Below are positions 1 through 64,000 of a DNA stretch of 64,000 nt, piece by piece. Every line of letters begins with the position of its first letter. The first letter of the stretch is position 1. The notes under the pieces are model-generated. The model saw only the letters and a program-made list of their open reading frames with translations, was not told the DNA's origin and did no database searches. Position numbers and translations under genes: made by a program. The stretch lies in NCBI RefSeq assembly GCF_900129765.1, contig NZ_FQWU01000002.1, forward strand, positions 930,001 through 994,000, read 5' to 3'. This DNA is from Massilia sp. CF038 (lineage in GTDB: Bacteria; Pseudomonadota; Gammaproteobacteria; Burkholderiales; Burkholderiaceae_D).

Positions 1-458
1 GCGGCTTGCGCCGCCTGTCCAACAGCAATGGCATCGACACCGAACCGCAGTACTCGGCCGACGGCCAGACAATTTATTTCACGAGCGACCGCAGCGGCGG
101 GCCGCAAATCTATAAAATGAGCGCCAGCGGCGGCAATGCGCAGCGCGTGACCTTCAATGGCAGCTACAATATCAGCCCGCGTGTGTCGTCCGATGGCAAA
201 ACCCTGGCATGGGTGTCGCAGCGCGATGGGGGCTACAGTCTGTACGCAATGAACCTGGCCAGTGGCCAGGAGATTCGCCTGGCCGATTCGGCCACTGAAC
301 CGAGTTTCTCGCCTAACGGCAAATACATCATGTACGCAACCAAGGCTGGCGGACGCACCTCGCTGGCCGTGGTCTCGGTTGATGGTCGAGTCAAGCAGCG
401 TTTGTCTACACCAGCAGGAAACATTCGGGAGCCCAACTGGGGTCCCTTTATGAAGTAA
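1..458 (+). CDS. tolB: TolB, C-terminal part (5' end outside window)
   Basis: This is the C-terminal beta-propeller part of TolB, the periplasmic protein of the Tol-Pal system that helps keep the outer membrane attached during cell division. The visible 150 or so residues hold repeated blades with the typical pattern (S-DGQTIYFTSDRSG, SPDGK-like turns such as SSDGKTLAWVS and SPNGKYIMYAT) and end in a short NWGPFMK tail. The reading frame is open through the first base of the window, so the start lies upstream. Pal follows 36 bp downstream, the order expected of a tol-pal operon. Identification is by repeat pattern and neighbours. Confidence 0.95.
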   Translation, partial: GLRRLSNSNGIDTEPQYSADGQTIYFTSDRSGGPQIYKMSASGGNAQRVTFNGSYNISPRVSSDGKTLAWVSQRDGGYSLYAMNLASGQEIRLADSATEPSFSPNGKYIMYATKAGGRTSLAVVSVDGRVKQRLSTPAGNIREPNWGPFMK

Positions 459-494
459 AAAAGAGTACTTTTAACCACGTCCAGGAGAAAAACC

Positions 495-1016
495 ATGCGC
501 AATTTCAACAGTCTCGCCTTTATCATCGCAAGCGCCGCCCTGCTCGCAGCTTGCAGCTCGCCAGTCAAACTGGAAGAGCCAAAAGTCGTCGAAAAGTCGG
601 AAGCCCCGAAGACCGACGTCGCCGATCCACGCGATGTGCGTCCAGTCGAAACCGGCTCGATCGACCCGCTGAACGATCCAAAAGGCGTGCTGGCCAAGCG
701 TAGCGTCTACTTCGACTACGACAGCTATGTTGTGCGTGACGATGGCAAAGAAGTGGTCAGCAACCACTCGGGCTACCTGAGCAAGAACAAGGGCCGCAAG
801 GTTCTGATCCAGGGTAACACCGACGAACGCGGCGGCACCGAGTACAACCTGGCCCTGGGCCAGAAACGTGCTGAAGCCGTGCGCAAGGCAATGAGCTCGC
901 TGGGCGTGGCCGAGAGCCAGATGGAAGCCGTTTCGCTGGGCGAAGAAAAGCCAAAAGCAATGGGCACCGGCGAAGCAGTCTGGGCTGAAAACCGCCGCGC
1001 CGACATCGTCTATTGA
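495..1016 (+). CDS. pal: Peptidoglycan-associated lipoprotein Pal
   Basis: Pal anchors the outer membrane to peptidoglycan and binds TolB. The 173-residue product begins with a lipoprotein signal ending in the lipobox LLAAC (lipidated Cys about residue 20), followed by a charged linker and an OmpA-like domain from about residue 68 with the peptidoglycan-binding block NTDERGGTEYN and the downstream LGQKRAEAV helix. The length is normal for the family. An AGGAG ribosome-binding site lies six bases before the ATG. It sits between tolB and cpoB, as in other proteobacteria. Confidence 0.97.
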   Translation: MRNFNSLAFIIASAALLAACSSPVKLEEPKVVEKSEAPKTDVADPRDVRPVETGSIDPLNDPKGVLAKRSVYFDYDSYVVRDDGKEVVSNHSGYLSKNKGRKVLIQGNTDERGGTEYNLALGQKRAEAVRKAMSSLGVAESQMEAVSLGEEKPKAMGTGEAVWAENRRADIVY

Positions 1017-1058
1017 TTGACGATGAATCTGACGCTGTAGTCGTCAGGGCGACATGAC

Positions 1059-1097
1059 AACGGGGAGCCATGCGGCATTGGCTGCACGCTCCCCGTT
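1059..1097 (+). terminator. Hairpin between pal and cpoB
   Basis: A perfect 10-bp inverted repeat (AACGGGGAGC at 1059-1068, GCTCCCCGTT at 1088-1097) can fold with a 19-nt loop that itself holds a short GCCA/TGGC stem. Only a weak T-rich stretch follows (TTTCCATATTTT including the stem end), so it may be a partial attenuator or an mRNA-stability stem between pal and cpoB rather than a full terminator. Confidence 0.4.
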
Positions 1098-1133
1098 TCC
1101 ATATTTTCGCAACAGGTTTGAAAGAGTCACGCT

Positions 1134-1895
1134 ATGACATACACATCCAGGACCCGCATCGCGGCCACGCTCCTCGCGCTGATGGCATGCCTGCCGCTGC
1201 AGGCCAACGCCGGTCTGCTCGACGACGATGAGGCACGCAAGGCCATCCTCGACCTGCGCGCCAAGGTCGACAACATCACGCGCGACCTGAACAGCCGCCT
1301 TGACGCGAAAGCCGACAAGACCAGCGCGCTTGAGATGGTGAACCAGAACGAACAGACCATCGCCGAGATCAACAAGCTGCGTGGTCAGCTCGAAGTGCTG
1401 AGCAACGACATTGTGACGATGCAGAAGCGTCAAAAGGATTTTTACACCGATCTCGATAATCGCCTGCGCAAGCTGGAACCGCGCCAGGTGAATATCGACG
1501 GGCAGGAAGCAGCCGTGGCGGCCGATGAGCAGGCCAGCTATGACAACGCCATGAGCACTTTCAAGGGCGGCGACTACAAGGCGGCGGCCAGCCAGCTGAG
1601 CGAGTTTGTACGGCGCTATCCATCGTCGGGTTATGCCTCGAACGCGCAGTACTGGCTGGGCAACGCCTACTACGCGCAGCGCGACTGCAAGAAGGCCATT
1701 GCGGCCCAGCAGGTAGTAGCAGCCAACTATCCGGACAGTGCCAAGGCGCCGGATGCGATGCTCAATATCGGCACCTGCCACGCCGAGCTCAAGGACAAGA
1801 AAGCGGCCACCAAGGCGCTCAAGGACTTGATCGCCAAGTACCCTGATTCCGCCGCGGCACAGGCTGCACGCGACCGTTTGCCGAGTCTGAAATAA
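1134..1895 (+). CDS. cpoB: Cell division coordinator CpoB (YbgF)
   Basis: CpoB is a periplasmic TPR protein that links the Tol-Pal machine to PBP1B-driven septal wall synthesis. The 253-residue product has a signal peptide (cleavage probable after QANA, residue 26), a trimeric coiled-coil region at about residues 35-120 rich in heptads, and a C-terminal TPR block at about 130-250 (YDNAMSTFKGGDYKAAASQL, SNAQYWLGNAYYAQRDCKKA, PDAMLNIGTCHAELKD). Its place directly after pal supports the name. A GAAAGAG sequence precedes the ATG. Confidence 0.95.
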   Translation: MTYTSRTRIAATLLALMACLPLQANAGLLDDDEARKAILDLRAKVDNITRDLNSRLDAKADKTSALEMVNQNEQTIAEINKLRGQLEVLSNDIVTMQKRQKDFYTDLDNRLRKLEPRQVNIDGQEAAVAADEQASYDNAMSTFKGGDYKAAASQLSEFVRRYPSSGYASNAQYWLGNAYYAQRDCKKAIAAQQVVAANYPDSAKAPDAMLNIGTCHAELKDKKAATKALKDLIAKYPDSAAAQAARDRLPSLK

Positions 1896-1927
1896 GTCGT
1901 TTTTCGAAAAAATATGGGTTTGGGCAT

Positions 1928-1956
1928 TTGACAGAAGCGCGGATGCCCCCTATAAT
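1928..1956 (+). promoter_or_regulatory. Consensus sigma-70 promoter of tRNA-Lys
   Basis: TTGACA (1928-1933) and TATAAT (1951-1956) are both exact consensus hexamers separated by exactly 17 bp. Transcription would begin near 1963, a few bases before the mature tRNA 5' end at 1969. A full-consensus promoter is expected for a stable RNA gene. Confidence 0.9.
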
Positions 1957-1968
1957 CTTGCTTCTTTC

Positions 1969-2044
1969 GGGTCGTTAGCTCAGCTGGTAGAGCAGCGGAC
2001 TTTTAATCCGTTGGTCGCAGGTTCGAATCCCGCACGGCCTACCA
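1969..2044 (+). tRNA. tRNA-Lys (TTT anticodon)
   Basis: A 76-nt cloverleaf with encoded CCA. The 7-bp acceptor stem pairs GGGTCGT with ACGGCCT (two G-U pairs), the D arm has the usual GCTC/GAGC stem, and the anticodon stem CGGA/TCCG carries the loop CTTTTAA, giving anticodon TTT. The T loop is TTCGAAT. The T stem GCAGG/CCCGC contains one apparent A-C mismatch in its middle. The gene has its own promoter and terminator. Confidence 0.97.
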
Positions 2045-2062
2045 CGAATGCGCAGTAGTCAG

Positions 2063-2100
2063 AAAAGCAGTTACGAGTGATCGTAACTGCTTTTTTGTTT
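2063..2100 (+). terminator. Rho-independent terminator after tRNA-Lys
   Basis: A perfect stem of at least 11 bp (AGCAGTTACGA with TCGTAACTGCT) with a GTGA loop at 2077-2080 is followed by six T residues and more T-rich sequence. Additional A/T pairs at the base extend the stem. It sits 20 bp after the tRNA. Confidence 0.95.
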
Positions 2101-2154
2101 TGGTCATCGCTTTCGCGCCGGCACCGGCAGGCGATGCAAGGGACCGCGGCCTGT

Positions 2155-2290
2155 GGGGGCATCGTGTCTCGTTTTGTCTCATTCTGTCTCATCCTGCCTG
2201 TTTTCGTGTCATTTGCCGCCTGGGACCGCATTTTTCAACAGGATGAGACACGATGAGACAAAACGAGACAAAACAAGACCCGATGCCCCA
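2155..2290. repeat. Inverted array of 10-bp TGTCTC-type repeats
   Basis: The left arm (about 2155-2192) reads GGGGCATCG followed by three 10-bp units of the form TGTCTCRTTY. The right arm (about 2239-2290), read on the other strand, has GGGGCATCG followed by four such units ending in the same TGTCTCATCCTG. The arms therefore form a long imperfect hairpin, differing mainly by one extra unit. No gene is supported in 2101-2333; short reading frames here overlap the repeats on both strands and look spurious. The element may be a small non-autonomous mobile repeat or a regulatory array. Confidence 0.7.
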
Positions 2291-2333
2291 CTGAGTCGCG
2301 CGGCGCCTACCCTGCTCGTGGTGGCACGCGCAG

Positions 2334-3146
2334 CTAAATTAATCCTGAAGCAATGTTGATCGTCAGCGCCAGCAAAGTGGCGTTGAAGAAAAACGCCAGT
2401 ACGCAATGCAGCAGTCCCGTGCGGCGCATGGCGCGGCTGGTGAAGCTGACGTCGGCTGTCTGGGCCGAGGTGCCGATCACACAGGAAAAATAAAGAAAAT
2501 CGCCGTAGTCGGGCTGCTCTTCGTTGGCAAAGGCCAGCCCGCCGACGCCATCGCGCTCAAGCGCGAGATAATAGTCGTGCGCGTAGTGGGTGGCAAACAT
2601 CACCTGGGTGAAGGTCCAGGAGGTCAGCAGCGTCCCCATGGCAAGCGCCACGTGATTGAAGCGGACGGCCCCGTGCAGGTCACGCGCCAGCGCCAGTTCG
2701 CCCACGATGGCAGAAAGCGAAGCCACTGCCGCCATGACCACCATCGCCAGAATCAAAGCGCGGCCTTCATCCTGGCCCTTGGCGCGGGTGCGCATCTGCT
2801 CGTGCGAGGACGCGAACATCATGTGCAGCGTGAGCGCCAGATACGTCAACGCACCCGCATTCCAGGCGACGATGACGCGGGTGACCGCATGGGGAATCAG
2901 ACTGTCGGGCAGCAGCGTGCCAACCAGCAGCGCCAAAGCGATGCACCCAAACAGGCGTGGCCGCGCCAGCACGATGCGCGCAAAGGTGGGGCGAACGTGA
3001 CCGGAACGGTCGCCGGAAGGACCGCCGGAGGGATCGGGGAGCGGTTCGGAGAACGGATCGGGAGGCGGTTCGGCGGCCCGATCGTGAGATGCGTCTTGTT
3101 GCGGGTCTGGGGAAGTGTCATCTGTCATGAAGACATGATAGGGCAC
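2334..3146 (-). CDS. DUF1345 family integral membrane protein
   Basis: The 270-residue product has a polar, Pro/Asp-rich N-terminus of about 50 residues followed by five or six hydrophobic segments. Between them are the blocks recognised in DUF1345 proteins: RPRLFGCIALALLVGTLLP, WNAGALTYLALTLHMM, HYAHDYYLALE, and PDYGDFLYFSCVIGTSAQTADV. The function is unknown; it is probably in the inner membrane. The start is uncertain: the longest frame begins with GTG at 3146 and an ATG lies at 3128, neither with a convincing Shine-Dalgarno sequence. It is convergent with no neighbour and separated from the exopolysaccharide operon by a GC-rich hairpin. Confidence 0.85.
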   Translation of the reverse strand: MPYHVFMTDDTSPDPQQDASHDRAAEPPPDPFSEPLPDPSGGPSGDRSGHVRPTFARIVLARPRLFGCIALALLVGTLLPDSLIPHAVTRVIVAWNAGALTYLALTLHMMFASSHEQMRTRAKGQDEGRALILAMVVMAAVASLSAIVGELALARDLHGAVRFNHVALAMGTLLTSWTFTQVMFATHYAHDYYLALERDGVGGLAFANEEQPDYGDFLYFSCVIGTSAQTADVSFTSRAMRRTGLLHCVLAFFFNATLLALTINIASGLI

Positions 3147-3174
3147 TTCCCTGCCCTGCGGCCAAATTCAGCCA

Positions 3175-3194
3175 TGCCGGCGCACGCGCCGGCA
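3175..3194 (-). terminator. GC-rich hairpin after the exopolysaccharide operon
   Basis: TGCCGGCG and CGCCGGCA form an 8-bp perfect stem around a 4-base loop, nine bases after the stop codon of the last exopolysaccharide gene. There is no clear T-tract on the minus strand, so termination would be weak or Rho-assisted. Confidence 0.4.
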
Positions 3195-3202
3195 GCCCGC
3201 AT

Positions 3203-4342
3203 TTACGCTGCGCGCACCACGTGCAGATCCGGTGGCGAATGGCGATTGCGCGCATTGCCCCATTCACTGGTCTCGGATTCGGACACGTGCGACATCACGC
3301 CTTCGCGATCGACGCAGTAATCCTTGAAGACGATCTTTTCCTGCACCGTTGCTTCGGCCAGAATGCGCGTGTACTCAAACAGCACGCTGCGCACCACATT
3401 GGCGCCAGCGCAGATATGGCTGCCGTGGCCAATCCAGGTCGGGCCCACAATCGTGCAGCCGGCTTCAATGTGAGTACCGGAACCAATGTACACCGGCCCC
3501 ACAATGGTGGTGCCTTCGCGTTCGATGCGTGTGTTCTGGCCCACCCACAAGCCATCTTCAATCTGCACGCCCGGCACGTTCAGGTTGCGCACCTCGCCCA
3601 GCATCACGCTTTGCAGCACGCTCCAGTAATCGGTGACGGTACCGATGTCGATCCAGTCGTAGGCGCGCTTCTGTGCATAGAACGGCAGACCGCGCTCGAC
3701 CAGCAGCGGGAACAGATCGGAGCCGATGTCGAACACGGTATCGGCTGGGATCAGGTCCAGCACTTCCGGTTCAAAGATATAAATGCCGGTACTGGCAAAG
3801 TTGGAGCGCGCCTCTTCCCGTTTCGGCTTTTCCTGGAACGAGACAATGCGGCCGTCGTCGTCGGTGACCACCACGCCATAGTCGGACACCTTATCCCATG
3901 GCACTTCTTTGGTGATCACGCTGGCCAGCGCACCCTTGCGTTTGTGCTCGAACAGAGCCGACTTGAGGTCAAGGTCAATCAGCGCATCGCCGCACAGCAC
4001 GATGGTGGTCTCGTCAAAAAAACCGCCGAACTGCTGGATCTTCTTCATGCCGCCGGCCGAGCCGATCGGCTCCGGTACCGCCACACCCAGTTCATTGGTA
4101 TAGCCTTCGAAGGAATAACCCAGGCTCACGCCGAACTGCTCGCCTTCGCCAAAATAATCTTCAATCTTTTCGTGCAAGTGCGCCACGTTGACCATGATGT
4201 CGCGCACGCCATAACGGGCCAGGTGCTCGATCAGATAGGCCATGACCGGCTTGCCCAGGATCGGAATCATCGGCTTTGGCAGGTCGTAGGTCAGCGGGCG
4301 TACCCGGGTGCCTTTGCCGGCTGCAAGAATCATTGCTTTCAT
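3203..4342 (-). CDS. Sugar nucleotidyltransferase with left-handed beta-helix tail
   Basis: Last gene of the exopolysaccharide operon. The 379-residue product is an NTP_transferase enzyme that joins a sugar 1-phosphate to a nucleotide. The N-terminal signature LAAGKGTRVRPLT with the following PKPMIPILGKP is at residues 6-30, LCGDALIDLDL provides the metal-binding Asp, and the C-terminus has hexapeptide repeats (IVGPVYIGSGTHIEAGCTIVGP). This layout fits a mannose-1-phosphate guanylyltransferase or glucose-1-phosphate transferase; the sugar cannot be read from sequence. I chose the ATG at 4342 because the conserved N-terminus begins there and an AGAGGAT site precedes it. A longer frame to 4444 overlaps galE and lacks homology. 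Confidence 0.88.
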   Translation of the reverse strand: MKAMILAAGKGTRVRPLTYDLPKPMIPILGKPVMAYLIEHLARYGVRDIMVNVAHLHEKIEDYFGEGEQFGVSLGYSFEGYTNELGVAVPEPIGSAGGMKKIQQFGGFFDETTIVLCGDALIDLDLKSALFEHKRKGALASVITKEVPWDKVSDYGVVVTDDDGRIVSFQEKPKREEARSNFASTGIYIFEPEVLDLIPADTVFDIGSDLFPLLVERGLPFYAQKRAYDWIDIGTVTDYWSVLQSVMLGEVRNLNVPGVQIEDGLWVGQNTRIEREGTTIVGPVYIGSGTHIEAGCTIVGPTWIGHGSHICAGANVVRSVLFEYTRILAEATVQEKIVFKDYCVDREGVMSHVSESETSEWGNARNRHSPPDLHVVRAA

Positions 4343-4359
4343 TTGTCTATCCTCTATTT

Positions 4360-5343
4360 TTAAGATGAAGTTTGGCGCATGCGGCATTCCCAGCGCCAGG
4401 CGGTTTCGATAATGGTGTCGAGCTCGGCATGACGCGGGATCCACTCAAGCACAGCGCGTGCCTTGGCCGGATCGGCAACCAGACGGGCCGGATCGCCCGC
4501 CCGCCGTGGTGCGTCACGCACCTCGATCGGCTGGCCACTGATGCGGCGCGCCGAATCGATCACTTCCTGCACCGAAAAGCCGGCGCCGTTGCCCAGATTG
4601 AAGCAGTCGCTGTCTCCTCCATGCTGCAGCCGTTGCAGCGCCAGCAAATGCGCGCTGCACAGGTCCACCACATGGATGTAATCGCGGATGCAGGTGCCAT
4701 CCGGCGTCGGGTAGTCGCGCCCGTACACGGCAATGTGGTCGCGGTAGCCCGACGCCACTTGCAATATCAATGGGATCAGATGGGTCTCCGGCTCGTGCCG
4801 TTCGCCCAGCTGTCCGTCCAGATCGGCACCGGCCGCGTTGAAGTAACGCAGGCAGGTGTAGCGCAGCCCGAAGGCGCGCGCGTAGTCTTCCAGGATCTGC
4901 TCGACCATCGCCTTCGAGCGTCCGTAAGGGTTCAAGGGCCGGCTCGGCTGGCGCTCGTCGATCGGCACCTGTTCCGGTTCGCCAAAGATGGCGGCCGTCG
5001 ACGAAAAAATGAAGCGCTCGACGCCATGCGCCACCATCGCGTCGAGCAGATTGAGCGTGTTGGCCACGTTGTTGCGATAGTACTTGTCGGGCAGTTGCAC
5101 CGATTCGCCCACCTGGATGAAGGAAGCGAAGTGCATCACCGCGTCGAAGCTGCGGCTGGCAAACACCGCGTCCAGCGCGGCGCGGTCGGCCAGGTCGGCC
5201 TCCACCAGTTCGGCACCCAGCACGGCATCGCGGTAGCCGCCCGACAGATTGTCGAACACGACCGCCTGATGGCCCTCGGCGCGCAGCATCTTGACCATGT
5301 GCGAACCAATGTACCCCGCCCCGCCGACCACCAGCACGTTCAT
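4360..5343 (-). CDS. galE: UDP-glucose 4-epimerase GalE
   Basis: GalE interconverts UDP-glucose and UDP-galactose, supplying galactose for the polysaccharide. The 327-residue extended-SDR protein begins with the NAD-binding VVGGAGYIGSH motif, has the catalytic block SSTAAIFG and the YGRSK Tyr/Lys pair (about residues 145-152), and ends with the family's usual C-terminal substrate domain. The start at 5343 has an AAAGGG site and overlaps the stop of the upstream gene as ATGA. An in-frame extension to 5589 lies within the upstream gene and is rejected. Confidence 0.95.
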   Translation of the reverse strand: MNVLVVGGAGYIGSHMVKMLRAEGHQAVVFDNLSGGYRDAVLGAELVEADLADRAALDAVFASRSFDAVMHFASFIQVGESVQLPDKYYRNNVANTLNLLDAMVAHGVERFIFSSTAAIFGEPEQVPIDERQPSRPLNPYGRSKAMVEQILEDYARAFGLRYTCLRYFNAAGADLDGQLGERHEPETHLIPLILQVASGYRDHIAVYGRDYPTPDGTCIRDYIHVVDLCSAHLLALQRLQHGGDSDCFNLGNGAGFSVQEVIDSARRISGQPIEVRDAPRRAGDPARLVADPAKARAVLEWIPRHAELDTIIETAWRWECRMRQTSS

Positions 5344-6092
5344 GATTGCCCTTTCGGCTGCGCCAGCGGCATGCGGTAGCGGTGGCAATGGGCCAGGAAG
5401 CGGATGATGTCGACCGTGTAGCGGCGCGCCAGGCGCTTCGGCTCCAGGCACAAGCGATAGAACCATTCCAGACGCAGCTTGCGCACCAGGTCGGGCGCAC
5501 GCGGCTTGTCGCCCGCCCAGAAGTCGAACAAGGCGCCCACGCCCATCACGATGCCGGCATCGAGCTTGGCGCGGTGATTCAGAATCCACGCTTCCTGGAT
5601 CGGGTTACCCAGTGCGACCAGCACCACGTCCGGCGCCACCGCGTTGATGGCACCCACCAGGTCAAGCGCGCCGCGCATGCCGCCGTAACCGTCGCAGCAG
5701 CCCACCACTTCCTGCCCCAGGGTGTTGGTGGCAAAAGCAGCGGCCTTGTCCAGCACTTCAGGCTTGCCGCCCACCAGATACAGGCGCAGGGGGCGCGCTG
5801 CCTGGCGCAGCAGGAAAGGCGTAAAGTCGGTGCCGTTCAAGTTGGCCGGAAAACGCGGTGCACCCAGCAATCGTGCGGCGATATCGAGCCCCACGCCATC
5901 GTTGACGACCACCACGCCTTCTTCATGCATGCGCGGCAGCAGCGCGCGGCATTGCACCACCAGGTTGGTGTTGGCAAAGAACAGCGCGCGCTTCTCGCCT
6001 GCGGCCAGGGCGTCCAGCAGGCGCCGGGCCAGGCTGTCGGCATCGGTGCGCAGTACCGGAAAACCGGCGATGGGCGTGACGTCTTCTTGCAT
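5340..6092 (-). CDS. WecG/TagA/CpsF family glycosyltransferase
   Basis: A 250-residue enzyme of the family (GT26) that adds N-acetylmannosamine-type or glucose-type residues to lipid-linked sugars at the inner membrane. The sequence shows the family's FANTNLVVQ and NDGVGLD blocks near the N-terminus, LYLVGGKPEVLDKAA, and ALGNPIQEAWI near residue 175. No membrane span is evident. Two close ATG codons (6101 and 6092) are possible; the second has an AAGG at better spacing. It follows the UDP-glucose dehydrogenase gene and overlaps galE by four bases. Confidence 0.9.
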   Translation of the reverse strand: MQEDVTPIAGFPVLRTDADSLARRLLDALAAGEKRALFFANTNLVVQCRALLPRMHEEGVVVVNDGVGLDIAARLLGAPRFPANLNGTDFTPFLLRQAARPLRLYLVGGKPEVLDKAAAFATNTLGQEVVGCCDGYGGMRGALDLVGAINAVAPDVVLVALGNPIQEAWILNHRAKLDAGIVMGVGALFDFWAGDKPRAPDLVRKLRLEWFYRLCLEPKRLARRYTVDIIRFLAHCHRYRMPLAQPKGQS

Positions 6093-6105
6093 GGTGCGCA
6101 TCACC

Positions 6106-7428
6106 TTAACGGCGCCCGATGGCGCTGTATTGCAGGCCATGGCTGCGCACAATGGCTGGCTGGTACAGATTGCGGCCATCGAAAATGACAGGGTTCTTGA
6201 GCGCCGCCTTGATCTCTTCAAAGTCGGGCGCGCGGAATTCCTTCCATTCGGTCACGATCACGAGCGCGTCGGCGTCTTCCAGCGTGCCGATCGGCGAGGT
6301 GGCATACGACAGGCGCGGATCGTCGCCAAAAATGCGGCGCGACTCATTCATGGCGACCGGATCGTAGGCCACCACGGTGGCGCCCATGGCCCACAGACCT
6401 TCGATCACCACGCGGCTGGAGGCGGCGCGCATGTCGTCGGTGTTCGGCTTGAAGGCCAGACCCCACAGCGCGAAGCGCATGCCCGACAGGTCGCTGCCGA
6501 AGCGGTCGCGGATCTTGTTGAGCAAGACGCTCTTTTGCGCTTCGTTGGCGTCTTCCACGGCCTGCAGCACTTTCATGCCGGCGCCGTGGTCGGCACCGGT
6601 GCGCAGCAAGGCTTGCACGTCTTTCGGGAAGCACGAACCGCCGTAGCCGCAGCCCGGGTACAGGAAGTGGAAGCCGATGCGCGGATCGGCGCCGATCCCG
6701 ATGCGCACCTGTTCAATGTCGGCGCCCAAAATGTCGGACAGGTTGGCCATTTCGTTCATGAACGAGATGCGCGTGGCCAGCATGGCGTTGGCGGCGTACT
6801 TGGTCAGTTCAGCCGAGCGCACATCCATCACGATCACGCGGTCGTGGTTGCGGATGAACGGGGCGTACAGTTCGCGCATCATCAAGATGGCGCGTTCGTC
6901 GGCCGCGCCGATGACGATGCGGTCAGGGCGCATGAAGTCGGCCACGGCGGCGCCCTCCTTCAGGAATTCCGGATTCGACACCACCGAGAACGTGGCGTCC
7001 GAGCCCCGTTCAGCCAGCTGGGTGCGCAGCACTTCGGCCACGCGGTCGCCCGTGCCCACCGGGACGGTCGACTTGTTGACCACCACTTTGTAGCCAGTCA
7101 TGTACTTGCCGATGCTGCGCGCGGCCGCCAGCACATACTGCATGTCGGCCGAGCCGTCTTCGTCCGGCGGGGTGCCCACGGCGATGAACTGCATGGTGCC
7201 GTAGCCAACCGAGTATTCGACGTCGCTGGTAAAGCGCAGACGGCCGGCAGCCACATTGCGGCGGATCAGCTCCTGCAAGCCAGGCTCGTGGATCGGCACT
7301 TCGCCATCGTTGAGGATGGCGATCTTCTGTTTGTCCAGGTCCAGGCACAGGACCTGGTTGCCCATTTCAGCGAGACAGGTGCCGGTGACCAGGCCAACGT
7401 AGCCGGTACCAATGACGGTAATTTTCAT
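6106..7428 (-). CDS. UDP-glucose 6-dehydrogenase
   Basis: Oxidises UDP-glucose to UDP-glucuronate with two NAD+, giving an acidic sugar donor for the exopolysaccharide. The 440-residue protein has the N-terminal Rossmann motif [12 protein letters not shown], the central [20 protein letters not shown] region, the catalytic cysteine in [11 protein letters not shown], and the C-terminal [13 protein letters not shown] signature. The length is normal. The start ATG at 7428 overlaps the upstream stop as ATGA and has a GGAAAG site; upstream in-frame sequence belongs to the preceding gene. Confidence 0.97.
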
Positions 7429-8489
7429 GTTTTTCTTTCCGAAGGTTGTTTGACTGGCCCGGAGGGACGCAGCTTGGTGGCGTCGGCCGGAGCCGCGCCA
7501 TGGGCTTGGGGTTTGCCGAAGTCTTGCGGCAGGAACTGCAGGCGGTCCCAGGGGAAGCCATCCATGATCTTGCCTTTGGAGGTGCCCCTGAACAGCGCAG
7601 GATAGGGATCGAGCGCGCCACGCGCGGTCGAGGATTTGGGGTTTTGCAGACGCAGCGAAATGGCGCCAGCCTTGTCCCACACGACAAAGCCATACTTCTG
7701 GGCGGCGCGCGCGATGGTCGCGGCCACCGGGTGCAGCTTGAGGCTGTCGACGTCCACGGACGGGTCCAGGCGCAGGCGCAAGCCTTCGGGAATGCGGTTG
7801 GCCACGCGTTTCGGGTTGAAGCCGTCGGAGCGGTGCGCCGGCCACGACTTGATGCTGAAATGCTCGGCGTCGACCAGGGCAATGCCCATCGCATGGCGGA
7901 TCTCGCCGCGCTGCAGTTCTTCAGGCGTGATCTGGCCGCCAATGAAGGGCAGGCTGGTGGCGGTGGTGCCGTAGTGGCCCGGGAACACGCCGTCGCTCTT
8001 GGAGGCCTGGTCCAGGCGGCCGCCCCAGCAAGCCTGCCACTGGCCGTCCTGCTTGCGCGCGCGCCAGAATTCCCACACGGTGTCGCTGGAGGGCTGGTAG
8101 ATCGTCATTTCCGCGTCGGTGCCGTTGGCCGGCTCGGCGTAGTCGGGAATCGGCACGTCCTTCCACTGGGCCGCCAGCGCCTTGTCGGTAAAGCCCTTGT
8201 TCTGGCAATTCCATTCGCTCACATCGGTGCCCTTGACCTTGGGGCCGACCACGTACACGGGGCTGGCGTACTCACTGGTGTTCAGGTTGACGTTGCCGTA
8301 GTAGGCTTTTTTCTGGCGCAGGAATTCCTGCACGAAGGCGTCCGAGTCCGGATGCAGTTCTACCTGGCGCGGAATCGGCGTGTACCAGAAGCTGTCGGGC
8401 GCGAACACCGCATCCGTCGGCAGCTTGGCGCCAATGGCCGGTGCGCTCAGCGCCAGCGCCGCGAGCAGGGTCAGGGACAGGCGGCTCAT
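7425..8489 (-). CDS. Secreted protein of unknown function within the exopolysaccharide operon
   Basis: I do not recognise a named family. The 354-residue product has a clear signal peptide ([21 protein letters not shown]) and a single compact domain, and ends in a low-complexity tail. It is strikingly similar (about 60% by eye) to the lipoprotein at 26999-28210: both contain DAxFAPxSFWY, DTx[33 protein letters not shown] and the [14 protein letters not shown] block. It overlaps the genes on both sides by ATGA, so it is fully embedded in the operon. A role in handling or cleaving the polymer outside the cytoplasm is an inference from position only. Confidence 0.8.
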
Positions 8490-9685
8490 GAAGGATCCCG
8501 TTCCGAACGCACCCAGGCCACCTGGCGCTGCACCACAAACTTCAGGTAGAGGGGAATTTTCACCAGCGCGTACACCGGCGCATACGCCAGCTCGCGCCCG
8601 CTCAGGATGGTGCGGCCGAAGCGCACCCAGGCTGCCAGCACGGCCAAGCCCAGCAGCAGCGGCGCAGGCAAAGCCAGTGCCCACGGCAAGGCGGCGCCCG
8701 TGATGGCCCAGATCAGCGCGCCCAGCGCACCCAGCGCCAGCGACACCAGCACCAGCAGTGCCAGCGGCGGCACGCACATGTCGAGTGTCAGCGCAACCAG
8801 GCCGGCATTGCGCGCGCGCAGGCCTTCAAGCAGCAGGCGCGGACCGTCGCGCAGCATGATGGCCAGGTGACCATGTTCCCAGCGCGTGCGCTGCGACTGC
8901 AGGCCGGTGGCGTTGATCGGGAATTCGCTGGTGACCAAGGCTTCCGGGCAGAACACGGGCGCCTGGCGGGCACGGGCAAAGTCCAGGCCCAGACGCAGGT
9001 CTTCCACCAGGTCGGCGCTGGCCAGGGCGGCGCCTTCAATCAGAGTCCAGGGAAAGGCCATGCCGCTGCCCATCAACTGGCACGGCTGGCCAATGCGCGC
9101 CAGACCCAGCGCGCGGGCCCGGTTCTTCACGGCCCAGGCAAATTCGGCGATGCGGGTTTTCAGGCCGGCGTTGCCAGGCGCGCGCATCAGGTACAGGGCC
9201 TGCACCGGGCGGCCGCTGGCAGCGCAGCGCTGGGCCAGGGTGTCCAGTGCCTGCGGGCCCAGCATGCAGTCGGCGTCCACCACCACGACCATTGTAGGTG
9301 GATTCTTGGCCAGTTCACGCACACCGGCATCCAGGGCGAAGCCCTTGCCGCGCTGGACCAGATCGGTGCGCACCAGGACTTCGGCGCCGGCGCCACGGGC
9401 CTGCTCGGCCGTGTCGTCGCTGCAGTTGTCAGCCACCACCAGCAGGCGGTCGCCCGCGATCAGCTGCGAGCGCACCGACGCCAGCGTGGCCAGAATGCCG
9501 GCGCCTTCATTGTGGGCCGGTACCAGCACGGCCAGCGGGGCGCGCGCTGCACCCAGGGTGGCGCCAGTGCTGCGGCGCGCCGTCAGCGAGAGCACCACTT
9601 CCAGTACAAACACGGCCACCGGCAGCGCTAGCAGCAGGGCTGCCAACACAAACAGCACCTGGGCGACGGTCAGCAGCGCGCTCAT
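8486..9685 (-). CDS. Membrane glycosyltransferase family 2
   Basis: A 399-residue processive-type GT2 enzyme. An N-terminal membrane segment (residues 5-32) is followed by the nucleotide-sugar domain with LVPAHNEGAGI, VVADNCSDDTAE, the VDADCML metal-binding motif, the acceptor VEDLRLGLD, and QSQRTRWEHG, the QxxRW motif of cellulose-synthase-like transferases. Two or three C-terminal hydrophobic segments (about 290-375) follow. It adds a sugar to the lipid-linked repeat unit or extends a chain; donor and linkage are unknown. Confidence 0.9.
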   Translation of the reverse strand: MSALLTVAQVLFVLAALLLALPVAVFVLEVVLSLTARRSTGATLGAARAPLAVLVPAHNEGAGILATLASVRSQLIAGDRLLVVADNCSDDTAEQARGAGAEVLVRTDLVQRGKGFALDAGVRELAKNPPTMVVVVDADCMLGPQALDTLAQRCAASGRPVQALYLMRAPGNAGLKTRIAEFAWAVKNRARALGLARIGQPCQLMGSGMAFPWTLIEGAALASADLVEDLRLGLDFARARQAPVFCPEALVTSEFPINATGLQSQRTRWEHGHLAIMLRDGPRLLLEGLRARNAGLVALTLDMCVPPLALLVLVSLALGALGALIWAITGAALPWALALPAPLLLGLAVLAAWVRFGRTILSGRELAYAPVYALVKIPLYLKFVVQRQVAWVRSERDPS

Positions 9686-10953
9686 GCTGCACGCTCCGCG
9701 GGAGCGGCCGCTGCTGGCAAGCTGCTGGCCGCTTCGCTGGCACTGTAAGCCTGTGGGCCGGCCAGGAACAGGCGTCCCAGCTTCCCTGCTTCGGTATCGA
9801 TGGCATGCCGCTCCAGCACGCGCACGTGGGCCGCTTCCCCCATCTGGGCCAGCGTGGCGGGCGCCGTGGCCAGCACGTCTTCCAGCGCGGCGACCAGGGC
9901 ATCGACGTCACCAGCGGGGAACAGCCAGCCTTCGCGGCCCGGGCGCACCAGTTCGGGAATGCCGGCCACGTAGGTCGACACGACCGGACGGCGCAGCGCC
10001 ATCGCTTCCATGATTACCACGGGCAAACCTTCGGCAAAGCTGGGCAGGACCAGCGCGCGTGCCGCCAGAATTTCGGCGCGCACGGTCTCGCTGCCGATCC
10101 AGCCGGTGATGCGCACGTGCGCCTGCAGGCCGGCGCGGGCAATCATGGCTTCCAGTTCCGGCCGCATTTCACCGTCGCCAGCGAGCACCAGTTCGACCGC
10201 GGTGCCGCGCTGGACCAGGCGTTCAATGGCAGCCACCAGCAGCAGCTGGCCTTTTTGTTCGCACAGGCGGCCCACGCACACCAGGCGCGGCGCCGCAGGC
10301 GGCAGCGGCACGGCGCCGGCGTGGAAGGCCGGTTCGATACCGCAGTGGACCACTTGTACCTTGGGCCAGTCGGTCTGACCAATCCAGCGGTACAACTGGC
10401 TGCGGCCAAAGGAACTGATAGCCACCACGAAGGCCGAGCGGCGAATTTTTTCAGCCAGGTGCAAAAATTCGGGCTGGTCGAATTCTTCCGGGCCATGCAC
10501 GGTAAAGCTGTACTGCGGCCCGCCCAGGGCATGCACCAGCATCGCCACCTCGGCTGAATTGGTGCCGAAGTGAGCGTGCAAATGGCGCGTGCCGGCTTGC
10601 TGCAGCCAGGGCACCACGCGACACGCTTCGGCCAGATAGATCATGTGGATCGGCCATGGACGCGCGGCGCGCTGGCCCATGCGCCAGGCCAGCGCCAGCG
10701 CGCGGGCAAAGCGCAGCGGTGCCGTGGCACACTGGCGCAGCACGGCGCCAGCCAGGGCCACTGCCCCGCCCTGCAGCACGTAGCGGGTGCGGGCCCGCTC
10801 GCGCTGGTCTTCCGGGTCAACCAGGGTATCGCCCCAGCCGCGCACGGCAATGCGTTCGACCTCAAAACCCTGGCGTTCAAGTGCCAGAATCTCGCGCCGG
10901 ATAAAACTGTGGCTAACCTTGGGGTACTGGTTGACCAGATATGCGATTTTCAT
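9682..10953 (-). CDS. Glycosyltransferase family 4 (WcaL-like)
   Basis: A 423-residue GT-B transferase similar in layout to the colanic acid enzyme WcaL. The N-terminus MKIAYLVNQYPKVSHSFIRREI is typical of that subgroup. The C-terminal half has the nucleotide-sugar site LVCVGRLCEQKG, and the EX7E signature within PSFAEGLPVVIMEAMA. The start is set at 10953 where this conserved N-terminus begins and ATGA overlaps the upstream stop; the longer frame runs into the neighbour. Confidence 0.92.
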   Translation of the reverse strand: MKIAYLVNQYPKVSHSFIRREILALERQGFEVERIAVRGWGDTLVDPEDQRERARTRYVLQGGAVALAGAVLRQCATAPLRFARALALAWRMGQRAARPWPIHMIYLAEACRVVPWLQQAGTRHLHAHFGTNSAEVAMLVHALGGPQYSFTVHGPEEFDQPEFLHLAEKIRRSAFVVAISSFGRSQLYRWIGQTDWPKVQVVHCGIEPAFHAGAVPLPPAAPRLVCVGRLCEQKGQLLLVAAIERLVQRGTAVELVLAGDGEMRPELEAMIARAGLQAHVRITGWIGSETVRAEILAARALVLPSFAEGLPVVIMEAMALRRPVVSTYVAGIPELVRPGREGWLFPAGDVDALVAALEDVLATAPATLAQMGEAAHVRVLERHAIDTEAGKLGRLFLAGPQAYSASEAASSLPAAAAPAERAA

Positions 10954-11507
10954 GTGCGGCCTATCGATTGAATGGTATTGCCGGCCGTGCCGGCCGGGCT
11001 GCGCAGGATGACGCGCGCGGGCGAGCCGACGGCGGTGGCGCCGTCCGGCACGTCGCACAGCACCACGGACAGCGCGCCAATGCGCGCGCCATGGCCGATG
11101 CGGATGCCGCCCAGCAGCTGGGCGTAAGCGCCCACGTCCACATCGTCGCCCAGCACGGGTACCGGACCGCCTGCTTCGCGGTTGCCGATGGTGACGCCTT
11201 GGCGCAGGGTGCAGTTGGCGCCAATGACGGTGTCGGGATGGAGGAAAATGCCGCCGAAATGCCAGATGCGCAGGCCGGGACCAATGCTGGCCGCTTTGGG
11301 CAGACTCACGCCCACTGCGGTTTCCACCAGGCGAAACAGCAGCCAGTAGCAGCGCGTCAGCACTTTTTTGACCAAGCCAGGCGCGCGCGCGTCAATGCGG
11401 CGGCCAAAGCGGTAAGTCCACACGGCCCAGGCCGATTGTTCTTTGAAGAGCGGGTGGCGCATGCCGTACCGCACCAGATCCGCGTCCCAGTGAGGGTCAT
11501 GCGCCAT
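10950..11507 (-). CDS. Serine acetyltransferase-like hexapeptide acyltransferase
   Basis: A 185-residue left-handed beta-helix enzyme. The C-terminal half carries the repeats SIGPGLRIWHFGGIFLHPDT, IGANCTLRQGVTIGNREAGG, and LGDDVDVGAYAQLLGGIRIGHGARIGA, the same arrangement as in serine O-acetyltransferases and in acetyltransferases of capsule loci. In this setting it more likely acetylates a sugar than serine. Its first 11 bases overlap the preceding acyltransferase gene. Confidence 0.85.
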   Translation of the reverse strand: MAHDPHWDADLVRYGMRHPLFKEQSAWAVWTYRFGRRIDARAPGLVKKVLTRCYWLLFRLVETAVGVSLPKAASIGPGLRIWHFGGIFLHPDTVIGANCTLRQGVTIGNREAGGPVPVLGDDVDVGAYAQLLGGIRIGHGARIGALSVVLCDVPDGATAVGSPARVILRSPAGTAGNTIQSIGRT

Positions 11508-12543
11508 CGTTTTCTCCCGAAAAAGGCGGGGCCACCGGCAATACCGCAGCCGCCACCGAAGGCGTGCGCGTCTTGCTCAGGCGGTTCGCCAGCAGGCGGC
11601 CGCGCTCGATGAACCAGCGTTCAAAATAATGGGTCGAAATGTGGGCCAGCGCGAACACGGCGGCAAACAGCAGCGGGCGCTTGGCGTACTTTTCGATCAG
11701 GTCGCCGCTGCCCAGCCAGGTGGCGGCCAGCAGCGGATGAATCACGTACAGCGCGTAGGAAATCACGGCCAGGTACAGCAGGAAGCGCTGATCCAGGCTG
11801 CGCACCAGACCCGTGTTTGGCGCCACTAGGGTGGCGCCGACCAGCATGGCGGCCAGATAAGGGCGAGCAAAATTGAGCCAGGTCCCCAGGGGCATGCACG
11901 ACAGCACCAGCAACAGCAGCAGCGGCCACTGGGGAATGCGCGCCAGGCAGGCGCGCAGCGACGCGCCGGCGTCAGCGTGCATCAGCAGCGCCAGCGTGCA
12001 GCCAGCCAGGATTTCGTCGACCCGGTAATAACTGATGTCCGACGCGTACACGCCGTGCCAGATGCGCAGCCCGGTAAACATCAGTCCCAGCACCGGCAGC
12101 AGCCACAGGCCGCGCGTGCGCAGGCAGGCCACCAGCAGCGCGGCCAGCACGTAGAACTGCACTTCCAGGCACAAACTCCACATGTGCAGGGTCAGCGGCA
12201 CCAGCTGGCGCGGCGGCAGGTTGCCGTAAAACAGGTAGTGGGCCAGCCAGGTTTGCACCGACGCATCGCTCACCAGCAGTGCAATCACGAAGGCCAGCCA
12301 AGCCAGCGGCACCACGCGGCTGAAACGGCGCACCAGGAAGGCGCGCACGCGCGGCTCGCGCAGCAGGGCCGAGGTAATCAAGAAGCCCGACAGCGTGAAG
12401 AACACGGCCATGCCCAGAATGCCGGCGCTGTAATTGAGCTGCCAGGGCTTGGGACCGAGCGGCAGCAAGTGCGCCGCCAGCACCAGCAGGATGGACAGGC
12501 CGCGCCAGCCATTGAGAACAGGCAGTTGTGGCGTGTGGCTCAT
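11497..12543 (-). CDS. Acyltransferase 3 (OafA-type) membrane protein
   Basis: A 348-residue inner-membrane acyltransferase that transfers acetyl or similar groups to extracytoplasmic sugars. It opens with LNGWRGLSILLVLAAHLLP (the conserved Arg and His of the first membrane segment), has the VFFTLSGFLITSALL signature at about residues 50-64, and about ten hydrophobic segments. The start at 12543 overlaps the upstream polymerase gene as ATGA. It is one of three acyltransferases in the operon. Confidence 0.92.
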   Translation of the reverse strand: MSHTPQLPVLNGWRGLSILLVLAAHLLPLGPKPWQLNYSAGILGMAVFFTLSGFLITSALLREPRVRAFLVRRFSRVVPLAWLAFVIALLVSDASVQTWLAHYLFYGNLPPRQLVPLTLHMWSLCLEVQFYVLAALLVACLRTRGLWLLPVLGLMFTGLRIWHGVYASDISYYRVDEILAGCTLALLMHADAGASLRACLARIPQWPLLLLLVLSCMPLGTWLNFARPYLAAMLVGATLVAPNTGLVRSLDQRFLLYLAVISYALYVIHPLLAATWLGSGDLIEKYAKRPLLFAAVFALAHISTHYFERWFIERGRLLANRLSKTRTPSVAAAVLPVAPPFSGENDGA

Positions 12544-13934
12544 ACGCCCTCCTTTGTAGGGGCGCCATGCGCCAGCAGCGCGCAGCCGGAGCCGAGCACG
12601 AACCAGAAATACCAGTTGAAGGCCAGGTAGGCGGACATATTGTCGGAGGCCGACACAATCAGGTACTGCAGCATCATCACAATCAGCACAAAGGCGCCCA
12701 GACGGTTGACGGTCACCATGCCCTTGAGGGTCCACATCACGCGGCCGTACACCCACAGGCAGGCCAGCGTGCCGATGGCGCCCAGTTCGAACAGCCACTG
12801 CACGTACATGCTGTGCGCGCCAAAGTGGGTCTTGCCGGCCAGCGGGAAGAAGGTAGGTGAATAAAACTGGAACGACTCCAGCCCGTAGCCAAACAAGTAG
12901 TGCGAGGGACGCATCCAGTTCAGGCCCGATTCCCAGATGTACAGGCGCCAGGCAAAGGAATTGAGCTTGGCATACAGCTTGACTTCGTTACCGGCGCCCA
13001 GGTCGAGCACCCGGTCGCGCACGTCGGGAATCAACAGGGCCAGCAGCGGCACCACCAGCATGTAGATCAGGTAGCGGCGCTCGAACAGCAAACCATAGCC
13101 AAGGAACAGCGCGCCGCAGGCAATCCAGGCACTGCGGGTCTGGGTCAGGGCCAGCATGGCAAACAGCAGCGCCAGGTAGGCGGACAGGCCAACGCGCTCG
13201 CGCTGCGCCAGCTTGTAGGTGTCGCTCTTCAGGATGTAAAAGCCCAGGCCGATGACCAGGGTCAGGTAGAAGGCGTAGATGTTCGGGTGCGCAAACGTGC
13301 TTTGCAGGCGCGCCCCGTTGGGGCCATGCACGCCGCCCTTGATGGCAATGTCGACCAGGCCGTAGATCAGCGGCAGCACCGACGAATACAGCACGATGCG
13401 CGCGCAGCGCTTGAAGTCGTCCGGCGTGCGCACCACGTAAAAGGCGCTGACGAACACCGCGCAGTAGGACAGTTGCGCCAGGTAGGCGCGCAAGGCGTCG
13501 GCCTTCGATGGCGCCATGATCACCGCGCCCAGGCCGCACAGCAGCAGTGGCACCCACAGCAGGAACATTTTCTTCGGCAGCAGCTTGGGCTTTTCAATCA
13601 CCAGCAGCAGCGCGATCATGATGATGAAGACGTTGACCAGGAAGCCCACGCCAATCTGGGTGCCGCCCAGCGAAATGCGGGTGGCGTCGAAAAACACGTC
13701 GCAAAACGCGCGCAGCAGCAAAATCCCCGTCAGCAGCAGCACGCGGCTGGCCACCAGCAGCATCACCAGCAGCAGCACCGCCGGCAGGATCATGGCCTTG
13801 GCCACGCTGCCATCAACCGCACTCACAAAGCCAGGCACCGCCATGCCCACCAAAATGGCGAACAGGGCCAGCAGCGGCGCGCCAAACTGGCGCACCGGTG
13901 CAAACGGCATGGCTGGGAGTGCGGCTGGCTTCAT
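12540..13934 (-). CDS. O-antigen ligase / Wzy-like polymerase
   Basis: A 464-residue protein with about eleven hydrophobic segments and a large periplasmic loop between residues 305 and 385, the layout of Wzy polymerases and WaaL ligases. The Wzy_C region contains LTQTRSAWIACGALFLGYG followed by a loop with WRLYIWESGLNWMRPSHYLFGYGLES and GAHSMYVQWLFELG. It most likely joins undecaprenyl-linked repeat units in the periplasm. Family assignment rests on topology and these blocks because sequence conservation is low. Confidence 0.87.
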   Translation of the reverse strand: MKPAALPAMPFAPVRQFGAPLLALFAILVGMAVPGFVSAVDGSVAKAMILPAVLLLVMLLVASRVLLLTGILLLRAFCDVFFDATRISLGGTQIGVGFLVNVFIIMIALLLVIEKPKLLPKKMFLLWVPLLLCGLGAVIMAPSKADALRAYLAQLSYCAVFVSAFYVVRTPDDFKRCARIVLYSSVLPLIYGLVDIAIKGGVHGPNGARLQSTFAHPNIYAFYLTLVIGLGFYILKSDTYKLAQRERVGLSAYLALLFAMLALTQTRSAWIACGALFLGYGLLFERRYLIYMLVVPLLALLIPDVRDRVLDLGAGNEVKLYAKLNSFAWRLYIWESGLNWMRPSHYLFGYGLESFQFYSPTFFPLAGKTHFGAHSMYVQWLFELGAIGTLACLWVYGRVMWTLKGMVTVNRLGAFVLIVMMLQYLIVSASDNMSAYLAFNWYFWFVLGSGCALLAHGAPTKEGV

Positions 13935-14863
13935 GCGAACCTACGGGTAGCCAGTTGTTGACCAAGCTTGCGGCGCGAGGCGCGTGCAATCAGGTGCGCG
14001 CAGCGGCCCAGTTCCATTGGACCGGCGCCGCTGCCCACGCGCTTCCAGCCCATGTTGAGGGCGTCGCCAATGCTGCCGCTGTGGGCAAACAGGGCCATGA
14101 ACACTTCGTAGGCCTGGCGCCGCACCGGGGCCGGCAAGGCCGCGTATTCGGCCGCGAACTTGGCCAGAATGCGGCGGTGCCCCTGCACCACCGAACGCGG
14201 ATTGGTCGAGATGCGCACCTTGTCGGTCACGCTTTGCAGGTACAGCACCAGGTACTCGCGCTGGCAATGCACACGTGCGCGGCGGCACAGGCGGATCAAC
14301 AGATCCCAGTCCTGGCAGCTGCGGAAGTTTTCGTCCAGGCCGTTTTCCAGCAGCAGCAGGTCGCGCCGCACCACCAGGTTCGAGAACGAGCCGATGAAGT
14401 TCGACACCAGCATGCGCTGATAGCACTCGCCTTCCACCTCGGGGTGGATCAGCATGGTTTCGTTGCCGTCGTCGTCGACGCAGCGCAGCCAGGTGTAGCT
14501 CAAGCCGCAATCGGCCGCGCGCATTCCGGCGATCTGCTTTTCCAGTTTTTCGGGCAGCCACAGGTCGTCGCTGTCGAGGAAGGCGACATATTCGCCGCGC
14601 GCGCGCCGGATACCCACGTTGCGCGCTGCCGCCCCGCCCTGGTTCGACAGCTGGGCCACGTACTGCACGCGCGGATCGGCATAGGCAGCCACGCGTTCGG
14701 CCGTGTCGTCGCTGGAATAATCATCGACGATGATGATTTCGATGTCACCCATGGTCTGGGCCAGCGCGCTGTCGATGCAGGCGCTGATGCAGTGGCCGCG
14801 GTTATAGGTCGGTACGACCACGCTCACCAGTGGTGCCGGACGGCTTGGATCGATTGGATTCAT
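13931..14863 (-). CDS. Glycosyltransferase family 2
   Basis: A 310-residue soluble GT-A enzyme. Visible motifs are VSVVVPTYNRGHCI, IEIIIVDDYSSDDTAE, RGEYVAFLDSDDLWLPEKLEKQ (the DXD-like SDD), and a downstream SCQDWDLLIRL block that resembles the usual ED acceptor motif. It is flanked by another GT2 gene and the polymerase, with ATGA overlaps at both ends. The sugar it adds cannot be read from the sequence. Confidence 0.92.
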   Translation of the reverse strand: MNPIDPSRPAPLVSVVVPTYNRGHCISACIDSALAQTMGDIEIIIVDDYSSDDTAERVAAYADPRVQYVAQLSNQGGAAARNVGIRRARGEYVAFLDSDDLWLPEKLEKQIAGMRAADCGLSYTWLRCVDDDGNETMLIHPEVEGECYQRMLVSNFIGSFSNLVVRRDLLLLENGLDENFRSCQDWDLLIRLCRRARVHCQREYLVLYLQSVTDKVRISTNPRSVVQGHRRILAKFAAEYAALPAPVRRQAYEVFMALFAHSGSIGDALNMGWKRVGSGAGPMELGRCAHLIARASRRKLGQQLATRRFA

Positions 14864-15957
14864 TGGATTCTCCCGGAAGGCGCCAGGCGCAGGATGGCTT
14901 GTTTTTGCAGGCCGCGCAGCAGCCAGGAACGCACGGTGCGTTTCTCGGCCGAGCGCGCGCCGTGTTGGGCGGCAAAGGCGGCAAAGCGCAGGGCCATGCC
15001 GGCGCGCTCGCGCCGCGCCAGCACGCGCCGGAACGCCAGTTCGCGTTCCAGGTCGGGGCCGGCCGGCGCCATCTTGCGCATCAGCGCTTCGAGCTGCAGG
15101 TAGCCATCGGCAAAATCACTCTCGCCTTCAATCTCGAACAGGCGTTCGCCGTGGTTGCAGAACGGGGCCGGGTCGACCCGCGCCACCTGGTGCATGAGGG
15201 CCGCCGTTTCGGCCAGCGAGCGCGAAATGTCGAGCGCCATCTGCATCTGGGCCTGGTGCTTGGTGGCGCCCACATTGCCGCCATGCCAGCGGTACTGGAT
15301 CAGCTTGCGGTCCAGGTTGACGCAGGGCGCCACCAGGGCCAGCTGGCCAAACAGGAAATAGTCTTCGGCCAGGCCAGGCACCTGCAGCTGGCGCGCGGCC
15401 GGCAACACGCCAATGAAGTCGTCGCCATAGCGCACCGCGCGCCCGCTGCGCTGGCCCAGGCGCTGCAGCGCGTCCAGGCGCATGGCAGCAGCCGGGTGGC
15501 ACACGGGGGTGCGGAACAAGGCACCGGCGGCAATGCCATCGCGCCCGGTCGGCATGTCGATCTGGCCGATGGTCTTGCCAGCGGCGTCAATCACGTCGCC
15601 CAGGGAGCCGGCCACCACCAGGTCGGGATTGGCTTCAAAGGCGGCCGCCAGCACGGCCATGCGCTCGGGCAGCGAAACGTCGTCGGCATCCTGGCGCAGC
15701 ACGTACTTGCAGTCGCACAGTTCCAGACCGGCGTTGAGCAAACCGGACAGGCCGCGCGCTTCGGGGAAGCTGCGCACCACGATGCGTGCATCGCGCGCGG
15801 CATAGCTTTGCGCCAGCTCGGTGCTGCCATCGGTCGAGCCGTGGTCCAGGACGATCAGGCGCCAGTCGCGGAAGGTTTGCGCAACAATGCTGTCGAGTGC
15901 GGCGGGCAGGAAGGCAATCCCATCCTTGACCGGCAACAGTACGTCGAATGTGGCCAT
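14860..15957 (-). CDS. Glycosyltransferase family 2
   Basis: A 365-residue GT2 enzyme with DVLLPVKDGIAFLPAAL, RLIVLDHGSTDGSTE and YVLRQDADDVSLPERM (the DADD metal-binding motif). The usual DDGSTD is altered to DHGSTD. The C-terminal 150 residues are mainly helical and without a recognised domain. Its ATG directly abuts the stop of the flippase gene (TAA then ATG). Confidence 0.9.
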   Translation of the reverse strand: MATFDVLLPVKDGIAFLPAALDSIVAQTFRDWRLIVLDHGSTDGSTELAQSYAARDARIVVRSFPEARGLSGLLNAGLELCDCKYVLRQDADDVSLPERMAVLAAAFEANPDLVVAGSLGDVIDAAGKTIGQIDMPTGRDGIAAGALFRTPVCHPAAAMRLDALQRLGQRSGRAVRYGDDFIGVLPAARQLQVPGLAEDYFLFGQLALVAPCVNLDRKLIQYRWHGGNVGATKHQAQMQMALDISRSLAETAALMHQVARVDPAPFCNHGERLFEIEGESDFADGYLQLEALMRKMAPAGPDLERELAFRRVLARRERAGMALRFAAFAAQHGARSAEKRTVRSWLLRGLQKQAILRLAPSGRIQ

Positions 15958-17406
15958 TTATGCCTCTACTTTCTTTTGAAATCCAACCAGTGAACCCAGG
16001 CTCAGCAACTGCGGGCGCAGCAGCACGGCCGCCGCGGCGCCGTAGGCCAGCACGCCAATGGCCACTTGCACCAGCAGTGCGATCAGCGGGGCCGGTGCCG
16101 CCTGCGCCACCAGCGGTGCGCAGAGGCGCAGCGCCAGCACCATCAGCAGGGCTGCCGCCATGGCCGGGGCCACGCTGCGCGCCACGTCCATCAGGCTCAG
16201 ACCGATCAGGCGGCCACTGAAGTACAGCGCCGGCAGCGCATTGACCACGTTGGCTGCCAGATAGGCTGCCGCCACGCCTTCGATGCCCCAGCGCGCGCCA
16301 ATCAGCACGCCACCGACCTGCAGCACGGCGCCCAGAATGCCCAGGCGCAGCATCAGCCCGGTGCTGCCGCGCGCCATCAGCACCGTACCGGTGCTGCTGA
16401 CCAGCGACTGGATGAAGCCCACCGGCGCCAGCCAGGCCAGCAGCACCACCGAGGTTTGCCATTGCGGCCCCAGCATCACTTGCACGAAGGGCTCGCGCAG
16501 CGCAAACAGGCCGGCCATCAGGGGCGCGGTGAGGAAGGCGATGAAGCCGAGCGTGCGCAGGTAGAGCGCGGCCACATCGGCCTGGCCCTCGCCGCCCTGC
16601 TTGCGGCTCATGACGGGGAACAGCACGCGCGACGCGACAAAGGTCATGTTCTGCAGCGGGAACAGCATCAGGCGGTAGGCCATCGAATACACGCCCAGCG
16701 CGGCGCTGCCCAGCAGGCGCCCCACCACCATGCTGTCGGCATTGCGGGCGATGTACAGCACCAGGTTGAACATCGACAGATTGCCGGAGAAGCCCAGAAT
16801 CGACTTGAATTCGGCCTTGGCCCAGTGACGCTCCGGCTTGAAGGCCGAGCGCAGCACGATCACGCTGGTTGACACCACGGTGGCGGCAATCATTTGCGCC
16901 ACCAGCGCAAACACGCCGGCGCCGCGCCAGGCCAGCAGCAATGCCACCGCCAGTCCCACCACGGCGGCCGCGATTTCGGCGCTGGCCACGGCCTGGAATT
17001 TCGATTCGCGCTCCAGCAGCGCCTGGTGCACCACGCCCAGCGCGGTGACCGGAAACACCAGCGCCAGCAGGCACAAAATGGTGGCCAGCTGCGGCTCGTG
17101 AAACACATGCGCCATGAGCGGCGCACTGATGGCCACCACCGCGCCAATAGCCAGGCCCAGGCCCACGTTCGACCAGTGCACAGTCGCTGCCATGCGCGGC
17201 GACACGGTGGCGGCCTGGATCAGCGCCGCACCCGTGCCCATGTCCTTGAACAGGTAAGCCAGGTTGGTGACAATGGCGGCCAGCGCCATCAGGCCGTAGG
17301 CGTCGGGCGCGAGCATGCGTGCCAGCACGGTCATGCTGACCAGCTGCGAGACCACGCGCGCGCCTTGCGACAGGGCTACCCAGCGGGTATTCGAAAAGTT
17401 CGACAT
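15958..17406 (-). CDS. Wzx-type oligosaccharide flippase
   Basis: A 482-residue MOP-superfamily protein that moves the undecaprenyl-linked repeat unit across the inner membrane. It has about twelve to fourteen hydrophobic segments and begins with an amphipathic stretch followed by SQGARVVSQLVSMTVLARMLAPDAYGLMALA, a typical start for WzxC/RfbX proteins. LLGSAALGVYSMAYRLMLFPLQNM in the middle is also characteristic. With a Wzy-like polymerase and EpsE/EpsF it indicates a Wzx/Wzy-dependent pathway. Confidence 0.92.
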   Translation of the reverse strand: MSNFSNTRWVALSQGARVVSQLVSMTVLARMLAPDAYGLMALAAIVTNLAYLFKDMGTGAALIQAATVSPRMAATVHWSNVGLGLAIGAVVAISAPLMAHVFHEPQLATILCLLALVFPVTALGVVHQALLERESKFQAVASAEIAAAVVGLAVALLLAWRGAGVFALVAQMIAATVVSTSVIVLRSAFKPERHWAKAEFKSILGFSGNLSMFNLVLYIARNADSMVVGRLLGSAALGVYSMAYRLMLFPLQNMTFVASRVLFPVMSRKQGGEGQADVAALYLRTLGFIAFLTAPLMAGLFALREPFVQVMLGPQWQTSVVLLAWLAPVGFIQSLVSSTGTVLMARGSTGLMLRLGILGAVLQVGGVLIGARWGIEGVAAAYLAANVVNALPALYFSGRLIGLSLMDVARSVAPAMAAALLMVLALRLCAPLVAQAAPAPLIALLVQVAIGVLAYGAAAAVLLRPQLLSLGSLVGFQKKVEA

Positions 17407-18396
17407 CTAGTGTTGTCCGGTGCGGGTCAGGGTGAACGATTTACGCAGGCGCGACAGGCGCGCCTTGAGGTCGGGCGAGGCGGTCATTTCGACCAGCTGG
17501 CGCAAGGTGGGCAAGCGCCGCAGCGTCCACACGTGGCCGGCCAGCGCGCGGTAGCGCACCGGCACGCCGTTGGCCTTGCAGATCACCAGGTAGCCGCGCA
17601 GCAGTGCATAAAAACGGCGCACCAGCTGCGGCATGATCGGCGCCAGCCTGGCGCGCTCGGCGCGGCACTGCCCTGCCAGCGTGGCCAGGGTATGCAGGTA
17701 GCCCAGCGCATGGCGCTCGGTTTTGGCCTGCGTCATGATGGAATCGGCACGCACGCGGCGGTCGAACAGCACGTCGTCAATGCACAGCGACACGCGCGCC
17801 TTGCACGACAGGACGGTCAGCAGCTCTTCGTCTTCGTGCACGATGGGAGCAAACGCCAGCGCGCCGTCGGCCCACAGCGTGCGCCGCGATACGTACAGGC
17901 AGGCGCTGGAAAACAGGACCTGGGCTTGCAGCATGGCGCCGGTGGCGGCCACGCCGCTGGCAAATTCGCGCGTCATGCCACGCCGGTAGGCAGGCAGATA
18001 ATTGGCCGTGCAGCCTTCGTCCAGGAAGGACAGCCCCGAGAAATACACAATGTCGACCTCGGGCCGGCCCGCCAGCAAGGCTTGCATGCGTGCGCCAAAG
18101 GTCGGCACCAGCAGGTCGTCGGAATCGAAGAAGTAGACAAAGTCGCCCGTCGCCAGGGTCATGCCCAGGTTGCGCGCGCGCCCCAGGCCGCCGTTGACCA
18201 CGCGCTCGATGCGCACGCCTGGCTGGGCGCGGTAGCGCTCGAGCACGGCGGGCGTGGCGTCGGTACTGCCATCGTCAATGATGATGATTTCGTGGAACGG
18301 CACGCTTTGCGCCAGCAGCGAGTCGAGCGCGGCGCCCACGTAGCCTGCCACGTTATAGGCAGGCACGATCACGCTGATGGTAACCGGGGCCGTCAT
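17407..18396 (-). CDS. Glycosyltransferase family 2
   Basis: A 329-residue GT2 enzyme with ISVIVPAYNVAGYVGAAL, IIIIDDGSTDATP and DFVYFFDSDDLLVP. The start is set at ATG 18396, where the conserved domain begins and ATGA overlaps the upstream acyltransferase stop; the longer frame to 18816 is inside that gene. It is one of four GT2 enzymes in the operon. Confidence 0.92.
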   Translation of the reverse strand: MTAPVTISVIVPAYNVAGYVGAALDSLLAQSVPFHEIIIIDDGSTDATPAVLERYRAQPGVRIERVVNGGLGRARNLGMTLATGDFVYFFDSDDLLVPTFGARMQALLAGRPEVDIVYFSGLSFLDEGCTANYLPAYRRGMTREFASGVAATGAMLQAQVLFSSACLYVSRRTLWADGALAFAPIVHEDEELLTVLSCKARVSLCIDDVLFDRRVRADSIMTQAKTERHALGYLHTLATLAGQCRAERARLAPIMPQLVRRFYALLRGYLVICKANGVPVRYRALAGHVWTLRRLPTLRQLVEMTASPDLKARLSRLRKSFTLTRTGQH

Positions 18397-19400
18397 GCTG
18401 CCACCTGCGGCTGCTGCGCTGCGGCGGCGCTCTGCGCCTTGCGACGTCCCAGGAACAGGCGCGCCGCTGGCGGCCACTGCTCCAGCAGCAGGTGCACGCC
18501 ATAGCTGACCACCAGCGCGCCGATGATGCGCGGACCGGCCTGCATGATGCCCAGTTCCTTGGCGATGAACAGCTGCACCAGCTGATGCACGGCCAGAATC
18601 GTCATCGAGGCCGCGCCCAGGGCGGCAAACACGCGCCCGGCGCGGGTGGCGGCAATGCGCTGCGAGAACAGGGCCAGCACGGCCACCATGCCCAGCGAGC
18701 TGAGCAAAGTCAGCAGCGGGATGCCGTACACGCCGGATTTCATGTCCAGGGTATTGGTCAGGCCTGGCAGGTGGGCCAGGAACAGTGCCGCGCCCGCCAG
18801 CGACAGCGCCAGCCACAGTGCGCCCCAGCGCGCCAGATCCAGACCGCGCGCGGCATAGCCAAGCAGGTACAGCGGTGCGGCAAACAGCACCACTTCAGCC
18901 GACCAGGGCAGCATCCAGCCAGGGAACAGCCAGGCGCCCAGATATGCCGCGCCCAGCAGCGCCGCACCTGCCAGCGCCCACACGGCCGTGCTGCAGTTGC
19001 GCAGCAGGCAGTGGGCCAGCTGGCCGGTCAGGAAATAGCAGGTCAGGAACCACAGCGGGCCGGCAGCGCCATTGAGCCAGCGACCGCCAAACAGCATGGG
19101 CGGGGCCAGCTGGCCCAGCGTCAGCGCGGTGCCGGCCGGGGCCGACATGAGCGATTCCAGTGGCCACAAAATAATCAGGAAACACACATACGGCTGCAGC
19201 AGCGTGCGCGCCTTGTTCATGGCGTACACGCCCTGCGTGGCGCGGGTGTCGTGCAGCCAGCCGCCGGCCAGGAAGAACAATGGCATGTGGAACATCTGGA
19301 TCAGGCCCACCAGATTCTGGTTGAAGCTGATGTGGCCGACGACGACCGTGAGGATGCCGATCCCCTTCAGTACGTCGATCCACGTTTGGCGTTGGCTCAT
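18393..19400 (-). CDS. Acyltransferase family membrane protein (fucose 4-O-acetylase-like)
   Basis: A 335-residue protein with about ten membrane segments. RQTWIDVLKGIGILTVVVGHI (Asp, Lys-Gly and His of the acyltransferase 3 first segment) and the FHMPLFFLAGGWL block at about residues 37-49 match the sugar O-acetylase group that includes YjcD/WcaF-type membrane enzymes. It probably decorates the exopolysaccharide with acetyl groups. Confidence 0.88.
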   Translation of the reverse strand: MSQRQTWIDVLKGIGILTVVVGHISFNQNLVGLIQMFHMPLFFLAGGWLHDTRATQGVYAMNKARTLLQPYVCFLIILWPLESLMSAPAGTALTLGQLAPPMLFGGRWLNGAAGPLWFLTCYFLTGQLAHCLLRNCSTAVWALAGAALLGAAYLGAWLFPGWMLPWSAEVVLFAAPLYLLGYAARGLDLARWGALWLALSLAGAALFLAHLPGLTNTLDMKSGVYGIPLLTLLSSLGMVAVLALFSQRIAATRAGRVFAALGAASMTILAVHQLVQLFIAKELGIMQAGPRIIGALVVSYGVHLLLEQWPPAARLFLGRRKAQSAAAAQQPQVAA

Positions 19401-19408
19401 GACGGCAC

Positions 19409-20311
19409 TCAGAATTGGTTAAGAATGGCGCCCAGCACCGTGATGCCGGAACCGCTCATGGATTGCGACAGCGCGCTCACGCCGCCCAGCGGGCTGCTAT
19501 CCTTGCGCGCCACCACCAGGGCAGCGCCCGCGCACAGGGCCACGCAGCGCGCGTCGACCTGGGGACCGGCGGCGGGGGTGTCGATCAGCACCACGTCGTA
19601 GTAGCGCGCCAGTGCACCGACCAGCTTGCCGAAACCGGGCCGGCCCAGCAGCTCGGCCGGATTCGGCGGCGCCGCACCGGACGTGAGCACCGACAGGCCC
19701 GTCATTTCAGGGATCTGCTGCACCGCTTCGGCGCCCGCGCGTCCGGTCAGCAGGGCCGACAGGCCCACCCGGTTCGACAGGCCAAACAGGGCGTGCTGGC
19801 GCGGGTTGCGCAGGTCGGCGTCGATCAGCAGGGTGCGCTGGCCCAGCTGGGCAAACGCCACCGCCAGGTTCGAGGCCACGAACGTGCGCCCTTCATGCGG
19901 CTCGACACTGGTTATGGCCAGGGCATGCTGGCCGGGGCCGTGGAACCAGCGCTGGGTCAGTTCGGTGCGCAGCACGCGGATCGCTTCGGCCTCGGCGCCA
20001 AACGGCGAAAACGCCTGCACCAGCTCGCTGCTCAGCGCGGTGCTGTCCGACAGCAGATACGGCGAATCGAACTGGCGCGCCAGCGCCAGCTCGACGTCGG
20101 CGGCCGTCAGCAAGCCAAGGCTGATGGCTGCCTGCCCGAACGATTGGCCGGCCGCGCGCTGGCGGGCCAGGATTTTTTTGGTCTCGCCTGGATCGAGGCG
20201 GCCAGCTGCCACCAGGATCGCACCGAGCATGCGCTGCGCGGAACGGGCGGCGGGAGCGCCAGCCGGCCCTGCACTGCCGGCGGCATGAAATGGCGTATCG
20301 TTGGTGGTCAT
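19409..20311 (-). CDS. epsG: Chain length determinant tyrosine kinase EpsG
   Basis: A 300-residue cytoplasmic BY-kinase-like ATPase that partners EpsF to control chain length. An N-terminal part (residues 28-90) resembles the MshE-type N-domain (GAILVAAGRLDPGETKKIL, LGLLTAADVELALARQ). The ATPase core has a P-loop-like VEPHEGRTFVASNLAVAF, Walker A' TLLIDADLRNPRQH and Walker B VVLIDTPAAGP. The P-loop has Arg-Thr where classical kinases have Lys-Ser; I recall this substitution in the EpsG subgroup. No Tyr-rich tail is visible. Confidence 0.9.
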   Translation of the reverse strand: MTTNDTPFHAAGSAGPAGAPAARSAQRMLGAILVAAGRLDPGETKKILARQRAAGQSFGQAAISLGLLTAADVELALARQFDSPYLLSDSTALSSELVQAFSPFGAEAEAIRVLRTELTQRWFHGPGQHALAITSVEPHEGRTFVASNLAVAFAQLGQRTLLIDADLRNPRQHALFGLSNRVGLSALLTGRAGAEAVQQIPEMTGLSVLTSGAAPPNPAELLGRPGFGKLVGALARYYDVVLIDTPAAGPQVDARCVALCAGAALVVARKDSSPLGGVSALSQSMSGSGITVLGAILNQF

Positions 20312-20342
20312 GGTTGTTCCGATTCAGTGAAGGAGGGACAGC

Positions 20343-21710
20343 TCAGGCAACGCGCCGCTGGCGCTTGACGGGCGCGCTGCCAATCGAGCCCAGCAGTACC
20401 AGCCCGGCCGATTCGCGCAAGTCGTGCGCCGAACGCACGCGCCGGTCCATCAATTCCAGCAGCATGGCCCCGCCCACGCCCAGCAGCAGGCCGGCGGCCA
20501 GGCCAATCAGGGCATTGAGCACCAGCTTGGGTCCGAACGGCTTGAACGGCGCCAGCGCCGGGGTCAGCACCGCCACGTCGGACTGGTTGGCCTGGGCTTC
20601 GATATTGGTCAGGGCCAGCCGGTTTGCCACCGAGTCATAGGCGCGCTGGGCACTGTCGACTTCCTTGCTCAGCACGGTCAATTCGTCGCGCGCGCGGTTC
20701 AGGCGCAGCACCTTGTCGCGCTGGGTGCGCAGCGCCGCAGCCGCCTCGTCGCCGCGCTGGCGCAGGATGGTCGCGTTGGCGCTGACGGTGGCCGAGGTGG
20801 CAGCCACCTGGGCGGCCAGGTCGGCGCGCAGCTTGTCGACTTCGGCCTTGGCGCTCTGGTACTGCGGGTGATTCTTGTCGAGCCGCTGGGCGATTTCGGA
20901 CAGCTTCGATTCGGCCACGCCCAGCGCCACTTTCAGGTTCTGGATCATGGGATTGTTGGCCACGTCGGGCGAGCCGACTCCGCCCGCGGCGCTGCGCCCG
21001 CGCGCCGACGCTTCCATCGCCAGACCCTGGGCCACCACGGCCTGGCTGGACAATTCGTTCAGGCGCACGGTTTCCACGTCCAGGCTGCGGTCGGTGCTGA
21101 CAATGCCGTTTTCCTGCTGATACTTCGACAGGCGCTGCTGGGCCGTTTCCAGCTTGTCGCGCAAGACCTTGACCTGGTCGTCAAAATACACGGCGGTGCG
21201 CTGCGAGGGCTGCACTTTCAGGTCGATGCTCGTTTGCAGGTAGGCGGCGGCAAAGGCATTGGCCACGCGCGCGGCCATGCTGGGATCGGTGCCGATGTAA
21301 CTGATCTGCAGCACGCTGCTCTCGCGCGCCGGCTGCACTGCCAGCTTGCCCAGCAAGCCTGCCGCCAGCCAGTCGCGCAACTCGCCCTTGCCGCCGGTGG
21401 CGTTCAGGAAGTGGGTCTGGACGTTCGGCGTTTCGGTCAGCTTGAGCGCATCTACCACTTTGAGTGCCACGCTCATGCTGCCGACGATTTCAATCTGGGT
21501 CTGCATGTAGCCTGGCAGCAGCTGCGAAGCCATGGCCTGGCCCGTCACCGGATCGCTGCCCTTGTAGTTGAGCACCAGCGAGGTCGTGGCCTGGTAGGTT
21601 TTCGGCGTCATCATGGTCACGCCAATGGCGGCGGCCAGCGCCAACAGCGGCGCCAGCACCACGATCGGCCAGCGCGCGCGCAGGATCAGCAGGGCCTGGG
21701 TCAGGTTCAT
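20343..21710 (-). CDS. epsF: Chain length determinant protein EpsF
   Basis: A 455-residue Wzz/GNVR-type inner-membrane co-polymerase. It has an N-terminal span (about 14-34), a long periplasmic region with coiled coils (DDQVKVLRDKLETAQQRLSKYQQ; DKNHPQYQSAKAEVDKLRADL), and a second span near residues 405-428 followed by a short basic tail. The Pro-rich segment APFKPFGPK before the second span is typical. It is translated directly after epsE with a one-base overlap and before epsG. Confidence 0.93.
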   Translation of the reverse strand: MNLTQALLILRARWPIVVLAPLLALAAAIGVTMMTPKTYQATTSLVLNYKGSDPVTGQAMASQLLPGYMQTQIEIVGSMSVALKVVDALKLTETPNVQTHFLNATGGKGELRDWLAAGLLGKLAVQPARESSVLQISYIGTDPSMAARVANAFAAAYLQTSIDLKVQPSQRTAVYFDDQVKVLRDKLETAQQRLSKYQQENGIVSTDRSLDVETVRLNELSSQAVVAQGLAMEASARGRSAAGGVGSPDVANNPMIQNLKVALGVAESKLSEIAQRLDKNHPQYQSAKAEVDKLRADLAAQVAATSATVSANATILRQRGDEAAAALRTQRDKVLRLNRARDELTVLSKEVDSAQRAYDSVANRLALTNIEAQANQSDVAVLTPALAPFKPFGPKLVLNALIGLAAGLLLGVGGAMLLELMDRRVRSAHDLRESAGLVLLGSIGSAPVKRQRRVA

Positions 21711-22498
21711 TAGAACAGGCTCTCTTTGACGTAGACCACGTCGTCAATCTGGATCACGTCGCTCTCTTTGGCAGCGAACTCGGTGACCTTGCCTTCGCTG
21801 TCGCGGCGCTTGATGCGCATGCCGCGCTCGGTGCCGCGCAGCGACAGGCCGCCACCGACCGACAGCGCCTGCTGCACCGTCATGGCCGGCTCCAGGCGGT
21901 AGGCGCCCGGCTTTTGCACTTCACCGTAAATGTAGAAGCGCGGCGCGCGCTCGACAAACACCACGTCGCCGGTGACCAGGTCCAGGTTCAGCTTCAGGTC
22001 GCCCGCCCGCATCATCTTGACCAGGTCGACTGTCTCTTTCACGCTTTTGCCGTCGCGCTGGCGAATCAGGTAGACAATGTCGCCGCCCTCAGGCAGCACG
22101 CCGCCAGCCAGCGCCAGAATGTCAATCAAGCCCTGCTTGCCATCGACCGGGTAACGGCCTGGCTTCGATACCTGCCCCAGCACCGACACCATGCGGCTTT
22201 GCGGCGAGGTCACCAGAATATTGACTTGCGGCTTCTTCACGAAACCGCCGCTCACCAAGAGGCCGGCCAGCTTGGTTTCGGCAGCCGACACCGACAGTCC
22301 GCCCACTTCCACCTGCCCCACCAGCGGGAAGCTGATGGTGCCGGCCTGGCTGATGCGTGTTTCCAGCGCCAGGTCGGGGTTGCCGTAGACGGAGATTTTG
22401 ACCAGGTCGCTGGGACCGAGCACCACTTCTTCAGCGCGGGCCAGCCCGCTGACACTGAGCAGCAATGCGCACAGTGCAATCACGATTTTGTTCATCAT
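21710..22498 (-). CDS. epsE: Polysaccharide export protein EpsE
   Basis: A 262-residue Wza-like protein that takes the polymer through the periplasm and outer membrane. It has a signal peptide ending at LARA, no lipobox, a Poly_export domain (VVLGPSDLVKISVYGNPDLALETRISQAGTI), and SLBB repeats (SVLGQVSKPGRYPVD and FYIYGEVQKPGAYRLEPAMTVQQALSVGGGL). The lack of a lipidated Cys and the size are usual for EpsE rather than for E. coli Wza. Confidence 0.94.
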   Translation of the reverse strand: MMNKIVIALCALLLSVSGLARAEEVVLGPSDLVKISVYGNPDLALETRISQAGTISFPLVGQVEVGGLSVSAAETKLAGLLVSGGFVKKPQVNILVTSPQSRMVSVLGQVSKPGRYPVDGKQGLIDILALAGGVLPEGGDIVYLIRQRDGKSVKETVDLVKMMRAGDLKLNLDLVTGDVVFVERAPRFYIYGEVQKPGAYRLEPAMTVQQALSVGGGLSLRGTERGMRIKRRDSEGKVTEFAAKESDVIQIDDVVYVKESLF

Positions 22499-23337
22499 TT
22501 CTCCATGGATGTCGATGGCAGCGCGCCCAGCGCACTTGCCGTACTGTCTTGTTGTTGCTTGAAATAGTTGATCTTGGCCAGCCCGCGCAGGCGCTCGATC
22601 TCGGCTTGTTCGGCACGCGCTCGCGCGCTTTCGCGCAGTGCGGCTTCGGCCTGGGCCAGCGCTTGCGCCTCGGGCACGGGATCGGCACGCACATCGCGCA
22701 GCGCGTCGATCGTGGTTTGCGGACCGGCCACCACCACGAACAGCTGGTGCTTGCGCATGGTTTGCAGGCGTGTTAGCAGAGGCGCTTCCAGTTCGCTGCT
22801 GTGGCGCGCCAGACGCGCGCGCGAGTACGGCACCTTGCGCGCGTCGAGCCAGGCCGCAACCTGTTCCAGCGAGCCGGCGCGGTCCACCTGCTGTTTGAGG
22901 GCAGCGCTGAAGTCCTTGCTGTCGAGGACGAACTGTTCAATGACAAACAATTTGCGCTCGGCGAACAGGGCTGCGTGCTCGTTCAGATAAGCCGCAATGG
23001 CGGCGCTGCTGGGCGCCGGCAGCGCCGCTGCCTTGCTTTCCAGGTAGGCCTGGGCCAGGATCGCCGTATTCGAGCGCGCCATGGCTTGCTGCACCAGAGG
23101 CTCGCGGTCCAGCTTGTGCTGGATGGCTGCCTCTTGCAGCAGCTGGGTATCGATCAGGAAGTCGACATGGGCCTTGTCCACGGGCGCGGCGGCCGGTGTC
23201 TGCAGACGGATATCGATGCCATTGACGGTGGCCAGGGGCGCGGCAGGCACCGAATCGGCACCGGCCGGACGGCAGCCCTGCAGGGAGACAAACGCCAGCG
23301 CGCCCAGCGCGGCGCATGCGATGCGGGGAGCGTTCAC
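22495..23337 (-). CDS. epsD: EpsD-family peptidyl-prolyl isomerase lipoprotein
   Basis: A 280-residue SurA/parvulin-type protein. The N-terminus carries a lipobox (SLQGC, Cys about residue 22), and the body has the SurA-N-like helix VDFLIDTQLLQEAAIQHKLD and a degenerate parvulin-like region (AERKLFVIEQFVLDS). It probably helps fold or assemble outer-membrane partners of the exopolysaccharide machine. The C-terminal 60 residues form a charged helix. It overlaps the genes on both sides by ATGA. Confidence 0.85.
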   Translation of the reverse strand: MNAPRIACAALGALAFVSLQGCRPAGADSVPAAPLATVNGIDIRLQTPAAAPVDKAHVDFLIDTQLLQEAAIQHKLDREPLVQQAMARSNTAILAQAYLESKAAALPAPSSAAIAAYLNEHAALFAERKLFVIEQFVLDSKDFSAALKQQVDRAGSLEQVAAWLDARKVPYSRARLARHSSELEAPLLTRLQTMRKHQLFVVVAGPQTTIDALRDVRADPVPEAQALAQAEAALRESARARAEQAEIERLRGLAKINYFKQQQDSTASALGALPSTSMEK

Positions 23338-23672
23338 GACAGCGTCCGCGTCGGGCGCAAGGCAAAGCCGGGGCCACGGTGGCGCGCCAGGTACACCACG
23401 CAGCCAACGAGCAACAACAGCAAGGCGGCAAACGGCGGCTGTGGCCGTTCCGCCACCAGCCCGGCTGCCGCGCTGGCCGGCACCGGCACCGGGAATTGCG
23501 AGGCGCTGGCCACTGGCGCCGCAGGCAGGCGTTCGCCAATCAGTTCGAGACGGCCGGACGGGCCGCCTTGCGCGTCGAGCGAAGGCGCCAGTTCAATGAC
23601 AGGTACCCCGGCGCCGGCAAATCCGGCGGCGCTCAGCAGCAAAGCCGCGAGCACGAATCGTAGAGAGCTCAT
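23334..23672 (-). CDS. Small exported protein with C-terminal membrane segment
   Basis: I do not recognise this 112-residue protein. It has a signal peptide (LRFVLAALLLSAAGFAGA), a short Pro/Ala-rich middle, and near the C-terminus QPPFAALLLLLVGCVVYLARHRG, a hydrophobic stretch bounded by prolines and basic residues, followed by a short tail. This layout resembles sorting-signal (PEP-CTERM-like) proteins but lacks the PEP motif itself. The ATG at 23672 has an AAAGGAT site, better than the upstream 23714 start. It lies between the priming transferase and epsD genes. Confidence 0.7.
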   Translation of the reverse strand: MSSLRFVLAALLLSAAGFAGAGVPVIELAPSLDAQGGPSGRLELIGERLPAAPVASASQFPVPVPASAAAGLVAERPQPPFAALLLLLVGCVVYLARHRGPGFALRPTRTLS

Positions 23673-23703
23673 AGCATCCTTTCGTTGGTGGTTAGGGAAT
23701 GGG

Positions 23704-25098
23704 TTAGTAAGCATTGTCTCGGCCCAGCACGACTTTCACGGTGCGCAGCACGATCCACAGATCAAGCGAGAGCGACCAGTTGCGCAGATAGTCGAGATCG
23801 AATTCGATCCGCGCTGCCATCTTGTCGAGCGTGTCGGTTTCGCCGCGCAAGCCATTGACCTGGGCCCAGCCGGTGATGCCCGGTTTGACCTTGTGGCGCA
23901 GCATGTAGCCCTTGATCAGGCCACGGTATTGTTCGTTGTGCGCCACCGCGTGCGGACGCGGGCCCACGATGCTCATGCTGCCGCCCAGCACATTGAGGAA
24001 CTGCGGCAGCTCGTCCAGCGAGGTGCGGCGCAGCACTGCGCCCAGGCGCGTGACGCGCTGGTCGCCCTTGCGCGCCTGGGTGACACGGGCGCCGTCTTCG
24101 GCCACCGACATCGAGCGGAATTTGTAGACCACGATTTCTTCGCCGTTGAGCCCGTAGCGGCGCTGGCGGAAAATGACAGGGCCCTTGGAAGTGAACTTCA
24201 CGGCCGCGGCAATGCTCAGCATGACAGGCGCCAGCATCAGCAGGCTGATACTGGCCAGCACGATGTCGCTGGCGCGCTTGACCAAGGAATTCAAACCCGA
24301 GAATGGCGTTTCGCAAATGGCCACCACTGGCATGCCGCCCACTTCGTCAAAACGCGCCTGCATCAGGTCGAACGTGACCAGGTCGGGCAGGAAGTAGATC
24401 GAGGCCGTGGTGTCCTGCAATTCGTCGAGCAGCTGGCGCCCGCGCGGCTGGGCCGACATCGACTGGCTGATGAAGATCATGTTGATGCCCTGCTCGCGCA
24501 CGTACACGGCGGCGTCGGCCATCTTGCCCAGGAACGGCGCCTGCGACATTTGTTCGGCCAGGCGCTCCTCGGCGCGGTCGTCGAAAAAGCCGCGCACTTC
24601 CATCATCCGGTGCGGCGACTCGGCAATGCGTTTGGCCAAGGTGAGGCCGGTTTGATTGAGGCCGACAATGACCACCGTGCGGGTTTGCCCGGCGCTGTGC
24701 AGGCCGAAGGCGAAGCGGCGCAGCGCCAGGTGGCCGGCCAGCAAAATGAAGGGGGTGGCACCAAACCAGGTCCAGATCACGCGCTCCGAATACAAGTAGG
24801 AGTACCCGGTGGCGTAGCCGATCAGCACGATGATGGCGACAAAGATGGCCCAGCCAAAAAAGATGCCGCGCGCCAGGGCGCGCAAGCTGCCGATGCGCCA
24901 GTTGCGGTGCGAATCGATCTGTTCGTGCAGATACGAGGACACGAAGAACGCGATAATCGCCAGCACCAGATAGTGGCCGGAGAACGGCTCGTGCTGCACG
25001 CGCGTGAGCACGAACAGGGTGCCGAGGATGACGACCGGATCGAGCATTCGCTTAAAAAACGAAAACACCGGGATATCGCGGACTGTGGTCAGGTGCAT
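23704..25098 (-). CDS. Undecaprenyl-phosphate glucose phosphotransferase (EpsB/WcaJ type)
   Basis: The priming enzyme: it moves glucose-1-phosphate from UDP-glucose to undecaprenyl phosphate. The 464-residue protein has four N-terminal membrane segments, a Rossmann-like CoA-binding domain (TVVIVGLNQTGLTLAKRI), a re-entrant hydrophobic helix (ASDIVLASISLLMLAPVML), and the catalytic domain with VYKFRSM, RRTSLDELPQFLNV, IVGPRPHAV and KPGITGWAQVNG. The length is normal. Four bases separate it from epsL. Confidence 0.95.
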   Translation of the reverse strand: MHLTTVRDIPVFSFFKRMLDPVVILGTLFVLTRVQHEPFSGHYLVLAIIAFFVSSYLHEQIDSHRNWRIGSLRALARGIFFGWAIFVAIIVLIGYATGYSYLYSERVIWTWFGATPFILLAGHLALRRFAFGLHSAGQTRTVVIVGLNQTGLTLAKRIAESPHRMMEVRGFFDDRAEERLAEQMSQAPFLGKMADAAVYVREQGINMIFISQSMSAQPRGRQLLDELQDTTASIYFLPDLVTFDLMQARFDEVGGMPVVAICETPFSGLNSLVKRASDIVLASISLLMLAPVMLSIAAAVKFTSKGPVIFRQRRYGLNGEEIVVYKFRSMSVAEDGARVTQARKGDQRVTRLGAVLRRTSLDELPQFLNVLGGSMSIVGPRPHAVAHNEQYRGLIKGYMLRHKVKPGITGWAQVNGLRGETDTLDKMAARIEFDLDYLRNWSLSLDLWIVLRTVKVVLGRDNAY

Positions 25099-25102
25099 AC
25101 GT

Positions 25103-26305
25103 TCAGAACTCGTATTTAAGAGACATTTGCAAGCCGCTGCTCGGGTAACTGTTTCCGGGCTGCGTGGAACGGCGTTCAGTGCGGAAAGCCTGTCCGGCCA
25201 ATCGCAAGTGCGCCGTGGCGCGGTACTGGAGTTTGACCACGGCGCTGTTCACACGATCCTCGCGTTCAGGCGCCGTTGCCGGTATTCCTGCCAGGCCGCT
25301 GTACTGGCTGGTTTCATTCTTGAACAGGGCGTCGACGCGCACCTTGTCGCTGGCATTCCAGATCGTGCCCAGATTGACGCCCTGATTCAGGGTGTAGCTG
25401 GCGGTGATATCGTCAATCGCGCCAATTTCGCGCCAGGCCCCGAAAGCGAGCGTGACCTTGCCGCTCACCATCGAGTTGGCCTGCAGGCGCGCGTTCAGGC
25501 CGCTGTAATCGCGCGCCGGAAAATCATCGTGCTTGCGCCGCACCGGGCCGCCCAGAAACTGCAGCTGGCTTTTGCGCGTGACCAGCCAGTTCACCTTGAT
25601 CTTCAACTCGTCCTGCGTGTAACTGTTATCGACCAGCAGCGCCCCCACCTGCTGCCCGAACGGATAGCGGCCGGTGGTGTGGCGCAACTGGGTGCCCACG
25701 GTACTGCCGCTGCGCGCCAGGTAATCGAGCCCCAGCTCGCTCATTTGTTCGATCCGGTCCAGCCCTTTTTGCGACAGCAGCTCATGCTCGAGGTCGGAAC
25801 GCGAAGCGCCGGCGCGCACGCGCCAGCTCGGATGCAACAGGTAGCCACCGTCAGCGAACTGGCGGCGTTCCGCGCGCAGATTGCGTTCGCGGCCGTGGAA
25901 ATTCACAAACGGCGCCAGCGCCTTCACATAACTGGCGCCGATGTTGCCGTCGACATGTTCGCCCACGCGCCAGTTCCAGTTCGCGCGCAAGTCATGCGCG
26001 TTATGGTCGAGCTCTGGCAACTGGTCGTAACGAATATTGGTGAAATTGAGCGCTGCTGACAGCGCTTGCTGACTGATACGCTTGTCGACCAGTACACCGG
26101 CGCTGGCCTGGCGCGAACTGGTCGATTGCGCGCCGGCGCCGCCATTGACGCCTTCGTCGGCGCCGAGCAGATTGTCCTCATGCGTCAACGCATAGCCAAC
26201 GTAAGGCCGGACCACTTGCTCAGGCGCGGCCAGCGCGGGCAAACTCGTTAACGCTCCCAATAATTGCGCGCAGCACGCTGCGCGCACAGCAGTATCGGAT
26301 TTCAT
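25103..26305 (-). CDS. epsL: Exopolysaccharide outer-membrane protein EpsL
   Basis: First gene of the operon. The 400-residue product has a signal peptide (cleavage near LPALAA), alternating beta-strand pattern throughout and a terminal YEF, the features of an outer-membrane beta-barrel. RPYVGYALTHEDNLLG at the mature N-terminus and the strand pattern match the XrtB-associated EpsL family (putative export porin). I chose ATG 26305 because it begins the signal peptide and has a GGAG site; the frame runs on to 26521 without recognisable signal. Confidence 0.82.
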   Translation of the reverse strand: MKSDTAVRAACCAQLLGALTSLPALAAPEQVVRPYVGYALTHEDNLLGADEGVNGGAGAQSTSSRQASAGVLVDKRISQQALSAALNFTNIRYDQLPELDHNAHDLRANWNWRVGEHVDGNIGASYVKALAPFVNFHGRERNLRAERRQFADGGYLLHPSWRVRAGASRSDLEHELLSQKGLDRIEQMSELGLDYLARSGSTVGTQLRHTTGRYPFGQQVGALLVDNSYTQDELKIKVNWLVTRKSQLQFLGGPVRRKHDDFPARDYSGLNARLQANSMVSGKVTLAFGAWREIGAIDDITASYTLNQGVNLGTIWNASDKVRVDALFKNETSQYSGLAGIPATAPEREDRVNSAVVKLQYRATAHLRLAGQAFRTERRSTQPGNSYPSSGLQMSLKYEF

Positions 26306-26533
26306 TGAAGCCGCTCCATTCAAAAGATTTGCACAAAGGCTCACACCAGCGCCCAGCGTGCAGGAATGCAACAGCCACAGCAGGTTCCGATAATTGCCGA
26401 ACCGCGGCGCACTGCGCCGCAGCATGGCGGTCAGAAATTGAGTCAATTTTGATGCCCCCATCACAGGGTCGCCCGGATCGCATGCCAGTCCGACGGACTG
26501 TTTTCCCATCAGTTCATGCACACCCGGTGTGTC

Positions 26534-26547
26534 TTGATTTACATCAA
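26534..26547. promoter_or_regulatory. FNR/ANR-like box TTGAT-N4-ATCAA
   Basis: TTGATTTACATCAA is a perfect match to the FNR-family palindrome TTGAT-N4-ATCAA. It lies 229 bp upstream of epsL and 451 bp upstream of the lipoprotein gene, so the target is ambiguous. The extension CATCAAATTG is shared with the second box at 50599-50612. Confidence 0.6.
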
Positions 26548-26559
26548 ATTGTCGAAGAA

Positions 26560-26565
26560 ATTATA
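26560..26565 (-). promoter_or_regulatory. Candidate -10 element for the exopolysaccharide operon
   Basis: On the minus strand this reads TATAAT exactly. No convincing -35 hexamer is found at 16-18 bp upstream, so activator help would be needed. Transcription would begin near 26553, just beyond the FNR-like box, and leave a leader of about 250 bases. Confidence 0.3.
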
Positions 26566-26998
26566 GATTAATTTGAATTGTTGCATGTGCGTTAATTTCG
26601 AATCGTGCGTAACAAATGCAACAGAATGTAACTGAAATATTCCTACGCTTTCTTCCTACCAACCTCTTCCCTCCTCCGCCGCGCAATTGACGATGGCACG
26701 ATTTTTTACATAACAATCAATTGCTTAGCGAATATATGCATGAATTTTGCGCTCATCCCGCACGGGTAACGGCGCGCGCGCGCACCGTTGTAATGTAGCA
26801 AAAGAGACATTTTCGCATTTTGTTGCGACGCGCAAAATATTACGTTCCAATACGACATTTGCAATAATCGAGTGACAATTTAAATAGTAAAAAGATACCA
26901 AACTGTTGCGCTGAATCAATATTTTTTACGTACTGCAATAGAACTTGCCTCAAGAAAGCATAATATTGCCGTACGGGAAAACTTTGATGAGGTGATGT

Positions 26999-28210
26999 AT
27001 GTTTCAGGCTCTGGTAAAACAAACAAACGTGGCTGCGCGCCCTGTCCGCACGGTCCTGTCAGTCGTGCTCAGCACAATGGCATTGAGCGCATGCGGCGGC
27101 GGTGGTGGTGACGCCCCGATCCCCAATCAAGTACAGGCGGCGACGTCGACCCAGCCGCCCGTCCCCGCCGCACCGGCGCCAGCAAGCCCGCCAGCCAACC
27201 CGGCACCAGCGGCCACTCCGGCACCAGCTGCCAACTCGGCGCCACTGGCCACGACCACCAATGCCCCGGCCCCGACCACCGGCGCTGCGGCCCTGGCATC
27301 GGATGCCATCTTTGCCCCGACCAGCTTCTGGTATCAACCGATCCCGGCCAATGTCGCGCTGCATGCAAACACCACCGGCTTCCTGGCCGACTTCCTGCGC
27401 CAGAAAGCGTCCTACTACGGCACCGTCAACATCAACACCTGGGCCTATGCCAGCCCGGTGTACAACGCGGCCGCCGATACGCCGACCACCAAAGTTGCGT
27501 ACTCCAACTGTCAGCAGAAGATTTATGGCGAACCGGCGCTCGAAGCCCAGTGGACCGCCGTGCCGATTCCTGCCGGCGCGGCCCCGGCCGACGGGACCGA
27601 CTCGGAAATGACCGTGTACCAGAAGTCGACGGACACGCTGTGGGAATTCTGGGTGACCAAGAACGTGAACGGTGCCTGGCAAGCTTGCTGGGGCGGCAAG
27701 ATGACCAATGTCAGCAAAAGCAATGGCATCTTCCCCTTCCCGTATGGCACCACGGCCACCGGCCTGCCCTTCATTGGGGGCCAGATCACGGCCGAAGAAC
27801 TGGCACGCGGAGAAATTCGCCACGTGATTGGCATCTCGCTGGTGGAAACGGAAACCAACAGCATTCTGTCGTGGCCGGCGCTGCGTTCGGATGGTTTCAA
27901 CCCGACGCTGGCACCGAACCGCATTCCGGAAGGCTTGCGCTTCCGCCTTGACCCGACCATCAATGTGGACGTGCTGCCGATGACGGCAGCGGGCAAGATC
28001 ATCGCCAAGGCAGCGCAGAAGTACGGCTTTATTGTGTGGGACAAGGCGGGCGCCATTTCGATCCGTGCCCAGAATCCGAAAACCTACACGGCCCAGGGCC
28101 AGGCCAATCCCTACCCCGCGCTGTTTGCCAACAAACCTTCGTATGCCGTGCTCGATGGCTTCCCTTGGGAAAAGCTGCAGTTCTTGCCGATGAATTACGG
28201 CAAGCCCTGA
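26999..28210 (+). CDS. Lipoprotein paralogue of the operon's secreted protein
   Basis: A 403-residue lipoprotein of unknown function. The signal ends in the lipobox ALSAC (Cys about residue 32) followed by a Gly run and a 60-residue Pro/Ala/Thr linker, then a domain from about residue 97 that matches the secreted protein at 7425-8489 across its whole length ([53 protein letters not shown]). The linker suggests it reaches out from a membrane surface. A GAGGTG site lies five bases before the ATG. It is transcribed away from epsL and ends at a strong terminator. Confidence 0.82.
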   Translation: MFQALVKQTNVAARPVRTVLSVVLSTMALSACGGGGGDAPIPNQVQAATSTQPPVPAAPAPASPPANPAPAATPAPAANSAPLATTTNAPAPTTGAAALASDAIFAPTSFWYQPIPANVALHANTTGFLADFLRQKASYYGTVNINTWAYASPVYNAAADTPTTKVAYSNCQQKIYGEPALEAQWTAVPIPAGAAPADGTDSEMTVYQKSTDTLWEFWVTKNVNGAWQACWGGKMTNVSKSNGIFPFPYGTTATGLPFIGGQITAEELARGEIRHVIGISLVETETNSILSWPALRSDGFNPTLAPNRIPEGLRFRLDPTINVDVLPMTAAGKIIAKAAQKYGFIVWDKAGAISIRAQNPKTYTAQGQANPYPALFANKPSYAVLDGFPWEKLQFLPMNYGKP

Positions 28211-28236
28211 TTCAGCGGCACCGCCGTAGCACTTAC

Positions 28237-28273
28237 AATGGCAGCGACGTGCAAACGTCGCTGCCATTTTTTT
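28237..28273 (+). terminator. Rho-independent terminator
   Basis: A perfect 14-bp stem (AATGGCAGCGACGT with ACGTCGCTGCCATT) with a GCAA loop at 28251-28254 is followed by further T residues. It ends the transcript of the lipoprotein gene 26 bp after the stop codon. Confidence 0.95.
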
Positions 28274-28334
28274 CGTCCGATGCGATTGCGTCACCGCGCT
28301 AGTGCGTGCGCCGCCTCCCAAGACAAAGGAACTC

Positions 28335-28862
28335 ATGTACAAATTCATCTTGCTGGCGTGGGCCATCAGCTTCTCGCAAGACATTTTTGCCTGCTCATGC
28401 GATGTCACACCGCTGGACACTGTTGCCGTGCGCAGCGCCCCGCAGATCGTCATCTTCCGCCTGGTCAGTGCGCGCGTCGCAGCCAGCAGGGACGGTACGG
28501 GCGCCCGCAACGACGTCATCGGAACAGTGCAGCCGGTTGAGAGCCTGCGCGGTCGCAAGAGCGCCATGCGCGAAGTGCAGTTTTCTACCGAGCCTTGCTG
28601 TGGTCTGCGGCTGGACGTCGGGGCGTATTTCGCGGCGTTTCCCGATCAAAATCAGTCACGGTTCTTCGCGAATAACGGCAACCTGATCGAACTGGGACAC
28701 GCCGCCGCCTTCCAGGACGGCCGCGACCGGCTGATAAAAGTGCTCGAAGGCCGACAAACCTTAAACAGTGTATTTGGGCGCAGCGTGCGCGACAGGACCG
28801 AGCAGTCGCCGGTACTTCCTCCCTGTGTCGAGCCGGGCAAAATCAGGCTGAGTACGCCGTAA
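28335..28862 (+). CDS. Small secreted CSC protein (possible NTR/TIMP-like fold)
   Basis: A 175-residue exported protein of unknown role. The signal peptide is expected to be cut just before or within ACSCDV, so that the mature N-terminus is Cys-Ser-Cys. A mature CxC start with later cysteines (EPCCGLRLDVG, PPCVEPG) is the layout of TIMP/NTR-like domains, which in animals inhibit metalloproteases; bacterial versions are uncharacterised. ATG 28335 has an AAAGGA site four bases upstream; the longer frame lacks it. Fold assignment is tentative. Confidence 0.65.
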   Translation: MYKFILLAWAISFSQDIFACSCDVTPLDTVAVRSAPQIVIFRLVSARVAASRDGTGARNDVIGTVQPVESLRGRKSAMREVQFSTEPCCGLRLDVGAYFAAFPDQNQSRFFANNGNLIELGHAAAFQDGRDRLIKVLEGRQTLNSVFGRSVRDRTEQSPVLPPCVEPGKIRLSTP

Positions 28863-28977
28863 ATATGCGCGTGCAGACACCTGCGCTGGCCCAGTATGTG
28901 TCCGATTCTAAACATCACGCGACTATTTCTGATAGGCTCGGGCCGCGGAATGAGAATTTATTTTAGGAATGGATCAC

Positions 28978-29628
28978 ATGGCGAAGGCATCAAGCAGCGT
29001 GCAGGATCGCAAGCTGAGAGAATCCGAACAGCGCCGCAAGGACATCATCAAGGTCGTCCGAAAGCTGATTAAAACGGGCGGCACGCGCGAGATGACGCTG
29101 CGCAAAGTCGCGGAACACGCGGGCTTTTCCACGACCGTGGTGTATGGCCTGTTCAAGGACAAAGCCACCCTGATCACCCAGGCCATGGACGAGGATGTCC
29201 TGGCCCTGGTCAAGGCCATGCGCGCTGCGGTCGACCCGGCCCTGTCCCCGATCGACAACATCAAGCGCGTCGGCCGCGCCTACGTCACCTTTGGTTTGCA
29301 GCACCCGGACCAGTACGCACTGGTGTTCATGGAACGGCGCCCGCACACGCCAGTGGAAAACTCCATGCTCGAGCATGGCAACCAGGTGCAGGACCCCTAC
29401 GCTTTTGGGGTACAACTGTTCGTCGAACTGGCCGCCGCCGGCCATGTGAATAAGGCCCAGATCGAAGCCATGGCCCAGATTTTCTGGGAAGGCATTCACG
29501 GCATGACCTCGCTGCGCCTGGTCTTTGGCGACAAGGAAATGTGGTTCGAACACGACGCCTTCGACGTCCACATCGACGCCCTCATGGATGTCCTGATCAC
29601 CGGCATCTTGCACCGCTTCCGCCCCTGA
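28978..29628 (+). CDS. TetR-family transcriptional regulator
   Basis: A 216-residue regulator with an N-terminal TetR helix-turn-helix at about residues 18-65 (REMTLRKVAEHAGFSTTVVYGLFKDKATLI) and an all-helical ligand domain. It lies just ahead of, and in the same direction as, the oxidase-ceramidase operon, and a perfect palindrome overlaps that operon's promoter 41 bases after its stop; it is therefore the likely repressor. No copy of the palindrome is seen before its own gene. ATG 28978 is preferred over 28969 because AGGA is nine bases upstream. Confidence 0.92.
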   Translation: MAKASSSVQDRKLRESEQRRKDIIKVVRKLIKTGGTREMTLRKVAEHAGFSTTVVYGLFKDKATLITQAMDEDVLALVKAMRAAVDPALSPIDNIKRVGRAYVTFGLQHPDQYALVFMERRPHTPVENSMLEHGNQVQDPYAFGVQLFVELAAAGHVNKAQIEAMAQIFWEGIHGMTSLRLVFGDKEMWFEHDAFDVHIDALMDVLITGILHRFRP

Positions 29629-29668
29629 GTTCCCCTTTCAAGCACCCGACCCGGCCCGCGCACGGCAG

Positions 29669-29691
29669 AAAATAAAACGTTGTTTTATTTT
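29669..29691. promoter_or_regulatory. Candidate TetR operator
   Basis: Arms AAAATAAAAC and GTTTTATTTT form a perfect 10-bp inverted repeat around GTT. The right arm overlaps the -35 hexamer of the promoter for the downstream operon, so a bound dimer would block RNA polymerase. It could also fold as a weak hairpin after the regulator gene, but lacks GC pairs. Confidence 0.75.
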
Positions 29692-29708
29692 TGATACGTC
29701 GTTATTAT
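29680..29708 (+). promoter_or_regulatory. Promoter of the oxidase-ceramidase operon
   Basis: TTGTTT (29680-29685) and TATTAT (29703-29708) are separated by exactly 17 bp, a good sigma-70 arrangement. The start of transcription would be near 29715, leaving a short leader before the first ribosome-binding site at about 29732. Confidence 0.6.
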
Positions 29709-29741
29709 CCAGCACATTGTTCTGACAATTGCGGAGGTTGG

Positions 29742-29774
29742 ATGCACACGGTTTCGGACCTGGTATCGGCATGA
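29742..29774 (+). CDS. Possible 10-residue leader peptide
   Basis: An ATG six bases after a GCGGAGG Shine-Dalgarno sequence opens a ten-codon frame (MHTVSDLVSA) whose TGA overlaps the ATG of the oxidase gene as ATGA. The oxidase ATG itself has no clear ribosome-binding site, so its translation may depend on coupling to this small frame. No attenuation features are seen; it may simply be a translational enhancer. Confidence 0.4.
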   Translation: MHTVSDLVSA

Positions 29775-31150
29775 GAACACAGCGCAGATGGTTCCTCAAA
29801 ACCGGCGCTGCCGCCCTTGCAGCGGGCCTGCTTCCGCTACGCATCGCGCCGGCGCAGGCCGCGCAAGCGAGTACTGCCACCCACTGGGAAAACTGGTCCG
29901 GCATCGTGCAGTGCAAGGCCCAGGCGCTGGCCCAGCCGGCCGATGAAGGCGCCGTTGCCACTCTGCTTGCCGGCGCCAGCGGCGCGGTGCGCTGCGTGGG
30001 CGCCGGCCACTCGTTCACGCCCCTGGTGCCAACAGACGGCACCCTCCTTTCGTTGGACCGGGTAGCCGGCCTGCTTGCGCACGACAAGGCCGCCCTGAGC
30101 GCCACCCTGCATGGCGGCACCCGGCTGGCGCAGGTGTCCGCGCAGCTCGACAGCGCGGGCCTGGCCTTGCGCAATCTGCCTGACATCAATATCCAGTCGC
30201 TGGCGGGCGCCATCAGCACTGCCACCCATGGCACCGGCGCCGAACTGCCCGCCATGCACGCCGATGTCACGGCGCTGCGCATCGTCACGCCCCAGGGCGA
30301 GCTGGTCGACTACGACCAGTTGCGCCACCCCGACCAGCTGGCGGCCGCGCGCGTGTCGCTGGGCGCGCTGGGCGTGATCACGCGGGTGACCATGAACGTG
30401 GTGCCAGCCTTTAACCTGCGCCGCAAAGTCTGGCTGGCCCCGGTCGAAGAAATGCTCGAGCGTGCCCCGGAGCTGGCACGCACCCACCGCCATTTCGAGT
30501 TCTACTATTTGCCTTTCACCGGCTATGCGGCCGCCATCACGCATATCCCCTTTGCCGGCACCGAGGTGGCCATGCCACCCTCGCAGGACGAAGACATGCT
30601 GCGCGACCTGCGTCGCCTGCGCGACTGGCTGGGCAGCTATCCGCAATTGCGCCGCTGGAGTGCGGCCAAGCTGATCGACCCCAGCCTCACCGAACACGCC
30701 ACCAACCGTTCCTGGCTGCTGCTGTCGAACACGCGCCCCACCCGCTTCAATGAAACCGAATGCCATGTCCCGCGCGACGCCGGCATTGCCTGCGTGCGCG
30801 ACGTGATCCGCACACTGGAAAAGCGCAACGAAGTATTCTTCCCCTTGGAGTTTCGCTTCGTCAAAGGCGACGATGCCTGGCTTAGCCCCTTCTACAAACG
30901 CGACAGCTGCTCGATTGCCGTCCACGCCGCGCAAGGCGAACCTTACGCTTATCTGATGTCGGAAATTGGCCCCGTGTTCCGCAAATACCAGGGCCGCCCG
31001 CACTGGGGCAAACTGCACAACTTCAGCACGGCCGAACTAGCGGCCCTGTACCCCCGCTTCAAGGACTTTCTGGAACTGCGGCGCAGCCTGGACCCGCGCG
31101 GACGCATGCTCAATCCGCATCTGCGCACCCTGTTCGGAGTGGCCACATGA
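29771..31150 (+). CDS. Tat-exported FAD-binding aldonolactone-oxidase-like oxidoreductase
   Basis: A 459-residue VAO-family flavoprotein. The N-terminus TQRRWFLKTGAAALAAGLLP is a twin-arginine signal, so the enzyme acts outside the cytoplasm. The FAD domain has RCVGAGHSFTPL (His80 is in the position where this family often links FAD covalently) and INIQSLAGAISTATHGTG; the C-terminal cap domain ends with the HWGKLHN and RRSLDPRGRMLNP signatures of D-arabinono-1,4-lactone oxidases. The natural substrate in this operon is probably a different alcohol; I propose sphingosine from context. It overlaps the next gene by ATGA. Confidence 0.88.
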   Translation: MRTQRRWFLKTGAAALAAGLLPLRIAPAQAAQASTATHWENWSGIVQCKAQALAQPADEGAVATLLAGASGAVRCVGAGHSFTPLVPTDGTLLSLDRVAGLLAHDKAALSATLHGGTRLAQVSAQLDSAGLALRNLPDINIQSLAGAISTATHGTGAELPAMHADVTALRIVTPQGELVDYDQLRHPDQLAAARVSLGALGVITRVTMNVVPAFNLRRKVWLAPVEEMLERAPELARTHRHFEFYYLPFTGYAAAITHIPFAGTEVAMPPSQDEDMLRDLRRLRDWLGSYPQLRRWSAAKLIDPSLTEHATNRSWLLLSNTRPTRFNETECHVPRDAGIACVRDVIRTLEKRNEVFFPLEFRFVKGDDAWLSPFYKRDSCSIAVHAAQGEPYAYLMSEIGPVFRKYQGRPHWGKLHNFSTAELAALYPRFKDFLELRRSLDPRGRMLNPHLRTLFGVAT

Positions 31151-32427
31151 AACGGCGCACCATGGTCGCCGCCCTTGGCGCTGGCCTGGTCGGCGCCGGC
31201 GCGCTGGCCCTGCACCCGGGCCAGCGCGGCGCCCCGCATGCGCCCTATTTCGCCCGCATGGCCGCGGCCTTGCGCGCGGCGGGCATCGCCACCCCCACCA
31301 TGGTCATCGACCGCGACGCCCTGCACAATAACGCGGCCCAGGTCACGCGCAACATCGCCGGGCGCATGCAGCTGCGCCTGGTTGCCAAGTCGCTTCCCTG
31401 CCTGCCCTTGCTGGACGACCTGGCTGCGAGCATGCGCACCGACCGGCTGATGGTGTTCAATCTGCCGTATCTGCAGCAACTGGCCGAACAGCGTCCCGCA
31501 TTCGACCTGTTACTTGGCAAACCACTCCCCGTTGCTGCGGCAGCGGCGTTCTATCAGAACCTGAAAACAGCGACCTTCAACCCGTCAACCAAACTGCAAT
31601 GGCTGATCGACGGGCCGCAACGGCTGGCCCAGTACCGCGACCTGGCACGGCAGCGCCACCAGGCCATGCGCGTCAATATCGAACTCGATGTGGGCCTGCA
31701 TCGTGGCGGCGTGGCCGACAGTTCGGCCCTGCAGCAGATGCTGGCCATCTTCAAGTCCGAGCCCTTGCTGGAATGGTCCGGCATGATGGGCTACGACGCC
31801 CACATCGCCAAGCTGCCCGACCTGCCCGGGGTGCGCAGCGGAGCCTTCGAACATGCCACCTCTGTGTACCGTGACTGGACCGCCACTGCCACGCACGCCT
31901 TGCATGCGGGCGCCACCCCGGCGGATCTGACGCTCAACGCAGGCGGCTCGCCCACCTACCGTCTGCATGACGGCAGCAAGACGCCGAACGAAGTGGCGCT
32001 CGGTTCCGCCCTGGTCAAGCCAACTGACTTCGACCTCGATTCCCTGCACGACCTGGCGCCTGCCGCATTCATCGCCACCCCCGTGATCAAGGCACCGCCA
32101 GAATTCCTGATGCCCAACGGGGTCGAGTGGCTGGGCAGTCTGGCGCGCATGTGGGATGCCAATCAGCGCCGCGTGTATTTCATCTACGGCGGCAACTGGC
32201 TGGCCAATCCGGTCTCGCCCGAAGGCCTGGCGCCAAGCGGCCTGTATGGCCCATCGTCGAACCAGCAAGCCATGCTGGGCTCCGGCGCACAGAACCTGCA
32301 GATGGATGACTTCATTTTTTTCCGGCCGCGCCAGAGCGAATCCGTACTCCAGCAGTTTGGCGACATCGTCGTCATGGAAGCAGGCCGTATTACGCAACGG
32401 TGGCCGGTTCTGCCGGCCATGCCATAG
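31147..32427 (+). CDS. Exported PLP-dependent enzyme of the alanine racemase/D-threonine aldolase fold
   Basis: A 426-residue fold-type III PLP protein. It begins with KRRTMVAALGAGLVGAGALAL, a Tat-like export signal. The PLP lysine is probably K81 in LRLVAKSLPC, preceded by TPTMVIDRDALHNNAAQV, the family's usual first block; MGYDAHIAKL and NAGGSPTY follow. D-threonine aldolases and D-serine dehydratases bind a metal through a C-terminal HxD/HxC motif, but here the equivalent stretch reads RPRQSESV, so the metal site appears lost. The exact reaction is unknown. It is coupled to the flavoprotein gene. Confidence 0.8.
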   Translation: MKRRTMVAALGAGLVGAGALALHPGQRGAPHAPYFARMAAALRAAGIATPTMVIDRDALHNNAAQVTRNIAGRMQLRLVAKSLPCLPLLDDLAASMRTDRLMVFNLPYLQQLAEQRPAFDLLLGKPLPVAAAAAFYQNLKTATFNPSTKLQWLIDGPQRLAQYRDLARQRHQAMRVNIELDVGLHRGGVADSSALQQMLAIFKSEPLLEWSGMMGYDAHIAKLPDLPGVRSGAFEHATSVYRDWTATATHALHAGATPADLTLNAGGSPTYRLHDGSKTPNEVALGSALVKPTDFDLDSLHDLAPAAFIATPVIKAPPEFLMPNGVEWLGSLARMWDANQRRVYFIYGGNWLANPVSPEGLAPSGLYGPSSNQQAMLGSGAQNLQMDDFIFFRPRQSESVLQQFGDIVVMEAGRITQRWPVLPAMP

Positions 32428-32453
32428 GGATTGAACGACGACGAGGAGACAAG

Positions 32454-32879
32454 ATGAACGCACAAGGATTGCGCAAGTTGATTTTCATTCTAGCCGCTGC
32501 TGCGGTGGCGCCGGCCATGGCCAGCCAGGACGCCGCAGCAGGACTCTGGCTCAGCGCCGACAAGGCAGCCATCATCGAATTCAAGGCCTGCGCCGACGCA
32601 CCCGGCGCCCTGTGCGGCACCATCGTCTGGGACAAGGATGCCGGCACCCCGGCCGACGCCTGCGGCGTCATGATCGCCAAACTCAAGACCTACGAAGACG
32701 AGGCCTGGCGCAACGGCTGGGTGCACGACCCGCGCACCAAAAAGAACTACAAAGGCATTGTGCGCGTCAAGGATGCCACGCTGATGGTACGGGCCTTTAT
32801 TGGCACCGAGCTGCTGGGCGAAACCGAAGTCATGACTAGGGCGAGCGCCATTCCGCCCGGCTGCAAGACCAAACAATAA
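32454..32879 (+). CDS. DUF2147 family secreted protein
   Basis: A 141-residue protein with a signal peptide (ending near APAMA) and a small beta-rich domain of the DUF2147 type: AAGLWLSADKAAIIEFKAC, LCGTIVWDKDAG, YKGIVRVKDATLMVRAFIG. Two of the cysteines (Cys in EFKAC and in LCGTI) could form a disulfide. The family's function is not known; it may bind a lipid or assist the partner enzymes. A GAGGAGA site precedes the ATG. Confidence 0.85.
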   Translation: MNAQGLRKLIFILAAAAVAPAMASQDAAAGLWLSADKAAIIEFKACADAPGALCGTIVWDKDAGTPADACGVMIAKLKTYEDEAWRNGWVHDPRTKKNYKGIVRVKDATLMVRAFIGTELLGETEVMTRASAIPPGCKTKQ

Positions 32880-32899
32880 CAACACCGCAAGGAGACCCA

Positions 32900-33805
32900 A
32901 TGAACACACGTATCGCCCACGCCATCGGCCTGGCCATCCTGGCTGGCGCCATCCACAGCGCGCAGGCGCAAAGCGACGAGCCGGCCGTACAAAGCTATTC
33001 GCTCGATATTGAAGCGAAGGTGCTGACCGACCGCAAGAACCGCGGCGTGTCGGACACCTACAACCGCCCCGGCGCCGAGCTGACCATGGAAGCGGTGCAC
33101 GAGTCGGGGCTGGTGGGCTACCTGCAGCTGGGTACCGTGCGCAAGGAGATTTTTCCGGAGACGAACGGGCTGCAGGTGACAGGCGCCGTGGGCTACCGCT
33201 GGGGCAAACCGGATGGCTGGCATTTTGGCGTGGGCGCGGCGCAGGAATGGTTCCCGGGCGCGAAGGTCAACAACGCGCCAACCGGCATTGACTGGAGCAC
33301 GGGCGAACCCACCGGGCTGACCGACACCAAGTTCGACACCACCTACGCCATTTTTGAATTTGCTTACGGCGTGGTCGAAGCGCGGTATCTGTACGTGACC
33401 AGCAAAGACCTGCGCGGCAATAACACCGCCATCATTTGCGGCTCCACGTACATGCCGGCCGTGCTGGCGGGCGGCGATCCAAGCAAGGCCATCGCCTGCT
33501 ACGAAGGCGGCTTCGAACATTCGCGCGGCTCCCAGCTGCTGGACGTGGGCGTCGAACATAAACTGACGGGACAGACCAAACTGATTGGCCACCTGGGCTT
33601 CCAGAAAATGCGGCACTTCCGCGACGGTGACCTGGTCGACTACAAATTCGGCGTGGTTCATACCCGCTGGGGCCTGGACTTTGGTGCCGAAATTGCCGGG
33701 GCCGCGCTACGCAACCGTGAACTGGCAGTGGTGCTCGACAGTGCGGGCCGCAGCAAGAAGGTCGACCGCGCCGCGCTGATCCTGTCACTTGCCAAACGTT
33801 TTTGA
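32900..33805 (+). CDS. TorF-like putative outer-membrane porin
   Basis: A 301-residue protein with a signal peptide (cut near SAQAQ) and a beta-barrel pattern ending in a C-terminal Phe (LILSLAKRF). The mature start SLDIEAKVLTDRKNRGVSDTYNRPGAELTMEA resembles the TorF family (conserved hypothetical proteins with a FRGVSxT motif). It may let the operon's substrate or product cross the outer membrane, or bind it. An AAGGAGA site precedes the ATG. Confidence 0.72.
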   Translation: MNTRIAHAIGLAILAGAIHSAQAQSDEPAVQSYSLDIEAKVLTDRKNRGVSDTYNRPGAELTMEAVHESGLVGYLQLGTVRKEIFPETNGLQVTGAVGYRWGKPDGWHFGVGAAQEWFPGAKVNNAPTGIDWSTGEPTGLTDTKFDTTYAIFEFAYGVVEARYLYVTSKDLRGNNTAIICGSTYMPAVLAGGDPSKAIACYEGGFEHSRGSQLLDVGVEHKLTGQTKLIGHLGFQKMRHFRDGDLVDYKFGVVHTRWGLDFGAEIAGAALRNRELAVVLDSAGRSKKVDRAALILSLAKRF

Positions 33806-33834
33806 GGGCACTACACACATAAAAGGAGACTGCA

Positions 33835-35844
33835 ATGACCACGCACATGCTGTTCCGACGTTTGTCCATCGCGCTTGGCGCCACCCTGATGTGCGGCGCG
33901 GCCAGCGCCGATCCTTACCTGGTAGGCCGCGGCATGGCCGACATCACGGGCGAAGCGGCGGAAGTCGGCATGATGGGTTATGCAGCCCTGTCGCAGGTCA
34001 GCGGCGGCGTTCACATGCGCCAGCGTGCGCGCGCCTTCATCGTGGTCGATCAGGCCAGCGGCAAACGCACCGTGTTTGTCAACAACGACCTGGGCATGGT
34101 GTTCCAGGGTGTGCAGCAGGAAGTCATCCGCCAGCTGCAGGCCAGGCACGGCGCCCTGTACGGCCCGGACAACGTGGTCCTCTCGGCCACCCACACCCAC
34201 AGCGGCGCGGGTGGCTTCTCGCACTACGCGCTGTACAACTTCACCACTTACGGCTTCAACAAACGCACCTTTGACGCCGCCGTCAGCGGCATTGTGCAAG
34301 CCATCGACAAGGCCCACCGCGACCTGAAACCCGGTTCGATCGCCATCGGCAAAGGCGAACTGCTGGACGCCAGCAATAACCGCTCGCTGCCGGCCTACCA
34401 GCGCAATCCCCAGGCGGAACGTGAGCGCTGGGGACGCCCGATCGATCCCGAAATGACGGTGCTGCGCTTTAAACAAGGCGCCGCCGACGTGGGCGTGATC
34501 AGCTGGTTCTCCACGCACGGCGTGTCGATGTCGCCCAACAATCACCTTCTCAGCCCGGATAACAAGGGCTATGCCGAATGGCGGTGGGAACATGAATTAA
34601 AAGGTGTGCGCTACAACGCCGACAGCGACTTTGTGGCAGCATTCGCCCAATCGAACGCGGGCGACATGACGCCCAATCTCAATCTGGATGGTACCGGCCC
34701 TACCGCCAACGAATTCGACAACACCCGCCTGATTGGTGAGCGCCAGCTGCAAAAAGCGCTGGCCATTTACAACGGCGCGCTGGAACCAATTACCGGCCCG
34801 GTGGACTACCGCCAGCGCTTCATCGATTTCTCGCGCGTGAGCGTGGCCCCGCAATTTGCCGATGGCGCCACCCGCAGCACCTGCCCCGCCGCCATCGGCA
34901 GCGCCTTCGCCGCCGGCACCGAAGATGGGCGCGGGCTGGACGGCTTCTTGGAAGGCGACCTGAAAGGCAACCCATTCTTTACTGCGCTGGGCGGCATCAT
35001 CACGCCTGCACCGCAGTGGGTGCGCGACTGCCATGGCGTCAAGCCCGTACTGCTGGCGACCGGCACCCAGCAGCCCTTCCCCTGGACACCCGATGTGCTG
35101 CCGGTATCGGTGATCCGGATTGGCCAGCTGGCCATTGTGGCCGCGCCAGGAGAATTTACCATCATGGCCGGGCGCCGCGTGCGCGACACCGTGCGCGCCG
35201 CACTGGGCGACAGCGTCAAGCACGTGGTGTTTGCCGGCTACGCCAACGCCTACTCGGGCTACGTGACCACCCCGGAAGAATACGACGCCCAGCACTACGA
35301 AGGCGCCTCCACCCACTTTGGCAAATGGACGCTGGGCGCCTACCAGCAAAGCTTCCATGAACTGGCAACAGCACTGCGCACTGGCGCACCTGCTTACGCC
35401 AGCGCACCCGTGCGCGACCTGCGCAACAACCAGCTGTCATTCCAGACTGGCGTGGTGCTCGACAATACGCCGATCTTCAAAAGCTTCGGACAGACCGTGC
35501 GTGACGCAAATGCCAGCTATGCGCGTGGTCAGCGGGTCGAGGTCGAATTCTGGACCGGGCACCCAAAGAACAACCTGCGCCAGAATGGCACTTTCCTTGA
35601 AGTGCAGCGCTGGGACGGCGGCGCCTGGCGCACGGTAGCCAACGATGGCGACTGGAGCACCATCTACCGCTGGGTGCGGGTCGACCCGGTATGGGGCACC
35701 TCGAAGGCGGCCATCTCATGGGATATCCCGACTGACGCCGCGGCTGGCCAATACCGGATCCGCCACTACGGCGACTACAAAAACGGCTGGGACGGCAGCA
35801 TTCACGGCCTGACCGGCACCAGCCGCACCTTCCAGGTCAATTAG
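33835..35844 (+). CDS. Neutral/alkaline ceramidase
   Basis: A secreted 669-residue hydrolase that splits ceramide into sphingosine and a fatty acid. The signal peptide is cut after about residue 25. The neutral ceramidase signatures are all present: VGRGMADITG at the mature N-terminus, zinc-binding SATHTHSG (His120/His122) and FSTHG (His228), the nucleophile Ser273 in AQSNAGDMTPN, and the C-terminal Ig-like domain (FVEVQRWDGG-like region to RTFQVN). The length is typical of the bacterial family. It is the last gene of the operon and overlaps the convergent gene by eight bases. Confidence 0.95.
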   Translation: MTTHMLFRRLSIALGATLMCGAASADPYLVGRGMADITGEAAEVGMMGYAALSQVSGGVHMRQRARAFIVVDQASGKRTVFVNNDLGMVFQGVQQEVIRQLQARHGALYGPDNVVLSATHTHSGAGGFSHYALYNFTTYGFNKRTFDAAVSGIVQAIDKAHRDLKPGSIAIGKGELLDASNNRSLPAYQRNPQAERERWGRPIDPEMTVLRFKQGAADVGVISWFSTHGVSMSPNNHLLSPDNKGYAEWRWEHELKGVRYNADSDFVAAFAQSNAGDMTPNLNLDGTGPTANEFDNTRLIGERQLQKALAIYNGALEPITGPVDYRQRFIDFSRVSVAPQFADGATRSTCPAAIGSAFAAGTEDGRGLDGFLEGDLKGNPFFTALGGIITPAPQWVRDCHGVKPVLLATGTQQPFPWTPDVLPVSVIRIGQLAIVAAPGEFTIMAGRRVRDTVRAALGDSVKHVVFAGYANAYSGYVTTPEEYDAQHYEGASTHFGKWTLGAYQQSFHELATALRTGAPAYASAPVRDLRNNQLSFQTGVVLDNTPIFKSFGQTVRDANASYARGQRVEVEFWTGHPKNNLRQNGTFLEVQRWDGGAWRTVANDGDWSTIYRWVRVDPVWGTSKAAISWDIPTDAAAGQYRIRHYGDYKNGWDGSIHGLTGTSRTFQVN

Positions 35845-36922
35845 CGCTGCAAGCGCCTACCTGCTTCCCGAACAGAGTGCCGAGATTAAGTTCGGCCGGG
35901 AAGCCGGACGGCGTGCGGGTCGCTGAAAAGCCTGCGCGCTGCAGTCCGGCCAGGTAGGGGTTGTTCACGTACTGCTGGCTGAAGGTGCCGGTGCCGGTGA
36001 AGTAATGCGCGAACAAATGGGCCGGATCGAGCGCGAATTCACCGCGATAGCTGGCGCCGTCGTTCGAATCATCCCAGCCCCATGGCGCATTGGCCGAATT
36101 GGTGCCGCAGGTCTTCAGACCCGAGCCGCAGTCGCCGCTGGTATTGCCTCGGAAAGTGCCCCAGTTGGCAAACGTCAGTCCTTGATTGGCTGGCTGAATC
36201 GCGTCGCTGATGGCAGCGGCAAACAGCCCGTTAGGCGCATGCATGTCCACCAGGCGGTATGGCACATTGCGGTCGTTGCCTGAAGTAGGGAATTCCGCGG
36301 CGCCCAGGGTCGGATAGTAAATCACGCCATCCTGGTTGGCCGCGCCCGTGAAGTTGCCGATGAACGGCCAGGCTTTCAAACCGTGCCCCTTCGCTTCCTG
36401 CGCCGTCTTCACGCGATTGATGCCATTGTGCGCTTCCAGCGATACCGTGCCGTCCAGGCTTTCGCTGCTGCCCTTGAAAGGGCTGCCCGGCGCCGTGTAA
36501 GAGTAAAAGTCCTTGTGGAAGACCGTGATCATGCCTTCCAGCGCGCCATAGCCCGTGCCGCTTTTACGCACTGCCATGATGGCGCCTTCGAGATCATTCT
36601 CGTGTTCCTGGTCGAAGGCAGTATCGGTCCAGTCGCGCGGGTGGTAGAAGGCGTAAGTAATGAAATAGTGGCTGCAGCTTTCGACGACCGAGTAATACAC
36701 GGTGGCTGGCCACTGCGCGCTGCCGCGATTGTCCCAGTTGTTGGACGCGTCGCGGTCGCCGTCGTAATCGTAGGCCGTAATGTACTCGGATGGGTAGTCG
36801 CTTGAGTCGGTGTCCTGATAGTGCACCGGGGCGTAGCGGAAGGCCAGTTCGGCAGGGGTGGCGGCCAGTGCGCCGGACATGCAGCCTGCGGCAACTGCCA
36901 GACAGATGATCGATTTCAGCAT
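35837..36922 (-). CDS. Secreted protein with HENDLEG motif
   Basis: I do not assign a function. The 361-residue product has a signal peptide (IICLAVAAGCMSGALA) and a globular domain beginning FRYAPVHYQDTDSSDYPSEY, with HPRDWTD and QEHENDLEGAIMAV, reminiscent of NPP1/Vps62-like folds in which an acidic/His cluster binds metal. Cysteine pairs occur in the C-terminal third (SGDCGSGLKTCG). ATG 36922 begins the signal peptide and has a GGAG site. Its end overlaps the ceramidase gene convergently. Confidence 0.7.
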   Translation of the reverse strand: MLKSIICLAVAAGCMSGALAATPAELAFRYAPVHYQDTDSSDYPSEYITAYDYDGDRDASNNWDNRGSAQWPATVYYSVVESCSHYFITYAFYHPRDWTDTAFDQEHENDLEGAIMAVRKSGTGYGALEGMITVFHKDFYSYTAPGSPFKGSSESLDGTVSLEAHNGINRVKTAQEAKGHGLKAWPFIGNFTGAANQDGVIYYPTLGAAEFPTSGNDRNVPYRLVDMHAPNGLFAAAISDAIQPANQGLTFANWGTFRGNTSGDCGSGLKTCGTNSANAPWGWDDSNDGASYRGEFALDPAHLFAHYFTGTGTFSQQYVNNPYLAGLQRAGFSATRTPSGFPAELNLGTLFGKQVGACSAN

Positions 36923-37047
36923 TGCGTCTCCTTGTTGGTAAAACAGAGGGTATGAGCCTGCGAATAAAGATAGCCCGTCGTGATGACAGGCGCATGAATT
37001 TTCTGGCAATTCAGTGCCTGGAACAATACGTGACGCATAATGCTGGA

Positions 37048-37647
37048 ATGGACCCTTCAAGCAATTCTCAGATGACGCTCAAATTACGAATTCGAGATCA
37101 AAAAAGCGCATTGACGCTTGCATTCCTGCTCGCGCTGACGCCCATTGCAAAAGCCGACTCGTGGTCCTACCCCGCGACACGCGCGGAAAAGATCTTCACG
37201 TTCGGTAAAACGAAAATCGTCATGGTCACGGACGGCACGGCAGATCGCCGCAATCCAGAATTCACCATGCAAGTGTTTAAGGATGGCGAATTGCAGGCAC
37301 AGGTAAGAAACCTGTCGTTCGAAACCGTCGCCGCCTCGCCGGATGGCCACTTGTTCGTCGGCCTGTCAAACCGAGGGATTCCGGGTTCCGCCGTCGTGGT
37401 GTTCACCGACCGGGGTGCAGTTACCATGCTGGCATCGCACCGGATCGCGCAATTTGACTACTGCGACAAAAGTGTTTCGATCGTGCGGAAGTGGTACAAC
37501 GAGGACGATCCGCAAATACGGTTTGGTGATGAAAACACCAAGGCCGGAACGTCAGGGATCACCTTGCGCGACTGCCGTGGTCAAACCGTGGATCTTTCCG
37601 ACGCTGTGCTGAAAGCTTATGCCACCGCCGAGCGCAAGCCTCGATAG
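37048..37647 (+). CDS. Exported protein of unknown function
   Basis: About 199 residues (191 if the ATG at 37072 is used; neither start has a good ribosome-binding site). A signal peptide is clear (SALTLAFLLALTPIAKA), followed by a beta-rich domain (KIFTFGKTKIVMVTDG, SPDGHLFVGLSNRG) with a possible disulfide between Cys in FDYCDKS and RDCRGQ. No family recognised. It is divergent from the HEND protein across a short gap. Confidence 0.65.
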   Translation: MDPSSNSQMTLKLRIRDQKSALTLAFLLALTPIAKADSWSYPATRAEKIFTFGKTKIVMVTDGTADRRNPEFTMQVFKDGELQAQVRNLSFETVAASPDGHLFVGLSNRGIPGSAVVVFTDRGAVTMLASHRIAQFDYCDKSVSIVRKWYNEDDPQIRFGDENTKAGTSGITLRDCRGQTVDLSDAVLKAYATAERKPR

Positions 37648-37667
37648 GATCTATTTGTGACGTTCCT

Positions 37668-39080
37668 TTAAGCCTGCAGCACACGCGCCACCGAGGCAAT
37701 CGCCCGCGCCACGTCCTGCTCGCTGGTTTGCCAGTTACAAACCGATATGCGCATGCAGCGTTTGCCGCGCCAGGTCGTGTTGGTGAAATACGCTTCGCCA
37801 TCGGCCAGCACCGCCGCCGCCACCGCATCGGTCCATTTGTCGTGATCCGCTTCGTTGGCGCCGGCATGCTGGTCGATAAACCGCACCAGGCCCTGATTGA
37901 TCTGCGGCTCCCACACCATTTCCGCACCCGGTAACGCGGCGATGCCGACGGCGATGGCGCGCGCGGCGGCGCAGCAGCGCTCGACCAGCGCTTCCACGCC
38001 ACTTCGGCCAAGCTGGCGCAACGCGGCATACGCTGCTACGCCTCTGCCCCGGCGCGACCAGTCGGGATTCCAGTCCTTCGGCTCGCGTACCAGATCGTTG
38101 TGGGTCACGTAGCTTGCCTCATACGCCATCGCGCTGCGGTGGGACTGTGGATGGGCCACGAAGGCAAAGCCGCTGTCGTAGGGGACATTGAGCCATTTGT
38201 GCCCATCGGTCGCCCACGAATCGGCCTGTTCAACGCCCGCCAGCAAATGCTTGTAGCGGGCGCTTGCATTGACCCAGAGCCCGAATGCGCCGTCTACATG
38301 GACCCAGGCGCCGTATCGGTGGGCAAGAGGAATCAGGTCAGCAAACCGGTCGTATGCACCAATATTGAGGTCACCGGCCTGCAGCAGGACGATCGTTGGC
38401 AGGTCGGATTGTTCGCGCAAGGCCTGCTCCAGCGTGGCAGCTTCGATCTGACCGTTGGCGTTGGTGGGCAGGCCAAGGACCGCGCCTGTGCCCATGCCGA
38501 GCATGCGCGTCGCACGCGTGATGCTGCCGTGGTATTGGTCGCTGCTCAGCACCCGGATGCGCGGTGCCCCGAACAAGCCGTCGCGCTCCACATCCCAGCC
38601 GCGTTTGGCCAGCAAAGCATTGCGGGCTGACGCCAGCGCCGTAACGTGTGCCATCTGGCAGCCGCTGGTCACGGCAAAACTGGCGCCTTGCGGCAGGCCC
38701 AGAACGTCCTTGAGCCAGCCGCCCAGCACTTCCTCGATCACCGTCTCTGCCGGCGCGCAGGCATAGGCGGCCGCGTTCTGGTCCCACGCGGAAGTGAGCC
38801 AGTCGGCCGCGAGTGCGGCCGGCAGTGACCCGCCGATCACCCAGCCAAAGAAGCGGCCGCCGGCACTGCCGTTGATGCCACCGGCCGTGTCGCGCACCAG
38901 TTCATCGATCACGGTGTCGGCTGCCATAGGCCCCGCATTGAGCGGCTTGGCAAGGCGATCGCGCAGTGTTTCCAGGCTTGCAGTGGCCGCAACAGGCGCC
39001 GCATCCAAGGCCGCCAGATGTTCCAGGCAATGGTGCGCCGCGCGCTCCAGCGCGCGTTTATATTCGGATTCGCCTGCCAT
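37668..39080 (-). CDS. Pyridoxal-dependent group II decarboxylase
   Basis: A 470-residue fold-type I PLP enzyme related to aromatic-L-amino-acid and other group II decarboxylases. It shows SGGSEANL-like VTSGCQMAHVTAL, HVDGAFGLW, and the PLP lysine in SWATDGHKWLNVPYDSG. Substrate unknown; amino-acid decarboxylases and tyrosine decarboxylase-like proteins both fit. No signal peptide. It is convergent with the exported protein and divergent from DUF3293. Confidence 0.88.
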   Translation of the reverse strand: MAGESEYKRALERAAHHCLEHLAALDAAPVAATASLETLRDRLAKPLNAGPMAADTVIDELVRDTAGGINGSAGGRFFGWVIGGSLPAALAADWLTSAWDQNAAAYACAPAETVIEEVLGGWLKDVLGLPQGASFAVTSGCQMAHVTALASARNALLAKRGWDVERDGLFGAPRIRVLSSDQYHGSITRATRMLGMGTGAVLGLPTNANGQIEAATLEQALREQSDLPTIVLLQAGDLNIGAYDRFADLIPLAHRYGAWVHVDGAFGLWVNASARYKHLLAGVEQADSWATDGHKWLNVPYDSGFAFVAHPQSHRSAMAYEASYVTHNDLVREPKDWNPDWSRRGRGVAAYAALRQLGRSGVEALVERCCAAARAIAVGIAALPGAEMVWEPQINQGLVRFIDQHAGANEADHDKWTDAVAAAVLADGEAYFTNTTWRGKRCMRISVCNWQTSEQDVARAIASVARVLQA

Positions 39081-39120
39081 TATCTTCTCCCGTTTCGGTC
39101 ACTGACTTATCATATCGCTC

Positions 39121-39531
39121 ATGGACACCGCTATCCCGCCTGAAACCGTTGCTGCCTATCTCGCCGCCGACTTCATTGTCGACGCCGATCCTTCTTTTGT
39201 CATGCACATCGGCCAGCGCTGCGACGCCATTGCTGCCCTTGGGGCGAGCTGCTGCGCCTTCATCACTGCCTGCAATCCGCTTGGCGAACCAGCCGATGCC
39301 GCTATCAACGAACAGCGCCAGGCCGCGTTTGCGCAAACACTGACCGAGCGCGGTCTGACCTACCGGACCGGCGCAGGCTGCGATCCCAAAGAAGAGTGGC
39401 CCTGCGAGCCAAGCTTCCTGATACTTGACCTGCCGCTCGCTGAAGCCAAAACCATGGGCCAGACGCTGAAACAGAACGCCATCGTCTGGTGCGGCGCCGA
39501 CCTTGTGCCGCAGCTGATCCTGCTGCGCTAG
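39121..39531 (+). CDS. DUF3293 domain protein
   Basis: A 136-residue cytoplasmic protein with the DUF3293 layout: AYLAADFIVDADPSFVMHIG, AFITACNPLGEPADAAINEQRQ, and a C-terminal AIVWCGADLVPQLILLR. Function unknown. It starts only 40 bp from the divergent decarboxylase gene and its end overlaps the convergent pbpC end by four bases. Confidence 0.85.
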   Translation: MDTAIPPETVAAYLAADFIVDADPSFVMHIGQRCDAIAALGASCCAFITACNPLGEPADAAINEQRQAAFAQTLTERGLTYRTGAGCDPKEEWPCEPSFLILDLPLAEAKTMGQTLKQNAIVWCGADLVPQLILLR

Positions 39532-41615
39532 TTGCGCTTTCCACGCACCTGAAAGCGCGTGCGCGCCTTGACGTTACCGCCATCGTCCACCAGCGCCAGC
39601 TCGTGCGCCCCGGCCACCGGGCGCCAGGCAAAGTCGTGCTGTGCCGGTCCCAGCGCTGCGCCGTCCAGACGCCATGCCAGGCCTTTGCCCGCCTGGGCGT
39701 GAAACACCACCCGCTCCACTTCGTCCGGAATGTCGGGATCAATCGCCAGAATGCTGGCTTCGCCTGGGTAAAGAATCGCCGGCGTGCGTTCCGCTGAGGG
39801 CACCAGTGTGACCAATGCCGTCTCGGTCCCGCGCATGAACCACTCTGCACGCGGCGCTTCCACTTCCGGCTCGAAGGCGAGCTGCTGGTGCACCACCCCG
39901 GCCGGTGCAGTCGGCGCGCGCGACGGCTGCTGCCGGTGCAGGTGATCAATCACGTCGCGCCAGATCGGCGCTGCGCCGGTCACGCCGGACACGTCCCACA
40001 TCGGGCGTCCATCAAAATTGCCAACCCAGACGGCGACGGTGTAGCGGTCCGTGTAGCCGACGCACCAATTGTCGCGCATATCCTTGCTGGTACCCGTCTT
40101 GACGGCGCTCCAGAACGTGGTGGCCAGTTCGTTGGTCAAGCCAAAGGTCACGCTGCGCGCGGCCCGGTCGGAAAGGATATCGCCCACAATGAAGCTGGCG
40201 CCGCTGTCGAGCACCCGCTGCCGCACTTCCGGCGCGCGCGGCGTGAGCGTGGCGCTGCCATGCATGCCCCCGTTTGCCAGGGTACGGTAAGCGTTGGCCA
40301 GGGCGAGCAGCGACACTTCGGCCGACCCCAGCGCCAGCGACGGACCATAAAAGCCTGCAGGCTCCACCAGACTGTCGAAGCCCAGCGCATGCAGCTGGTC
40401 GTAAAAGCGGTCCTGCCCCGTCAGCAGCAAGGTGCGAACGGCAGGAATATTGAGTGAGCTGCCAAGGCTGGTCCGCACACTGGTGCTACCGCGGAACTGG
40501 CGGTCGTAATTTTGCGGGACATACAGGCCGGACACAGTGGTCACATCCAGCGGCGAATCGTCCAGCAGCGAGGCCGCCGTCAGCAGGCGCCGCTCGATCG
40601 CCAACTGGTACAAAAATGGCTTGAGCGTGGAGCCGGCCTGGCGCAAGGCGAGCACACCATCAACGTCGTTATCGCCACCGTTGGCAACGTAGGCGAGAAT
40701 CTCGCCGCTCGCATTGTCAATCGCGATCACGGCGCCGTCGTTCACATTGCGCTCGCCCAGCGCCGCCAGGTGCTGGCGCACGGCGCCTTGCGCAAACGCC
40801 TGTACGTCCGCATCAATGGTGCTGCGCACCTGCTGCGATGCACCCTTCAGCAAGCGTTGCGCCACCTGAGGCGCCGGCGCCAGCACGGCAAGCGCCGCCG
40901 GGCGCGTGAGGGCCTTGGCCACTTCCCATTCAATATCTTTGCAATTGGCCGGGATATGCAGTTCCGCGCCCAGCGTGCAGGCCCGCCGCGCAAGTACAGA
41001 TTGGGCAGCGCCGGGCCCGCGCAACAGGCTGGCCAGAATCACCGACTCGGCCTGGTTCAAGCCCGAGGGCGATTTGCCGAACAGGCCGCGCGCAGCGGCG
41101 CCGACGCCTTCCAGCTCGCCGCGAAATGGGGCCAGGTTCAGGTAGGCTTCCATGATCTGCTGCTTGGTCCACACGGTTTCCAGCTCGCGCGCGGCCTTGG
41201 CCTGGTCCCATTTCTGGCTCAGCGTACGCCCGCCTGCGCTGCGCCGCAGCTTGTCGTCCAGCAGACCGGCCAGCTGCATGGTGATGGTCGATGCGCCGCG
41301 CGTAGAGCCATGCAGCAGCCGGTCCCACGCGGCCTGGCCAATGGCGCGCAGATCAACGCCGCTGTGGGTAGCAAAGCGCTGGTCCTCCGCCTGAATGACG
41401 GCCGCGCCAAGCGCTGGCGAAATATCGGCCAGCGCGACCCACGGTAAGCGCCGCACCGCCATGTCGACTCGGAGCGACTGCAGCGGCACCCCGTTCCGGT
41501 CCAGCAGCACTGAATCCGATGAGCGGTAGGCTACCTTCACTTCGGCTGGCGTGGGCGCCGCTGCCAGCTGCGCGCAGGCCGTAGCCAGCAGCGCCGCAAT
41601 GACCGCTTGCTTCAT
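39528..41615 (-). CDS. pbpC: Penicillin-binding protein 1C
   Basis: A 695-residue bifunctional wall enzyme. The N-terminal transglycosylase (GT51) has the catalytic EDQRFATHSGVD block, RGASTITMQLA and QIMEAYLNLAPF; the transpeptidase has the active Ser in STLKPF and the KTGTS motif; a BiPBP C-terminal domain follows (from about residue 590). The start has a signal-like N-terminus. It is a little shorter than E. coli PBP1C. The ATG overlaps the stop of the alpha-2-macroglobulin gene, the usual pairing. Confidence 0.95.
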   Translation of the reverse strand: MKQAVIAALLATACAQLAAAPTPAEVKVAYRSSDSVLLDRNGVPLQSLRVDMAVRRLPWVALADISPALGAAVIQAEDQRFATHSGVDLRAIGQAAWDRLLHGSTRGASTITMQLAGLLDDKLRRSAGGRTLSQKWDQAKAARELETVWTKQQIMEAYLNLAPFRGELEGVGAAARGLFGKSPSGLNQAESVILASLLRGPGAAQSVLARRACTLGAELHIPANCKDIEWEVAKALTRPAALAVLAPAPQVAQRLLKGASQQVRSTIDADVQAFAQGAVRQHLAALGERNVNDGAVIAIDNASGEILAYVANGGDNDVDGVLALRQAGSTLKPFLYQLAIERRLLTAASLLDDSPLDVTTVSGLYVPQNYDRQFRGSTSVRTSLGSSLNIPAVRTLLLTGQDRFYDQLHALGFDSLVEPAGFYGPSLALGSAEVSLLALANAYRTLANGGMHGSATLTPRAPEVRQRVLDSGASFIVGDILSDRAARSVTFGLTNELATTFWSAVKTGTSKDMRDNWCVGYTDRYTVAVWVGNFDGRPMWDVSGVTGAAPIWRDVIDHLHRQQPSRAPTAPAGVVHQQLAFEPEVEAPRAEWFMRGTETALVTLVPSAERTPAILYPGEASILAIDPDIPDEVERVVFHAQAGKGLAWRLDGAALGPAQHDFAWRPVAGAHELALVDDGGNVKARTRFQVRGKRN

Positions 41616-44600
41616 GGACCAACGTCCAGCGGCGTGTTGGGCGAATCGGCCATCATTTCGGGGCTGTACATGGCTTCAATATGCGTGGCCGGCAGGTTGA
41701 AGCGGCCCTGGTTATTCAGACGCACCGTGTACTCGATACTCCATTTGCCCTTGGGGACAAAGCGGAAATAGGATCGGTACACTTCAAATGTACGCTCCTC
41801 AAAGGCGGGCCACACCCAGCCCTGGCTGCGCTGTCCGGCCGTGGCCAGCGCCGAATCGCCACCCAGCCCGTTGCCCAGCACCGTGGCGCTGGCGGGAATC
41901 GGATCATCCACCACCACCCAACTCATGTCCGACTGGGCTTCCATGTCCAGGCGCACGCGGTACACGTCGCCACGCGACCATTTGCCGGCGATTTTCTGCT
42001 GGACGGGCGTCACGCTGCGGACCACCTTGAAGCCGCTCGACACCGGCTGCTTCAACGGGATCGCAGCCGTGCTCTGTACGGTCACCCATGGTTTGCCAGT
42101 ACCGGTGTGCGTCAACGTCAGATCTTGTGCGCCGCCCGGCCAAGGCAATGCCTGCGACGGCGCCTTCGCTTCGGTCCAGGCGGCGTCTTTGGTCACCGCA
42201 TCAAGGCGGACATTGGTGCTGCCCGTGACAGGCTCTTTCTCGAATTTTTTGGAGAACTTATCAATTGCCAGCACGCCCCAGGCGTTAGCCACCGTGGTGC
42301 CCCAGTGACCTTGATGCATGCGGCCCATGGCGCCGCGCGCCAGGCGCCCCATGTCTTTCTGCCAGTCCGGCTGGTCCAGCACCGCCAGCATCAGGCGGTT
42401 GGCATTCACATCCGGCGAGGCCATCAGCCACCACCAATAGTCTGTGCGCTCGGTGGAGAAGGTCATCGTGGTACCTTGCAAATTCAGGCGCGCATGCAAG
42501 ATCTGGCTGGCCTGGGCCAGCTTCGCGGCGCGGCCCGGCAGCGTTGGACTGCGCTGCAGCACCAGATGCCAGTCGATCACCGCCGACGTCGGCCACAAAT
42601 TGGGCTCAACCGAGAACGATTCGATGGATGACGCGGCGATCGGCTTGGTGCGCGACAGTGCTTCCAGCGCGGCCACCTTGCGCACCGCCAGATCGGCCGT
42701 GGCCAGGTCGGAGTAGCGCATCACGCGCCCTTCCACAAAGCCAAGCAGACCAGCCTCCATCTTTTCGCGCGCTTCGACAGGAATCTCGTAGCCTGCTTCG
42801 GCCGCAACCGACAGCACATACGCGGTCAGCGTATCGCTGCCGTTGCCCGGATACGGGAAGTAACGCAGCAAGCCGTCACTGTCCATGTACAAGGGCATGC
42901 GCGCCATGTTTGTCTTCCACAGTTTTTCGTCACGCAGGGCCACTGCGCGCGAGGTATTCTGTTCGAAGCAGGTGTAGGGATAGCGCGTCATGTATTCACG
43001 CACACCGGGCAAATCGTCGCCCAGGCGCGCATTGAAGTGGGTCAGAATGCCGCCCCGGCCCGCGATCGCATCGGCGGGCGTCTGCACCTTCATCGACTGG
43101 GGTTTATCCAGTTGCAGCAAGGTCGCCTGAATGGTACGCACCGGCGTGACCACGCCCACTTTCTGGTTCACGCTGATTTTGTCGCTCACGCTGGCACCAG
43201 CGGCATCCACGGCTTTCGCATCGAACTGCCAGGTCAGGTTTGCGGCGCCCGCAGGCACCTGGAAGTCCCAGCCCAATTCCTGCGCCTGCCCCGCTGCCAG
43301 GGTCACGCTCTGGCGTGCCAGCGCCCGGCTCTTTCCCCCGTCCGGCGTGACGCTGGCACCCACGTCCACCTTCAGTGGACCGCTCGATGCGTTGCGCACG
43401 GTGGCGCCGGCGCGCAGCTTGTCGCCCTCGCGCACTACCGCTGGCAAACCCGATAGCAGCATCAAGTCCTGCGAGCTGCGGATGACCGTGTGACCGGTGC
43501 CAAACAAATCGGCACTGGCATTCGCTACCGCGACAATACGGAACGAGGTGAGCGAGTCGTTGACCGGCACCACGACCTGCGCTTCGCCATTGGCGTCAAG
43601 CGTGACCCTGGCTTTCCAGAACAGCAGCGTCTCGAACAGTTCGCGCCCGCCCCCTTTGCCACCACCACCGCCATGCGGGAAGGCCTTGCGGCCGTAATGG
43701 CGCTTGCCGATCACCTGCATTTGCGCGGTCGATGTTTCCACCTGCAGACTGCGGCGGCCCATCATCGCCTCCAGCAGGTTCCAGCTGGTGTTGGGCATCA
43801 GTTCAAGCAAGCCTTCATCGACTGCGGCCAGTGCCACTTCCGCACCCGCCGGCACAGGCGAACCGTCGGCCCGCGTGACCTTGACTTTGACGCTGGCCTG
43901 CTCACGCACTTTGTACACCGGTTTATCGGCGCTGACCTGGACCTTCAGTTCGTGCGCGGCCCAGCCAACCTTGACTGCAGCAATACCGAGCTTGTAGGCC
44001 GGCTTGCCCAAGTCGACCAATGCGCTTGGCGCAATCCCGGCCACACGTCCGCGTACCACCAGCGCCGACACGAACACATTCGGGGCATAAGTACCTTTTA
44101 ACGGAATGCTGAAGGTGGGGGTTTTGCCGCTCAGGGGACGAATGTAGTAGTCCATCACCCCTTCCCGCTCCACCGTCACCAGCGCTGTCGCTTCGCGGAA
44201 AGGCGAGCGCACCTGGAAGGTCGCTTCCTCGCCTGGCGCGTACATTTTTTTACCTGGTAGCAGATCGATGCGGTCGTTGTCGCTGGCGGTGAACCACCAG
44301 TCGCTGCTGCCGGCCACCCACACATCCTGGTGGCTGACGGCGACGCGCTGGTTCTCATCGAGCGCCTTGGCGCGCAAAATCAGGTTGCCATCGGCAGGCG
44401 GCTTGACGTCGCAGAACAGCATCCCTTTGGCATCGGTCTTGCCTTCACAGGCCACGCCGAGACGTTTGACTTCGCTGCCGTTTTCGTAGGCGTAGAAGCC
44501 GCCCAGCAGACGGCGACGGTGCGAATAGCTGGTGCGCTGGAAGAAGTCCACCCCAACCTGAGTGCCAGCAACAGGGGCGCCGGCCACGTCCAGCACCAGC

Positions 44601-47248
44601 ACCTGGAACTTGAGCGCGTCCTTGCTCATCACCCAGCCATCGGGCTTGATGCCAACCACGTAGCGCGATGGCCACAGTGGAATGCGGGTCGACGAGGTCA
44701 TGGTTTCGCCATTCGCGTCGGCGTACGACATTTCAGCCACCAGGTCACGCGGCAGTTCGCTTGCGCCAACTGAATCGAGCGTCACACGGGCGCCGCCCGC
44801 CTTGTCCAGGGTCAGCGCACGCTGGCGCACGGGCGAGTCGGCAGCGTTTTTCGTACCACTCTCCCCCTCACCTTCATCGCAGCATTCATCCTCGTCATCG
44901 TAGCCGCCGCCTTTTTCGACGCCTTCACGCACGTCGCCCACGTCAAAGCTGAAGCCATCGTAAGCGCCGAACGAAATCCCCCGCGGCTGCACCACGCTGC
45001 GAATCTTCACCGGTGCCAGACCGGCCCCGCCGCCAGCCAGGTAATTAAGCTGCAGGTCCAGTTCCACCTTGGCGTCGCCGATCACAGGCGTCTTTGGACC
45101 GGCCAGCAGCGCGCGCATGGTCGGAACGCGGAACTGCTCGACCCGGAACGAGCCGGCCCGGTGCTGGCCAATCATCACGGCATAGGTGCCCTGCTTGGCC
45201 GTGGCCGGAATCTTCCAGTCGCTTTCGGCAATGCCGTTCGTGTTCCAGGTCAGCGGCATTGGGAAGCGCTCGTCGCTGCCTTCGTGCACCAGCTCCGCCT
45301 TGCCCAGCGGGCGTGCCAGCGTGATGCCGGTCGACGTGTGGCGACGGTTGAAATGCTTCATGTGCACCGTCTCGCCGGCACGCAGCAAGGTACGGTCAAA
45401 CACGGTGGTGACGATGCGGTTGTCCGCGTCCAGCGCGCCACTGGGCAGATTGAAGCGCCAGCTTTCGATACCGGACTGCCAGCTCGACAGCGTGAACGTG
45501 AAGTCCTCGCCACTGTGCACGGTGACGAAGTAGTCGCGGCTCTTGCACGAGGAGCGCGGCAGCGCCTTGGGAATGCGCAGCACGCCGTTGCGGTCCGTCA
45601 CACCGTTGAACAGTGCGGCCTTGGTGCAGGCATACACGGCCACCTGGGCGTTCGGCACTGGTTTGCCCTTGTCCAGCGACGTGACCCACACCAGCGATGA
45701 TTCAGCACCCAGCTTGAAGTGGGCCACCATATTTGTCACCAAGGCGCCGCCGTTGACGAAGGCGCGCCCGTTTGGATCGTCAAACAGGGCTGCGCCCAGT
45801 TTCGGGCTTTCCAGTTCAACCACGTAAAAACCGGGCTTGGGCAAGGCAATGCCAATCACCTCAAACGCGCTGGCGCCATCCGGCCGTGGCAGCGTGAACT
45901 TTTCGACCGGTCCCAGCTTGCTATCCTTGAGCACCGGTTTGGCCAGGCTGTCGTTATTTTGCTGATTGAACGAGCCATACGAATACCCCAGGGTCGACAG
46001 CCATTTAAAGACCTCGGCATCGTGCTCGGCGCCGCTGGCAACGCGCAGCATCGCGCCGGCAATGCCGCCCTTGCCGGCCAGCGGTGCTTCCACATTGCGC
46101 ACCGTGACCGGCAGCATGCGTTCGGCGCTCGCTTCGATCAGGCCGAAGCGGCCTGGGAACTTGACCAGCGGCGGCTGCTCATCCGTCTTCACCGCCAGCG
46201 GGAACTGCGCCTGATTGACCAGCGCGCGCCCGGCATCGTCTTTCAGCGACCCTGGCAGCGTCACGGTGAATGCGGTCTTTTCCGGCAGCGGTACCGGGAA
46301 GGTCACGTTCGAGATGAACTCCTGCTTGCGTTCGTCCTTGTCGACCACGGCGCGCCAGACCTTGCCATCGGCCGCAGTCAAGGTGATCGCCGCGGCGCTC
46401 TTGCGCGACAGCGGCGCGCTGAAGCCAAGCCGCATCGGCAGGAAGGGAATGCAATTGGACTTTGCGCCCAGCCGCTCGCAGCTGAATTCCACGGTAAAGT
46501 CGCCGCGGGTGCGGAACGGCAGCTTCTGATCGGCGTCGGTGGCCACACCATTGGGCGCCGCAATGCCGCGACCCCAGATCAGGGCCACATCCTTGGCTGC
46601 GGCAAAGGTGCGCTTGCAGCGTAATACAGCCACCGCGGGCGTACCCTGCGACTCGCTGGTGCGGCGCAAGTGGCGCTCCACAAACTTCGCCTGGGCCGCG
46701 AGCACCTGCTCGCGCTCCTTGCCCTTGAGGAGTTCAACGCCAATGCGCTCATTGATGCCACCCGCCTGGCACCAGGCGTTGGCGGCGATGCTGGCATCGG
46801 TGGCCGGCGCATCCAGCCCCAGTACGAAGACCTGCTTTTCGTCGATCTGGCTACCCTCGCGCGGGACCGAGGCCACAATCGCAGGCCCGCCCGTGTCAAA
46901 TTTAAAGACGCTGCTGCCCCCCAGGGCCTTGCCTGCCACATCCTTCAATTCCGGACGAAGGGTAAAGCTGCAGCGCAGTGCCGCCGGCAGGTCGCGCTCA
47001 AAGTCGAACGACCAGTTGCTGCCGTCAATCCAGCGCCCCTTGCCTTTTTCCGCGCACTCGTAAGTGAATGGATCGGCCAGACGCAAGTCGCCAAACGGCA
47101 CCATCTGCGCGCTGAAGCGGGCCGTCACCTGGCGCACCTTTTTGACCGTGCCCTGCGGCGTAAATGATTGAACGGTGGTCTGGGCGCTGGCAGTGACGGC
47201 GGCACAGCCAAGGAGGAACAAACTGGTCAAACGGGGAATGGCACGCAT
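41612..47248 (-). CDS. Bacterial alpha-2-macroglobulin (YfhM-like)
   Basis: A 1878-residue periplasmic protease trap thought to protect the wall when PBP1C repairs it. MG domains with the A2M_N and A2M blocks run through most of the length. The thioester motif is present: CFEQ at residues 1427-1430 in RYPYTCFEQ, followed by the alpha/alpha toroid (TAYVLSVAAEAGYEIP). The signal peptide could be a lipoprotein one (FLLGC) or a normal one cut near TASAQ. ATG 47248 has a GGAG site; the frame extends to 47305. It is translationally coupled to pbpC. Confidence 0.94.
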   Translation of the reverse strand: MRAIPRLTSLFLLGCAAVTASAQTTVQSFTPQGTVKKVRQVTARFSAQMVPFGDLRLADPFTYECAEKGKGRWIDGSNWSFDFERDLPAALRCSFTLRPELKDVAGKALGGSSVFKFDTGGPAIVASVPREGSQIDEKQVFVLGLDAPATDASIAANAWCQAGGINERIGVELLKGKEREQVLAAQAKFVERHLRRTSESQGTPAVAVLRCKRTFAAAKDVALIWGRGIAAPNGVATDADQKLPFRTRGDFTVEFSCERLGAKSNCIPFLPMRLGFSAPLSRKSAAAITLTAADGKVWRAVVDKDERKQEFISNVTFPVPLPEKTAFTVTLPGSLKDDAGRALVNQAQFPLAVKTDEQPPLVKFPGRFGLIEASAERMLPVTVRNVEAPLAGKGGIAGAMLRVASGAEHDAEVFKWLSTLGYSYGSFNQQNNDSLAKPVLKDSKLGPVEKFTLPRPDGASAFEVIGIALPKPGFYVVELESPKLGAALFDDPNGRAFVNGGALVTNMVAHFKLGAESSLVWVTSLDKGKPVPNAQVAVYACTKAALFNGVTDRNGVLRIPKALPRSSCKSRDYFVTVHSGEDFTFTLSSWQSGIESWRFNLPSGALDADNRIVTTVFDRTLLRAGETVHMKHFNRRHTSTGITLARPLGKAELVHEGSDERFPMPLTWNTNGIAESDWKIPATAKQGTYAVMIGQHRAGSFRVEQFRVPTMRALLAGPKTPVIGDAKVELDLQLNYLAGGGAGLAPVKIRSVVQPRGISFGAYDGFSFDVGDVREGVEKGGGYDDEDECCDEGEGESGTKNAADSPVRQRALTLDKAGGARVTLDSVGASELPRDLVAEMSYADANGETMTSSTRIPLWPSRYVVGIKPDGWVMSKDALKFQVLVLDVAGAPVAGTQVGVDFFQRTSYSHRRRLLGGFYAYENGSEVKRLGVACEGKTDAKGMLFCDVKPPADGNLILRAKALDENQRVAVSHQDVWVAGSSDWWFTASDNDRIDLLPGKKMYAPGEEATFQVRSPFREATALVTVEREGVMDYYIRPLSGKTPTFSIPLKGTYAPNVFVSALVVRGRVAGIAPSALVDLGKPAYKLGIAAVKVGWAAHELKVQVSADKPVYKVREQASVKVKVTRADGSPVPAGAEVALAAVDEGLLELMPNTSWNLLEAMMGRRSLQVETSTAQMQVIGKRHYGRKAFPHGGGGGKGGGRELFETLLFWKARVTLDANGEAQVVVPVNDSLTSFRIVAVANASADLFGTGHTVIRSSQDLMLLSGLPAVVREGDKLRAGATVRNASSGPLKVDVGASVTPDGGKSRALARQSVTLAAGQAQELGWDFQVPAGAANLTWQFDAKAVDAAGASVSDKISVNQKVGVVTPVRTIQATLLQLDKPQSMKVQTPADAIAGRGGILTHFNARLGDDLPGVREYMTRYPYTCFEQNTSRAVALRDEKLWKTNMARMPLYMDSDGLLRYFPYPGNGSDTLTAYVLSVAAEAGYEIPVEAREKMEAGLLGFVEGRVMRYSDLATADLAVRKVAALEALSRTKPIAASSIESFSVEPNLWPTSAVIDWHLVLQRSPTLPGRAAKLAQASQILHARLNLQGTTMTFSTERTDYWWWLMASPDVNANRLMLAVLDQPDWQKDMGRLARGAMGRMHQGHWGTTVANAWGVLAIDKFSKKFEKEPVTGSTNVRLDAVTKDAAWTEAKAPSQALPWPGGAQDLTLTHTGTGKPWVTVQSTAAIPLKQPVSSGFKVVRSVTPVQQKIAGKWSRGDVYRVRLDMEAQSDMSWVVVDDPIPASATVLGNGLGGDSALATAGQRSQGWVWPAFEERTFEVYRSYFRFVPKGKWSIEYTVRLNNQGRFNLPATHIEAMYSPEMMADSPNTPLDVGP

Positions 47249-47397
47249 TACTGCTCCGGCGATGTGGGATGCATGCAGTTTTGCAAGTTTAGCCATGCAA
47301 GTCAATAATATTGCACAAAATGTATCGAGCTCGGCCGTCTCCGATACACATCCCGGATTCTCGATAGAATGCAGCGTCCACGTCTCCGAGGCCGCTT

Positions 47398-48807
47398 ATG
47401 CCGTTTCATCCGCTCCTGATTGTTAACATCGGCGCCGCTGCCGCGATTTGTTACCTGCTCTACCGCATGCAGGCAGCCCATGTATCGTTCACCAAGCGGG
47501 TATTTTCGGCTTTGGGCCTGGGTGTGGCGCTGGGTGCCCTGTTCCAGCTGGCCTACGGCCCCAGTTCGGACATGGTGGTGCAGACCAATGCCTACCTCGA
47601 CATTATCGGCACCGGCTACGTCAGCCTGCTGCAAATGATCGTCATGCCCTTGATTATGGTGTCGATCATTGGCGCCATCCTCAAGCTCAAGGATGCGACC
47701 TCGCTGGGCAAGATCAGCGCCCTGACCATAGTCACGCTGATGCTGACCACAGTCATTGCGGCTGCCATCGGCATTGTGATGGCCAAGCTGTTTGGCCTGA
47801 GCGCGGCCGGCCTGACCGCCAGCGCCGCTGAAGTGGCGCGCGGGGAGTACATGCAGGGCAAGCTGGGCGCCGCCCAGGCGATCTCGCTGCCATCCATGCT
47901 GCTCAGTTTCATTCCGGCCAATCCCTTCCTCGACATGACCGGCGCGCGCAAGACCTCGACCATCGCCGTGGTCCTGTTCTCTATTTTTATCGGCGTCGCC
48001 GCGACCGGCATTGCGGCCAAGGAGCCGCAACTGTTTACCTCGTTCAGCCACTTCATCAAGGTCGCGCATGCAATCGTGATGCGCATGGTGACCCTGGTGC
48101 TGCGCCTGACGCCCTTCGGTGTGTTTGCGCTGATGACCCAGGTGGTGGCCGCCTCCAGCCTGCAAAGCATTCTGAACCTGATCAACTTCGTATTGGCTTC
48201 CTACAGCGCGCTGATATTGATGTTCTGCGTGCACCTGCTCATCGTCAGTGGCCTGGGCCTGAACGCCCTGCGCTACGCCAGCAAGATTGCACCGGTGCTG
48301 CTGTTTGCCTTCACCTCGCGCACCAGCGCGGGCGCCATTCCCATGTCGGTGCAAACCCAGACCAGGCGTCTGGGCACGCCGGAAGGGGTGGCCAATTTCG
48401 CCGCTTCGTTTGGCGCCGTGATGGGACAAAACGGCTGCGCCGGCATCTACCCGGCCATGCTGGCGGTCATGATTGCGCCCACGGTCGGCATCGACCCCAT
48501 GAGTGTGGGCTTCATTGCCCAGCTGCTGGCCATCATCGTGGTCGGTTCGGTCGGCGTGGCTGGCGTGGGTGGCGGCGCCACTTTTGCAGCGCTGATCACG
48601 CTGTCGGCGATGAACTTGCCTGTGACCCTGGCCGGCTTGCTGATTTCGGTCGAACCGCTGATTGACATGGGCCGCACCGCGCTCAATGTCAGCGGCTCCA
48701 TCACGGCCGGCACCGTCACCAGCCGCCTGCTGGGTCAAACCGATCTGGCCGTGTACAACGACGACAGCGCAATCGACCTCGCGGCCGCGGACCCTATTGT
48801 GCGCTGA
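47398..48807 (+). CDS. Dicarboxylate/amino acid:cation symporter (TcyP-like)
   Basis: A 469-residue DAACS carrier with about nine membrane segments and two re-entrant loops. MIVMPLIMVSIIGAILKL, SRTSAGAIPMSVQTQ and GQNGCAGIYPAMLAVMIAP match the L-cystine symporter TcyP subgroup. The substrate is probably cystine, with other amino acids possible. It is divergent from the alpha-2-macroglobulin gene. Confidence 0.9.
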   Translation: MPFHPLLIVNIGAAAAICYLLYRMQAAHVSFTKRVFSALGLGVALGALFQLAYGPSSDMVVQTNAYLDIIGTGYVSLLQMIVMPLIMVSIIGAILKLKDATSLGKISALTIVTLMLTTVIAAAIGIVMAKLFGLSAAGLTASAAEVARGEYMQGKLGAAQAISLPSMLLSFIPANPFLDMTGARKTSTIAVVLFSIFIGVAATGIAAKEPQLFTSFSHFIKVAHAIVMRMVTLVLRLTPFGVFALMTQVVAASSLQSILNLINFVLASYSALILMFCVHLLIVSGLGLNALRYASKIAPVLLFAFTSRTSAGAIPMSVQTQTRRLGTPEGVANFAASFGAVMGQNGCAGIYPAMLAVMIAPTVGIDPMSVGFIAQLLAIIVVGSVGVAGVGGGATFAALITLSAMNLPVTLAGLLISVEPLIDMGRTALNVSGSITAGTVTSRLLGQTDLAVYNDDSAIDLAAADPIVR

Positions 48808-48828
48808 TCCATCGCTGAATCCGACTAA

Positions 48829-48854
48829 GATCATGATGTATCAACATCATGATC
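48829..48854. promoter_or_regulatory. Perfect palindrome between symporter and phosphatase genes
   Basis: GATCATGATG and CATCATGATC form a 10-bp perfect inverted repeat around TATCAA, ten bases before the phosphatase ATG. There is no T-tract, so it is more likely an operator or an mRNA structure near the ribosome-binding site than a terminator. Confidence 0.4.
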
Positions 48855-48864
48855 GAACAGGCAC

Positions 48865-49629
48865 ATGGAACAAAAATGGCCGCAGGAAATTTGGCTGGTC
48901 AGGCATGGCCAAAGCGCCGGCAACGTCGCGCGTGACGCAGCCGAGGCGGCAGCCGGTCACCTGATCGACATTGCCGAGCGCGATGTCGACGTCCCCCTGT
49001 CCGCGCTGGGCGTGGAACAATCACACGCGCTGGGCGACTGGTTTGCGGCCCTGCCCGATGCAAGCCGGCCCAATGTGGTGCTGCACTCGCCTTACGTGCG
49101 CGCCGCCGAAACAGCGCGCATCATCATCGAAAAAATGGGCGACCCACCGCTGCTGGCCATTCACGCCGACGAACGCGTGCGCGAAAAAGAATTCGGCATC
49201 CTCGACCGCCTGACCACGTTTGGCATCAAGCACAAATACGCCGAGCTGTATGAGCAGCGCCAGCACGTGGGCAAGTTTTATTTCCGTCCGCCGGGCGGCG
49301 AAAGCTGGTGCGATGTCATTTTGCGCCTGCGCAGCGTGCTCGATACCATCACGCGCGAATACGCGGGCGAACGCGTGCTCATTGTGGGCCACCAGGTGAC
49401 GGTCAACTGCTTCCGCTATCTGCTCGAGCGGCTCGATGAAGCGAGCATCCTCGCCTACGATCGCGCCGGTGACGTGCCCAACTGCGCCGTCACGTCCTAC
49501 GCCTTCGACGCAAGCCAAGGCAAGCACGGCAAGCTGGTGCTGCGGCTGACCAATTTTGTGGCGCCGCTGGAAGCAGCCGGCACGCCGGTCACGGTGCAAA
49601 AAGATGTGCCCGCTGCTCCGAAAGCGTAG
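48865..49629 (+). CDS. Histidine phosphatase family protein
   Basis: A 254-residue phosphoglycerate-mutase-like phosphatase with the catalytic LVRHGQSAGN (His and Arg), HSPYVRAAETA, and the second His in LIVGHQVTVN. The substrate cannot be read. It lies 57 bp after the symporter gene, with NAD(P)HX dehydratase next. Confidence 0.92.
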   Translation: MEQKWPQEIWLVRHGQSAGNVARDAAEAAAGHLIDIAERDVDVPLSALGVEQSHALGDWFAALPDASRPNVVLHSPYVRAAETARIIIEKMGDPPLLAIHADERVREKEFGILDRLTTFGIKHKYAELYEQRQHVGKFYFRPPGGESWCDVILRLRSVLDTITREYAGERVLIVGHQVTVNCFRYLLERLDEASILAYDRAGDVPNCAVTSYAFDASQGKHGKLVLRLTNFVAPLEAAGTPVTVQKDVPAAPKA

Positions 49630-49642
49630 GCGCACCAGTGCC

Positions 49643-50563
49643 ATGGAAACGCCGGTCTCGCACGCGCACATGATCAGCATCGACGCGACCGCCCTGCGCG
49701 GCTGGCCCCTGCCCATGCCGTCCAGCGAAGGCGACAAGGAACAGCGCGGCCACGTGCTGGTGCTGGGCGGCTCGCGCGAGATGCCCGGCGCCGTGATCCT
49801 GGCGGCCACCGCGGCCCTGCGCGCTGGCGCCGGCAAGCTCACCATTGCAACCGGCGCCAGCGTGGCCCAGCTGGTCGCGCTGGCCATGCCCGAGGCGCGC
49901 GTGATCGGCCTGCGCGAGACGCCTGAAGGCGGCTTCACGGTCGACGCCATCGACGCCCTCGATCCGCTGGCGGGCAAGATCGGCGCCATCCTGATCGGGC
50001 CTGGCATGCAGGACGAAACAGCCACTGCCGCGCTGGTGCGGGCCCTGTTGCCGCGCCTTGAGGATTGCGCGATCGTGCTCGACGCCAATGCCATGGGCAT
50101 CGTCCGCAACCCCGACCGCGCCGACGATGCTGCCCCATTCCGCTTCGCCGTGCCTGTCATCCTCACGCCCCATGCGGGCGAGATGGCGCACTTGTCGGGC
50201 CAGGAAAAGGCCGATATTGCTGCCGATCCGGTCCCGGTTGCCAGCCACGCCGCACGCGACTGGAATGCCGTGCTGGCGCTCAAGGGGGCGCGCACCATCA
50301 TCGCGGCGCCCGACGGCGCCATGTGGCAGCACGAAGGCGGCAATGTGGGGCTGGCCATTTCCGGTTCCGGTGATGTGCTTGCTGGCATCATCGCCGGCCT
50401 GGCGGCGCGCGGCGCCACCTTGGCGCAGGCCACGTGCTGGGGCGTGGCCCTGCATGCCCGCGCCGGCGAGCGCCTCGCTGAGCGCATGGGCTTGCTTGGC
50501 TATCTGGCGCGCGAACTGGCGGCCGAAATTCCATCCTTGCTGGAGCAACTTACCCAAGGCTGA
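49643..50563 (+). CDS. ADP-dependent NAD(P)H-hydrate dehydratase
   Basis: Repairs hydrated NAD(P)H. The 306-residue ribokinase-fold protein has GHVLVLGGSREMPGAVILAA, the ILTPHAGEMAHL block, and the catalytic GSGDVLAGIIAGL. It lacks the N-terminal epimerase domain found in the bifunctional NnrE-NnrD proteins. The ATG at 49643 is 14 bases after the phosphatase stop; another at 49670 is possible because neither has a strong ribosome-binding site. Confidence 0.92.
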   Translation: METPVSHAHMISIDATALRGWPLPMPSSEGDKEQRGHVLVLGGSREMPGAVILAATAALRAGAGKLTIATGASVAQLVALAMPEARVIGLRETPEGGFTVDAIDALDPLAGKIGAILIGPGMQDETATAALVRALLPRLEDCAIVLDANAMGIVRNPDRADDAAPFRFAVPVILTPHAGEMAHLSGQEKADIAADPVPVASHAARDWNAVLALKGARTIIAAPDGAMWQHEGGNVGLAISGSGDVLAGIIAGLAARGATLAQATCWGVALHARAGERLAERMGLLGYLARELAAEIPSLLEQLTQG

Positions 50564-50598
50564 GCCTGCTACATCGGCAAGGAGGAATTGCCTCTCGT

Positions 50599-50612
50599 TT
50601 GATCTTCATCAA
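50599..50612. promoter_or_regulatory. FNR/ANR-like box upstream of the Gly/Ser/Thr lipoprotein
   Basis: TTGATCTTCATCAA matches the FNR palindrome exactly and shares the extension CATCAAATTG with the box at 26534-26547. It lies 152 bp upstream of the lipoprotein ATG; a -10-like TCTAAT at 50683-50688 would place the box near -90. Confidence 0.5.
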
Positions 50613-50763
50613 ATTGCCAGGTCATGGAGCGCCAATTACGTTAGAACGGTAAAAAAAGACGAACTGGGACGGAAGTTCAAAGTCTAATTTTGCCTGCGCT
50701 GTCTTGTCCCAGCATCACATCGGGAACAAGGCGGCACCTGACTGACGTGAACAAGGAGCCATC

Positions 50764-51405
50764 ATGAAATCATTATCGAATGCATCGAAAATCATCCTGA
50801 GCGCGGCGCTGCTTGCAGGCGCCCTGGGCGCATGCAAGCGCAACGACACCACGCCGACCGGCACCGGCGACACGGGCACCGGCACGGCCACGTCGCCAGC
50901 CAATACCTCGGGCACCAGTGGCACCGGCGGCGCCACCGGGACGGGCACCGGGACCGGGACCGATACTGGCTCGGGTGCCACCGGCACCAGCGGTAGCGGC
51001 GGCACCGGGACCGGCGCGGCAGGCGGCACTGGCACCGGCGGCACCGGCGGCAGCAGCGGCAGCAGCGGTACGGGCGGCACGGACACGGGCACGGGCGGCA
51101 CCGATACCAGCGGCTCCGGCACCAGCGGCGGCTCGGGCACGTCGGGCAGCAGCGGCACCTCAGGCACATCCGGCAGCAGTGGGAGCTCAGGCACCTCGGG
51201 CACGTCCGGCAGCAGTGGCAGCTCGGGCACCACCGGCAGCGGTAGTTCGGGCATGACGGGCAGCAGCGGCACCTCGGGTACCAGCGGCACGTCCGGCAGC
51301 AGCGGCACCTCGGGCACCAGCGGCACGTCCGGCTCCAGCGGCACCTCGGGCACCAGTGGGTCGAGCGGCAGCGACACATCGGAGCAGCGTGGCGACCGGC
51401 GCTAA
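50764..51405 (+). CDS. Gly/Ser/Thr-repeat lipoprotein
   Basis: A 213-residue lipoprotein with lipobox ALGAC (Cys about residue 23) and then almost only Gly, Thr and Ser in short repeats (TGTG, then SGTSGSSGTSG units), ending in a polar EQRGDRR. Such a sequence cannot form a normal globular core and is probably an extended surface linker or coat. No family recognised. An AAGGAGC site lies before the ATG. The repeat DNA may vary in length between strains. Confidence 0.75.
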   Translation: MKSLSNASKIILSAALLAGALGACKRNDTTPTGTGDTGTGTATSPANTSGTSGTGGATGTGTGTGTDTGSGATGTSGSGGTGTGAAGGTGTGGTGGSSGSSGTGGTDTGTGGTDTSGSGTSGGSGTSGSSGTSGTSGSSGSSGTSGTSGSSGSSGTTGSGSSGMTGSSGTSGTSGTSGSSGTSGTSGTSGSSGTSGTSGSSGSDTSEQRGDRR

Positions 51406-51420
51406 CAGCCGCAGTGCAAA

Positions 51421-51454
51421 TAAAAATGCCGCCCGGCTTGCGCAGGGCGGCATT
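51421..51454 (-). terminator. Terminator of the RND efflux operon
   Basis: Read on the minus strand, a 10-bp perfect stem (AATGCCGCCC with GGGCGGCATT) with a 10-base loop is followed by TTTATTT. It lies about 36 bases after the RND pump stop codon and can also mark the end of the convergent lipoprotein transcript. Confidence 0.8.
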
Positions 51455-51490
51455 GAGCGCTGACCGCCTTGCGGCGGCCGGCATTCGTTC

Positions 51491-54400
51491 TTACACGGTC
51501 TTGTTCAACGCAACCGGTGCGGCATTGCCACGGCCACGCGAGGCAAAGCGGCCGACGCCCATGATCATCCGATAAATAAAGCGGATGAAGGTCAGGAACA
51601 GCAACACCTCGACCAAGGTCGCCAGGAAAGCAGGCACGGCGCCAAAACGCGCTGCACGGCGATGGAACTTGGCAGCCATGTGGTCGCGCTTGATCTCGAT
51701 ACTGTCGTAGAAGGTCGGCACCACCAGCAAGGTGAGCAAGGTCGACGTGATCGTGCCGCCAATGATGGCAATTGCCAATGGACGATAGAACTCGCCGCCC
51801 TCGCCCAGGCCAATCGCCACTGGCAGCATGCCGGCGATCAGGGCGAAGGTCGTCATCAGAATCGGGCGCAAACGCATGCGGCCTGCATCCATCAGCGCAT
51901 CTTCGCGGCTGAAACCTTCTTCCTCACGGCGGCGGGCAGCGTCCAGCAGCAGAATCGCGTTCTTCGCCACCAGACCCATCAGCATGATAATGCCGATCAT
52001 GCTCATCAGATTGAGCGTCTGGCCCGTGAACAGCAAGGCCAGCACCACGCCGATCAGCGACAGTGGCAGCGAAATCATCACCGCCAGCGGCGCCGTGAAG
52101 GAGCCGAACTGCATCACCAGAATCAGATACATCAAGCCGATACCGGACAGCAGCGCAATCACCATCGAGGTGAACAATTCCTTCTGGTCCTGACCCTGGC
52201 CACCCAGTTCCAGGCCATAGCCGGGCGGGAAGGCAAACGACTGCGCCAGCTTCATGGCGTCCGCCGTCACTTCACCATTGGAACGGCCTTGGGCGTTGGC
52301 TGACACGGCGATCGAACGCTTGCCGTTCTTGTGCGCAATGCCAGACGGCCCCTTGCCCATCGAAATGGTCGCAATCTGGTCCAGCGGCACCATCTCGGTA
52401 CTGCCCGCCACGGCGATCGGCAAACGTTCGATGTTTTCTGCATTGACCCGGTCATCCGGATGCAGACGCACGGCCACGTCGCGCGATTCGCCCGTTGGAT
52501 CGACCCAGTCGCCGACTTCCACGCCAGCAAACGCCACCCGCAAGGCTTGCGCCGCATCGTTGACGGAAATGCCCATCGAGTTGGCCAGGCCGCGATTCAA
52601 TTCAATCTGCAGCTCGTTCTTGGGATCTTGCTCGGACAAGCCCACATCGACCGCGCCAGGCACTTCGCGCAGCTTGTCCATATAAGCATTGGCAATTTCC
52701 AGCAGCTTGCGCGAATCCGGACCGGTAAATTCGATCTGGATCGGCTTACGTGCGCCCTGGTTCAAATCGTCCAGCACCACAAATTCGGCGCCCACCAGGG
52801 ATTTGATCTTGCCGCGCATTTCAACTGCGATTTCCTTGGCGCTGCGCTTGCGGGTCTGGCGCTTGCCAATGTCAATCCGCACCCGGCCGCCGCTGGCATC
52901 GATCCGGCTGCTGGTTTCCTTTACTTCAGGAATGGTGCGCGCCAGTTCAGCCGCCGCTTCCATTTTCAGGCGCGCATATTCCACGCTCGACGAGGCCGGC
53001 GTACGGACCGTGATCACGATAAAGCCCGAGTCCGATTTTGGCAGGAAGTCCGAACCGCCGAACTTGCCCTGCACAAAAATGGCGCCAGCGAAGGCGGCAA
53101 AGGCAAGCAAGCCCATGGCAATACGGTGATGCAAGGCCCAGGCAATCACGTTGCCGTAACGGTCGGCTTGATGATCGAACCAGATGTTGAATTTTTCCAG
53201 CACGCGCGACAAGCCCTTCTTCGGCGCATTGTGGTGGCCAGGCGGATCACCCCAGAATGCGGACAGCATCGGATCGAGCGTAAACGAGATCACCAGGCTG
53301 ACCAGCACCGAGCAGGTCACCGTCAATGCAAACGGCCGGAACCATTCGCCGGAGATACCAGGCATGAACGCGACCGGAATGAACACGGCAATGATCGAGA
53401 AGGTCGTGGCGGCAACCGCCAGGCCAATCTCGGCCGTGCCTTCCAGCGCGGCGGTACGGCGGTCGGAGCCGCGTTCCATGTGGCGCACAATGTTTTCCCG
53501 CACCACGATCGCATCGTCAATCAGCACGCCAATCGCCAGCGACAAGCCCAGCAGGGTCATGAAGTTGAGCGTGAAGCCGCACAGCCATACCGCGATAAAG
53601 GCGGCAATGACCGAAGTTGGCAGCGAGAGCGCGGTAATCAAGGTCGAACGCCAGGAATTGAGGAAGGCGTACACCACAAAAATGGTCAGGATCGCACCAA
53701 ACACGAGCGACTCGATCACGTTGTTCAGGCTGCGCTGCGAACGGTCGCCGCCATCGTCAATGATTTCCAGCTTGGTGCCGCCTTGCAGCAATTCCTTTTC
53801 AATGACCTTGATTTCGGCCTTGACCTTGTCGGCCACCGTCACAGTACTGGCATCTTTGGAACGGCTGACCGAAATACCCACGTTCGGCTTGCCGCTGCGA
53901 ATCGACAGACTGTCGATATCAGCAAAGCCGTCCTTGATTTCCGCCACCTGGGCCAGACGCACGATCTCGTCGCCGCGGCGCTTGACCACGATCTGCTGGA
54001 ACTCGTCAGGCGACTCGATCCGGCCCACCAGGCGAATACTCTTTTCGTCCAGGTTGCCACGCACCTTGCCGACCGGCGCATTGGTATTTTGGTTGCGCAG
54101 TGCCAGCACCACTTCACCGACCGACACATTGTATTCACGCAGCTTGGCCGCACGCAGCAAGACCGACAGTTCGCGCTTGAGCGCACCACCCACGTTCACA
54201 ATCGACACCCCGTCAATGCCGCGGAAGCGATCGGCAATCACATCCTCGGCCAGGCGCGAAATTTCGGCGTGGCTTTGCGTACTGGACGACAGCGCCAGCG
54301 AAATCACCGGTTCCGACGATGGATCGGCGCGCTGCAGAATTGGCTCGCGCATTTCGGTCGGCAGTTTATAGCGCACCGACGCGATGGCGTTGCGGATTTC

Positions 54401-54718
54401 ATCGGACGCTTCAATCAAGTTCTTGCTGAAGCCAAACTCAATGAAGAAGGTGGCGCTGCCTTCGTTGGCATTGGCCTCGATCTTGCTCACCCCAGGAATG
54501 CTCTGGAATGATTTTTCCATGCGGTTGACCACTTCGCGTTCGACCGTGTCAGGCGAGGCGCCCGGATACGGAATACTGACGATGATGAACGGCACTTCCA
54601 CGTCCGGATTCTGGTTGACCCGTAGCTTGGACAGGGCCAGCAGGCCCATGCACATCATGGCCAGGATCAGGACAATCGTCGCAATCGGCCGCTTGATACT
54701 GAAATCGGATAAAAACAT
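51491..54718 (-). CDS. RND efflux pump permease (HAE-1 type)
   Basis: A 1075-residue inner-membrane proton-driven exporter. It starts MFLSDFSIKRPIATIVLILAMM, has the proton-relay GVLIDDAIVVREN in TM4, the usual duplicated architecture with two large periplasmic loops, and RRLRP-like RMRLRPILMTTFALIAGMLP. The C-terminus has an additional hydrophobic segment. Together with the adaptor gene three bases upstream it forms a drug or toxic-compound pump; an outer-membrane channel is not encoded here. Confidence 0.95.
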   Translation of the reverse strand: MFLSDFSIKRPIATIVLILAMMCMGLLALSKLRVNQNPDVEVPFIIVSIPYPGASPDTVEREVVNRMEKSFQSIPGVSKIEANANEGSATFFIEFGFSKNLIEASDEIRNAIASVRYKLPTEMREPILQRADPSSEPVISLALSSSTQSHAEISRLAEDVIADRFRGIDGVSIVNVGGALKRELSVLLRAAKLREYNVSVGEVVLALRNQNTNAPVGKVRGNLDEKSIRLVGRIESPDEFQQIVVKRRGDEIVRLAQVAEIKDGFADIDSLSIRSGKPNVGISVSRSKDASTVTVADKVKAEIKVIEKELLQGGTKLEIIDDGGDRSQRSLNNVIESLVFGAILTIFVVYAFLNSWRSTLITALSLPTSVIAAFIAVWLCGFTLNFMTLLGLSLAIGVLIDDAIVVRENIVRHMERGSDRRTAALEGTAEIGLAVAATTFSIIAVFIPVAFMPGISGEWFRPFALTVTCSVLVSLVISFTLDPMLSAFWGDPPGHHNAPKKGLSRVLEKFNIWFDHQADRYGNVIAWALHHRIAMGLLAFAAFAGAIFVQGKFGGSDFLPKSDSGFIVITVRTPASSSVEYARLKMEAAAELARTIPEVKETSSRIDASGGRVRIDIGKRQTRKRSAKEIAVEMRGKIKSLVGAEFVVLDDLNQGARKPIQIEFTGPDSRKLLEIANAYMDKLREVPGAVDVGLSEQDPKNELQIELNRGLANSMGISVNDAAQALRVAFAGVEVGDWVDPTGESRDVAVRLHPDDRVNAENIERLPIAVAGSTEMVPLDQIATISMGKGPSGIAHKNGKRSIAVSANAQGRSNGEVTADAMKLAQSFAFPPGYGLELGGQGQDQKELFTSMVIALLSGIGLMYLILVMQFGSFTAPLAVMISLPLSLIGVVLALLFTGQTLNLMSMIGIIMLMGLVAKNAILLLDAARRREEEGFSREDALMDAGRMRLRPILMTTFALIAGMLPVAIGLGEGGEFYRPLAIAIIGGTITSTLLTLLVVPTFYDSIEIKRDHMAAKFHRRAARFGAVPAFLATLVEVLLFLTFIRFIYRMIMGVGRFASRGRGNAAPVALNKTV

Positions 54719-54721
54719 GGC

Positions 54722-55855
54722 TTATTTCCCCTGCACGGCGGAGGTCGAGGCGCTGGCCACCTTGGAGGCGGCCATGGTCACTTTCTGGCCATCTTTCAGG
54801 CTCGAATTCGGATTGCGCAGCACCACGTCACCAGCCGTCAGGCCGCTGCGCACTTCATAGCTGCCGGTGCGCGTATCGCGCTGGCCAACCACCAGTTCCG
54901 CCTTGTTCAGGGCATTGCCTTTCAGACGCCAGGTGTAGGACTTGTCGCCTGCCTTGACCAGCGCGCCTTCGGGCAGCATCAGCGCAGCCGTGCTTTCCGC
55001 TTCAATATGGCCTTCACCGTACAGGCCCGACACGCGCGGCTGCTGCGAATTCGGTGCAAACGCGACCAGCACTTCGACCTGGCGCGTGATTTCATTGGCG
55101 GCTGGATCGACGCGCTTGACCACGCCGCGGAATTCCTGGCCGGCGTAGCCGTTGACGCGGAAGCTGACTGGCTGCCCTACTTTGACAGCGGCAATCTTGT
55201 CAGCCGACACACGGCCTTCGAAGCGCATGCTGCGCGGATCGATCACCTTGACCAATTCCTTACCCATGGTGGCGGTGTCGCCGGCGGACACCTTGCGGTC
55301 GCTGACGATGCCGTCAAACGGCGCGCGCACCACCGTACGCGACAGTTGCTGGCGTGCCAGCGCCGCGCGCGAACGGGCGGCGGCTACTTCGCTGGCGGCA
55401 CTGTTGCGCCGTACTTCAGCGTCATCCATGGCCTGGGCGCTGGTCATGCCGGAGGCGCGCAGGGTTTTCATGCGCTCGACCTGGCGTTCAGCCTGATCGA
55501 GTGCCTGCGAGGCCGAGCGGGCAGACGCCTCGGCCGAACTGAGGTTGTCGCGAATGGCCGTTTCGTCCAGCTTGACCAGAACGTCGCCCTGTTTCACGGC
55601 TTCGCCGTTTTCTTTCAAGACTTGCAACACCACCGCAGCCACTTCCGCGCGCAGATCGGCCTTGCGCTCAGGCTGGATCGACCCGGTCACAACGGGGCCC
55701 GATGCCAGCGCGTTCGATTGCACGGTGAGGGTGTCTTCCGGAGAAATGCTGAGCTGGACTGCTTTGGCGTCCTTGCCCTCGTCCTTCTTGACATCCTTTT
55801 GACAAGCGACGAGTGCCGAGCCGATGGCCAAGGCAAGCAATGTTTTGCGCAGCAT
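54722..55855 (-). CDS. RND efflux periplasmic adaptor lipoprotein
   Basis: A 377-residue membrane-fusion protein. The lipobox is ALVAC (Cys about residue 18). The lipoyl/barrel-sandwich halves (DLRAEVAAVVLQVLKENGEAVKQGDVLVKLDE and VVRAPFDGIVSDRKVSAGDT) flank a helical hairpin at about 110-165, followed by a beta-barrel domain. It precedes and is co-transcribed with the permease gene. A GGAG site precedes the ATG. Confidence 0.95.
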   Translation of the reverse strand: MLRKTLLALAIGSALVACQKDVKKDEGKDAKAVQLSISPEDTLTVQSNALASGPVVTGSIQPERKADLRAEVAAVVLQVLKENGEAVKQGDVLVKLDETAIRDNLSSAEASARSASQALDQAERQVERMKTLRASGMTSAQAMDDAEVRRNSAASEVAAARSRAALARQQLSRTVVRAPFDGIVSDRKVSAGDTATMGKELVKVIDPRSMRFEGRVSADKIAAVKVGQPVSFRVNGYAGQEFRGVVKRVDPAANEITRQVEVLVAFAPNSQQPRVSGLYGEGHIEAESTAALMLPEGALVKAGDKSYTWRLKGNALNKAELVVGQRDTRTGSYEVRSGLTAGDVVLRNPNSSLKDGQKVTMAASKVASASTSAVQGK

Positions 55856-56023
55856 GTGAAATTCTCCGGAAATATAGATTGAAAACTACTAGCTTCCCAG
55901 TATCTCCCGCGTGGCGCGCGAGCGTCAATGCGGGAAAGGCGGAATGCATATTTGGACGACTGAAGTGCGTTTAGGCGCGATGAAATGCATTCCGGTTAAT
56001 TGAAGCCCGGAAATTTCGGTGCC

Positions 56024-56446
56024 TCAAAACTGGCTGTAAATATTGAACAGCAAGAAGCCCATGCCGATCCCGGTGGCCACGCCGCCCGTGATTTCGACCA
56101 GTGTGTGTCCCATCCGCTCGCGCAGAGTCGTATGGTTGGACGCGCCACTGGCCAGGCGGTTGATGGCAGCGGCCTGGCGTCCGACGTGCTGGCGCAAGCT
56201 GTTGGCGTCGATCATGACAATAAAGGCCAGGGTGACGGCGACCCCAAAGGCGCCGCTATCCATGCCCTCGCGCAGCGCGATCAGGGTGGCCATGCTGGTC
56301 ACCACCGCGCTATGGTTGCTGGGAAAACCGCCATTGCCGACCAAATTGAAGGCCCAGCGCCGCTGGCGCGCGCTATTGATCAAAAACTTGATGGGACCGA
56401 CCACCATCCAGGTCAGGACAGGGGTGATGAGATAGGTGATATCCAT
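56024..56446 (-). CDS. Divergent PAP2 family protein
   Basis: A 140-residue membrane protein of the YuiD/divergent PAP2 (DUF212) family. It shows KFLINSARQRRW and NGGFPSNHSAVVTSMATLIALREG, with several hydrophobic segments and a later GHTLVEITGGVATGIGMG. Probably a lipid-phosphate phosphatase-related protein of unknown substrate. Confidence 0.9.
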   Translation of the reverse strand: MDITYLITPVLTWMVVGPIKFLINSARQRRWAFNLVGNGGFPSNHSAVVTSMATLIALREGMDSGAFGVAVTLAFIVMIDANSLRQHVGRQAAAINRLASGASNHTTLRERMGHTLVEITGGVATGIGMGFLLFNIYSQF

Positions 56447-56646
56447 GGATTCCTTGATGAGCTACAGCGTGAAGGGCACGAGACGATGCTTTTATGCAAC
56501 TGAGGATTATCGCAGACCCTCCTGCGGGGCGCCAGTCTCGCGTGTCGCTCGGGCGCCGCGAAACAGACGCTTGGGCCAGAATTGCAAGAACAGAAGGTGA
56601 AAAAGGTGCATACTATGTTCACAATTGCAAATCAGTAAGGATAGTT

Positions 56647-57420
56647 GTGAAGTCCAGTGGCGTTCCCCGCAGCCGTATTCTAGTGGTCGACGACTCGGCG
56701 TTCGAGCAGCGCATGCTGGCCGAATTGCTGGGCGAATACGACCACACAGTGTTGGCTGCTTACAATGGCCCCCAAGGCTATGAATTGGCCGCCAGCGCCC
56801 AGCCTGACCTGATTTTGCTCGACGTGCGCATGCCCGACGTAGATGGCTTTGCCACTTGCCGCCTGCTCAAGGCCAACCCCGACACCGCCGCCATTCCCGT
56901 CATCTTCGTGAGCGGCGCCGACGCGGCCGAAGAAAAAGTGCTTGGCTTGTCGGTCGGCGCAGTCGACTACGTCAGCAAGCCGTTTTCCGGCGCCGAACTG
57001 GCGGCGCGCATCCAGGTGCACCTGCGCCTGGCCCGGCGCGACGACAATCCTGCGACGCTGCCCCCCTTGCCTGGCTCCAGCGCCGACCACGTGCTGGTAC
57101 TGGCCGCGCGCCAATTGATCGACACCGACCTGGCGAACGTGCCCACACTCGACCAGATCGCTGAACGGATCGGCAGCGACCGTGAAAAACTGTCCCAGGT
57201 GTTTCGCGAACAAATGGGGTGCACCGTGTTTGCCTACATCCGCGACCAGCGCATCGCACGCGGCGCGGCCTTGCTGCGCGAAACCGAAATCGACATCCAG
57301 GGCATTGCCTTGCTGCTGGGCTTTCACAGCGCCGGCAATTTCGCCACCGCCTTCCGCGAACGCAACGGCATGCCACCTAGCACCTACCGCAAGATGTACA
57401 CCACCGGCCCGCGCCACTAA
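56647..57420 (+). CDS. Response regulator with AraC-type output domain
   Basis: A 257-residue regulator. The receiver domain (residues about 8-125) has VDDSAFEQRM, the phospho-acceptor Asp in LLDVRMPDVDG, the VSGAD switch residue and the SKPF Lys. The C-terminal part is an AraC helix-turn-helix (LDQIAERIGSDREKLSQVFREQMG; GIALLLGFHSAGNFATAFRERNG). GTG 56647 is chosen as start because AAGGA lies five bases upstream and the receiver begins here. No sensor kinase gene is adjacent. Confidence 0.9.
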   Translation: MKSSGVPRSRILVVDDSAFEQRMLAELLGEYDHTVLAAYNGPQGYELAASAQPDLILLDVRMPDVDGFATCRLLKANPDTAAIPVIFVSGADAAEEKVLGLSVGAVDYVSKPFSGAELAARIQVHLRLARRDDNPATLPPLPGSSADHVLVLAARQLIDTDLANVPTLDQIAERIGSDREKLSQVFREQMGCTVFAYIRDQRIARGAALLRETEIDIQGIALLLGFHSAGNFATAFRERNGMPPSTYRKMYTTGPRH

Positions 57421-57518
57421 GTGGGCTGCGCGAGGCGTGTGTCCGGAAGGGGCCAAAACCCTTAGAATCATGACAAGGCGGCCTGCCGCCACATATTTCT
57501 TCTTGAAAGGGTCCGGCC

Positions 57519-58553
57519 ATGCGTCATTTCCGCTTGTCATTCGCAGTCACATTCGTCCTGTTGGCGCTGGCCGCATGGTGGGGCTACCAGCATGGTGGCA
57601 GCGGCGCCATGCTGTCGGCGCTGTGGATTGCGGCGGTGCTGGGCGTGCTGGAAGTATCGCTCTCATTTGATAACGCGGTCGTCAACGCCTCGGTGCTGCG
57701 CCACTGGGACCACTTCTGGCGCACCTTGTTCCTGACCGTCGGGATTCTGGTTGCCGTGTTCGGCATGCGCCTGCTGTTCCCCCTTGTCATCGTCTCGGTC
57801 GCCACCGGCATGGGCATGCTCGACGTGTGGCACATGGCGCTCGACACCCCGGCCGAGTATTCGCGCCACCTGACCGAGCACCATGCCGAAGTGGCCAGTT
57901 TTGGCGGTGCCTTCCTGCTGCTGGTGTTTCTCAATTTCCTGTTCGACGAAGAAAAGGAACTGCACTGGCTGGGCTGGATAGAAGAAAAAGTGGGCCATTA
58001 CGGTAGCGAAGGCCTGGCCGTGCTGCTGGCCCTGGGCGCCGCGTTTGCCGCCACAGCCCTGGTGCCGGAAGCGCGCAAGCTGGCCGTACTGGCGTCCGGC
58101 GTGCTGGGGGTGGCCGTGTACGTCGGGGTCGACTGGCTGAGCGGCCTGCTCGAGGAAGAAGAAGCCGATCCCACCATCGGCAAAATGATCTCGCGCGGCA
58201 GCATCGGCGGCTTTTTATACCTGGAAGTGCTGGACGCCTCGTTCAGCTTTGACGGTGTGATCGGCGCCTTCGCCATCACCAACGACGTCGTGATCATCAT
58301 GCTGGGGCTGGCCATTGGCGCCATGTTCGTGCGGTCGCTGACCGTGTTCCTGGTTGAAAAAGGCACCCTACAAGAGTTTGTGTATCTGGAGCATGGCGCC
58401 CATTACGCCATCGGCATCCTCGCGCTGATCATGTTCGCCAGCGTGCACTATGAAATACCCGAGTGGTTTACCGGCCTGTCGGGCGTGGCCTTCATCCTGG
58501 TGTCGCTCTGGTCCTCGCACCGCTACAAGCTGGGGCAGGAAGCCGAGGCTTGA
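57519..58553 (+). CDS. DUF475/TerC family membrane protein
   Basis: A 344-residue integral membrane protein with about nine hydrophobic segments. It contains the acidic motif VLEVSLSFDNAVVNASVL and the repeat-related EVLDASFSFDGVIGAFAI, the two-half signature of TerC-like proteins (metal-ion related). A GAAAGGG site precedes the ATG. Function unknown; related proteins are linked to tellurium resistance or metal export. Confidence 0.92.
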   Translation: MRHFRLSFAVTFVLLALAAWWGYQHGGSGAMLSALWIAAVLGVLEVSLSFDNAVVNASVLRHWDHFWRTLFLTVGILVAVFGMRLLFPLVIVSVATGMGMLDVWHMALDTPAEYSRHLTEHHAEVASFGGAFLLLVFLNFLFDEEKELHWLGWIEEKVGHYGSEGLAVLLALGAAFAATALVPEARKLAVLASGVLGVAVYVGVDWLSGLLEEEEADPTIGKMISRGSIGGFLYLEVLDASFSFDGVIGAFAITNDVVIIMLGLAIGAMFVRSLTVFLVEKGTLQEFVYLEHGAHYAIGILALIMFASVHYEIPEWFTGLSGVAFILVSLWSSHRYKLGQEAEA

Positions 58554-58609
58554 TATATTCGCCATAGCTGGCACAATGGGCGCGCCCTGACTAACTGACT
58601 GACACCACC

Positions 58610-58984
58610 ATGCCCATTACCAAACGCACTTCCCTCGTCCTGCTGGCTGCCCTGCTGCTGCCGGTGCTGCTGTTCGCCCTGTACACCTGGTTCACGCTGA
58701 GCTGGTCGTATTCCGAAGGCGAGCGCGCCGGCTACCTGCAGAAATTCTCGAAAAAGGGCTGGATCTGCAAGACCTGGGAAGGCGAAATCCTGCTCTCGAG
58801 CATGCCTGGCGCGATCCCCGAGCGCTTCGAATTTTCCGTGCGCGACGACGAAATCGCCCGCCAGCTGACCGCCGCCACCGGCAAGCGCGTGGTCCTCAGC
58901 TACGCCCAGCACAAAGGCGTGCCGAGCGCGTGCTTCGGCGAAACCGAGCACTTCATCACCAAAGTGACCGCCAGCCCCAACTGA
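58610..58984 (+). CDS. Small membrane-anchored protein
   Basis: A 124-residue protein with an N-terminal membrane segment (VLLAALLLPVLLFALYTWFTLSW) and a C-terminal soluble domain (SEGERAGYLQKFSKKGWICKTWEGEIL, HKGVPSACFGETEHFI). Related proteins are often misnamed 6-phosphogluconate dehydrogenase in annotations; nothing here supports that. Two cysteines may pair outside the membrane. Confidence 0.8.
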   Translation: MPITKRTSLVLLAALLLPVLLFALYTWFTLSWSYSEGERAGYLQKFSKKGWICKTWEGEILLSSMPGAIPERFEFSVRDDEIARQLTAATGKRVVLSYAQHKGVPSACFGETEHFITKVTASPN

Positions 58985-59012
58985 CGTTTTCCGGTCGGAC
59001 TCGACCGCAATT

Positions 59013-59113
59013 CTGCAATGTTTTTTAATCGGGGTCAGACCTCAATACTGCAATGTTTTTTAATCGGGGTCAGACCTCAATACTGCAATGTTTTTTAATT
59101 GAGGTCTGACCCC
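59013..59113. repeat. REP-like 35-bp repeat with inverted GGGGTCAGACCTC core
   Basis: Two direct 35-bp copies begin CTGCAATGTTTTTTAAT at 59013 and 59048 and hold the core GGGGTCAGACCTC. A third copy at 59083 starts the same way but carries the core inverted (GAGGTCTGACCCC). The second and third cores form a 16-bp perfect hairpin (59066-59081 with 59098-59113). The element lies between convergent genes and may serve as a bidirectional terminator. I recall this core as a dispersed repeat in related genomes. Confidence 0.85.
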
Positions 59114-59145
59114 GGTGTTTCTGAATGGAGTAGGATTTTTCCGGA

Positions 59146-61890
59146 TCAGAGCTTGTCCAGCGCTTGCTTGACGTAGGCGGCCCCGTTGCTGGTCGGGGCC
59201 AGGGCCAGGAAGGTTTCGTAGGCCGCTTTGGCTTTGGCCGGTTCGCCTGCCAAGGCCTGGGCGTCGCCCAGGTTGCGGTAGGCTACCGCGCGCGAGGGGT
59301 CCATCTTGACGGTGTTCTCGAACCAGCGCGCCGCTTCCTTGTAGCGCGCCTGCTTGAAGAAGACGAAGCCAAGATTGTTGGCGGCCAGCGCAAAGTCGGG
59401 CCGCAATTTCAAGGCTTCGGTAAATTCGGTCTCGGCCTCGGCATACTGCTTTTCCTTAAACAGCTGCAAACCACGGTCGTTTGCGCGCTGCGCTTGCTGG
59501 CGCATGGATGAGGGTACCGCCTGCGGCGTCACCACGGTCTGCTCCTTGCCCTGCAAATCCTTGATCGTCACTGGCGCCGCCGCCACAGGCGCCGCCTTTT
59601 CATCTGCTTTGGCCGGCTCCGGGCGCACCGCGTCGAGCTTGACGTTCATGGCGATGGCATCATTCGACAGTTGGGCCGTCTGCACGCTCAGAAACTCGGT
59701 CTCGGCCGGCAGCTCAAACACGAAGTCGCCCCCTTCCGATCCTGGCAGGCTGCCGAAGGCCGGGGTCTGGTTTGACACGCCTGCCACCGCCGGCGCCACG
59801 TACGCGGCCAGTTCGGTGGCGGTGATCAAGCCGTCGCCATTCAGGTCGCCCTTGCCGGCCAGTCCTTGCAGCAGCGTCCAGGTGAAGATCGAGTGACCAT
59901 TCGGTCCACCATCGGACACCAGCTGGTCGGCCCCGCCAGCGGTGAGCATTTGCCGCCCTACCCGCTTGGCGTTGTCGCGCAGGTAGGCGCTGGCGCCACC
60001 GCCGCGCGTCAGACCCAGGCCACTGTAGCAGGCGTCCATCACAAACAGCACGTGCTTGGCGTTCAGGCTTTCGGCGATGTTCTGGATTTCCGTCATCGGG
60101 ATCGCATCGGTGGCAAATTGCTCGGGGTCGGAATCGTACGGCACGATGTAGCCCAGGTCGCGCCCCGAGCTCAAGTGGCGAGTAGCGCCATGGCCAGCAA
60201 AGAAGACGAAGATGCGGTCGTTCTTTTGCACGCCGTGGGCCAGCTGGTCGTGGAAGGCGGCCAGAATGCCGCTGCGGGTGGCAGCCGCGTTTTCCAGCGT
60301 GACCACGCGTTCCGGCGCAAAGCCGAATTTCTCGATCAAGCTGGTTCGCACGCCCTTGGCGTCGCGCACCGCATGCTGCAGCTTGGGCCACTTGGGGTAC
60401 TCGTCGACCCCGATCACGATGGCCCAGGAGTTGGCATAGCCGGTGCTTGGCAAGACCTTGGCAGCCGGCTCGGCGCCTGCCTTGCCCACCTTGAAGGCGG
60501 TGCCGTCCCAGCCGGCGAACTGGTAGCCGTCGGCGATCAAGCGGTCCAGGATGGCCGGCAGTGCTTTGACGGCGCGCGCGTGGATGTCGTGGAACAGGAT
60601 GATGCCGCGCCCTTCCTTGTCGACCGAACGCAGCACCCGGTCGGCAATCGACGAGGGCACCGGATCGGCCCAGTCCAGCGAGTCGATATTCCACATCACC
60701 GAGCGCAGGTGGGCGCTGGCCAGGGCGTCCAGCCCTTCGCGGTTGCGCGCGCCATACGGGAAGCGGAACAGCGGCGAACGGTCGCTGTCAACGGCCTTGA
60801 GCAAGATGTCGGTGTTGACGATTTCGGCGCGCAGCTTGTCGCCACTCTGGCGCGACAGCTGGGCGTGCGAATAACTGTGATTGGCCAGCACGTGGCCGGC
60901 CGCGCGCAGCTTGCGGCTGATGGCGGCCCCGCTGCCCAGCGTGGCTTTGCCGTCGGCCCCCACCGTGCCCAGGTTCATCCCCACATTGAAGAACACGGCC
61001 GGTACCCCGTACTGCTTGAGGATGGCGGCGATTTCTTCGCTGTAGCGCTTGTGCGGGCCATCGTCGAAGGTGAGCACCACGGTTTTGGGCGGCAGCGCCG
61101 CGCCAAAGATTTCGCCCTGTTCCGGCTTGGCCGGCGAAGGTGCAGGCGCGGCCGCCTCGCTTGCCGTTTCCGCTTCCGCTTCCGGCTCCGCCTTGCCAGG
61201 GTAAGCCAGCACCACGCCGTATTCTTTCAGGATAGCGTCGCGCGAATAAATCTTTTTCAGGTGCGCCAGATAGGCGTCCCAGCGTTCGCGTTTGAGTTCA
61301 ATGCCGCGCTGCTCGTAGCGGCCGAAGATCTGGCGGATCTCCTTGTCGTAATTGCGCTCGATTTCAGTCAGCGCATCGAGGTCTTCGCTAATGCGCTTGT
61401 GGACTTTGATGGCCGGCAGCGAGGAGTCGCGCGCCACATTGGCCAGCAAGCCTTGCAGCAGTTCGCGAAACGCCAGCCGGTCGGCATCGTACAAACCGCT
61501 GTCCGATTCGATGAAGTCAAGCAGACCGTTGATGGTGTTGAAGCGGCTGGCCTGGTTCGAGCCAATCAAAGCCGCCAGCGTGCTTTCCAGCGCCGCGCTG
61601 CGTGCCTGGCTGTCATGGAACAGGGCCTGCCCAATGCGCGTGGTCTGTTCACGATGGGCTGCCGGCAGCGCGCTGTCGCCGTCCAGCAGCACGATGATCT
61701 TGCGGTAATTGGCCAGCAGTTCGCGCATGGCCACGTCGAGTGCGGCACTGCTTGACGCCGGGGTGGCGGCCACCGGGGGCGCCACTGGCGCCGGTGCGGG
61801 GGCCGTGCTGCGGCCGAAGAACATCATGCCAAGGCCAAGCGCGCCAGCCGCTGCCAGCGCGGCGCCTATCTGTACTGGGGAAAACTTCAC
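59146..61890 (-). CDS. Exported polysaccharide deacetylase-caspase-EF-hand-TPR fusion
   Basis: A 914-residue protein. An N-terminal membrane/signal segment (8-26) and Pro/Ala linker precede a helical region (50-245), a NodB deacetylase (about 268-465) with TFDDGP (Asp276/277) and HSYSH (His338/342), RFPYGAR and HDIH; then a caspase-like C14 domain (488-670) with catalytic His567 (AGHG) and Cys621 (DACYSG); an EF-hand-like DLNGDGLITATEL (682-694); and C-terminal TPRs (798-914). Catalytic residues of both enzymes are intact. It may couple wall or polymer processing to proteolysis; function unknown. Confidence 0.92.
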   Translation of the reverse strand: MKFSPVQIGAALAAAGALGLGMMFFGRSTAPAPAPVAPPVAATPASSSAALDVAMRELLANYRKIIVLLDGDSALPAAHREQTTRIGQALFHDSQARSAALESTLAALIGSNQASRFNTINGLLDFIESDSGLYDADRLAFRELLQGLLANVARDSSLPAIKVHKRISEDLDALTEIERNYDKEIRQIFGRYEQRGIELKRERWDAYLAHLKKIYSRDAILKEYGVVLAYPGKAEPEAEAETASEAAAPAPSPAKPEQGEIFGAALPPKTVVLTFDDGPHKRYSEEIAAILKQYGVPAVFFNVGMNLGTVGADGKATLGSGAAISRKLRAAGHVLANHSYSHAQLSRQSGDKLRAEIVNTDILLKAVDSDRSPLFRFPYGARNREGLDALASAHLRSVMWNIDSLDWADPVPSSIADRVLRSVDKEGRGIILFHDIHARAVKALPAILDRLIADGYQFAGWDGTAFKVGKAGAEPAAKVLPSTGYANSWAIVIGVDEYPKWPKLQHAVRDAKGVRTSLIEKFGFAPERVVTLENAAATRSGILAAFHDQLAHGVQKNDRIFVFFAGHGATRHLSSGRDLGYIVPYDSDPEQFATDAIPMTEIQNIAESLNAKHVLFVMDACYSGLGLTRGGGASAYLRDNAKRVGRQMLTAGGADQLVSDGGPNGHSIFTWTLLQGLAGKGDLNGDGLITATELAAYVAPAVAGVSNQTPAFGSLPGSEGGDFVFELPAETEFLSVQTAQLSNDAIAMNVKLDAVRPEPAKADEKAAPVAAAPVTIKDLQGKEQTVVTPQAVPSSMRQQAQRANDRGLQLFKEKQYAEAETEFTEALKLRPDFALAANNLGFVFFKQARYKEAARWFENTVKMDPSRAVAYRNLGDAQALAGEPAKAKAAYETFLALAPTSNGAAYVKQALDKL

Positions 61891-62070
61891 GGGTCACAAC
61901 CTGACATTACGGTAAGAAGTCTGAATTGTATTGCAACATTTGCCAGAACGAAAGGAGTATGCACGCCGGGTGGCGTCATTTCGCAAGCCGCTGTCACGAA
62001 TACGCAATACCAGTGTGGCAGAGTTGGCTAAGCTCATGCCAAAACCATAACAACCTGGAGACTTTCAACG

Positions 62071-63852
62071 ATGGATCGCCGCCGCTTCCTACGCAGTTCC
62101 CTTTACTTCACCGTCGTCTCGGCCAGCGCATCGCTGGCCGCGTGTGGCGGCAGCGACGATGGGGCAGCGCCGCCCCCGCCCGACGCCTTCTCGTTCCCCT
62201 CCGGCCTGGCCAGCGGCGACCCGAAAGACAGTAGCGTCGTGTTCTGGACGCGCTGCCTGAGCAACAAGGGCGTGGAAAACGTCCCCTTGAAGCTGGAGGT
62301 CTCGACCACCAGCAGTTTCGACGCACTGGCAGCCAGCGTGGCGCTCACCGCCACCCGCCAGTACGATTACACGGTGCGCGCCAAGGTCACCGGCCTGGCC
62401 CCCGCGACCAAGTATTTTTACCGCTTTGTCGCAGGCCAGGACAAGACGCCGGTTGGCGAAACCAAAACCGCGCCAGCGCCCACCAGCACCCCGGCCCAGT
62501 TACGCTTTGCCTGGCTTACCTGCCAGGACTGGAGCGTGAACCATTGGGCTGCCATGGAACTGATCGCGGCCGAAGATCTGGACTTGCTGGTGCACCTGGG
62601 CGACTACATCTACGAGAGCGTGGGTGCCAGCTTCCAGAACGGCCACGCCGAGCCGGATCACAAGCGCCTGACTCTGCCCAACGGCAGCGCGCGCGGCAAT
62701 GCGGTCGTGGCCACCACACTGGACGACTACCGCTCGCTGTACCGCAGCTACCGCAGCGACCCGCGCCTGCGTGAACTGCACCGCAAATTCCCGATGGTGG
62801 CGATCTGGGACGACCACGAATTTTCCGACGACTGCTGGCAGGATCACCAGACCTACGACAACGCCAACACGCAGGAGACCAGCCGCCGCCGCAGCGCCAC
62901 CCAGGCTTGGGCCGAGAACATGCCGATTGACTTTGGCGACCTGTCCTTCGATCTGGCCAAGCAGACCTATGACAATATCCGCATCTACCGCGATTTCCGC
63001 TTCGGCACCCTGATGCATCTGGTGATGACGGACCAGCGCCTGTACCGCGACGACCACGTGGTCGGCGAAGCGGAGCTGGCCCGCCTGCTTACCCACGATT
63101 CCGTCACCGGCGACGACAAGATCGGCGCGCGCTATTTTGTGCCGCTGCCCCTGTTAAAGCAGTTCGAAAGTCTTGACGGGGTCCTGCTGGGGCGGGCGCC
63201 GGCGATTCTGGGCACCACCCAGACCCAGTGGTGGAAAGAGACGCTTAAAGGCTCGCAAGCCAGCTGGAAGGTATGGGGCAACGAAGTCACGCTCAACCGC
63301 ATGTGGATCGATTTGCGCGCCTCGGCACCGCCGCCCTACAACAACCAGTATGTGGTCAACGCGGACGCGTGGGACGGCTATCCGGCGCACCGGGCCGAAC
63401 TGATGGGCTTTTTGAAGACCAACGCCATCAAGAACGTGGTGGCAATTACCGGCGACCTGCATGCCTTCCAGTGCGGCGTGATCCGCGATAATCCGGACCC
63501 GCTGGTGGGTACGCCAGTGGCGGTGGATTTTGTGGCAGCCGGCATTTCCAGCGACTCGTTCTATCAGTATCTGAAAGATGGCGCGGGCGCCACGCCACTG
63601 GCGCCGCTGGTGGCCACACCCGCCACCTTCGATGCTGTCATGCGCGGCAATAACCCGGACCTGCTGTATGCCGATCATGATGCACAGGGCTTTGCGATTG
63701 CCACCGTCACGGCAGCCTCGTTCAGCGTGGTGTTCCACAAGGTGAAGCGTCTGAATGCGGATGGCAGCAAGCCAGCCAGCCCGCTGCTGAAGAAAACGAA
63801 AATCACGCTGGCGCTGGGATCGACCACGCCGGTCATTGAAGACAATATCTAA
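62071..63852 (+). CDS. PhoD-family alkaline phosphatase (Tat lipoprotein)
   Basis: A 593-residue phosphatase/phosphodiesterase. The N-terminus RRRFLRSSLYFTVVSASASLAACGG combines a twin-arginine motif with a lipobox (LAAC). A PhoD_N domain (SGLASGDPKDSSVVFWTR) precedes the metallophosphoesterase with HLGDYIYE, WDDHEFSDD and ITGDLHAF, which hold the metal ligands. It is likely an extracytoplasmic enzyme for phosphate scavenging. Its promoter region is shared with the divergent fusion gene; no Pho box was identified. Confidence 0.93.
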   Translation: MDRRRFLRSSLYFTVVSASASLAACGGSDDGAAPPPPDAFSFPSGLASGDPKDSSVVFWTRCLSNKGVENVPLKLEVSTTSSFDALAASVALTATRQYDYTVRAKVTGLAPATKYFYRFVAGQDKTPVGETKTAPAPTSTPAQLRFAWLTCQDWSVNHWAAMELIAAEDLDLLVHLGDYIYESVGASFQNGHAEPDHKRLTLPNGSARGNAVVATTLDDYRSLYRSYRSDPRLRELHRKFPMVAIWDDHEFSDDCWQDHQTYDNANTQETSRRRSATQAWAENMPIDFGDLSFDLAKQTYDNIRIYRDFRFGTLMHLVMTDQRLYRDDHVVGEAELARLLTHDSVTGDDKIGARYFVPLPLLKQFESLDGVLLGRAPAILGTTQTQWWKETLKGSQASWKVWGNEVTLNRMWIDLRASAPPPYNNQYVVNADAWDGYPAHRAELMGFLKTNAIKNVVAITGDLHAFQCGVIRDNPDPLVGTPVAVDFVAAGISSDSFYQYLKDGAGATPLAPLVATPATFDAVMRGNNPDLLYADHDAQGFAIATVTAASFSVVFHKVKRLNADGSKPASPLLKKTKITLALGSTTPVIEDNI

Positions 63853-63872
63853 GCGCGTAACGACGATGGGGA

Positions 63873-64000
63873 CTACTGGTACTTCGCCAGTATCGTCCCC
63901 ACTTTCCCCTCTTTGACCATTTGCGTAATGGCCAGATCCACTTCCGCCAGCGTCACCCGCCCCTTCGGCGACACCGCGCACTGCCCCATGTAATTTTTTA
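63873..64000 (-). CDS. C-terminal end of a probable amino-acid-type solute-binding protein
   Basis: Only the last 42 codons are in the window; the gene continues beyond its right edge. The translation runs KNYMGQCAVSPKGRVTLAEV, then DLAITQMVKEGKVGTILAKYQ and a TAG stop. The pattern A-x-x-M-x-x-x-G-x-V-x-x-I-L-x-K-Y is typical for the end of SBP_bac_3 periplasmic binding proteins. The frame is too short for firm assignment. Confidence 0.55.
   Translation of the reverse strand, partial: KNYMGQCAVSPKGRVTLAEVDLAITQMVKEGKVGTILAKYQ

Follow-up and report, generated by a model that had tools for sequence, protein, structure and literature searches.

The closest described relative of the operon analysed here is the sphingosine regulon of Pseudomonas aeruginosa, made up of sphA (PA5325), sphBCD (PA5328-5326) and cerN (PA0845). 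According to a 2025 study, sphBC are required for the loss of sphingosine, complementation was achieved solely by plasmids bearing sphB and sphC together, and growth with sphingosine did not require sphD; the authors could not identify the product (PMC11893366). Another paper assigns SphBCD of strain PAO1 to the same families as we found in L173, a P. aeruginosa-group locus, and states that in Collimonas SphR and CerN occur together (PMC5150637). The L173 locus carries genes for an AraC regulator and a Phenol_MetA_deg porin together with sphD, sphC and sphB; the ceramidase of the same genome aligns with PDB entry 2zws over 473 residues at 1047 bits.

The window, by which we mean the whole 64,000-nt stretch of Massilia sp. 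CF038 DNA that was analysed, contains a comparable set of genes (Table 1). A preliminary description had noted a TetR regulator followed by five tightly packed genes. All six (for the TetR protein, a flavoprotein, a PLP enzyme, a DUF2147 protein, an outer-membrane protein and a neutral ceramidase) were found where and on the strand it had placed them, and the operon is confirmed. The sphC-like and sphD-like genes overlap by 4 nt, the later gaps measure 26, 20 and 29 nt, and a palindrome lies inside the 142-nt interval between the TetR gene and sphC. A search for the set in other genomes, proposed at the same time, was productive: three Massilia-type relatives (L032, L045 and L046) have the six genes arranged as in the window and one further gene, for a cytochrome, between TetR and flavoprotein, so that the set is conserved rather than an accidental run of ORFs. 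The palindrome and the absence of the cytochrome gene from the window are additions to the preliminary description.

The suggested tie to the P. aeruginosa regulon held as well, since the flavoprotein shares 40% identity with SphC of L173 and the PLP enzyme 46% with its SphD, and the two genes adjoin as in sphBCD. The window and the regulon share the Pfam families of SphC and SphD, and both have an exported flavoenzyme, a neutral ceramidase and a presumed outer-membrane route. Unlike the regulon, the window has its genes in one operon, an extra DUF2147 gene, no SphB that we could find, a TetR gene with a palindrome at the locus in place of the AraC-type SphR, and a Gcw_chp protein where P. aeruginosa has the Phenol_MetA_deg-type SphA; given these different Pfam families, SphA was not accepted as homologous to the porin of the window. 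We consider it likely that the locus is a TetR-controlled, cytochrome-less, ceramidase-linked one-operon variant of the Pseudomonas sph system, whose substrate and products we infer. Such an operon, with one transcript, a linked ceramidase and no cytochrome of its own, would be a natural simplification in a non-Pseudomonas bacterium, and it makes the older hypothesis of C1 oxidation and aldolase action directly testable. A literature search through titles and abstract openings, covering few subscription papers and preprints, found no TetR-controlled or ceramidase-linked sph operon from Burkholderiales.

Table 1. Features of the operon region, in window coordinates
Feature	Position	Strand	Basis
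TetR-family regulator	28978..29628 (219 aa if from 28969)	+	Pfam TetR_N, TetR_C_33
Candidate TetR operator, 23-bp palindrome	29669..29691	.	Perfect 10-nt arms
Possible promoter (TTGTTT, 17 nt, TATTAT), overlaps palindrome	29680..29708	+	Read from sequence; weak
10-codon ORF, apparent sphB (cytochrome c) remnant	29742..29774	+	Comparison with congeners
SphC-like Tat-exported FAD oxidoreductase (VAO/ALO family)	29771..31150	+	FAD_binding_4 E 7e-21, ALO E 3e-46
SphD-like exported fold-III PLP enzyme	31147..32427	+	Ala_racemase_N E 1e-14
DUF2147 protein	32454..32879	+	PF09917 E 6e-13
Gcw_chp (TorF-like) outer-membrane protein, presumed passage route	32900..33805	+	PF09694 Gcw_chp E 2e-6
Secreted neutral ceramidase	33835..35844	+	PF04734 E 1e-184, PF17048

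The TetR regulator and its candidate operator

The TetR frame of L045 has no start codon before the second Met, so 28978 is a likelier start than 28969. TetR relatives (at least 100 bits) are present at 17 of the 91 module loci, the window included. The palindrome, AAAATAAAAC-GTT-GTTTTATTTT, has a single perfect copy genome-wide, the next best site having three mismatches, and no letter of it differs among the six genomes of this genus that yielded the flavoprotein, our own included. The core of the palindrome lies in front of sphB at 15 of the 17 TetR-linked loci (14 of 16 if distinct genomes are counted, L037 and L055 coming from one genome) versus 2 of the 55 others; a TetR relative without an operator match is seen at L056 and L057. 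A palindrome that lies beside the controlled genes and is conserved with the regulator is the arrangement of a TetR repressor, for which binding is predicted. The consensus promoter scan reported nothing at the palindrome, the TTGTTT/TATTAT pair being absent from it.

No AraC-type SphR gene was seen at the locus, the TetR gene being there instead. A genome search with the AraC protein of L173 returned six matches, the best 28% identical (E 1e-26), far from the operon; these were dismissed as general AraC relatives with no clear ortholog of SphR among them. The enrichment of the palindrome core at TetR-linked loci suggests that the TetR protein probably replaces SphR. The repressor would sit on the palindrome before sphC and be released upon binding a sphingoid base or a related lipid, making the TetR-palindrome pair a candidate sphingoid sensor.

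The SphC-like flavoprotein and the missing cytochrome gene

The flavoprotein frame opens at 29729, and its ATG at 29771 gives an RRWFLK twin-arginine signal. Export signals are predicted on both this protein and the PLP enzyme, in agreement with the location claimed for them earlier. The flavoprotein scores over the TIGR01679 cut-off and has the FAD histidine, E-x-R pair and HWGK lysine of alditol-oxidase-type VAO enzymes, with the covalent flavin bond predicted. These columns, which hold active-site residues of alditol oxidase, are conserved in the SphC alignment (E, R and K in 87/87 rows each, FAD-His in 86/87 with one gap; two of the genomes are present in duplicate). The assignment suits a primary alcohol such as C1, as had been proposed, and the sphingoid base would be oxidised at C1 by the exported enzyme. 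The window protein has the FAD histidine, E-x-R, HWGK and a gatekeeper Pro in common with alditol (xylitol) oxidase and L-galactono-lactone dehydrogenase; unlike them, it is Tat-exported and paired with a PLP enzyme, and most of its SphC relatives have a dedicated cytochrome c.

The sphB(cytochrome c)-sphC-sphD module is recurrent in Proteobacteria, sphC adjoining sphD in 82 of 85 loci and the cytochrome adjoining sphC in 72 of 81. No profile match to an SphB cytochrome c was found upstream of sphC or anywhere else in the window. The gene is absent from the window and one congener (G648), and four congeners keep it at the same place. On another contig, a single 321-aa frame contains two partial matches (46% and 33%); the genome has four further matches, with E above 0.1. 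The 321-aa frame was judged, from its partial matches and without a tree, not to be an SphB ortholog. The 10-codon ORF in front of sphC overlaps its start as ATGA, has a similar short counterpart in L224 and is apparently a remnant of sphB; an electron-carrier gene kept by most relatives appears to have been lost from the window operon. Because no SphB was found, SphC would hand its electrons to a general cytochrome or to O2. The need for sphB alongside sphC in the complementation of P. aeruginosa speaks against the proposed reading of an operon that lacks sphB.

Loss of sphB might also have broken the pathway, leaving a recent relic. The absence of sphB from both the window and G648, as well as two stop codons in the flavoprotein frame of the latter (a genome rated 48% complete that may be error-prone), would fit such degeneration. 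Still, all window ORFs are open, the flavoprotein retains its active-site residues, the palindrome is the same as in congeners, and the sphB remnant keeps its start and its overlap with sphC; we regard a degenerating operon as highly improbable.

At the oxygen-gatekeeper position, where Gly or Pro is the mark of an oxidase and not of a dehydrogenase, the window has Pro. Among 87 rows, in which two duplicate genomes and a few loci at contig edges are counted, Pro is found in 64 with a cytochrome and nine without, and Ala or Ser is confined to cytochrome-bearing rows (9/9). The gatekeeper rule has exceptions, and with these counts the residue was not accepted as proof of cytochrome loss. The residue before the TH motif was dropped as the gatekeeper when the sequence of an A113G structure pointed to another column.

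The SphD-like PLP enzyme

The structure model of the PLP enzyme (pLDDT 90.6) has D-threonine aldolases as its best PDB matches; its fold is common to D-threonine aldolase, BhcC and D-threo-3-hydroxyaspartate dehydratase (TM ~0.65-0.68 by query length). K81, the Schiff-base lysine of a fold-III PLP enzyme, is invariant in 36 sequences and shared with D-threonine aldolase-type enzymes, with whose profile Arg and Tyr the window residues Arg186 and Tyr216 align. Unlike those enzymes, the window protein is exported and has Q396-S397-E398 aligned with His-Cys-Asp of aldolase-like proteins, Glu being invariant and Gln present in at least 90% of the 36 sequences. The His-Cys-Asp positions are, we assume, metal ligands of D-threonine aldolase, and the alignment places no metal-binding His-x-Asp in the window enzyme. 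The D-threonine-aldolase-like fold suggested earlier stood; the missing metal-ligand motif weakens the aldolase reading.

Aldehyde dehydrogenase genes lie within the gene run in L039, L068, L071 and L072 (by Pfam) and in L040 and L041 (by the same cluster). The fold and these neighbours suggest that a long-chain aldehyde, together with glycine or aminoacetaldehyde, would be released from the oxidised product by the exported enzyme. In the fold search, alanine racemase, D-serine dehydratase and D-threo-3-hydroxyaspartate dehydratase come nearly as close as D-threonine aldolase. A dehydratase, which would make ammonia and a 2-oxo fatty acid from the oxidised sphingoid acid, or a racemase that only epimerises this acid would also be compatible with the model. 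These dehydratases use His and Cys as metal ligands, and PDB titles among the fold matches name H351A and C353A mutants. The replacement of such ligands by Gln and Glu speaks against a dehydratase, an argument that weakens the aldolase equally, and an aldehyde product would agree with the aldehyde dehydrogenase neighbours; we find the dehydratase or racemase unlikely.

Returning to aldol cleavage, we tentatively put forward, as a possibility, a self-contained, oxygen-using extracytoplasmic pathway with a TetR lipid sensor other than SphR, a cytochrome-independent SphC oxidase and D-type aldol cleavage by SphD with Gln/Glu, which would convert ceramide to glycine and a fatty aldehyde. The chemical question it raises is whether a D-threonine-aldolase fold can work with Gln and Glu at the metal-ligand positions.

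The ceramidase and the link to sphingolipids

The ceramidase is full length (PF04734 1-509/509, PF17048 1-169/169), matches PDB 2zws with E 5e-205 and keeps THTH, whose histidines presumably form the zinc site, and thus has the domains and zinc site of a neutral ceramidase. It scores below the NF041649 equivalog cut-off (570 vs 1200 bits). Its motif reads GDMTPN versus GNLSPN in the Pseudomonas enzyme, with Thr in place of the Ser of G-D/N-x-S-P-N, which we take to be catalytic. Thr is also found in 14 of 17 other aligned ceramidases (Ser in L213, Val in L062, an unclean alignment in L212), and L140 has Ser. By strict pattern the motif count is eight loci besides the window, one being L035, whose contig has no PLP gene. 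With the family assignment strong, the secreted enzyme would free a sphingoid base from ceramide and the outer-membrane protein may pass this product; the outcome would be that sphingoid bases are detoxified and used.

Co-occurrence with ceramidase, which the preliminary description had proposed to examine, exceeded chance in two samples and not in a third. In the family sample (n=145) the PLP ortholog, present in 13 genomes overall, occurs in all six PF04734 genomes (Fisher 1.5e-7), and in the class sample (n=293) PF04734, again in 13 genomes overall, occurs in six of seven PLP genomes (1.4e-8, or 2.7e-7 without our own genome); among 198 Pseudomonadaceae, PF04734 is present in 3, the PLP gene in 52 and both in 2 (p 0.17), all these tests ignoring kinship among genomes. 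Homologous loci are likewise divided: L032, L045, L046 and L212, the last with its ceramidase gene placed between sphC and sphD, support the tie, and a ceramidase was present in the examined stretch, whose length varies, at only 15 of the 91 module loci.

The other 76 loci, together with the lack of PF04734 in 4/4 module-bearing Pseudomonas genomes checked (of eight Pseudomonas loci), would suit an SphC that oxidises some other alcohol and is linked to sphingolipids indirectly; the 2025 study also calls direct action of SphB/SphC on sphingosine unproven (PMC11893366). Against this stand the dependence of sphingosine loss on sphBC in P. aeruginosa, as given in the same study, the genome-level co-occurrence, the single operon seen here and the ceramidase inside the L212 module; another substrate is in our estimate very unlikely.

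The DUF2147 protein had no PHROG match. Its relatives accompany 15 of the 91 module loci and those of the outer-membrane protein 13, the window included in both counts.

A one-operon form of the sph module

The window carries a form of the sphB-sphC-sphD module of Pseudomonas aeruginosa (cytochrome c, FAD flavoprotein and fold-III PLP enzyme) with four new features: a one-operon arrangement, a putative TetR-operator pair, loss of SphB and an altered metal-site motif. Gene calls and Pfam matches bear out the six plus-strand genes, TetR to ceramidase, of the preliminary description (own genome, 5.66 Mb). From sphC onward the genes first overlap by 4 nt and are then spaced 26, 20 and 29 nt apart, which makes a single transcript likely. 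The flavoprotein, read from its ATG, has a twin-arginine signal (RRWFLK), and the PLP protein starts with KRR and a hydrophobic stretch; by a crude check, RR is found in the first part of 90/91 PLP proteins and 83/85 flavoproteins. Among the matches listed, the closest named ones to the PLP protein are from Massilia and Duganella.

Features of the window and of three related loci
Sequence	Feature	Position	Strand	Remark
Window	TetR	28978-29628	+	
Window	palindrome	29669-29691		23 bp
Window	sphC-like flavoprotein	29771-31150	+	
Window	sphD-like PLP gene	31147-32427	+	
Window	DUF2147	32454-32879	+	
Window	Gcw_chp	32900-33805	+	
Window	ceramidase	33835-35844	+	
Window	407-aa protein	35837-37060	-	convergent with ceramidase; no Pfam/NCBIfam match at 1e-3
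Window	PF00282 pyridoxal-dependent decarboxylase	37668-39080	-	neighbour, apparently unrelated
L212 (another family of the class)	ceramidase gene	472-3183		between sphC and sphD, same strand
L058 (Chromobacterium)	GH18 chitinase-like gene	11336-12781		directly after module
L064 (Chromobacterium)	GH18 chitinase-like gene	10903-12732		directly after module

A scan of the species-genome collection with the PLP protein gave at least 563 confirmed relatives. The best 80, together with 13 PLP loci from the family sample and with the window, make 91 distinct loci once two duplicates are removed (L035, a further contig from one family-sample genome, has no PLP gene); the module counts cover these closest PLP relatives only. 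The flavoprotein is found at 85 of the 91 loci, in 82 directly adjacent to the PLP gene on the same strand, and as the PLP protein was the criterion for picking loci, this linkage is independent of locus choice. Upstream of the flavoprotein, 81 loci extend for 500 bases or more, and 72 of these have a SphB-like cytochrome c adjoining it; at four more the contig ends too soon. The outer-membrane partner varies: Gcw_chp, as in the window, occurs at 13/91 loci, and a TonB-dependent receptor cluster lies near the PLP gene in 19/87 neighbourhoods (duplicates included; one member Pfam-checked). Seven Pseudomonadaceae-sample genomes (G145, G147, G194, G215, G259, G266, G273) have a second, divergent SphD-like gene.

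Regulator and loss of the cytochrome

The palindrome AAAATAAAACGTTGTTTTATTTT has a single mismatch-free copy in the own genome, the next site having three mismatches. Within the genus the flavoprotein is found in 6/17 genomes, own included, and the identical palindrome lies upstream of it in all six. The core AAAACNNNGTTTT, one mismatch allowed, was sought upstream of sphB at the 72 loci that have a cytochrome and long enough sequence (pattern from the window, window excluded). It is present in 15/17 TetR-linked loci, i.e. those holding a relative of the window TetR by homology, versus 2/55 others; L037 and L055 are one genome, which makes 14/16 distinct TetR-linked loci. The two lacking a match, L056 and L057, are from Ralstonia. 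The AraC protein of L173, the P. aeruginosa-group reference locus, gave six matches in the own genome, the best 28% identical, hence no clear SphR. The TetR protein thus appears to take SphR's place in this operon. By eye, a -35/-10 pair can be made out that overlaps the palindrome, but a consensus promoter scan did not list it.

In four of the six flavoprotein genomes of the genus, sphB lies between palindrome and sphC. The window and genome G648 (L224, whose coordinates show L050 to be the same contig) lack it, and both have at the expected sphB start a short ORF (10 codons in the window) whose end overlaps sphC as ATGA. With a completeness rating of 48% and two stops in its flavoprotein frame, G648 supports the sphB deletion, not function. 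A search of the own genome for sphB yielded partial cytochrome matches only. From the gene content, the window SphC would need O2 or some general cytochrome as acceptor. At the gatekeeper position it has Pro. Dehydrogenases typically have Ala there and oxidases Gly or Pro, a rule described as having exceptions (PMC11505616 and PMC11099136). Since 64 rows with a cytochrome have Pro as well, the residue permits the use of O2 and is no proof of it.

The enzymes and the Pseudomonas system

The flavoenzyme aligns with xylitol/alditol oxidase and galactono-lactone dehydrogenase; of 87 rows, 86 keep the FAD-histidine (the other has a gap), and all 87 keep E, R and K. In alditol oxidases this lysine helps to remove the proton from the terminal hydroxyl (PMC10771423), which suits C1 as the site.

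The AlphaFold model of the PLP enzyme (36 relatives, mean pLDDT 90.6) finds its best PDB matches in D-threonine aldolases, hydroxyaspartate dehydratase and beta-hydroxyaspartate aldolase, followed by alanine racemases. The proposed D-threonine-aldolase-like enzyme is therefore upheld as to predicted fold, but not as to the metal motif: in a profile alignment with 11 aldolase-like proteins, drawn from the 12 weak matches in the family sample, Q396-S397-E398 of the PLP enzyme fall on their H-C-D. We take H and D (or C) to be metal ligands; PDB titles list the dehydratase mutants H351A and C353A. Across 36 PLP sequences K81 and E398 do not vary, and Q396 is conserved in at least 90%.

L173, taken as matching the P. 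aeruginosa sph genes, contains an AraC regulator, a Phenol_MetA_deg porin and sphD-sphC-sphB, beside what is presumably argB from its translation; its genome's ceramidase scores 1047 bits over 473 residues against PDB 2zws. Window SphC and SphD are 40% and 46% identical to its proteins. The outer-membrane partner is SphA in this P. aeruginosa-group locus, whereas the window has a Gcw_chp protein.

The proposed mechanism, C1 oxidation of sphingosine outside the cytoplasm followed by D-type aldol cleavage, is plausible but rederives a published hypothesis. Aldehyde dehydrogenase genes within the module's gene run (L039, L040, L041, L068, L071, L072) fit an aldehyde product. The stereochemical argument is right by our own check of the naming rules: C1 oxidation relabels C2 from S to R, suiting a D-specific enzyme. 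It does not appear in the available portions of the sph accounts cited here. Those portions assign SphB to cytochromes, SphC to ALO and SphD to alanine racemases (2016 paper, PMC5150637), and report a role for sphB and sphC in growth with sphingosine and in sphingosine loss, adding that sphD was dispensable under the conditions used, and that the product was left unidentified and direct action on sphingosine unproven (DiGianivittorio et al. 2025, PMC11893366).

Ceramidase as a partner

Co-occurrence with ceramidase, expected from the preliminary description, held in two samples but not in the third. Among 145 family genomes PF04734 was found in 6, the PLP ortholog in 13 and both in 6 (Fisher 1.5e-7, uncorrected for relatedness; PLP cut E 1e-90, in a gap from 8e-96 to 1e-7; 25 at 1e-3). 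Among 293 genomes of the class the counts were 13 (12 over cut-off), 7 and 6 (p 1.4e-8, own genome out 2.7e-7, uncorrected for relatedness; PLP threshold 1e-60, up to 6 candidates scored per genome), and among 198 Pseudomonadaceae genomes 3 (one weak), 52 and 2 (p 0.17). PF04734 was absent from 4/4 Pseudomonas genomes with the module; the other six genomes searched were chosen for a locus already showing it. A ceramidase gene lies in 15/91 loci, within examined stretches of differing length. By these counts ceramidase often accompanies the module without being indispensable to it, and free sphingoid base is probably what the module chiefly deals with.

Against the NCBIfam equivalog the window ceramidase reaches 570 bits, the cut-off being 1200, and it has G-D-M-T-P-N versus G-N-L-S-P-N in the Pseudomonas enzyme, whose Ser is presumably catalytic. 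In 17 other aligned ceramidases this position is Thr in 14, Ser in L213 and Val in L062, L212 giving no clean alignment; divergent ceramidases include those of L040 (29%), L212 (31%) and L213 (35%).
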